Positions 1-34,797 of a stretch of 34,797 bases of DNA are shown here, piece after piece; positions within the stretch are counted from its first letter, which is position 1, and every line of letters starts with the position of its first letter. Below the pieces are notes generated by a model. That model was not told the DNA's origin. It made no database searches and saw only the letters and a program-made list of their open reading frames with translations. Location of the stretch: assembly GCA_030645295.1 (NCBI GenBank), contig JAUSMG010000126.1:1-34797 (forward strand), written 5' to 3'. This stretch comes from Saprospiraceae bacterium. GTDB taxonomy: Bacteria; Bacteroidota; Bacteroidia; Chitinophagales; Saprospiraceae. A program made the position numbers and the translations under genes.

Positions 1-86
1 GATTCACCAATCTCAAAATCAATCGAAACTACCTGCCAAGGGCTGATATCGCCCAAGGCAATCTCAAATAATTGCTTGCTGTTCAT
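1..86 (-). CDS. Partial N-terminus of probable ISL3-family transposase (runs off window edge)
   Basis: Reverse strand from the ATG at 86 reads MNSKQLFEIALGDISPWQVVSIDFEIGE..., resembling ISL3 transposase N-termini (LFExALGxxSPWxVxSIDF). Only 28 residues are visible. Confidence 0.5.
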   Translation of the reverse strand, partial: MNSKQLFEIALGDISPWQVVSIDFEIGE

Positions 87-140
87 GGAGGCAAATATCA
101 TTCAAAGAACTAACTCACCCATATAAAGTCACGAAGAGCC

Positions 141-839
141 ATGAAAGTTCTACTTGTTGAAGACGAACCCAAAATGGTTCGCTCGCTGAAAAAAGGGCTT
201 GAGGAGCACATGATCGAGGTGGACGCCGCCATGGATGGCGCGGCAGGCGGCCGTCTGGCGGAGGCCAATGAATATGCTGTTATCATTTCTGACGTAATGA
301 TGCCTGAAATGAACGGCATTGACATGTTGCGTCAACTTCGACAAAACGGCAATAATACTCCCGTCATCCTGCTCACTGCCTTGGGCCAAACCGACGAAAA
401 AGTGACCGGTTTCGAGGCCGGCGCTGACGATTACCTGACCAAGCCTTTCGAATTCCGCGAGCTGCTCATGCGCGTCCGTGCGCTGGCCCGACGGCCGCAA
501 TCCAGCTATCAACAGCCTTCCACTATTCTGCGATTTGCAGATGTGGAGATGAACCTGGAGCGAAAAGAATGTCTGCGGGGCGGACAACGTATCCAACTTA
601 CACCCCGGGAGTTTGCACTGATGGAGTATTTGCTGCGCAACCCAGGACGAGTAATTTCAAAAGCCGAAATATCGGAGCGCGTTTGGAATCTGTCCTTTGA
701 CACCGGCACCAATTTCGTGGAGGTCTATTTTAATTTCCTGCGCAAAAAAGTGGATAAAGGATTTCCTAAAAAGTTGATACACACCCAGTTCCGAATAGGC
801 TATGTGCTTCGGGAAGAAGATAATTTGACTGGATGTTGA
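141..839 (+). CDS. OmpR/PhoB-family two-component response regulator
   Basis: MKVLLVEDEPKMVRSLKKGL... receiver with DVMMPEMNG and KPF motifs; C-terminal winged helix (LTPREFALMEYLLRNPGRVISKAEI). Confidence 0.95.
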   Translation: MKVLLVEDEPKMVRSLKKGLEEHMIEVDAAMDGAAGGRLAEANEYAVIISDVMMPEMNGIDMLRQLRQNGNNTPVILLTALGQTDEKVTGFEAGADDYLTKPFEFRELLMRVRALARRPQSSYQQPSTILRFADVEMNLERKECLRGGQRIQLTPREFALMEYLLRNPGRVISKAEISERVWNLSFDTGTNFVEVYFNFLRKKVDKGFPKKLIHTQFRIGYVLREEDNLTGC

Positions 840-840
840 T

Positions 841-947
841 TTGTTTATTTGGGGATTTGGGGATTTGTTAGGCCAGAGCCTGGCACTCCAGTCTTCCAAT
901 TATCGAATTTCCATGAATTTGTCCACCAAATAACCAAATAACCAAAA
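841..947. repeat. Imperfect palindromic repeat related to the 5520-5639 element
   Basis: TTTATTTGGGGATTTGGGGATTTG...GCCAGAGCCTGGCACTCC...CAAATAACCAAATAACC shares its arm and loop motifs with the 5520 element (GCCAGACCATGGCATTCC). Confidence 0.65.
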
Positions 948-956
948 TATCCACCC

Positions 957-2333
957 ATGCAGATCCGTACCAAACTTACCCTTCAATTTATAGTACTCGT
1001 GGCGGGCATGCTGGTGCTATCGTTGTGCTTTATTTATGTGAAATTCCGCCAGATCACCGAAGATGAATTCTACGATAGCCTCCGCTCAAAGGCTCTGATG
1101 ACCGCTGAAATGGTGCTCCACGACGAAGCCAACTTGCGTCCGCTCAGCGAGAATGCCACCCTTGAGGAGGAAAGCACAGTACTCCCATTTCGGGAAAACG
1201 TGATGATCTTCAATGCCGATATGCAGCGTGTATTTGCATTTAACCGCGCCGATCAAGCGCTTCCGCTCAAAACCCTTGTGAATCTGAAAAATTCGGGCGA
1301 AACCCGGTTTTTGGACGGCAAACTTCACGCGCTGGGGTTATCCCATAAAAGCCGGAGCGGACGCGATTATTTGATCATTGCAGAATCGGTGTTCAATTCT
1401 GAGGAACTCTCCAATCTCCGGAATATATTGCTCATCACTTTTATTTTATGTATTGGTATGGTCGCTGCGGGCGGCTGGTTTTATGCCGGTCAGGCCATGT
1501 CGCCGGTCGCCAGTATCGTCAATCAGGTGGACGGTATCCTTCCTTCCGATCTCAGCGCCCGTTTGGAGGGACAAAACAACCGCGACGAATTGTCCCGACT
1601 GGTTTTCACGTTCAATCGTCTGCTCGACCGCATCCAATTCGCTTTTCGGATGCAAAAGAGTTTCATTTCCAATGTGTCGCACGAGCTCAAAAACCCGCTC
1701 TCCATCATCATTGCCCAACTCGAAGTAGCGCTGGACAAAAAACGCGACAACGAGGAATATCAGGCCACCCTTAAATCAGTGCTCGAAGATTCGCACGAAT
1801 TGAGCGAAGTGACCGAAAAACTGCTTCAACTGGCAAGGGTACATTCTGAGGGTACCAACATCGCCTTTGAACTGGTTCGGCTCGACGAGGTGATGCTTCA
1901 AACCCGTTCGTCCCTGCTGCGACTGCACCCTAATTATCATATCGCTTTTGATATCGTTGGCTTTCCAGAAGACGAGGAGCAACTGTGTGTGCGCGGCAAC
2001 GAACCACTCCTGCGTTCCGCTTTCCAGAATCTGATGGACAACGGATGTAAGTTTTCACCCGAGAAAAAGGTCGATGTAAAGATCCATTTCGACCCAAGCG
2101 GCAAGCACCGCGTAGAAATCGCCGACCGGGGCCCGGGCATTCCGGCAAAAGATCTGCAACTCATTTTTCAGCCGTTTTACCGCAGTTCCGAAAGCATCCA
2201 TGTGCGTGGCTCTGGCATTGGGCTTTCCCTCGTAGACAGCATTATGAAGATCCATCAGGTTGCACTTGACGTCGTGTCTACTCAGGGAAAAGGAACCACC
2301 TTCAAACTTAGCTTTCCTGCATTACAAGCCTGA
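957..2333 (+). CDS. Membrane sensor histidine kinase (HAMP, HisKA, HATPase_c)
   Basis: Two TM segments, SNVSHELKNPLSIIIAQLE H-box, NLMDNGCKFSP N-box, DRGPGIP and GSGIGLSLV G-boxes; downstream of the response regulator. Confidence 0.95.
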   Translation: MQIRTKLTLQFIVLVAGMLVLSLCFIYVKFRQITEDEFYDSLRSKALMTAEMVLHDEANLRPLSENATLEEESTVLPFRENVMIFNADMQRVFAFNRADQALPLKTLVNLKNSGETRFLDGKLHALGLSHKSRSGRDYLIIAESVFNSEELSNLRNILLITFILCIGMVAAGGWFYAGQAMSPVASIVNQVDGILPSDLSARLEGQNNRDELSRLVFTFNRLLDRIQFAFRMQKSFISNVSHELKNPLSIIIAQLEVALDKKRDNEEYQATLKSVLEDSHELSEVTEKLLQLARVHSEGTNIAFELVRLDEVMLQTRSSLLRLHPNYHIAFDIVGFPEDEEQLCVRGNEPLLRSAFQNLMDNGCKFSPEKKVDVKIHFDPSGKHRVEIADRGPGIPAKDLQLIFQPFYRSSESIHVRGSGIGLSLVDSIMKIHQVALDVVSTQGKGTTFKLSFPALQA

Positions 2334-2360
2334 TTACACCCTGTTTTTAAAAGAACAGAT

Positions 2361-3770
2361 ATGAAAAACTGGTATTTCGCCGACTCAATAGTCAACCAAA
2401 CAAGTTTGAAAAAAGCCGCCTGCCGTTTGCTTGCGGTCTTTGCTTTGGCCAGTATGTTGACAACCCAAAATTGTAGTTATGATGTCGTGGCAGAGCCTCT
2501 CGAATACCGAAGCGCTACGGAAGTTGCATTGTCCTGGAATCGTCTCGCCCTGAATTTAGAGCGTCATACTTTGGGGTATCGACCTCCGGTCAGTGCACGC
2601 ATGTATGCCTATATTGAGATGAGCGCGTATGAGGCCTCGCTACCGGGTTTGCAGGATTATCTGTCGCTGGAAACCTATTTGTCTGGTTACAAAAGGCCCA
2701 ATGTAGCATTTGGGGATGGACAGTTCAATCTTCCTGCCAGCCTGAATGCCGCTTACGCTCAGATACTCCGCCAGTTTTTCCCCACTGCACCGGACAATTT
2801 GCGGCAGCAGATCGAACTTCTGGAAAAACGGAATGCCCAGATTTTCCTTAAAAAAACCACTGCCACAGGAACTGAGGAGTCAGCAGTATTCGGGAAAACG
2901 GTCGCCAACACCGTTTGGGCCTGGTCAAAAACGGATCGTGAAGGGCATGAGGGCCATCTTTACAATTATGACCATGGATACGTCCCCCCTGTCTGCACAG
3001 GTTGTTGGCAGCCTACTGGCGAACATCCTTCGCCCGCCTTGTTGCCTTATTGGGGAAGGGTTAGGTCTTTTATCGTTGACAGCAATGATATCCGCTATAA
3101 ACATCCGCTGGATTACGAAGAAACACCCGGCTCCGGGTTTTATACCGAAGCCATGGAAGTATATTCGTTATCCAAACCGCTGAGTCGGGAAAACCAATGG
3201 ATCGCTGAATTTTGGAGCGACGATCTCCCCGGACTTACCCTCAGTCCTTCCGGGCGCTGGATCTCCATTACCAACCAGGCGTTAGAAAAGGCCCGCCCGC
3301 CCTTCCCCTTACTCATTGAAACCTATTTAAAAACCGCTTTGGCGCTCTGCGATGCTGGTATCATTGTCTGGAAAGGCAAGTACACGTTCAATATTGAGCG
3401 CCCTGAAACGTATATCCGCGCACAAATCAATCCCGATTGGAAGGCGCTGCACGACACACCTTCTTTCCCTGCCTACCCATCCGGACACGCTGCTTTCGGC
3501 GCCGCAGCTGCTGAAGTGCTGACCGATGCATTGGGCAGAAAGTTCCAACTCACTGATCGCACCCATGAAAAACGCCCTGAATTTGCCAGTACTCCGCGGA
3601 GTTATGGTTCATTTACCGAAATGGCGCAGGAAAATGCCGCTTCCCGTGTTTTGCTGGGGGTGCATTACCGTATGGATTGCGAGGAAGGGGTCAGACTGGG
3701 CAAGATCATCGGACAAAAATTGGTGAATCTTCCATTGAAGCGCAAGGAAGCGGCAGTGTTAAAGCGCTGA
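2361..3770 (+). CDS. Vanadium-dependent haloperoxidase / PAP2-superfamily phosphatase-like protein
   Basis: C-terminal motifs RPETYIR, SFPAYPSGHAAFGAAA and SRVLLGVHYRMDCEEG match the PAP2/vanadium haloperoxidase active-site layout; N-terminal signal/lipobox-like LTTQNCS. Confidence 0.85.
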   Translation: MKNWYFADSIVNQTSLKKAACRLLAVFALASMLTTQNCSYDVVAEPLEYRSATEVALSWNRLALNLERHTLGYRPPVSARMYAYIEMSAYEASLPGLQDYLSLETYLSGYKRPNVAFGDGQFNLPASLNAAYAQILRQFFPTAPDNLRQQIELLEKRNAQIFLKKTTATGTEESAVFGKTVANTVWAWSKTDREGHEGHLYNYDHGYVPPVCTGCWQPTGEHPSPALLPYWGRVRSFIVDSNDIRYKHPLDYEETPGSGFYTEAMEVYSLSKPLSRENQWIAEFWSDDLPGLTLSPSGRWISITNQALEKARPPFPLLIETYLKTALALCDAGIIVWKGKYTFNIERPETYIRAQINPDWKALHDTPSFPAYPSGHAAFGAAAAEVLTDALGRKFQLTDRTHEKRPEFASTPRSYGSFTEMAQENAASRVLLGVHYRMDCEEGVRLGKIIGQKLVNLPLKRKEAAVLKR

Positions 3771-3774
3771 GGGT

Positions 3775-4470
3775 TTAATCCCGCCTGACCCTGTACGTCA
3801 ATCCAAAGATCATTGCGCCCGCAAACGCCAGAAAGATCATAATAAAAAGCGCATCGGCCCAAAATTCAGGCTTGAGAAAACAGGCCAATGCCCAGTAGAC
3901 CAGGGCCATCCATGCGACCACAACCACCACTTTCCCCAACCCATTCGACTTCCAAAAGAAAGGCCCCAATGCCAAGAAAAAAGCGCCAATGGAGAAAAAT
4001 TTCAAAGCCATCCAAAATCGCAAGGACCAAAAAATTCCTGAATAATCCTCCCCTCCGGTCCTTACAAGATTGAAGATCTTCATCAATTGCAGGTTTTCCA
4101 TTACATCGGAAAACGCGGCCATTAACGTCCATAATACCGCCCAAACCAAACCTTTTGCGCCCAGGCGTTTGCATTGCAGCGCAAACAATAGCATGAACGA
4201 AGCATAGGCTAGGATATACAAATAGTCATAATTGGTTGAGCAAACAAGCCTGTTTGCCCTTTCTGTCCTGATTGAATCGGGCTGTGGCAGTTCAAAAATG
4301 GCATTGATCATGACCGTATCCTGCGCAAACTCCAGCGCCATAATGGTTTTCTGATACCCTTCCGGTGTGACCACTTTCGCTGATTTGATCTCCTGATCCA
4401 TCAACCTGCCAATACCGATCAAAGCGACCATAGCAAGGATACTCAATAAGAAAAAGGGACGATTTTTCAT
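3775..4470 (-). CDS. Hypothetical multi-pass membrane protein
   Basis: ORF with several hydrophobic segments; likely start MKNRPFFLLSILAMVALIGIG (the track ORF extends to 4521). No family recognised. Confidence 0.6.
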   Translation of the reverse strand: MKNRPFFLLSILAMVALIGIGRLMDQEIKSAKVVTPEGYQKTIMALEFAQDTVMINAIFELPQPDSIRTERANRLVCSTNYDYLYILAYASFMLLFALQCKRLGAKGLVWAVLWTLMAAFSDVMENLQLMKIFNLVRTGGEDYSGIFWSLRFWMALKFFSIGAFFLALGPFFWKSNGLGKVVVVVAWMALVYWALACFLKPEFWADALFIMIFLAFAGAMIFGLTYRVRRD

Positions 4471-4642
4471 GCGCGGAATTTTCTTGCAAAAGAAGGGAAA
4501 TTCTAGCCAAAGCGCAATCATTCTTAGTCATCCATATGCGCAGCATGCCTACTCAATTTTTCAAAAGAGATCCTCCTCCCAGCACAAAATCACTTTTAGT
4601 AATTAACTTTGCATTTCAAAGTAATTTTTAAATTGACCTTAC

Positions 4643-5527
4643 TTGAATAATTTAGAGATAAGCAACGCTCAAGGATACTTCGGTCCAGACTCCATGACCT
4701 GGCAGCTGTACCGCGAGCAGCTCACGCTGACTGGTGCAGTGCGGGCACTGTTGCTTCAGGTAGCACATCCTGCCGTGGCGGATGGCGTAGCGCGGTACAG
4801 CAATTTCAAGGCCGACCCATTTGGGCGCGGCTACCGCACTTTCGCGGCGATGGCGATGATCTATTTTGGCTCCAAAACCCAGGCCGAACAAACAGCTCAA
4901 CGGCTCTGGCGCATGCATTCTGCCATAAAGGGTGAAGCCCAAAACCCTTATTCTGCCAACGACCCACACTTGCTTTTGTGGGTATTGTCTACCTTGACAG
5001 AAACTACTTTGCAGGTACATAGGCGGATGCCTTTACCTGATCTGCCTCCCGATTGGCCAGAGCGTTTTTATGAAGAAAGCAAGGTAGCAGCACGATTACT
5101 GGGCATACCGGATGAGGTGTATCCGCCTGATTTACAGGCATTTGAAATCTATTTCAAACGCATGTTGGAGGGTGATATACTGGGCAGTACCGACACTTGT
5201 CGCGCAGTGGCACAATCTATTGTTCAACATCCACGAGCGCCTAAAAAGCTGGCGAATCTCCTGGCCACAGGCTGGCTTCCGGACCCCTTGTGCGACCGGT
5301 TGGGTATTCCGGTATGCAAGGATTCAACCATCAAACTGGAGCGATTTCTACAGCGATATTTACGGACTTATCGACTGATTCCCAAGATGTTGCGTTGGAG
5401 TCCGTCCTATCATCAGGCAAATTATCGCATCGCAATGGCCCGGGGAGAGCGGCCAAAATGGGCGGGGCGGTTTTTTCACTGGCTCGCACAGCGGATGAAA
5501 ATACCAATGGGGTTGAATCTTCGGTGA
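4643..5527 (+). CDS. Oxygenase MpaB-family / DUF2236 protein
   Basis: MTWQLYREQLTLTGAVRALLLQVAHPAVADGVARYSNFKADPFGRGYRTFAAMAMIYFG is typical of DUF2236. Start may be TTG 4643 or ATG 4694. Confidence 0.85.
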   Translation: MNNLEISNAQGYFGPDSMTWQLYREQLTLTGAVRALLLQVAHPAVADGVARYSNFKADPFGRGYRTFAAMAMIYFGSKTQAEQTAQRLWRMHSAIKGEAQNPYSANDPHLLLWVLSTLTETTLQVHRRMPLPDLPPDWPERFYEESKVAARLLGIPDEVYPPDLQAFEIYFKRMLEGDILGSTDTCRAVAQSIVQHPRAPKKLANLLATGWLPDPLCDRLGIPVCKDSTIKLERFLQRYLRTYRLIPKMLRWSPSYHQANYRIAMARGERPKWAGRFFHWLAQRMKIPMGLNLR

Positions 5528-5639
5528 TTTGGGGATTTGGTTATTTGTTGTGCCAGACCATGGCATTCCTATTTTCCTGAACGAAGGCACGAATACCAAT
5601 CTTGGGCACAACGAATAACCAAATCCCCAAATCAACGAA
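5520..5639. repeat. Intergenic palindromic repeat / bidirectional terminator-like hairpin
   Basis: Arms 5520-5554 and 5605-5639 (TTCGGTGATTTGGGGATTTGGTTATTTGTTGTGCC / GGCACAACGAATAACCAAATCCCCAAATCAACGAA) are near-perfect reverse complements, filling the gap between convergent genes. Confidence 0.9.
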
Positions 5640-6416
5640 TCACCCTTCCCCCACCAGCCACTTCTTAAACTCAGAGGACCGTTCCGTGCTCACGATGGTC
5701 TCCAGATCTGTGGTAGGCGGCTCGAGGTCCACTTTCACACGACTTTTAGAGTAGGGGTGCATTTCCTTGATGGCGGCCACGTTGATGATAAACTGACGGT
5801 TGATGCGAAAGAATACCGCCGGATCCAGCAGGTTTTCCAGCTTGTCGAGTGGATAATCCACCGGGAATCGCTTGGCCGTGCTGCGCGTCACGAGAAAAGT
5901 GATCTTGTCCTTCGTGTAAAAATAAGCCGCGTCGCTCATGTCCACCAGCCGGAAGCTGTTGCTGAAACGGATCAGCATCCGGCGGAGGTAATGCGCCCCA
6001 CCCTCCTGCAGCCGCAAAGTTTGAAGCAGGCCCGAGTAATCTGCGACGGGAGCAGTTGACTGGAACACCTGCTTGTATTTTCCAATCGCCTCGGCCAACT
6101 CATTGACTTTAATTGGTTTGAGTAGGTAATCCACGGTATTTACCTTGAAGGCTTTGAGTGCGTATTCGTCGTAAGCCGTGGTAAATATGACCGGGCTTTT
6201 GATCTTGACATGCTCAAAAATTTCAAAACTTGAGCCATCGGCAAGGTGAATATCCAGCAGGATGAGCTCGGGCTGCGGATTGTTTTGAAACCAGCCTATA
6301 GCCGCCTCTACACTGTCGAGTCGCCCTACAATTTCAGCCTCAGGCGCAACTTCAACAAGCAGTTTTTCCAGGCGGCGGGCGGCTGCGTTTTCGTCTTCAA
6401 TGAGTAGTATTTTCAT
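5640..6416 (-). CDS. LytTR-family response regulator
   Basis: MKILLIEDENAAARRLEKLL receiver, LLDIHLADGSSFEIF, C-terminal LytTR domain (FFRINRQFIINVAAIKEMHPYSKSRVKVDLEPP). Confidence 0.95.
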   Translation of the reverse strand: MKILLIEDENAAARRLEKLLVEVAPEAEIVGRLDSVEAAIGWFQNNPQPELILLDIHLADGSSFEIFEHVKIKSPVIFTTAYDEYALKAFKVNTVDYLLKPIKVNELAEAIGKYKQVFQSTAPVADYSGLLQTLRLQEGGAHYLRRMLIRFSNSFRLVDMSDAAYFYTKDKITFLVTRSTAKRFPVDYPLDKLENLLDPAVFFRINRQFIINVAAIKEMHPYSKSRVKVDLEPPTTDLETIVSTERSSEFKKWLVGEG

Positions 6417-6418
6417 AT

Positions 6419-6516
6419 GTTGACTTTTGACTTTTGACCATTGGCTTTTGGCTTTTGACCATTGGCTTTTGACTCAAAAATCTTACCTTTGGTAAGATGA
6501 CTGTTGACCGTTGGCT
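6419..6516. repeat. TTGACTTTTGACC(A/G)TTGGC-type short repeats with a small perfect hairpin
   Basis: Repeated TTGACTTTTGACCATTGGC units 6419-6474; ATCTTACC-TTT-GGTAAGAT hairpin 6480-6498; inverted counterparts at 6711-6785. Confidence 0.8.
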
Positions 6517-6553
6517 AGTTTTCACATTTACACACTTTAAACCATTTGATACC

Positions 6554-6713
6554 ATGCGTAACTTTAGAAAATATGACATTTGGACCGATGGAATTGATTT
6601 TTCAATCGCTTAAACAAAAATATATTTCATTAGAAGAAATGAATGGGCTTCTCCCGCCACTACAATCGCTTCAACGTCGGCTCAACGCACTTAGAAACAC
6701 GCTTCTAAGTTAA
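6554..6713 (+). pseudogene. Decayed four-helix-bundle / S23 (23S rRNA intervening-sequence-type) protein remnant
   Basis: N-terminal piece 6554-6613 MRNFRKYDIWTDGIDFSIA*; C-terminal-like piece in another frame ending 6713, QKYISLEEMNGLLPPLQSLQRRLNALRNTLLS*. Both resemble the ends of S23 four-helix-bundle proteins; the middle is missing. Confidence 0.5.
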
Positions 6714-6785
6714 CAGCCAACAGCCAACGGTCAATAGTCACCGATCAATAGTCAACGGTCAATAGTCAACAGTCAACGGTCAACT
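6711..6785. repeat. GTCAATAGTCAACGGTCAA short repeats (inverted relative to 6419-6516)
   Basis: taacagccaacagccaacggtcaatagtcaccgatcaatagtcaacggtcaatagtcaacagtcaacggtcaac; extends into the last codons of the sensor kinase. Confidence 0.85.
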
Positions 6786-9745
6786 ATAGGCACCTTCACG
6801 GTAAAAAACGCTCCGTTATCTTCCACAATGACCGGGCGTTCTCCCAAAAGTTGATACCGGTTGATAAGACTTTGAAGGCCAAATCGGGTACTGGGCTCTG
6901 GCTTTATCTTTTTCTGGATATTGTTCCGCACGGTGACATAGCCATCATGTTCCGAAAATATCTCGACGGTGAGCGGTTTTGAAGCAGAAATGACGTTGTG
7001 TTTCACCGCGTTTTCTACCAGCATTTGTAAGGCGAGTGGCATCACCTGCCCCGTTTGTCCGTTGAGGCTGGACGCCAGTCGGAAGCCTGCTTCGTAGCGC
7101 TTTTGAAGCAGGAAACTGAAACTCTTCACCAGCTCCATTTCCTCCTGAAGACTGATGAAATCGCGTTCGCGATACACAATGATATTTCGATAAAAATCTG
7201 ACAAATGTTCCACGTATTCCACTGCAATTCGGGGATTTTCTTCAATGATCGTAATCAGTGTATTGAAGCTATTGAACAAAAAATGAGGGTTTATCTGGCT
7301 TTTCAAGGCTTCAAACTGCGATTCCACCCGCTCTCTTTTCAATTGTGCCTCGCGTCGCAAACTCGCTTCCCGGCTGCGCACAAAAGCCATGATCAAACCC
7401 GTTCCAGTAATCAGGCTCAACAATACGAACCACCATTGTTGCCAAAAAGGCCGTTGAATAACAAACGACCAGGAAGCCTCCGGCACTTTCTCAAAGTTTT
7501 CATGCTCGCTTGTCTGCACCCGGAAAGTGTATTTGCCGGGCTGCAAACTGGGATATGATGCCAGATGATCTTTCGACACCTTCCAGTCAGGATCGAATCC
7601 CTCCAGTTTATAGCGATAACTGACTGATTCCGGGTTGGTGAACCACAGTCCGGCGAAGTTGAAAATGAAGTAATTATCGCTGTGCGAAAAAGTGCTGGTA
7701 GACAGAAAATCAACCGATTTCAACAAAACGGATACCGAAGTGATGCCCGGTTGAGGGTCGTCTACAAACTTTTCATCAAATGCTGCCAGGCGCACAATGC
7801 CGTCTTTCGTACCGAGCCACACATTTCCAAGGGTATCGCGACACATTGCGTTCAGATTGATACTCGCCTTGGGGGCTCCAATGCTGGCATCGCAAAACAT
7901 CAGGTGGTTCACACGCTCGGGATTGAGGAGATCAAAGCCTTCCTCGTAACCAATCACAATAAGGCCATTCCCATCTACCGTAAGCCCTGTGATGTGTTGG
8001 CTGTGCAGACCATTCGCCGTTGTAAAACGTTGAAATTCATTGCCGTCCAGGCAAAAAAGACCTGCCCGATCTGTGCTGAACCAGATGCGCCCGCGTCGGT
8101 CTTCTGTGATGCTGTAAATGGTTTTTAGTTCCGTGCCGTTTGCCGTTGTGAAGAAGCGCAACGCATCATTTTCGAGGACCGCCAGGCCTTTGCCATCGGT
8201 TCCAAACCACACCCGCCCCCGACTGTCCGTAAATACTTTGTAGACATAACTGGTCCCGAGTTCGGGTTGAACCTGAAGGGTGCCTTTTCCATCAACACCT
8301 ATTGCAGAAACCCCACCGAGTGTGGCGAGCCAAACCGTTTGTCCCCGTCCGCCAATGCTGAGCACACTACCATTTGCCAGCCCGTGGCGTTCAGAATATT
8401 GACGCAGCACACGTCCCTGTTGGTCGAGTACAAACACCCCATTGCCGAAGGTTCCTGCCCATATTTCACCCGAAGGGGATTGCCAGAGAGAAATAACGTT
8501 TTGAAGCAGTACATTTTTAAAATCGGAGTATACCGGAACGCTGTTCCGGTCGTTGGTTTTCATGTAAACCGGAACGCTGTTCCGGTCGTTAGTTTTCATG
8601 TATACCGGAACAGCGTTCCGGCTTACATTTTGCAAGAAAAGCCCGGATTGTGAGCCTGCCCAAAAACGCCCTTTTTGGTCGGTTAGCAATGCCTGAACAT
8701 TCGTAAAACCTGGCTGCCAAAGGCCAAAATGCACATTGGCAGAATAGAGCACACCTTTGTCCAACACAGCCCACAGCAGCCCTTCGCGGTCCTTGCAGAG
8801 TGCGTGACTCCTGGTGCGACGAAACGCATGCGTTTCAGGCAAAGCCTGAGCCTTCCCGTATGCCAGATCAATGCGGATCAGCCCGTCTCGTCCGGTGCCG
8901 ACCCACAATTCGCGGCTGCCAAAAATGGCCAGACTCGTTACATCTCCAAATGCCCAGTTTTGGGTCATAAAAACGGGACGAAGCGTGGCCACATCAAACT
9001 GAACAATGCCTTTTTCCTGAGTCCCTACCCATACATTCCCGCGATCATCTGCCAACAGTGCGGTCACAATTTCGTCGGGGAGTCCGTCGGAGATGCCCAG
9101 ATTTTGAATCTGCTTTTTACCCATTTCAGGCATGGCACAGAGGCTGATACCCGCATCGGTAGCCGCCCAAATGCGGCCCTGCGCATCGCTGGCCAGCGCA
9201 TAAATGTCGTTACTGGCCAGACCATCATCGCTTGCGTTAAACTGGTAAAGCCGGTTGTTTTTCCACACATAAAGTCCCTCGCCGTAGGTAGCAATCCACA
9301 AACCACCCGATTTGTCTTCCGCAAAAGCAGTGATCTTTTCTGATGGAAGCCCCTCCTCGATCTGCCAAAGCATAAGGTAGGGCGCATATTTTTTTTCCGC
9401 TTCGGCATCGCCGGTGAGTGCGGGCTGAAAATTCCCCGCTATCGACACCCGGCCTATCGCACCATTGCTGAAACCTGCCCAGATCTGTCCCTGGGATTCA
9501 AAAAGCGCGGTAACATTGGCTTTTGAAAAGGTGTCTGCGAGGCCGATGGTTTGGAAAGAAAGCCCGTCGAAACGAAAAAGGCCTTTTTCAGCGCCACACC
9601 AGAGCCAGCCGTGACTGTCTTGAAGCACCACGGTCATCTTCGCACCACCCAACGCTTGGGAAGACTGCGGGCGGAGTACGGGGGTCTGTGCTGCAAGTGC
9701 GATGCTGCAAAAAATGAATATAAAATGGAGATAAAATCGATTCAA
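6773..9745 (-). CDS. Hybrid propeller sensor: two-component regulator propeller, Y_Y_Y domain, TM, LytS-type histidine kinase
   Basis: Repeated Reg_prop blades (GLPSEKITAFAEDKSGGLWIATYGEGL...), YRYKLEGFDPDW Y_Y_Y, single TM, QINPHFLFNSFNTL His_kinase motif. Confidence 0.95.
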   Translation of the reverse strand: MNRFYLHFIFIFCSIALAAQTPVLRPQSSQALGGAKMTVVLQDSHGWLWCGAEKGLFRFDGLSFQTIGLADTFSKANVTALFESQGQIWAGFSNGAIGRVSIAGNFQPALTGDAEAEKKYAPYLMLWQIEEGLPSEKITAFAEDKSGGLWIATYGEGLYVWKNNRLYQFNASDDGLASNDIYALASDAQGRIWAATDAGISLCAMPEMGKKQIQNLGISDGLPDEIVTALLADDRGNVWVGTQEKGIVQFDVATLRPVFMTQNWAFGDVTSLAIFGSRELWVGTGRDGLIRIDLAYGKAQALPETHAFRRTRSHALCKDREGLLWAVLDKGVLYSANVHFGLWQPGFTNVQALLTDQKGRFWAGSQSGLFLQNVSRNAVPVYMKTNDRNSVPVYMKTNDRNSVPVYSDFKNVLLQNVISLWQSPSGEIWAGTFGNGVFVLDQQGRVLRQYSERHGLANGSVLSIGGRGQTVWLATLGGVSAIGVDGKGTLQVQPELGTSYVYKVFTDSRGRVWFGTDGKGLAVLENDALRFFTTANGTELKTIYSITEDRRGRIWFSTDRAGLFCLDGNEFQRFTTANGLHSQHITGLTVDGNGLIVIGYEEGFDLLNPERVNHLMFCDASIGAPKASINLNAMCRDTLGNVWLGTKDGIVRLAAFDEKFVDDPQPGITSVSVLLKSVDFLSTSTFSHSDNYFIFNFAGLWFTNPESVSYRYKLEGFDPDWKVSKDHLASYPSLQPGKYTFRVQTSEHENFEKVPEASWSFVIQRPFWQQWWFVLLSLITGTGLIMAFVRSREASLRREAQLKRERVESQFEALKSQINPHFLFNSFNTLITIIEENPRIAVEYVEHLSDFYRNIIVYRERDFISLQEEMELVKSFSFLLQKRYEAGFRLASSLNGQTGQVMPLALQMLVENAVKHNVISASKPLTVEIFSEHDGYVTVRNNIQKKIKPEPSTRFGLQSLINRYQLLGERPVIVEDNGAFFTVKVPIVDR
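8533..8621. repeat. Three 36-nt-spaced palindromic repeats inside the sensor-kinase ORF
   Basis: CCGGAACGCTGTTCCGG at 8533 and 8569, and inverted CCGGAACAGCGTTCCGG at 8605; encodes RNAVPVYMKTNDRNSVPVYMKTNDRNSVPVY. Confidence 0.95.
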
Positions 9746-9775
9746 AAGAAAAACGCTTTCTAAGGATAATGGGAC

Positions 9776-10351
9776 TTAATTAGTCTTTGTGAACAACTCC
9801 GCTTCAACGCTCAGCGCAATTTCTTCGGCGATCTTCTGATAGACAATGTGTGGAATGCTGATGTTGTGATCCGCCAGAGGAACGGTAAATTGAGCGCGTA
9901 CACGGATCTTATTGCCCAGCACCTCCAATTCACTCCGAATGATGCGCTCCTGTTCCACCCCATGGGCCAGGAGTTTGCCTTTTGCCCGTACCGTGTAGAT
10001 GCCATCTGTCTGAAAATCAATCTTTTCAATAATTTTTCCTACAAAACTGATCTTGGGGTATTTGGTACTTTCCATAAAGTTTTCGTTGAAATGCTCGCGT
10101 TGCAGGGGATTGTTGAATCCTTCAAAAGAGGTAGTTTCCACAGACCATGCAAAAGTGTTGTTCGCCGGGTCGATCGCGCCCCGCAGCTTTTTACTTCGCG
10201 CCTGAATGACTTCGAGCGTCGCCTCCGACTTGAAAAAAACTTTTCCGTTGTCGCAGCGATATGGAGTGGTCGGCTGATAGATGCCAAAGCTCCCCAAACT
10301 GCAAAACAACAATGCCGGGGCAAAAAATAACAATAGCGTTTTTGTACACAT
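9776..10351 (-). CDS. YceI family protein
   Basis: GKVFFKSEATLEVIQARSKKLRGAIDPANNTFAWSVETTSFEGFNNPLQREHFNENFMESTKYPKISFVGKI matches the YceI pattern; N-terminal signal peptide. Confidence 0.85.
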   Translation of the reverse strand: MCTKTLLLFFAPALLFCSLGSFGIYQPTTPYRCDNGKVFFKSEATLEVIQARSKKLRGAIDPANNTFAWSVETTSFEGFNNPLQREHFNENFMESTKYPKISFVGKIIEKIDFQTDGIYTVRAKGKLLAHGVEQERIIRSELEVLGNKIRVRAQFTVPLADHNISIPHIVYQKIAEEIALSVEAELFTKTN

Positions 10352-10514
10352 GGCAGATAGCTTATGTTGGTGAAGTTACGATGGCTGGAATGCTTTTCCC
10401 GAAAAAATAGTTGCTGAACAGGGAAAAAAGACACCTGAAATGGTAGGTTTGCCGCCATTCACCTGTTGCCGCATCCGCCGATCGGCACTTGCGTTCAACT
10501 TTAAATCAAAAACT

Positions 10515-11258
10515 ATGCTTCGCCTCTCTTTTTTGCCAAAAGCGGTATTTCCACTAGCTTTTCTATTCCTGTTTGGTCAACAAGTTTTTTCGCAAGAAAG
10601 CCGACCATTCCGTTATTCCGACGAGATCGGGATAGGCTTTTCCCCTATTCTTCGGGGACAAACCGGAGTAAGTTTGTTGTACAAATATGCCCTGCGCAAG
10701 AGTACTGATGTTGAGCGAAGAAAGCGATATGCATTGCGCGTGTTGCTCGGATATTACGATGAGCCTTATAATAGTTCCAGTTTTCGGAAAGTGGTTGCAG
10801 ATACCATTTTTTTGATTGAAGGTTCCGGTCAGTCAATGCATCGTTTTATAAACACCGGGATGGAACTTCAAACCCTTAAAAAAAATTTCAGGTTCTATGT
10901 TGGCGCTGATCTGGGTTATCGATATTGGACTTCAGCGAGTGAAAGTCAGTATATTAGTCAGGTCAAAGATGTGCGTTTTATTACGGAGGAATTTGATTAC
11001 AAAAGCAAAAACAATGTTGTCCAGGCTTCCATTTTGGTTGGGGTCAATTATTTCTTCACGCCCCGTTTCAGTGTTGGTTTGGAGGCGAATTTTTCTGCCG
11101 CTTTGGAATTTTCAAATTCCAAACTTCTCCAAGCTGGCTCCGTTGTGCGGAACGACAAAGGAACCCTTTTGGAGATGGAGACCAGACTCTGGAGGCTTTT
11201 ATATATGAGTTATCATTTTGGGGGCGCAAGAAAAAAAAGTGACCAAATCCAAAAATAA
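10515..11258 (+). CDS. Putative outer-membrane beta-barrel protein
   Basis: Signal peptide MLRLSFLPKAVFPLAFLFLFGQQVFSQ followed by alternating aromatic beta-strand-like segments (FYVGADLGYRYW, ILVGVNYFFTPRFSVGLEANF). The track ORF extends to 10440. Confidence 0.6.
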   Translation: MLRLSFLPKAVFPLAFLFLFGQQVFSQESRPFRYSDEIGIGFSPILRGQTGVSLLYKYALRKSTDVERRKRYALRVLLGYYDEPYNSSSFRKVVADTIFLIEGSGQSMHRFINTGMELQTLKKNFRFYVGADLGYRYWTSASESQYISQVKDVRFITEEFDYKSKNNVVQASILVGVNYFFTPRFSVGLEANFSAALEFSNSKLLQAGSVVRNDKGTLLEMETRLWRLLYMSYHFGGARKKSDQIQK

Positions 11259-11267
11259 CAAACAAAC

Positions 11268-11459
11268 ATGACAAACAATTTCAATCCCTGGCACAATGTT
11301 TCTCCCGGCGACAAATTGCCCGGCGTAGTAAACGGGATCATTGAAATCCCCAAAGGAACAAGGGCGAAATATGAGCTGGACAAAGAAAGTGGACTATTAA
11401 GACTGGATAGAGTACTTTATTCATCGGTTTATTATCCAGCCAATTATGGGCTGTTTTAG
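11268..11459 (+). pseudogene. Truncated inorganic pyrophosphatase (N-terminal 63 aa only)
   Basis: [61 protein letters not shown] matches the N-terminus of soluble PPase up to the YPxNYG motif, then stops. Confidence 0.8.
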
Positions 11460-11467
11460 GCGAACTC

Positions 11468-11514
11468 CACGACGATACAACGATTTTTGATAAACAAAAC
11501 GTTGTGTCGTCGTG
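11468..11514. repeat. Hairpin at a broken-gene junction
   Basis: CACGACGATACAACG (11468-11482) pairs with CGTTGTGTCGTCGTG (11500-11514), 14 of 15 positions. Confidence 0.8.
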
Positions 11515-11537
11515 TGAAATGATTCTGCTTGAGTAAA

Positions 11538-11717
11538 TTATTCTTTCCCCCCGCCCGTTCGCTGCATCTCGGCGGCCATATGGATTCCTTTACGGATACG
11601 CAGATAAGTACCACAGCGGCAAATATTACCCGCCATAGCATCGTTTTGGTTTTCCCGCAGCAACACCGTTGCCGACATGATCTGACCGGGTTCGCTTTCC
11701 TTTGGGAATAAGTGCAT
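11538..11717 (-). pseudogene. C-terminal remnant of a xanthine-dehydrogenase/IorA-type [2Fe-2S] subunit
   Basis: 59-aa minus ORF absent from the track: [59 protein letters not shown]. It carries the PGQIMSA and [17 protein letters not shown] motifs with the inter-motif segment shortened. Confidence 0.75.
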
Positions 11718-11872
11718 GTTGGTAATTTTTCAAATGGGTGGACAAATGTAAAGAAAACCATACCGAAAACTCAAACCGTTATGAATTTGTGCGGCCTTAC
11801 CTGGACATGCTGTTCAAGTTCAGGATCTTTTCTCCGCCGACTCGCCCTAAAGTTTGGAACTTTGCCTGCAAT

Positions 11873-12853
11873 ATGCTCACAGACCGCTTTGAACGCGTAC
11901 ACGATTACCTGCGGATATCCCTGACGGATACCTGCAACCTGCGCTGCGTGTATTGCATGCCGGAGGAGAAGATCAAGTGCATGCCCCACAGCCAACTCAT
12001 GTCGGTGGAAGAGATTGACCAGCTTGCCCGGATTTTTGTCAACAACGGGGTGCGAAAAATCCGCCTGACCGGAGGCGAACCCCTGGCCCGAAAAGATGCC
12101 GGGGAAATCATCCAACGCCTTTCAAGATATCCCGTCGAACTAACGCTCACCACCAACGGCGTGTTGGCAGATCAATACATCGATTTGTTCCTTAAAGTGG
12201 GTATCCGATCGCTCAATGTGAGCCTGGACACGCTTAACCCCGCTTCGTTTTTTGCACTTACGAAAAGAGACCTTTGGGAAAAAGTTTGGCGCAATATTAT
12301 GCTATTGATCGATGCCGGATTGCACGTAAAAACCAATACGGTGGTGATGAAAGGCGTCAACGATTTTGAAATTGTTGACTTCGTAGCCCTCACGAAAGAC
12401 TTGCCGATACACGTTCGTTTTATTGAATTTATGCCCTTCCAGGGCAATCATTGGGAACACGACCAGGTTTTTCCCGCGAATCAAATGCTCGAATTAATTG
12501 CTGAACAATTCTCCTTCATCAAACTCCTGGATGGCAAAAACGATACGGCTAAGAAATTTAAGGTACTGAACCATGAAGGCACTTTTGCCATCATCAGCAC
12601 CATGAGCGAACATTTCTGTGCGGGTTGTAACCGGATGCGCTTGACTGCCGATGGGAAAATGAAAAACTGCCTGTTTTCCCAATCTGAGGTGGACCTTTTG
12701 GGGGCATTGCGCAGCGGACAGGAAATAGAGTCGTTGATCCAATTTTGTCTGGATATGAAGGAGAAAGCACTCGGCGGACAACTACTGCCGGACTATGAAA
12801 AGATTGATGCCGGGGCGCTTAAAAACAGGAGTATGATTGCCATTGGGGGGTAA
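11873..12853 (+). CDS. moaA: GTP 3',8-cyclase MoaA (radical SAM)
   Basis: MLTDRFERVHDYLRISLTDTCNLRCVYCMPEE, RLTGGEPL, C-terminal FCAGCNRMRLTADGKMKNCLF cluster. The track start at 11738 is probably too long. Confidence 0.95.
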   Translation: MLTDRFERVHDYLRISLTDTCNLRCVYCMPEEKIKCMPHSQLMSVEEIDQLARIFVNNGVRKIRLTGGEPLARKDAGEIIQRLSRYPVELTLTTNGVLADQYIDLFLKVGIRSLNVSLDTLNPASFFALTKRDLWEKVWRNIMLLIDAGLHVKTNTVVMKGVNDFEIVDFVALTKDLPIHVRFIEFMPFQGNHWEHDQVFPANQMLELIAEQFSFIKLLDGKNDTAKKFKVLNHEGTFAIISTMSEHFCAGCNRMRLTADGKMKNCLFSQSEVDLLGALRSGQEIESLIQFCLDMKEKALGGQLLPDYEKIDAGALKNRSMIAIGG

Positions 12854-12859
12854 AAGGGG

Positions 12860-12959
12860 ATGGGCCACGGATTGGACGGATGAGACACGGGTTTTTACGG
12901 ATTTTTTTTGATAATTCAATCCGTGCAAATCCGTCTCATCCGTCCAATTCGTGGCCCAT
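12860..12959. repeat. Intergenic long inverted repeat
   Basis: ATGGGCCACGGATTGGACGGATGAGACACGGGTTTTTACGGATT (12860-12903) vs AATCCGTGCAAATCCGTCTCATCCGTCCAATTCGTGGCCCAT (12918-12959). Confidence 0.95.
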
Positions 12960-12974
12960 TAAAATCAATAAAAA

Positions 12975-14165
12975 ATGACTACGGTTAACGACGCAAAAAG
13001 GCTGGTCGACGAAAGCGCAATGGTTTTACCTGCAATTACCATTCCACTGCTGGAATCCCTGGGGATGATACTTGCAACACCGGTCGTCTCTGCCGTGGAT
13101 ATGCCTCCCTTCGATCAGTCTGCCATGGATGGATATGCCTTTCATTTTGAGGCATTTAATCCCAAACTGCCCCTCCGCGTAATCGGCGAAATCCCTGCTG
13201 GTAAACAAGCCGCTCTAAGGCCCGCCCCGGGTGAAGCGATGCGGATTTTTACCGGCGCCCCGGTTCCGGAAGGTACTGACACCGTGGTAATGCAGGAAAA
13301 AGTCAGGATCAAGGGGGACCAAATTTGGATAGACGATTTTCTCCTCAAGAAAGGAAGCAACGTCCGTCCCTGCGGTTCCCAGACCAGGCAAGGCGAAACC
13401 GCATTATCTCCAGGAACCCATCTAAATCCGGCGGCCATCGGGTTTCTGGCAGGCTTGGGCGTAACTACTGTACAGGTCTGGTCGAAACCCAAAGTATGTT
13501 TGATCATCACGGGCAAGGAATTAGCGCCGCCGGGCGCTGTACTGAAACCCGGACAGGTGTATGAAAGCAACTCTTTTGCCCTGATTGCAGCCTTGCAGGA
13601 ATTGAACATTCAACCCACGCTGGTTTTCCGAAGCGATGACGATGAACGCCTGATTACCAACTATTTGGCCACCGGAATCGAACAGTGTGATCTGGTGATT
13701 GTGACCGGTGGAATATCGGTGGGTGACTATGATCTGGTTAAAAAATCCATGGACAATTGTCAGGTAAAAACAGTCTTCTACAAGGTGAAGCAAAAACCAG
13801 GCAAGCCGCTTTTTTTCGGAAAACACCCGCAAAAACTGCTGTTTGGCCTTCCTGGAAATCCCTCGGCAGTGCTCACATGTTTTTATGAATACATCGTGCC
13901 TGCCATCGAAAAAATGAGCGGAAAAATTGGCCCGTCCCGGCGGATGACAAAAAAGACCTTAACTGCAGCCTTTTCTAAAAGACCGGGGCTTACCTATTTT
14001 CTGAAAGGCAAAATAAATGGTGATGAAGTAGTGCCCCTACACGCTCAGGAATCCTACCAGATGAGTTCCTTTGCCCTTGCTGATTGCCTTATTGTGTTGG
14101 AAGAGAACAGAACAAACTATGAGAAAGGCGAAATGGTTGAAGTTCATCTGTTTCCAAATTGGTAG
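12975..14165 (+). CDS. moeA: Molybdopterin molybdotransferase MoeA
   Basis: MPPFDQSAMDGYAF, IFTGAPVPEGTDTVVMQE, VTGGISVGDYDLV, GKPLFFG...FGLPGNPSAVLTCF. Confidence 0.97.
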   Translation: MTTVNDAKRLVDESAMVLPAITIPLLESLGMILATPVVSAVDMPPFDQSAMDGYAFHFEAFNPKLPLRVIGEIPAGKQAALRPAPGEAMRIFTGAPVPEGTDTVVMQEKVRIKGDQIWIDDFLLKKGSNVRPCGSQTRQGETALSPGTHLNPAAIGFLAGLGVTTVQVWSKPKVCLIITGKELAPPGAVLKPGQVYESNSFALIAALQELNIQPTLVFRSDDDERLITNYLATGIEQCDLVIVTGGISVGDYDLVKKSMDNCQVKTVFYKVKQKPGKPLFFGKHPQKLLFGLPGNPSAVLTCFYEYIVPAIEKMSGKIGPSRRMTKKTLTAAFSKRPGLTYFLKGKINGDEVVPLHAQESYQMSSFALADCLIVLEENRTNYEKGEMVEVHLFPNW

Positions 14166-14232
14166 CCACGAATTGCACTAATTTTCACTAATTAGGTGAC
14201 TCGTTTAGTGGAAATTAGTGCAATTCGTGGCT
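14164..14232. repeat. Intergenic inverted repeat overlapping the moeA stop
   Basis: AGCCACGAATTGCACTAATTTTCACTAA (14164-14191) vs TTAGTGGAAATTAGTGCAATTCGTGGCT (14205-14232); 27 of 28 pair. Confidence 0.95.
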
Positions 14233-14267
14233 GAAAAGTGCTCTAAAATTTTGATAAAAATCGGTTC

Positions 14268-15005
14268 ATGGAGCATGAGATAACTTTCCTATTCTACGCC
14301 TTGCTCCTGCTGGTCGCCTTTTTGTATGCATCGGTGGGACACGGCGGGGCAAGTGGGTACCTGGCGCTCATGGCATTATATGAATTTACGCCGGACGTGA
14401 TGCGGCCAACAGCGTTGTTGTTGAATATTTTTGTCTCCGGGATCGCCTTTTTAGCCTACTTCAAAAGCGGTAGTTTTTTGTGGAAATTGTTTTTGCCGTT
14501 GGCCATAACAGCCGTTCCCGCAGCTTACATCGGGGGATTCATTACACCGCCGACCATACTGTACAAACAACTTTTGGGCGCATTTTTGCTCATACCTGCC
14601 ATTCGGTTCATACTACCTTTGGAAGCAAAAGACGTCCAGCAAAACGAATTGAATCTCTATCTGGCCCTGTTGATGGGCGCAGGGATCGGACTTATTTCTG
14701 GAATCCTCGGAATCGGGGGAGGCATTATTCTTTCTCCAATATTGATCCTTCTGGGCTGGTCAAATGTGAGGCAGGCAGCCGCTGTGAGCGCTTTGTTTAT
14801 TTTGGTCAATTCAATTTCAGGATTGGCAGGCCAGATGCAACAGGGAATTAGTTTTAGCCAGGACATGGTGTTAATGGTCGGAATTGCTTTGGTGGGTGGT
14901 TTGTGCGGTTCTTATTTTGGAGCTTTTCGGTTCAATCAGAAAACGCTGAAAATCAGTCTCTCTGTGGTTCTTTTCATAGCATCATTGAAGTTGCTTTTTT
15001 CTTAA
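14268..15005 (+). CDS. TauE/SafE-family sulfite exporter-like permease
   Basis: Polytopic; YASVGHGGASGYLALMAL and GIGLISGILGIGGGIILSPILILLGW glycine-rich repeats are typical of TauE/SafE. Confidence 0.9.
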   Translation: MEHEITFLFYALLLLVAFLYASVGHGGASGYLALMALYEFTPDVMRPTALLLNIFVSGIAFLAYFKSGSFLWKLFLPLAITAVPAAYIGGFITPPTILYKQLLGAFLLIPAIRFILPLEAKDVQQNELNLYLALLMGAGIGLISGILGIGGGIILSPILILLGWSNVRQAAAVSALFILVNSISGLAGQMQQGISFSQDMVLMVGIALVGGLCGSYFGAFRFNQKTLKISLSVVLFIASLKLLFS

Positions 15006-15009
15006 AATT

Positions 15010-15243
15010 ATGACCATCAAAATAGTAGCATTCGGGAAAATCGCTGACATCCTGCCCCAACAGGAATGGGAAACAGACGGCTTGGAAACAGCAGGAATGC
15101 TGCGTGGGCAATTGGAAGCAAAATACCCAAATCTAAAAGGCCAGCGCTACCTGATCGCGGTGGATAAAAAAATTGCCAATGACGATAGTCCACTGGAGGA
15201 GCATTCAGTGGTGGCGTTATTGCCACCTTTTTCGGGGGGATGA
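15010..15243 (+). CDS. moaD: Molybdopterin synthase small subunit MoaD
   Basis: 77-aa ubiquitin-like ORF ending VVALLPPFSGG (C-terminal GG) in a moa cluster. Confidence 0.93.
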   Translation: MTIKIVAFGKIADILPQQEWETDGLETAGMLRGQLEAKYPNLKGQRYLIAVDKKIANDDSPLEEHSVVALLPPFSGG

Positions 15244-15245
15244 TT

Positions 15246-15560
15246 CGCAACGGCGCAACGGGTTGTTCACGCAACGGCGCAACGGCGCAACGGCGCAACG
15301 GAGGATCTTGGGAGAATATAATCGTTTCGCCGTGTCGTGAAACAACTTTTACTTAAATGTCAGAATCCAAGCAGAAGAAATACCTACGTTGCGCCGTTGC
15401 GCCGTTGCGTGAAATAACTTTGTCTCGTTGCGTCGTTGCGCCGTTGCGTGAAACAACTTTGTCTCGTTGCGCCGTTGCGCCGTTGCGTGAAATAACTTTG
15501 TCTCGTTGCGCCGTTGCGCCGTTGCGTGAAACAACTTTGTCTCGTTGCGTAGTTCCGTGA
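15246..15560. repeat. 39-bp tandem repeats with an inverted flanking block
   Basis: GTCTCGTTGCGCCGTTGCGCCGTTGCGTGAAAYAACTTT with GTCTC at 15422, 15461, 15500 and 15539 (exact 39-nt period); reverse-orientation CGCAACGGCGCAACGG block at 15246-15302. Confidence 0.95.
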
Positions 15561-15591
15561 AACAAGCTTCTTAAAATCCATCCCGATCAAA

Positions 15592-16704
15592 ATGATTTCA
15601 AACAGCCCATTATCACGCTACCAAAAGCAAATGCTCCTGAAAGAAATCGGCGAGCAAGGGCAGCGACTACTTTCCCAGGCCAGCGTTTTGGTGGTCGGCG
15701 CGGGAGGATTGGGCTGCCCGGCATTGCAATACCTGGCAGCAGCGGGAATCGGCCGAATCGGAATAGTTGATTTTGACGTGGTAGAGGTTTCAAATTTACA
15801 CCGCCAGATCTTGTACACATTGGAAGATGTAGGCGTTTTAAAGGTAGAAATCGCTGCAAAACGGGTGAAAACGCTCAATCCTGAGGTCCAGGTGGAGATT
15901 TTTAGCGAAAAAATGGACACAAAAAATGCGCTTTCCATTATTGAACGTTTTGATGTAGTACTGGATGGTTCGGACAATTTTCCTACGCGATATCTGATCA
16001 ACGATGCCTGCGTACTGTTGGACAAGCCGCTGGTGTACGGTTCCGTTTTTCGTTTTGAAGGACAGGTAAGCGTTTTCAATTTGTTGGACCATGGGCTGAA
16101 AACGAATTACCGCGACCTTTTTCCCGAGCCTCCAAATCCAGCAGACGTGGTTGATTGCAATGAAGCGGGCGTGGTCGGCGTGCTGCCAGGCATTATCGGA
16201 ACGATGCAGGCGAACGAGGCCATCAAGATCATTACCGGAGCCGGCAGTCCCCTGGCCAATCGCCTGTTTTGCTACAATGCATTGAATAATTCTGTCTATG
16301 AGCTGGAAATTTCACCCCTGCCCGATGCACAAAAACAGCTTCCCAAAACCCCGGAAGCGTTCATGAAAATGAATTACGAATGGTTTTGCAAAATGATTTC
16401 AGACGAATTTACGGACATTGATGGCCCTGCCTTTGATCAATTGAGACAGACAAAAACACCGATCATAATTGATGTCCGCAACCTGGATGAATGGCCTAAG
16501 GTCACAGAATTTGAACATTTGCGCATTCCGCTCGCTGAACTCGAGCAAAATCTGGACAAGCTAGACCCAAGCCGGCCCCTGGTTATTTTCTGCCAAACAG
16601 GGGTACGAAGCATCACCGCCGCTCGTCTTATCACTGAAAAATTATCAGCCTGTTCCGTTTACAACTTAAAAGGAGGGATCATACAATGGAAAAGCAAACA
16701 ATAA
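15592..16704 (+). CDS. moeB: MoeB/ThiF-type adenylyltransferase with C-terminal rhodanese domain
   Basis: SRYQKQMLLKEIGEQGQ, VGAGGLGCPALQYLAAAGIG, DGSDNFPTRYLINDAC; rhodanese domain with CQTGVRS active loop. Confidence 0.95.
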   Translation: MISNSPLSRYQKQMLLKEIGEQGQRLLSQASVLVVGAGGLGCPALQYLAAAGIGRIGIVDFDVVEVSNLHRQILYTLEDVGVLKVEIAAKRVKTLNPEVQVEIFSEKMDTKNALSIIERFDVVLDGSDNFPTRYLINDACVLLDKPLVYGSVFRFEGQVSVFNLLDHGLKTNYRDLFPEPPNPADVVDCNEAGVVGVLPGIIGTMQANEAIKIITGAGSPLANRLFCYNALNNSVYELEISPLPDAQKQLPKTPEAFMKMNYEWFCKMISDEFTDIDGPAFDQLRQTKTPIIIDVRNLDEWPKVTEFEHLRIPLAELEQNLDKLDPSRPLVIFCQTGVRSITAARLITEKLSACSVYNLKGGIIQWKSKQ

Positions 16705-17159
16705 ACACCGAAGAGAAGCCGTCCCATCGGCACAAAAAGGTCTTTGTAGAAGGCCCCATCAGCGCAGCATTTGTGGGTGATTCCATCGCCAAACACAGCA
16801 CGAAAATGGACATCGGCGCGCACAGCATTTTTTTAGGACAAGTTCGCAAGGATGTAATTGAAAGTCAGGAGGTTGTGGCCATCGACTATTCCGCTTATGC
16901 TGAAATGGCCGAGGAGAAGTTCCACGAGATCCGGGAAGATACTTTTGCCAAATATCCCCTGACCTGTATGCACATTTACCACAGTCTGGGAAAGGTAAAT
17001 GCGGGTGAAATATGCCTTTTTGTGTTCACCTCGGCCATTCACCGCAGGGAGGCCATTGACGCCTGCAACGAGGTGGTGGAACGCATCAAACAGGAGGTGC
17101 CCGTGTGGGGGAAGGAGATTTTTGATAACGACCAGCACCGCTGGAAAGAAAACAAATAG
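16686..17159 (+). CDS. moaE: Molybdopterin synthase catalytic subunit MoaE
   Basis: [13 protein letters not shown]...[15 protein letters not shown]...[48 protein letters not shown]; overlaps the moeB end. Confidence 0.95.
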
Positions 17160-17164
17160 CCGCT

Positions 17165-18076
17165 ATGGTAAACATCACCAACAAAGTAAAAACCCACCGC
17201 AGCGCCATTGCTCAGGCAGTAGTCCGGGTCAGTAAACAGGAAACCATAGACGCCATCCAAAATAAAACCGTGCCCAAGGGAGATGTGCTCGAAGCGAGCC
17301 GGGTGGCCGGTTTGTTTGGCATCAAGCGGACCAGCGACATGATCCCGGATTGCCATCCTTTGCCGGTGGAATACGCGGCTATTACGCACGAAATCAATGG
17401 GATGGACATCGAAATTCTGGTTGAAGTACAGACCATTTACCGGACAGGCGTGGAGGTGGAAGCCATGCATGGCGCCTCGGTGGTAGCCCTGACCATGTAC
17501 GATATGTTGAAACCCATTGACAAGGGAATAGAGATCCTGAACATCAAATTGGTGTCGAAAAAAGGCGGCAAATCACAGTATAAAGACAAACTCAGTCGCT
17601 CGATAAAGGCCGCCATCATTGTATGTTCCGACAGCATTTCCGCCGGCCAAAAAGAAGACCGGGCAGGTAAAGCCATTCAGGAGAAATTGCAGCCGTATCA
17701 AGTCGACCTGGCCGATTTTTCCATTGTCCCCGACGAAATCGCTGCCATACAGGAAAAGGTCCAGGCATTATACGAGGACCATTTTGATCTGATCATTCTG
17801 ACCGGGGGAACGGGCTTGTCGCCCAGAGATGTCACCCCCGAGGCCATCCGTCCGATGCTGGACCGCGAGATCCCCGGCATTGCAGAGGCCGCGCGGAGTT
17901 ACGGGCAGGAACACATGCCCTATTCCATGCTTTCCCGGAGTTTGGGCGGGTTGAAAGGGGACACCTTGATCCTCGCTTTGCCGGGTTCCACCCGGGGTGC
18001 TCAGGAAAGTATGGACGCTTTGTTTCCATACTTGCTGCACTTGTTTAAGGTAATGGAATTCGCTGGACATGAATAA
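17165..18076 (+). CDS. moaCB: Bifunctional MoaC/MoaB fusion
   Basis: MoaC part ([25 protein letters not shown]...[22 protein letters not shown]) fused to MoaB/MogA part ([20 protein letters not shown]...[17 protein letters not shown]). Confidence 0.95.
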
Positions 18077-18081
18077 ACAGC

Positions 18082-18186
18082 CAGACTACTGGACATTTTG
18101 ACATTGGTTGTGCACCCGAATAATTTGAAAATCGTGCACTTGCTGAATCGTGTCTAAGGTCCAGTGTCAAAATGTCCGGTAGTCTG
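18082..18186. repeat. Intergenic inverted repeat with inner hairpin
   Basis: CAGACTACTGGACATTTTGACATTGG (18082-18107) vs CCAGTGTCAAAATGTCCGGTAGTCTG (18161-18186), 2 mismatches; inner GTGCAC...GTGCAC pair. Confidence 0.93.
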
Positions 18187-18202
18187 CTAACCCACAGTTT
18201 GT

Positions 18203-19327
18203 ATGAACATTCTGATCGCGCCCGATTCTTTCAAAGACGCCCTGTCCGCCCTCCAGGTATGCCATGCATTGGAGGCGGGCATTCGCTCGGCCAAACCCAA
18301 AGCAGATGTGCGGCTTTGTCCCCTGGCTGATGGCGGTGAGGGTACTTACGAGGCATTGGCATCTTCTCTGGGTTTGCATAAGGTCGAAATGGCTGCTTGC
18401 GATCCCCGTTTTCTCCCCATTACGGCTGCCTACGGACGTACAGTGGATGGAAAGACCGCGTTCATTGAAATGGCAAAGACAGCAGGGCTTCAATTGCTGT
18501 CGGCAGAGGAGCGCAACCCTATGCTGACGACCACTTTCGGAGTAGGTCAACAGATCGCCGACGCCCTTTATCGTGGCGTGGAAAATATTGTATTGGCCAT
18601 CGGTGGCAGCTCCACCAATGATGCAGGGATAGGGATGGCCACTGCTTTGGGATGGCAGTTTTTGGATGAAAACGGGATGGCATTGCCGCCAGTGGGTGGT
18701 AATTTGAACCGTATTATGACCATTGTGCCGCCTGAAAATCGCCCACGGGTAAGTGTAGAGGTCATATGTGATGTGGACAATCCCTTATTTGGCCCAATGG
18801 GAGCCGCAAGGGTATATGCCCGGCAAAAAGGGGCAGATGATGCCATGATCCTCCAACTTGACGATGGGTTAAAGCACTTTTCCAACATTGCCGCAAAAAC
18901 CGGTGCTGCCCCGGATCCGGCATCTTCTGGGGCAGGGGCGGCGGGCGGCATGGGCTTTGGAGCGATGTTTTTTTTGAATGCCGAAATACGGCGCGGAATA
19001 GAGGTCGTGCTTGATCTGCTGGATATGGATGAAAAACTGGGCTGGGCCGATATGGTGGTAACAGGCGAGGGTAAAATAGACGGCCAAACAGCCCATGGGA
19101 AATTAGTGCAGGGGCTGTGTCGTCGCGCAGCAAAAAAGGGGACTCCTGTTATTGCATTCTGCGGTTTGTTGGAAGCGAGTCCAGAGGATATACATCAAAT
19201 TGGATTGGCAGCGGCCTATTCCATCAACGACCCTGCAGAGGGCAGTGATTTAGCGGAACTAATCAAAATGACTGAAAAAAATTTAGAAAAAACGGCTGAA
19301 CGAGTATTTCAGACTTTTAAGCTTTGA
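18203..19327 (+). CDS. Glycerate kinase (GlxK/GarK type)
   Basis: MNILIAPDSFKDALSALQVCHALEAGI, PLADGGEGTYEAL, AIGGSSTNDAGIGMATALGW, VVTGEGKIDGQTAHGK. Confidence 0.95.
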   Translation: MNILIAPDSFKDALSALQVCHALEAGIRSAKPKADVRLCPLADGGEGTYEALASSLGLHKVEMAACDPRFLPITAAYGRTVDGKTAFIEMAKTAGLQLLSAEERNPMLTTTFGVGQQIADALYRGVENIVLAIGGSSTNDAGIGMATALGWQFLDENGMALPPVGGNLNRIMTIVPPENRPRVSVEVICDVDNPLFGPMGAARVYARQKGADDAMILQLDDGLKHFSNIAAKTGAAPDPASSGAGAAGGMGFGAMFFLNAEIRRGIEVVLDLLDMDEKLGWADMVVTGEGKIDGQTAHGKLVQGLCRRAAKKGTPVIAFCGLLEASPEDIHQIGLAAAYSINDPAEGSDLAELIKMTEKNLEKTAERVFQTFKL

Positions 19328-19461
19328 AACCCTGCTTGGATAAACTGACTTAGGCTATATCTTTCCATTCGATTTTTCGTCCAGGGATATCAATCCTGTT
19401 GGTTGGGCCATCGTGGCAGCCCATCGTTTTCAACCACTAAAAAGCGCTCGATTTACTTTTT

Positions 19462-21210
19462 ATGACAGCTATATCCAACTCGAAAAAATTAACCGAACTA
19501 CAAGCCACAGCGATATGTGGCAACGACATCAGTTCTTCCTGTCTGTATGTCTCTGCCCTGACCATCCTTTATGCCGGTCAATTCGCCTGGATTTCACTGT
19601 TGGTCGTGGCGGTGGTCTTGTATTTGTTCAGGCGGATCTATGGGGAAGTGGTAGGCGCCTTGCCCCTCAACGGTGGAGCTTATAACGCCTTGTTGAACAC
19701 CACGTCCAAACAGATCGCCTCGGCGGCGGCCTGCCTCACCATCTTGTCCTACATGGCCACTGCGGTCATTTCGGCCAACGAGGCCATGCACTATCTGCAC
19801 AACATGGTTCAACTGCTTCCCATCGAAGTGGCAACGATCGCGCTGCTGGCCACATTTATGGGCCTGGCCTTGATCGGCATCGGAGAATCAGCGGTCGTGG
19901 CCGTTGTCATCTTTATCACCCATTTGATTGCATTGTCCTTACTAGTACTGGCAGGGGGATGGTTTTTGTTGCATAATGGCGTCGAGATATTTACGGCCAA
20001 CTGGCAACAACCTATACCCTCGGGCGGCTTAGGTACGGCGCTGTTCCTTGGGTTTTCAGCGGCCATGCTGGGCATCTCGGGCTTTGAAAGCTCAGCCAAT
20101 TTTGTAGAAGAGCAGAAGCCGGGTGTTTTCCGCAAGACGCTGCGCAATATGTGGGCAGTAGTAAGTTTTTTCAATCCGGTAATTGCACTGCTCGTGTTGT
20201 GCATTATTCCATTGGCACAAGTAGGGGAGCACCGCGAATCTTTGTTGGCTTTTATGGGACATACTGCCGGAGGAAGCTGGCTGGGCTGGCTCATATCGAT
20301 AGATGCGGTTCTGGTGCTCAGCGGTGCAGTGCTCACCTCGTTTGTTGGGGTGACCGGACTCATTGAACGTATCACACTTGACCGGGTTTTGCCCAATTTT
20401 TTTCTGGCTCAAAACAAGCGCGGGGTAAACTACCGGATCGTGGCGGCCTTTTTCATGCTCTGTGTATCGGTTCTTTTTGCTACCAAGGGTGATTTGGGCG
20501 CCTTGGCCGGGGTTTATACGTTTTCGTTTTTGGCGGTGATGGCCCTTTTTGGTCTGGGCAATCTGCTGCTCAAGATCAAGCGATCCAAACTGCCGCGACC
20601 GGTGAAAGCGCACCCCTTGGCAGTAGTGTTAGCCATTGGTTTGGTTGCTGCAGCTTTTTGGGGCAATGCCCGGATCAATCCCAGTGCATTGTTTGTGTTT
20701 TTTCAATACCTGATCCCTGCCCTTGGCATTATTTTTTTACTGCTGAACAGAGGGCGAATTGTTCGGGGGCTGCTGTATACCATTCACTATCTGTACACGC
20801 CCGTGCGCCGGTTTGTGCTGGTGAGCAACCAGTATTTACAGGAAATGCTGGACAAGATAAACGCGCAGGAATTTGTCTTTTTTACGAAAGGGGATGACCT
20901 GGCGATCCTCAATCAGGTGCTTCAATACGTGGAAAACAATGAAAAAACAGGCAAACTAAAAATCGTGACGGTGATAAAGCCCGGACAGCTCTGCAATGAT
21001 CCGCTACGTCGCGATCTCGAAGTGCTGGATCGCGCCTACCCGGAAGTCAAGATCGAATATCTGGAGATAGCGGGGGTCTTTGGCCCTGAGCTCATAGAAG
21101 AGCTTTCCCAACGATGGAATATTCCCAAAAACTTTATGTTCATCGGTTCGCCGGGCGACCGCTTTCCTTATCGGGTATCCGAGCTGGGAGGTGTTCGATT
21201 GATCATCTAA
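19462..21210 (+). CDS. APC-superfamily amino-acid permease-like protein with C-terminal soluble domain
   Basis: About 12 hydrophobic segments, GEVVGALPLNGGAYNALLNTTSK, GISGFESSANFVEEQKPG; ~130-aa hydrophilic tail (VFFTKGDDLAILNQVLQYVENNEKTGKLKIVTVIK...). Confidence 0.85.
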   Translation: MTAISNSKKLTELQATAICGNDISSSCLYVSALTILYAGQFAWISLLVVAVVLYLFRRIYGEVVGALPLNGGAYNALLNTTSKQIASAAACLTILSYMATAVISANEAMHYLHNMVQLLPIEVATIALLATFMGLALIGIGESAVVAVVIFITHLIALSLLVLAGGWFLLHNGVEIFTANWQQPIPSGGLGTALFLGFSAAMLGISGFESSANFVEEQKPGVFRKTLRNMWAVVSFFNPVIALLVLCIIPLAQVGEHRESLLAFMGHTAGGSWLGWLISIDAVLVLSGAVLTSFVGVTGLIERITLDRVLPNFFLAQNKRGVNYRIVAAFFMLCVSVLFATKGDLGALAGVYTFSFLAVMALFGLGNLLLKIKRSKLPRPVKAHPLAVVLAIGLVAAAFWGNARINPSALFVFFQYLIPALGIIFLLLNRGRIVRGLLYTIHYLYTPVRRFVLVSNQYLQEMLDKINAQEFVFFTKGDDLAILNQVLQYVENNEKTGKLKIVTVIKPGQLCNDPLRRDLEVLDRAYPEVKIEYLEIAGVFGPELIEELSQRWNIPKNFMFIGSPGDRFPYRVSELGGVRLII

Positions 21211-21379
21211 GCCAGCACGCATAATCGGCCACTCAATTCCTGAATAAGAAGAAGAAAGCCCAAAAGTTGACATCCGTCAAGTTTTCAACGGCTTATTGAA
21301 CGGACCTTTGCAGGGTTATTGTCCCTCGCCGTACCTTACGCTTCAAACACCCACCAGAATTTAAAAACGAATTAATTCC

Positions 21380-22957
21380 ATGGATATCGTAAATATACGT
21401 CCGCTGCTCCTCACAGATTATGATGGGCTCAAAGCCTGCATGATACGCGCCTACCCGCAAATGCCGGAGGCTTATTGGAAAGAACCTCAGATCAACCGTT
21501 TGCTCAGCATTTTCCCGGAGGGGCAATTGGTCGTTACCATCAACGAGCAAATCGTAGGATGCGCACTTTCCATTATTGTCCGATACGATCGCTTTGGAGA
21601 CAATCATACTTATCGCGAGATCACCGGCAACTTCACTTTTGTGACCCACGAATCCGGAGGCGATACACTCTACGGCATTGACGTATTTATAGACCCCACT
21701 TTTAGAGGCCAACGCCTGGGCCGCCGCCTTTACGACGCCCGGAAGGAATTGTGCGAACAACTCAACTTATCCGGAATTGTCTTTGGTGGGCGCATTCCGA
21801 ACTACCACGAGCATGCAGACGTGCTTTCCCCGCGGGCCTATATCGAAAAGGTGAAAAACAAGGAATTACATGACCCCACCCTCAATTTTCAACTTTCCAA
21901 CGATTTCCACGTAAGCAAGGTGCTGCGTGGCTATCTGCCTGGCGACGAGGAGTCCAAAGAGTTTGCCACCTTGTTACGCTGGGACAATATTTACCATATA
22001 CCCGTAAAATCTGCTAAAAGCACCATAACCAAATTGGTGGTACGGCTTGGGCTGGTACAATGGCAAATGCGCCCTTACCGGAGTGTGGATGAATTGTTTG
22101 AGCACATGGAGTATTTTGTAGATGCAGTGTCCAGCTATCGGTGCGACTTCGCTTTATTTCCGGAGTTTTTCAATGCGCCGCTGATGGCTCAATACAATGA
22201 CCGACCTGAAGGAGAGGCTATTCGTTTGCTGGCAGAACATACCGAAACGATCCGGGACAAGTTTGCAAAGTTGGCTGTTAGTTACAATATCAACATTATC
22301 AGTGGCAGTATGCCTTTGCTGCGCGATGGACAACTGTTCAATGTTGGTTACCTCTGTCGCCGGGATGGGAGCGTGGAAATTTATGAAAAACTGCACGTTA
22401 CGCCCGACGAAGTAAAGTGCTGGGGGCTTAAAGGGGGCAATACCTTGCGCACTTTTGATACGGACTGTGGCAAGATCGGGATCCTTATCTGCTATGATGT
22501 GGAATTTCCCGAACTACCGCGCAGATTGGCAGAGGAGGGTATGAATATCCTTTTTGTGCCTTTCCTCACGGATACCCAAAATGCTTTTTCAAGGGTTCAA
22601 CTCTGCGCTCGTGCCCGGGCCATTGAAAATGAATGCTTTGTAGCGATCGCCGGCAGTGTCGGCAACTTGCCCAAAGTCCACAATATGGACATTCAATATG
22701 CCCAAAGCGCCGTATTTACCCCTTGTGATTTTGCCTTCCCGGTCAATGGCATCAAAGCAGAAGCTACTCCCAATACGGAAATGCTGGTGGTAGCAGATGT
22801 TGATCTGGAGCTCTTGATCGATCTGCGACACTCCGGAAGTGTTCGGAACCAGAAGGATCGCCGTACAGACCTGTATAAAATTGATTTCAAGTTGGAGAAC
22901 CCGAAACAAACGAACCTAAGTACTGTAGTGCCTGTGCTTGACGACAATTTGGCTTGA
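21380..22957 (+). CDS. GNAT N-acetyltransferase / carbon-nitrogen hydrolase (nitrilase) fusion
   Basis: N-terminal GNAT (GIDVFIDPTFRGQRLGRRLYDARKEL); C-terminal nitrilase with FPEFF, YEKLHVTPDE and GILICYDVEFPEL around the E-K-C triad. Confidence 0.92.
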   Translation: MDIVNIRPLLLTDYDGLKACMIRAYPQMPEAYWKEPQINRLLSIFPEGQLVVTINEQIVGCALSIIVRYDRFGDNHTYREITGNFTFVTHESGGDTLYGIDVFIDPTFRGQRLGRRLYDARKELCEQLNLSGIVFGGRIPNYHEHADVLSPRAYIEKVKNKELHDPTLNFQLSNDFHVSKVLRGYLPGDEESKEFATLLRWDNIYHIPVKSAKSTITKLVVRLGLVQWQMRPYRSVDELFEHMEYFVDAVSSYRCDFALFPEFFNAPLMAQYNDRPEGEAIRLLAEHTETIRDKFAKLAVSYNINIISGSMPLLRDGQLFNVGYLCRRDGSVEIYEKLHVTPDEVKCWGLKGGNTLRTFDTDCGKIGILICYDVEFPELPRRLAEEGMNILFVPFLTDTQNAFSRVQLCARARAIENECFVAIAGSVGNLPKVHNMDIQYAQSAVFTPCDFAFPVNGIKAEATPNTEMLVVADVDLELLIDLRHSGSVRNQKDRRTDLYKIDFKLENPKQTNLSTVVPVLDDNLA

Positions 22958-22959
22958 AA

Positions 22960-23799
22960 TTAGACAACCCATCCTTCTCCCAACAGCATTCGCACCGCCG
23001 CTGAGAACCCTTCAGGGCCAACGCCTTCGAGCTTGATCAGATCTGGAAGATCCAGATCGGCCCAGGTATGATCCGGTTTCTGCACCAAAAAGGGCAGATC
23101 CACCACTTCCAGCATGGGGGCATCATTGGGGCTGTCGCCAATGGCTGCGAAACATGGGTCTTGCACAATGGTTTGCCGGAATATTCCCTTCATCCATTCC
23201 ACGGCCCTGCCTTTGTTCACCGAGCCTGATTGCACGGTGTAAAAGCGACCGCCGCGGCTCAGGACAAATCCTTTGGGTTTCAGCAGCGTATTGATCCGTA
23301 CAACTTGCGCCGCATCCAGGCGACTCAGCAAAGTCTCCGTGAACCAGCGTTCGCGGGCGCGCTGCAGGAACGCTCCGCGCAGGCCGGTTGCAGCAGATAA
23401 TTCAGCGTCGGAAGCATCTGAATACCCATGTATTTCTGGGATAATCTTTAACGCAGCACGCAGTACAGTTGCTTCTGCATGGGCAAAAACGACCAGATCA
23501 TAGCCTTGCTCCTTTCGGGTCGCCGAATAGAATTTTCCCGGAAAAAAACCATCAGGAATAGCGATAGCACTGCCGTTTTCGAAGATAAATGGCATTTTCA
23601 GGCCGATTTGGCGTTGCAGATGAATTTGTTCTGCAAAGGTTTTGGAGGAACAAAACACGAGCGGCGCTTTTCGTTCGACCAGGTTCCGAATCGCCGCCTC
23701 GCTCCCCTCAAAGCTGTAACTGTGATGGTCGATCAGCGTACCATCCAGATCTGTGAAGACCACCAGTGGCCGACCTGTTGTAAGGGTGAATTCGATCAT
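22960..23799 (-). CDS. mpgP: Mannosyl-3-phosphoglycerate phosphatase (HAD-IIB)
   Basis: VFTDLDGTLIDHHSYSFEGSEAAIRNL, FCSSKTFAEQ, MPFIFENGSAIAIP, AIGDSPNDAPMLEVVDLPFLVQKP; ATGA overlap with mpgS. Confidence 0.88.
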   Translation of the reverse strand: MIEFTLTTGRPLVVFTDLDGTLIDHHSYSFEGSEAAIRNLVERKAPLVFCSSKTFAEQIHLQRQIGLKMPFIFENGSAIAIPDGFFPGKFYSATRKEQGYDLVVFAHAEATVLRAALKIIPEIHGYSDASDAELSAATGLRGAFLQRARERWFTETLLSRLDAAQVVRINTLLKPKGFVLSRGGRFYTVQSGSVNKGRAVEWMKGIFRQTIVQDPCFAAIGDSPNDAPMLEVVDLPFLVQKPDHTWADLDLPDLIKLEGVGPEGFSAAVRMLLGEGWVV

Positions 23800-24992
23800 G
23801 CCGGAATATAATTACCGTGCTGCGACCAGTCTATGGTTCGGCCGGCAGCCTCAAAATCAATATCGGACAGCACAGGGTATTGCCGGAGTTTTACGGGGCT
23901 TGCATTTTTACGGATGATTTTTAATCGATTCAGCTCAGTAGAGATCTCCGTTTTCAGGTTTGCCGGACATATAGCAGAGTGCCAAAGCACAGAAAGCGAG
24001 TATTCGATCATTTCATTGATGTGATCATCCCCTTTGGCCACTTCATGTAAGTGTGGGTTGCGCGATTCGATCTGAAAAATCTCCACCCCGCTTTTCATGA
24101 TTTCCGGGAATGGAGCAGGCATCACACCGCCAAATTTTTCCATCATGCTCACGAAATGGTGTGTCTCGACAGAAAAACCGGTCGAATAATCGAGCGAGAG
24201 CGCCAAAGGCATAGACAGGGCGTGCTCTCCCGCATTGCCCGTGCGCAGCACTTCAGTTTCGTAACCGGTGAAATGGCCTAAAAACTGATTGAGGTACTGG
24301 TTGGTGATCCGGGACACACGTCCCCATTTGGCAAAAAACAGATCGTTTTCTACGATTTTTGGTTTGCTGTGCCACTGGATGCGCACCATCGAATAGGGTG
24401 TTTTGCCTTGCGAAAGCCCGGCAGAAAAAATGCGGACATATTCGAAAACCGCTCCCGGGAAATAATTGTCCGAATCAATAAATCCCACATATTTTTTACC
24501 TGCCAAATTTGCGAGGGCAATGCCCGCCAGCATCCCCTCTGCCTTTCCGTGTCGAACCAATCCTTCCTCGTCTATCAGGTGTGGATAACCGCCTTCAAGA
24601 AACAAACGGGCGATCTCAGGCGAGCGCTGATGGGCGATGATGTACTTCTTTTTGGCATACCGGCAAAAAGTGTCCACCATACTGCGTTCCATCCTAAAAC
24701 GGTCAATTGGCTCACTTTTGCTGTTTGAAAGTATGATGGGCAGACAATCGTGCGGAATTCCACAAAGTACCCCTTCCAACAAGCGCAAACGCTCGTCTTT
24801 CACCGGAATCACAATGGCCAGATCCTTTTCAATCTCGTGAATCCGTTCGTAAGGAATCTGCTGAATGACATGATATCGGCTTTCGAACTCAGAATCTACG
24901 CCATGGCCACCATCAAGTTCATAGATCTTTTGTACTTTGTAGAATAGATTGGCGCCAAATCGCTCGGCGCTGGTGGGTATTTCAAGACGCAT
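23796..24992 (-). CDS. mpgS: Mannosyl-3-phosphoglycerate synthase (GT55)
   Basis: LAIVIPVKDERLRLLEGVLCGIPHDCLPIILSNS, RHGKAEGMLAGIALANLAGKKYVGFIDSDNYFPGAVFEYVRIF, GNAGEHALSMPLAL; adjacent to mpgP. Confidence 0.92.
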   Translation of the reverse strand: MRLEIPTSAERFGANLFYKVQKIYELDGGHGVDSEFESRYHVIQQIPYERIHEIEKDLAIVIPVKDERLRLLEGVLCGIPHDCLPIILSNSKSEPIDRFRMERSMVDTFCRYAKKKYIIAHQRSPEIARLFLEGGYPHLIDEEGLVRHGKAEGMLAGIALANLAGKKYVGFIDSDNYFPGAVFEYVRIFSAGLSQGKTPYSMVRIQWHSKPKIVENDLFFAKWGRVSRITNQYLNQFLGHFTGYETEVLRTGNAGEHALSMPLALSLDYSTGFSVETHHFVSMMEKFGGVMPAPFPEIMKSGVEIFQIESRNPHLHEVAKGDDHINEMIEYSLSVLWHSAICPANLKTEISTELNRLKIIRKNASPVKLRQYPVLSDIDFEAAGRTIDWSQHGNYIPA

Positions 24993-25091
24993 TTTTTCTG
25001 TTTTTAGATAATTAAACTACGATCAGAGGTTCGTCAGAACACTCAACCTGTGGACCAAAAAGAAAACGTGGTTAGGATGGTAAACGCCCGC

Positions 25092-26312
25092 TTAAACATC
25101 TGTAGGATCGTTTGCGCCGGTAATTTCTACAGGCCGGTCACGGTAAAATATTGCGCCCAACATTAAAATAACAGCAGTCGCTAAAATGACGAAAAACAGC
25201 ACACCATCATCGAAGGCTTCGATGCGTTGCGCGTCGGGAATTTTATAAAACAAAAGGATGGTGATCAATCCGCGCGGGATGTAAAACAACTCCGGGAGCA
25301 GGTTATATCGGTGTACAACCCGCAAATAGATGAAACGCAGGCCCAGCAGCGCTGCTACAATCAGGGAACCCAATTCCCATACCTGCAAATCCTGGAAATA
25401 AGCCACCCCAATGCCGTAACCAAAAATAACGAAAAAGAACGTTCGAATCAAGAAGGAGGATTCAGCCGTGATGGATTTTAAAAACCCAACCTCATTTTCC
25501 ACGTTTTCATTTGAAAAGTAACGTTTGAGCGGCCTCCATCGTATAAGCTCCCAATTATTAATGACCAATCCAAACATCAGAATGGTAATTAGAGAGGGCA
25601 GATGCATCATTTTTCCGCCAACATAAATGACAATTAGCACCGCGAACGACAAAAAGAACTTTACGTTTATCCGGTTCCGTATCAGCAGCAGCATAAGACC
25701 AAAACAAACCGCCACCGACAGCACCAAAGCCACCACGATACTGCCGCCAAACCATGCAACATCCTGAACACCAATTTGATGGCCCGAGGTGAAAAAATTA
25801 AAAACCATGATGCCAATGATGTCTGAAAAAGAGGCTTCGTATATCAGAAACTCCTTTTTTTCAGGCTCCAGATGGTGCACACTCGGCAATACCACGGCGC
25901 TGCTTACAATGCTCAACGGGATGGCGTAGATCAAACAATTGATCCATGGCGTTTCCGGCAACCACCAAAAAAGAATGCCGGTTACTGCCAACGAGGAGAC
26001 TAGAAAAATCACCAGGGCCGAGAAGAAAGAATTCCTGATGAGCGGTAAGCGTTCCTTCGTAATTTCCAAATCCAACCCGGATTCCAACACGATCATAATA
26101 AGCCCGATCGTTCCCAAAACCTCTACCACTGTAGGCGGAACCTCGAAGGTATATCCCAACAAATCAGCCACATATCGAATTAATATGCCCGTGCCAAGCA
26201 AGAGCAACACCGAGGGTACCCGGGTAAGGCGATTGAGGATTGAAAAAAAATAAGAGAGAATGACCAGGCCACAAACTGCGAACAGAATGTTATACGTTGA
26301 GATATTTTCCAT
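25092..26312 (-). CDS. Cation:proton antiporter (CPA-type)
   Basis: Polytopic; VPSVLLLLGTGILIRYVADLLG, EVLGTIGLIMIVLESGLDLEI, AIPLSIVSSAVVLPSVHHLEPEKKEFLIYEASFSDIIGIMVFNFF are typical of Na+/H+ exchanger domains. Confidence 0.88.
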   Translation of the reverse strand: MENISTYNILFAVCGLVILSYFFSILNRLTRVPSVLLLLGTGILIRYVADLLGYTFEVPPTVVEVLGTIGLIMIVLESGLDLEITKERLPLIRNSFFSALVIFLVSSLAVTGILFWWLPETPWINCLIYAIPLSIVSSAVVLPSVHHLEPEKKEFLIYEASFSDIIGIMVFNFFTSGHQIGVQDVAWFGGSIVVALVLSVAVCFGLMLLLIRNRINVKFFLSFAVLIVIYVGGKMMHLPSLITILMFGLVINNWELIRWRPLKRYFSNENVENEVGFLKSITAESSFLIRTFFFVIFGYGIGVAYFQDLQVWELGSLIVAALLGLRFIYLRVVHRYNLLPELFYIPRGLITILLFYKIPDAQRIEAFDDGVLFFVILATAVILMLGAIFYRDRPVEITGANDPTDV

Positions 26313-26349
26313 CTGCGCGAAGATAGCAACATTTTAAATAGAACAATTA

Positions 26350-27708
26350 ATGTCTAATATCCCTACAAACCTCGATGATTCGGTCACCGAACACTTCGTC
26401 GAGGCTGCGAAAAATGTGCTGAAAGAGAACCTCCTCGGCAATTTCACCAAACCTGCCCCCGGTCTGTACCCCCACCAATGGAATTGGGACGCAGGCTTTA
26501 TCGCGCTCGGTTACGCGCGTTCTGATTTCCGTCAGGCCTGTAATGAACTCAGCGCGCTTTTTCGCGGCCAGTGGGCCAACGGGATGGTCCCGCAGATTGT
26601 GTTTTCCGTCCAAAACAAGGGCAAATACTTTCCAGGCTATGTTTTTTGGAACACGAAAGGTGTTCCCGGAAAGCCACGAAATGTGCGCACCTCTGGCATC
26701 ACGATGCCTCCTGTGCATGGGTTTATCCTGAACCACCTGTTGAAACTCGCGCCGGACTCGAAGCGTTACCGGCCATTTTTCCAACGTATGTTCGACCGTG
26801 TACTATTGCTTCACCAATATTGCTACGAATTCCGCGACCCGGAACGCGAGGGACTGGCCTTTATCTGCCACCCCTGGGAATCCGGGATGGACAATCTGCC
26901 CACTTGGGAGGAGGTTTTTACCCAAATCCAATTCGACGCTTCTCAGGTTCCACCCTACGAGCGCCGGGATCTGGAGTACGTAGACGCGCCCTACCGTCCC
27001 CGAAAACAAAGCTACGACCGCTACATTTATCTGGTCGATCTGTTACGGAAACAGCGCTACCAGGAGCCGGAAATATGGAATGACTACCCTTTTCAGGTAC
27101 AGGAACCCATGTTCAATGCCATCCTGAACCACAGCAACGAGGCGCTTCTCGAATTGGGGCAATGGCTTGGCCAGGATACCGGACAACTCCGCGAATGGTA
27201 TACCCAAACCAATCAGGCGCTTAGCCATAAACTCTGGGACGAAAGCCTGGGCGTTTTTGTTTCCTATGACCGGGTGCACCGTCGACCCATTCCGATCACG
27301 ACCGCTGGCGGATTGATCCCGCTGCTATGCGGCGCAGCCAACGCCGAGCAATCGGCTCGAATGGTCTCCCTGATCCAAAGTCCGACTTTTTCCGGCACAT
27401 CGGAAAATCCCGCCTGGCTATGCGCTTCCACCGCGCTGGATGAACCGGGTTTCGATGCCTGTCGTTATTGGCGCGGACCGGTTTGGATCAACATGAACTG
27501 GCTGTTGTTCCACGGTTTGCGGCGATACGGGCAAGCAGATCTGGCGGCGCGACTGCGTTCAGATTCGCTGGAACTGGTGCGCAAATTTGGTTTTTGGGAA
27601 TACTACAACCCCTGGAAAAACCTGCCGGAAGGCGAGAAAAACGGCGGGTACGGCGCTGATCAATTCTCCTGGACGGCGGCTTTGGTGTTGGATTGGCTGG
27701 AAGAGTAA
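26350..27708 (+). CDS. MGH1-like (GH63/trehalase-like) glycoside hydrolase, candidate mannosylglycerate hydrolase
   Basis: YPHQWNWDAGFIALGYARSDFRQACNELSALFRGQWANGMVPQIVF, ITMPPVHGFIL, CHPWESGMDNLPTWEE, YWRGPVWINMNWLLFHGL; divergent from the antiporter/mpgS/mpgP genes. Substrate is inferred from context. Confidence 0.75.
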   Translation: MSNIPTNLDDSVTEHFVEAAKNVLKENLLGNFTKPAPGLYPHQWNWDAGFIALGYARSDFRQACNELSALFRGQWANGMVPQIVFSVQNKGKYFPGYVFWNTKGVPGKPRNVRTSGITMPPVHGFILNHLLKLAPDSKRYRPFFQRMFDRVLLLHQYCYEFRDPEREGLAFICHPWESGMDNLPTWEEVFTQIQFDASQVPPYERRDLEYVDAPYRPRKQSYDRYIYLVDLLRKQRYQEPEIWNDYPFQVQEPMFNAILNHSNEALLELGQWLGQDTGQLREWYTQTNQALSHKLWDESLGVFVSYDRVHRRPIPITTAGGLIPLLCGAANAEQSARMVSLIQSPTFSGTSENPAWLCASTALDEPGFDACRYWRGPVWINMNWLLFHGLRRYGQADLAARLRSDSLELVRKFGFWEYYNPWKNLPEGEKNGGYGADQFSWTAALVLDWLEE

Positions 27709-27721
27709 GAGAAAATGCATG

Positions 27722-28699
27722 TCAAAAATGCACCAATCTTGTAGCATAACGCACCGGTTTAATCGCCTCTTTCGCCCCATTTTTCTGGGGCATAAACTGC
27801 CAGGGCGTCACCTGATGGGTCCAGTCGAATTCAGCTTTTTCCAGGTAACGACGGCGAAATTCAACGGGCGTACAAGCGCGGTATTTTTTGAACAAGCGGT
27901 TGAAATTGGCCAGGTTGTTAAAGCCGGATTTGCTGGCGATCTGGTTGACCGTTTCATCGGTGTCGAGCAACAGTTTGCAGGTGTGGCCTACGCGGATATC
28001 GATCAAAAAATCGGTGAAACTCCGAAAGGCAAATTTTTGGAAAAAGTGGCTGAATGCCGAGTCGCTCATGTTGACCAGCGCCGCTACATCGCCGATTTTT
28101 AGTTCCGGATTGGCGAAATGTTTTAAAATATACCCGTATGCGACCTGAATTCGATTGCTGTCGGAACGAAGCGCCTGCGGGGAAAAGCCTTCGGTGGCCA
28201 GGAATGTAGCATCACTGGATTGGGAAAGCAGATCGAGCAATTGCAAAAACTCGATGATGTTGGTGAAGCCCTTGTCTTCTGTCAGACCGATCATAATCCG
28301 CATCGCTTCTTCGAATGTTTTTCCGTGAAACTTGATGCCCCGACTGGAGTCCCGCAGCAATTGCCGGATCTTAATAAAGCGCTCTTTTTGAAAGAGTTGT
28401 CCGCTAAATAATTCCATGGCGAACTGAATCGTGATCACCCGGTATGGCTGTCCGCTTTGTTGTAATTGTGTATCGCCATCCCATTTGTGGTACAGGTATG
28501 GACCCAGAAGTACCAGATCATAATCGGCATACCGCTCGGTGGAATCGCCGACTATCCGGGTGCCCGACATACCCGCGATCAAATTGAGTTCGTATTCCGG
28601 GTGGTTGTGAATCGGGTAATCGAACCCGTTGCAGACCGAGTCCAGCACAACGAAGACATCCGGGGTTTTAAGGGGGGTTATTTCACGGTAGATGTTCAC
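27722..28699 (-). CDS. AraC-family transcriptional regulator
   Basis: Cupin-like N-terminus; C-terminal HTH (IGDVAALVNMSDSAFSHFFQKFAFRSFTDFLIDIRV...VNQIASKSGFNNLANFNRLFKKYRACTPVEFRR). Confidence 0.93.
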   Translation of the reverse strand: MNIYREITPLKTPDVFVVLDSVCNGFDYPIHNHPEYELNLIAGMSGTRIVGDSTERYADYDLVLLGPYLYHKWDGDTQLQQSGQPYRVITIQFAMELFSGQLFQKERFIKIRQLLRDSSRGIKFHGKTFEEAMRIMIGLTEDKGFTNIIEFLQLLDLLSQSSDATFLATEGFSPQALRSDSNRIQVAYGYILKHFANPELKIGDVAALVNMSDSAFSHFFQKFAFRSFTDFLIDIRVGHTCKLLLDTDETVNQIASKSGFNNLANFNRLFKKYRACTPVEFRRRYLEKAEFDWTHQVTPWQFMPQKNGAKEAIKPVRYATRLVHF

Positions 28700-28849
28700 T
28701 TCAAATTTTTAAGTATTGAAATATTTCCGTTAGTTCGTTCGTAAAAGTACATTCTAACCGCTTAATAGTATCAGGTTTAGTCAGAAATCTTCTTTTCAGG
28801 TACTCATGGGCCTCGGATCCTCCTTTCTTTGCGACAAAAATCAAACACA

Positions 28850-29368
28850 ATGGGACTCGTTTTTGACATGGACGGTACAATGGTGGACAATATGATGACC
28901 CACCATCGCGGCTGGCGAAAAACGCTGGCGGACTACGGCCTTTTCCTGACCCTGGAAGAGGTCATGGCGACTTGCCACGGAAAGAACGTGGAGATCATCG
29001 AACGGCTGTTTCCGGGAAAATATAGTCTGGAGGAGCGCGAGCGTATTTCATTCGAAAAAGAAAGTAAGTACCGGGAGATCTTTTTGTCTGAACTTCAATT
29101 GCTTCCAGGTTTGCACGAACTTCTTGAAACTGCCCGGAAAGCCAGGATTCCCATGGGGATCGGTACGGCGGCCCCCAAGGAAAATGTGGATTTTGTGCTG
29201 GATAACCTGAACATCCGGCACTATTTCCAGGCAGTGATACATGCCGATGATGTCGATAAAGGGAAACCCGATCCGGAGGTCTTCTACAAAGTCGCGGACA
29301 AACTGGTTGCTCATAATAGTACAACCTATTTGCGTAATAGTATTAGCTTCTCTCTTTTTTCCGAGTGA
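28850..29368 (+). pseudogene. C-terminally truncated HAD phosphatase (beta-phosphoglucomutase-like)
   Basis: MGLVFDMDGTMVDNMMTHHRGW...GIGTAAPKENVDFVLDNLNIRHYFQAVIHADDVDKGKPDPEVFYKVADKL, then the unrelated tail VAHNSTTYLRNSISFSLFSE*. The acidic motif IV region (FEDSPxG) is missing. Confidence 0.65.
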
Positions 29369-29423
29369 CTTTTGCCAATCTGAATCACAATCAGGTTGCT
29401 ATGGGTCCTACTTTTACTACCGG

Positions 29424-29489
29424 AAATTCGCCTTGCATGGGTCTTACGACCCCGCAAAATTCGCCTTGCGCGGGTCTTACGACCCCGCA
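29424..29489. repeat. Two tandem 33-nt palindrome-containing repeats at the 5' end of the SusC ORF
   Basis: AAATTCGCCTTGC[ATG/GCG]GGTCTTACGACCCCGCA twice (29424-29456, 29457-29489), with GCGGGTC-TTAC-GACCCCGC hairpin; encodes NSPCxGLTTPQ. Confidence 0.95.
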
Positions 29490-32400
29490 ACGCACCCGCA
29501 TCATCTCCCTTTTTCTGCTGCTATTCATCCTGCAAATTGGTGTCGCACAGACCTTTGAAGTGTCCGGGACGGTGGTTTCCACCGAAGACGGCGAACCACT
29601 TATTGGCGTGAGTGTACAGGAAATGGGCGCCGGAACCAATAACGGCTCCATGACGGATATCAATGGGGCCTTTAAATTAACCCTGGCTTCTTCCGATGCG
29701 ATATTGCTTTTTCGCTACACGGGTTTTGCCGATCTGGAGCTGCCTGTGCAAGGCCGCACCACAGTCTCCGTCCTGATGAGCAGCGCTGCAAACCTGTTTC
29801 AGGATGTTGTCGTGACGGGTTATAAAAAAGAGATCCGAAGCGACATTTCCTCTGCCATTACCTCCATCAAATCCAGGGATATCGAGAAACTGGTCGTAGT
29901 GGGAATTGACCAGGCTTTGCAGGGACAAGCGCCGGGTGTTATGGTCACTCAGGTCACCGGCTCGCCGGGGGATGATATTGCCGTGCGCATCCGCGGGGCA
30001 GGTACTTTGGGCAACAACAATCCACTTTTTGTCATTGACGGTGTACCCACTACGGGAAACATCAACATGTTTTCTCCGGGCGACATCGAATCCATAGAGG
30101 TGTTGAAAGACGGCGCTGCGGCGGCTATTTACGGCGCCAGGGCTGCCAACGGAGTGGTCCTTATTACCACCAAACGCGGCAAATCAGGCAAACCAACTTT
30201 TTCTTTTGAAGCCTATTCCGGGGTGCAAAATGTCGTAAATCTGCCTACGTTGCTGAATTCGGAGGAATACCTGACTATCCGCAACGAGGCCATTACGAAT
30301 GCCAATACCCTCCGCAATCCGGCCAATCAATTGCCCACTTACGATCCGGCCATTCTGGACTCCTTGCCCGACATCGATTGGCTAGATCTGGTGTTCAACC
30401 CTGCGCCGATTCAACATTACGCGTTGTCAGCCTCGGGAGGCAGTGAATCAAGCAATTTTTACCTGTCCGGGGAATACCATACCCAAGACGGGGTATTCAA
30501 AGGACAAGGTTTTGACAAATATCAGGTTCGTTTCAACGGAGAAATTGGCGGCAAACGCTTCAAAGTAGGCAACAATCTGTCATTTTCCCACACCGATCGC
30601 CAGGTGATCGGCGCTTCCGGCGATGGTTACGGTCCCGGCAACGAGCTCAGCGGGATCCGCTATACGCTCATCGCAGCGCCGGTGTTTCGCAGTCAAAATG
30701 CGGATGGCAGTTATGTCAACGTCAGTTCCGAACTCGGCGACCCTACGCTTTATGGCGACGGCAATGCCAACCCCTTGGTTTTTATCAAAAATACCGACTG
30801 GAACATAAAACGATATCGCTTATTCGGGAATGTATTTGCAGAATTGTCACCCTGGAAGGGTCTAAAACTGCGCTCCACGCTTGGCGGCGACTTCCAGTTT
30901 GAGCGCGAAAAATTATTCAAAGAACGCCTCTCAGATGCGGTGTACTCCCCGACCTCGCTCAACGAAGGCCGGGTGTTTAACCAGACGCTGGTCTGGAACA
31001 ACACCGCAGATTTTCAGCGGACATTTGGCGATCACCGTATTTCTGCCCTTTTGGGCATGGAGGCCATCCAAAACCACACCGATTATCTGGGTGCCTCGGC
31101 CAATAATTTCCGCCGTACAGATCCACTGTTCCGATACATTGATGCGAGCATCCCGGAAGCCATCGGCAATGTGAATGCATCGGGTATTGCAACCGAATGG
31201 GCTTTGTTGTCTTACTTTGCTCAGGCGGGCTATTCCTACAAAAGCCGTTATGTGCTGAGCGCTGCGGTGCGTCGTGACGGGTCTTCCCGTTTTGGAAAAA
31301 ACAATCGCTGGGGTGTTTTCCCTTCAGTTTCGGCGGCCTGGAATGTATCGAACGAGCGCTTTTTTGAGCCTGTCAAATTCATTTCCAGCCTGAAACTCCG
31401 CGCCAGTTGGGGCCGATTAGGCAATCAGGAAATCGGGATTTATCCCTACAGTTCCCTGGTCAGCACAGGCGATCAAGTCTACGTTTTTGGCAATCAGATC
31501 GTGACGGGCGCCACCATTCTCGAAACCGGCAACAGCAATATCCGCTGGGAAACGAGTACCCAGAGCAACCTCGGGCTGGACATGAGTTTTTGGGGAGATC
31601 GCCTTTCGTTGACCGCCGATGTATTCCGCAAAACGACCGATGATATTCTTGTTCGTGTGCCCGTTCCACAGGCTGGAGGCTCAGTACGGCCACCATTCAT
31701 CAACGCCGCTTCGGTTGAAAACAAAGGCCTTGAACTTGGTTTGATCTACAAAAACCGGATTGGGAAATTCAGATATGATATCGGTGCAAACATCTCTGCG
31801 ATCCGAAATCAAGTCACCTCTATCGCCAACAGCGAACCGATCCTGGGCGGTTTTGGCTTGTCCGACGGCGCTTTGACCAAAACGGAAACGGGTTATCCGG
31901 TCGGATCGTTTTTCCTGTATGAAATGCAGGGGATATTCCAGACACAGGAAGAAATCGATGGTAGTCCTTTCCAAACGACCAACACCCGTCCGGGCGATGT
32001 GCGGTTTGCCGACCTGAATGGCGACAATAAAATTGACGACAAAGACCGTAAGCATATTGGCAACCCGTTCCCGGATTTCACGTATGGTGTGAACCTCGGC
32101 TTCAACTGGAAAAACTTCGATTTCTCGACTTTGATCCAGGGTGTGCAGGGCAACGACGTGTATTTTCTCTACGGCAATTTTGCCTACGAAACCCAATCGC
32201 GCGGATTCAATTCCTACTCGGATATCCTCAACCGCTGGACACCGACCAACACCAATACCAACATCCCCAAGGTAAGTCTGGATGACCGTAACGGCAATCG
32301 CCGTGCTTCGACCCGGTTCCTGGAGGACGGCTCGTATATGCGCATCCGCAACATCACGCTCGGCTACAATTTTAAGGAACTGTTGAAATGGAAAGACATC

Positions 32401-32595
32401 GGTGGTTTCCGGCTTTATGTGACGGCACAAAATGCGCTCACGTTCACGAAATATCCCGGCCTGGATCCTGAAATTCAGGCCAATGCAAATGACACGCGTG
32501 GCCTTGGGCTTTCCTCCGACCTTGCGGTGGGGATTGACTGGGGGACGGTGCCCGCGCCGAGGACGTTTATTGCGGGGTTGAAACTGGTTTTTTGA
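29437..32595 (+). CDS. SusC/RagA-family TonB-linked outer membrane protein
   Basis: Signal RTRIISLFLLLFILQIGVAQ, carboxypeptidase-like domain (GTVVSTEDGEPLIGVSVQEMGAGTNNGSMTDINGAFKL), plug (VMVTQVTGSPGDDIAVRIRGAGTLGNNNPLFVIDGVPT), SIEVLKDGAAAAIYGARAANGVVLITTKRG. The track ORF begins at GTG 29365. Confidence 0.95.
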   Translation: MGLTTPQNSPCAGLTTPQRTRIISLFLLLFILQIGVAQTFEVSGTVVSTEDGEPLIGVSVQEMGAGTNNGSMTDINGAFKLTLASSDAILLFRYTGFADLELPVQGRTTVSVLMSSAANLFQDVVVTGYKKEIRSDISSAITSIKSRDIEKLVVVGIDQALQGQAPGVMVTQVTGSPGDDIAVRIRGAGTLGNNNPLFVIDGVPTTGNINMFSPGDIESIEVLKDGAAAAIYGARAANGVVLITTKRGKSGKPTFSFEAYSGVQNVVNLPTLLNSEEYLTIRNEAITNANTLRNPANQLPTYDPAILDSLPDIDWLDLVFNPAPIQHYALSASGGSESSNFYLSGEYHTQDGVFKGQGFDKYQVRFNGEIGGKRFKVGNNLSFSHTDRQVIGASGDGYGPGNELSGIRYTLIAAPVFRSQNADGSYVNVSSELGDPTLYGDGNANPLVFIKNTDWNIKRYRLFGNVFAELSPWKGLKLRSTLGGDFQFEREKLFKERLSDAVYSPTSLNEGRVFNQTLVWNNTADFQRTFGDHRISALLGMEAIQNHTDYLGASANNFRRTDPLFRYIDASIPEAIGNVNASGIATEWALLSYFAQAGYSYKSRYVLSAAVRRDGSSRFGKNNRWGVFPSVSAAWNVSNERFFEPVKFISSLKLRASWGRLGNQEIGIYPYSSLVSTGDQVYVFGNQIVTGATILETGNSNIRWETSTQSNLGLDMSFWGDRLSLTADVFRKTTDDILVRVPVPQAGGSVRPPFINAASVENKGLELGLIYKNRIGKFRYDIGANISAIRNQVTSIANSEPILGGFGLSDGALTKTETGYPVGSFFLYEMQGIFQTQEEIDGSPFQTTNTRPGDVRFADLNGDNKIDDKDRKHIGNPFPDFTYGVNLGFNWKNFDFSTLIQGVQGNDVYFLYGNFAYETQSRGFNSYSDILNRWTPTNTNTNIPKVSLDDRNGNRRASTRFLEDGSYMRIRNITLGYNFKELLKWKDIGGFRLYVTAQNALTFTKYPGLDPEIQANANDTRGLGLSSDLAVGIDWGTVPAPRTFIAGLKLVF

Positions 32596-32647
32596 AATGA
32601 CGATTAGAAATTGCTTTGATCTTTTCATCCACTAAATATAATTCGCA

Positions 32648-32821
32648 ATGAAAAACTTAAGTCTTTCGACTGTTTTTGCATTATTGCTGATGTCTATATC
32701 GCTCAGTTCATGCGAAGCGATAGCAGGAATCTTTAAAGCTGGAATGGGCTTCGGCATTTTCATTGTAATAGCTGTGATAATACTGATCGTATGGCTGATC
32801 ATGCGTTCCCGTAAAAAATAA
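32648..32821 (+). CDS. Small lipoprotein/membrane protein (57 aa)
   Basis: Not in the track: MKNLSLSTVFALLLMSISLSSCEAIAGIFKAGMGFGIFIVIAVIILIVWLIMRSRKK*; lipobox LSSC plus one TM helix. Confidence 0.75.
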   Translation: MKNLSLSTVFALLLMSISLSSCEAIAGIFKAGMGFGIFIVIAVIILIVWLIMRSRKK

Positions 32822-32868
32822 GCACTAACCCAGGGTTAATAACTTTTTATGTGCCTCATCATCCCATG

Positions 32869-33123
32869 CCGTTGTTGTTGGCGAGGACGCTAGGGGTGTA
32901 CGGAATGTTTGATCATATCAGCCGCATCGCGGCGAAACGTCTGTAGAAATAAAGGCGAGAATTCGGTCTGAAGGTGCGTAGCACCGGAACTTTTGACGGG
33001 TGTTTCGGTGCTACGCACCTTACAAATCTACTCAAAACTCTATTTCTACAGACGTTTCGCCGCGATGCGGCTGATATGGTCAAACATTCCGTACACCCCT
33101 AGCGTCCTCGCCAACAACAACGG
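32869..33123. repeat. Nested ~255-bp inverted repeat (83-nt outer arms, 16-nt inner arms)
   Basis: Outer arms 32869-32951 and 33041-33123 pair at 82 of 83 positions; inner AAGGTGCGTAGCACCG (32971-32986) pairs perfectly with CGGTGCTACGCACCTT (33006-33021). Confidence 0.97.
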
Positions 33124-33197
33124 CGGAGAAAGTGATGATTTTACTTTTGACTCAACCCCGTTTAGTAGCCGCGTTACACAAACAATTGACTAATAAC

Positions 33198-34619
33198 ATG
33201 AGGTCTATACAAATTCTCATTTTGCTGCTTTTGGGCACCTCCTGCCAAGGCATCCTTGACAAAGAACCCATCGCCACCCTCGACGCTGGTTCCTTTTTCC
33301 AAACGGAAGACGATGCCGTACAGGCCTTGAACGCCGCTTACCAGCCACTGCTGTTCAGCAACGAGAACAACAATTTTTACTGGGCTTTTGCAGAGGTTAC
33401 TTCTGATGAGGCCATCACCGGCGGCGACGGTTCGCGCCCGGGCATTGCAGAAATGGATGCATTCACGTTCACACCCCGCACAGAGGAACTGAACGATTTC
33501 TGGAAACTGCAATACACCGGCATTACCCAGTGCAACCTCGTGCTCGACAATGTTCCAAATATTGAGATGAGTGAATCCCGCCGGAACCAAATCATTGGCG
33601 AAGCGTTGTTCCTGCGTTCTTACTTCTATTTTTTGCTGACGCAGGTATTTGGCGATGTGCCTTTGCTTACCCGGGTCGTCCCGCCGGAAGAACTTAAGGT
33701 CGCCAAAACGCCGAAGGCAACCATTTACGCCCAGATCGCGGCGGATTGCGAGCGGGCTGGAACTTTATTGCCCGATCAACATGCCGCAAAGGATCTGGGC
33801 CGGGCCACCAAAGGCGCTGCGTATGCCCTTGCTGCAAAGACCTTTTTGTATGAGAAGAATTGGGAGAATGTGCTGGAGTACGTCGGCAAAGTGAAAGGTT
33901 TGGGTCTCTATTCGCTCATGCCGGATTACGGGGATAATTTCAGGAAAAACACCCAAAACAACGCCGAATCCGTCTGGGAAATACAACACGCCAACCTTGA
34001 ACTCGGTGTCGGAAACTTTCTGAACCAATGGTGGGCATCCAAAAAATATGAAGGATATGGTTTCGCTGAAGTAACGGAAGAATATGTGCTGGCTTTTGAG
34101 CCGGGCGATCCGCGCCGCCAATTCACGGTGGCTTCCAACAACGAGGACTACTTTGGCGTGGTGTACAAAAACTCCTTTTCTTCTACCAAATACAGCGTGC
34201 GCAAATACCTGCAAGCCAAGGACTCTGTGACGCAAAAAGCCGATGGTGATATCAATTACACGGCCATCCGTTTCGCTGAAGTGTTGCTCTGGGAGGCCGA
34301 AGCGCTTACCGCACTAAACCGGGTACAAGAGGCGCAGACACCGCTTGAAGTGGTGCGTGCCCGTGCTCGCGCTCAAGCGGTTGACCCATTGACCGCCTTA
34401 CCGCCTGTGACGGTCTCAGATCAACTAACCATGCGCGATGCGGTGCGCCACGAACGTCGGGTGGAGCTGGGCTTTGAACTACACCGGTATTTTGACCTGG
34501 TTCGCTGGGGACTGGGGAGTGTTTTGCCGGGATTCCAGGTGGGGAAACACGAGGTTTTTCCTTTGCCGCAAACGGAAATTGATTTGAATCCGTTTTTGAT
34601 GCAGAATTCGGGCTATTAG
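33198..34619 (+). CDS. SusD/RagB-family outer-membrane lipoprotein
   Basis: MRSIQILILLLLGTSCQGILDKEPIATLDAGSFFQTEDDAVQALNAAYQPL, RHERRVELGFELHRYFDLVRWG, FPLPQTEIDLNP. The track ORF starts upstream at 33132. Confidence 0.95.
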   Translation: MRSIQILILLLLGTSCQGILDKEPIATLDAGSFFQTEDDAVQALNAAYQPLLFSNENNNFYWAFAEVTSDEAITGGDGSRPGIAEMDAFTFTPRTEELNDFWKLQYTGITQCNLVLDNVPNIEMSESRRNQIIGEALFLRSYFYFLLTQVFGDVPLLTRVVPPEELKVAKTPKATIYAQIAADCERAGTLLPDQHAAKDLGRATKGAAYALAAKTFLYEKNWENVLEYVGKVKGLGLYSLMPDYGDNFRKNTQNNAESVWEIQHANLELGVGNFLNQWWASKKYEGYGFAEVTEEYVLAFEPGDPRRQFTVASNNEDYFGVVYKNSFSSTKYSVRKYLQAKDSVTQKADGDINYTAIRFAEVLLWEAEALTALNRVQEAQTPLEVVRARARAQAVDPLTALPPVTVSDQLTMRDAVRHERRVELGFELHRYFDLVRWGLGSVLPGFQVGKHEVFPLPQTEIDLNPFLMQNSGY

Positions 34620-34635
34620 AATCCGGATTAAACCC

Positions 34636-34797
34636 ATGAAATATTGCCTTTTCTTTCTTTGTTTGGTTTCAAATGTATCTGCCCAAAACCTTGCTCCAAA
34701 TCCGGGATTCGAAAAATTCAAAGGATTTCCAAGGAGTTTTATGCAAAATGCATCAAATTTTAATAGTTGTATAAAAGAATGGACTGTAGCAAATACC
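34636..34797 (+). CDS. Partial secreted/OmpA-associated-type protein (runs off window)
   Basis: MKYCLFFLCLVSNVSAQNLAPNPGFEKFKGFPRSFMQNASNFNSCIKEWTVANT... signal peptide plus NLxPNPGFE motif. Confidence 0.55.
   Translation, partial: MKYCLFFLCLVSNVSAQNLAPNPGFEKFKGFPRSFMQNASNFNSCIKEWTVANT

Follow-up and report, generated by a model that had tools for sequence, protein, structure and literature searches.

A predicted mannosylglycerate synthesis cassette with an NhaP-fold antiporter inside a candidate degradation array in a Saprospiraceae genome

A cassette of three genes, encoding a putative cation/proton antiporter (NHX), mannosyl-3-phosphoglycerate synthase (mpgS) and a predicted mannosyl-3-phosphoglycerate phosphatase (mpgP), lies inside a candidate degradation array in the genome of an uncultured Saprospiraceae-type bacterium. 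The two sets of genes probably form opposed half-modules, one for making and the other for degrading mannosylglycerate. The identities and order of the genes are read from the sequence comparisons presented here, which also show two conserved pairings: NHX is associated with mpgS, and the hydrolase with glycerate kinase.

Gene content of the locus

The window, which is the whole stretch of DNA analyzed (34,797 nucleotides), is an entire 34.8-kb contig. The relevant features are as follows.

18203-19327, plus strand: glycerate kinase (TIGR00045)
19462-21210, plus strand: amino-acid permease family transporter (PF13520, 176 bits), whose membership in the array is uncertain
21380-22957, plus strand: GNAT-nitrilase fusion (PF00795 and PF00583), a conserved neighbor of the hydrolase
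22960-23799, minus strand: mpgP, 279 aa, predicted mannosyl-3-phosphoglycerate phosphatase (HAD-IIB)
23796-24992, minus strand: mpgS, 398 aa, mannosyl-3-phosphoglycerate synthase
25092-26312, minus strand: NHX, 406 aa, putative cation/proton antiporter with a predicted NhaP/NHE fold (PF00999)
26313-26349, no strand: 37-bp gap between the divergent antiporter and hydrolase genes
26350-27708, plus strand: mannosylglycerate/glucosylglycerate hydrolase-type glycoside hydrolase (GH63-like), 452 aa (PF22422)

The mpgS and mpgP genes are joined by an ATGA overlap. The antiporter gene is located 99 bp upstream of mpgS, also on the minus strand, and the hydrolase gene starts 37 bp from the antiporter start on the opposite strand. 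The coordinates, the ATGA overlap and the spacings of about 100 bp and 37 bp given in a preliminary description of this DNA were exact on re-reading. The glycerate kinase gene was absent from that description. It lies about 4 kb from the four-gene locus, inside the window, and belongs to the same functional set.

In tetranucleotide composition the contig matches the remainder of its genome (correlation 0.965), so misbinning is unlikely and was rejected. The closest relatives of the MpgS, antiporter and hydrolase proteins are from Saprospiraceae or related Bacteroidota MAGs. No known RNA families, including riboswitches, were found in the window.

Predicted synthesis of mannosylglycerate

MpgS and MpgP produce mannosylglycerate via mannosyl-3-phosphoglycerate, a pathway whose product is best known from thermophiles. 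The window MpgS passes the PF09488 cut-off with 472 bits and exceeds the cut-off of the equivalog TIGR02460 (480 bits vs 351). It is matched by PDB 2wvk at 366 bits, and its DxD metal motif (D173, D175) is invariant across nine aligned sequences. MpgP passes the subfamily model TIGR01486 (199 bits vs 165) and remains below the equivalog TIGR02461 (171 bits vs 244). The HAD motifs DLDGT, CSSKT and GDSPND can be read from its sequence. Since the equivalog is not reached, the functional call for MpgP rests on the overlap of its gene with mpgS. The synthesis pair proposed in the preliminary description was thus borne out, with MpgS at the equivalog and MpgP at the subfamily level, and predicted mannosylglycerate synthesis is the firmest part of the locus.

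The mpgS gene is rare in the surroundings of this bacterium: only 1 of 199 genomes of the family and 9 of 396 of the phylum have a match over the cut-off. Scanning GTDB genomes yielded 328 MpgS relatives, and the best 80 of the 328 were kept. In the MpgS tree, the window sequence and 15 of these 80 form a single clade of 16 sequences. Identity is at most 84% to other MAGs in this clade and 55-56% to Rhodothermus-type MpgS. At all 15 related loci of the clade, drawn from the best 80 of 328, mpgP follows mpgS. One of these loci (L075) is labeled Thermoanaerobaculia. Identities of 83% for MpgS and 79% for the antiporter make it likely that this is a misbinned contig from a Saprospiraceae genome.

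The adjacent mpgS and mpgP genes have the same order and encode the same enzymes as in the two-step synthesis of Thermus, Pyrococcus and Rhodothermus. Unlike these, the window MpgS belongs to a Saprospiraceae/Chitinophagales clade, its gene forms a predicted operon with the NhaP-fold antiporter gene, and MpgP is assigned at the subfamily level only.

The hydrolase and the candidate degradation array

The MGH1-like hydrolase noted in the preliminary description is securely assigned to the MGH/GgH type by sequence. It matches the MGH1-like domain PF22422 at 302 bits (cut-off 27). Among solved relatives, the Thermus MGH Tt8MgH (TTHA0978, PDB 4wva) scores best at 330 bits, followed by the M. hassiacum GgH (PDB 5ohc) at 244 bits. 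The protein falls below the cut-off of the glucosylglycerate hydrolase equivalog NF047898 (382 bits vs 550). Identification as a trehalase or a plain GgH is ruled out by the family profiles and by the higher score of Thermus MGH than of GgH; the product of 26350-27708 groups with neither family. In the hydrolase tree, it belongs to a separate Bacteroidota branch, and Thermus MGH groups with Opitutales in the same tree, which has long branches and an outgroup of one. The G+C content of the gene (54.5%) was set aside as a sign of horizontal origin because the copies of close relatives have similar values of 53-58%.

A close type of this hydrolase (66-79% identity) is present in 7 of the 15 related mpgS genomes. 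It adjoins mpgS at two of the 15 related loci (L074 and L076). In five further mpgS genomes it is located away from mpgS, in most cases beside glycerate kinase or within the array of that gene. No hydrolase match was found in the other 8 of the 15, which are MAGs, some of them possibly incomplete. Of the gene neighborhood proposed earlier, the antiporter part is conserved, and the hydrolase part is conserved only partly.

The gene orders of relatives provide a context for the hydrolase gene. The glycerate kinase of the window scores 424 bits with TIGR00045 (cut-off 168) and is the sole match in its genome. In L198 and L200, glycerate kinase adjoins the hydrolase. In L196, the order is glycerate kinase, an MscS channel, GNAT-nitrilase and hydrolase, and in L199 a permease, MscS, GNAT-nitrilase and the hydrolase are in one region. 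The GNAT-nitrilase gene is directly beside the hydrolase gene in L074 and L196. The window permease has an 81% homologue in the L199 array. Outside the phylum, the hydrolase occurs with glycerate kinase in L120. Given the orders in L196, L198, L199 and L200, the glycerate kinase, permease, GNAT-nitrilase and hydrolase genes of the window appear to be a variant of the array of its relatives. The synthesis cassette separates the GNAT-nitrilase gene from the hydrolase gene and is encoded on the opposite strand.

The alternative that survives best, although we regard it as unlikely, is that the hydrolase serves to scavenge environmental mannosyl- or glucosylglycerate, the synthesis cassette being next to it by chance. 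Of the 198 family genomes that lack mpgS, 55 carry a near full-length relative of the hydrolase. One of these (G026, L071) has it in an array that looks like one for uptake and use, in the order TonB receptor, hydrolase relative, sodium:solute symporter, glycerate kinase. The location of the window-type hydrolase away from mpgS in the five genomes mentioned above is also in line with scavenging. However, the window-type clade itself is seen only in mpgS-bearing genomes, which are related to one another; the 198 mpgS-free family genomes sampled have no member of it. The window contains a SusC/SusD pair beyond an AraC gene, but no symporter or TonB receptor is directly beside the hydrolase. Hydrolases of the same family also adjoin mpgS in other groups: in Rhodothermus and Opitutales the hydrolase gene is adjacent to mpgS and divergent from it, and in a Chloroflexi MAG it is inside the operon, between mpgS and mpgP. 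Since many relatives that lack mpgS carry this family, sometimes with uptake genes, its link to endogenous mannosylglycerate is optional.

In other phyla, a GH38 gene takes the place of the hydrolase gene. Against the MngB model for mannosylglycerate hydrolase it scores 532 bits, below the cut-off of 1138, and the mpgS loci that carry it do not overlap with those carrying the PF22422-type hydrolase. Two genomes with the same genus code as the window's (G040 and G141) are without mpgS, hydrolase, antiporter and glycerate kinase; their base composition and a kinase gene are, however, so unlike those of the window that we base no conclusion on this comparison.

Substrate pocket of the hydrolase

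The hydrolase has full-length homology to Tt8MgH and M. hassiacum GgH and keeps the catalytic pair D181 and E417 (D182 and E419 in GgH numbering). Ten of the listed substrate contacts are kept, and only Gln115 is replaced, by Met119. A second pocket change converts His78 of the characterized enzymes to Gln82. F439 is kept, as in Thermus MGH. Most Saprospiraceae homologues have the Q82/M119 pair, irrespective of whether mpgS is present. His and Gln are kept at the two positions in Rhodothermus, Opitutales and most other homologues. Gln115 hydrogen-bonds the sugar and is a strictly conserved contact in the characterized enzymes (PMC6608630). Because this contact is Met119 and is paired with the change of His78 to Gln82, mannosylglycerate is only the predicted substrate.

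The coupled changes may mean that the hydrolase acts on another small glycoside, such as glucosylglycerate. This is rather improbable. The other contacts, both catalytic residues and F439 are retained, and the glucosylglycerate synthase GpgS was found over the cut-off in none of the 199 family genomes, with four weaker matches in three genomes. Moreover, the enzymes of Thermus and Selaginella hydrolyze both mannosyl- and glucosylglycerate, and that of Thermus is similarly efficient on the two (PMC6608630). A single change is therefore compatible with mannosylglycerate as a substrate.

The antiporter and its linkage to mpgS

PF00999 (Na_H_Exchanger) was recognized in the antiporter at 88 bits (cut-off 26), and only this general domain passed. 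Since a sequence search of the PDB found no relatives of the antiporter, a fold search was used. The best Foldseek matches of its AlphaFold model (pLDDT 76) were PaNhaP, MjNhaP1, SOS1 and NHE, with probability 1.0 and, for PaNhaP, an E value of 4e-8. The protein is therefore predicted from the model to have an NhaP/NHE fold and to belong to the CPA1 (NhaP-type) family. The Asn-Asp ion site and the Thr-Asp-Pro motif are features of characterized NhaP proteins. In the window protein, Ser163-Asp164 occupies the expected Asn-Asp site, as Ser-Asp does in all homologues aligned, and the Thr-Asp-Pro motif is absent. Because Ser-Asp replaces Asn-Asp, we class the protein as a cation/proton antiporter without naming the ion. 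It thus resembles the NhaP/NHE-type (CPA1) Na+/H+ antiporters PaNhaP, MjNhaP1 and SOS1 in Pfam family and predicted fold, but differs from them in the ion site and in lacking a PDB relative detectable by sequence.

The antiporter gene is near mpgS at 11 of the 15 related loci, a clade drawn from the best 80 of 328 relatives in which shared ancestry lowers the number of independent cases; the remaining 65 of those 80 loci do not have it. It is present in 14 of the 15 related genomes, which bears out its membership in the locus as proposed in the preliminary description. Four arrangements relative to mpgS are seen. The antiporter gene is upstream on the same strand in the window, L075 and L091; downstream and convergent in L076, L081, L082 and L084; downstream on the same strand in L080; and upstream and divergent, with a Crp-type regulator gene between, in L083 and L085-L087. 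It is elsewhere in the genomes of L074, L078 and L079. Among the 198 family genomes that lack mpgS, 94 have a homologue, usually as a single copy and never more than 42% identical, so the probability of chance proximity to mpgS is small. Other antiporters join the same mpgS loci, with an NhaD-type antiporter (NF038006 over the cut-off) at L081, L082, L084 and L085 and a Na+/Ca2+ antiporter (TIGR00367 over the cut-off) at L075 and L091. Because relatives keep both close despite repeated rearrangement, the grouping of antiporter and synthesis genes looks real. This recurrent linkage is the strongest argument for a connection between cation transport and solute synthesis here.

Least probable of the alternatives is that only mpgS and mpgP are functionally paired and that the antiporter is a housekeeping gene kept beside them by shared ancestry: homologues of about 40% identity are indeed common in the family and the gene is elsewhere in three mpgS genomes, but proximity is kept through the four arrangements, other antiporters join these loci, and the antiporter type of mpgS genomes forms a separate clade (in a quick tree with long branches flagged).

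Regulation

The preliminary description proposed that both gene sets are controlled from one divergent promoter region. The 37-bp gap contains one match to a Bacteroidota promoter-like sequence (TTG-N18-TATCTTCG) on the minus strand, facing the antiporter gene, against a background of about 0.55 matches per kb per strand. No such match in the gap faces the hydrolase gene, and in relatives the hydrolase gene is often elsewhere. A single shared divergent promoter is therefore a weak idea that is not supported by the sequence.

Proposed mechanism

In this half-module reading, the enzymes of the minus-strand operon NHX-mpgS-mpgP would convert GDP-mannose and 3-phosphoglycerate to mannosylglycerate. 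This solute is an anion, and organic anions at high levels require K+ or Na+ as counter-ions (PMC1224877). The antiporter may adjust the cytoplasmic cations that offset this negative charge. From glycerate kinase to GNAT-nitrilase and the hydrolase, the plus-strand array would constitute the breakdown half. Once stress is relieved, the hydrolase would release mannose and glycerate, and in the step that follows, glycerate kinase would send glycerate back to glycolysis. The two halves would be used at opposite times. The substrates, ion, physiology and expression timing of the locus, as well as the order of events (whether the cassette or the array came first), are what we infer from the gene content.

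A broader view extends to the Saprospiraceae/Chitinophagales lineage, and we offer it tentatively, as possible but doubtful. Mannosylglycerate synthesis may be part of an ion-handling island in this lineage, in which mpgS would be inherited together with an antiporter subfamily dedicated to counter-ion control, often accompanied by a Crp regulator and by NhaD or Na+/Ca2+ antiporters. A separate array of hydrolase, glycerate kinase and sometimes MscS would undo the solute on down-shock.

Relation to known systems and significance

A similar locus is that of Rhodothermus (L054-L056 and L089), in which a GH63-like hydrolase gene is also divergent from mpgS-mpgP. Unlike in the window, no antiporter gene lies between them in Rhodothermus, and the hydrolase is of another branch. 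In the library of papers searched, which covers only part of the journals, we found none that connects mannosylglycerate with Saprospiraceae or describes a conserved antiporter neighbor of its genes. Each enzyme type is already known, and the antiporter linkage is apparently new.

The coupled change in the hydrolase pocket provides a small test of substrate choice in its enzyme family. If the linkage is functional, the locus would supply candidate enzymes of mannosylglycerate turnover, and the balancing of an anionic solute against cations in a cell would become testable.

Cation antiporters at mpgS loci

At four Saprospiraceae/Chitinophagales loci, mpgS and the NhaP/NHE-fold cation/proton antiporter gene (NHX) are adjoined by a gene for an NhaD-type Na+/H+ antiporter. 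The two loci that share the NHX-mpgS-mpgP order of the window, L091 and L075, encode a Na+/Ca2+ antiporter directly 3' of mpgP. The L075 contig is binned in a Thermoanaerobaculia MAG and its genes are of Saprospiraceae type (MpgS, 83%; NHX antiporter, 79%); it was probably misbinned.

Further antiporter genes at mpgS loci of other genomes
L081:6558-7982, NhaD-type
L082:881-2365, NhaD-type
L084:10009-11283, NhaD-type
L085:1-876, NhaD-type
L091:10120-11088, Na+/Ca2+
L075:3223-4188, Na+/Ca2+

Hydrolase neighborhoods

The glycerate kinase/hydrolase array, predicted to break down mannosylglycerate, includes an MscS-type mechanosensitive channel gene in two relatives (L196:12404-13246 and L199:647-1468), of which no homologue was found within the window. 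The GNAT-nitrilase fusion (21380-22957) is repeatedly a neighbor of the hydrolase. Mannosylglyceramide is known from Rhodothermus (PMC1224877), and it is a passing thought that the fusion might act in comparable amide chemistry of the solute.

Near the hydrolase lies a SusC/SusD-type outer-membrane pair (29365-34619); upstream of the pair are an AraC regulator gene and a gene for a short HAD phosphatase. Elsewhere in the window, molybdenum cofactor genes and a transporter gene form a single row:
11738-18076, moaA, moeA, moeB-type ThiF-rhodanese, moaE, moaC fusion and TauE-type transporter

GH38 genes at mpgS loci

An MngB-type GH38 gene lies within or adjoins the mpgS operon at eight loci (L088, L090, L092, L094, L103, L106, L118 and L122) from KSB1, Chloroflexi, Calditrichaceae and others. 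The L088 gene product scores 532 bits against the MngB model NF007331, under its cut-off of 1138 bits. None of the eight also carries the GH63-like hydrolase, for which GH38 is possibly a non-homologous replacement at mpgS loci.
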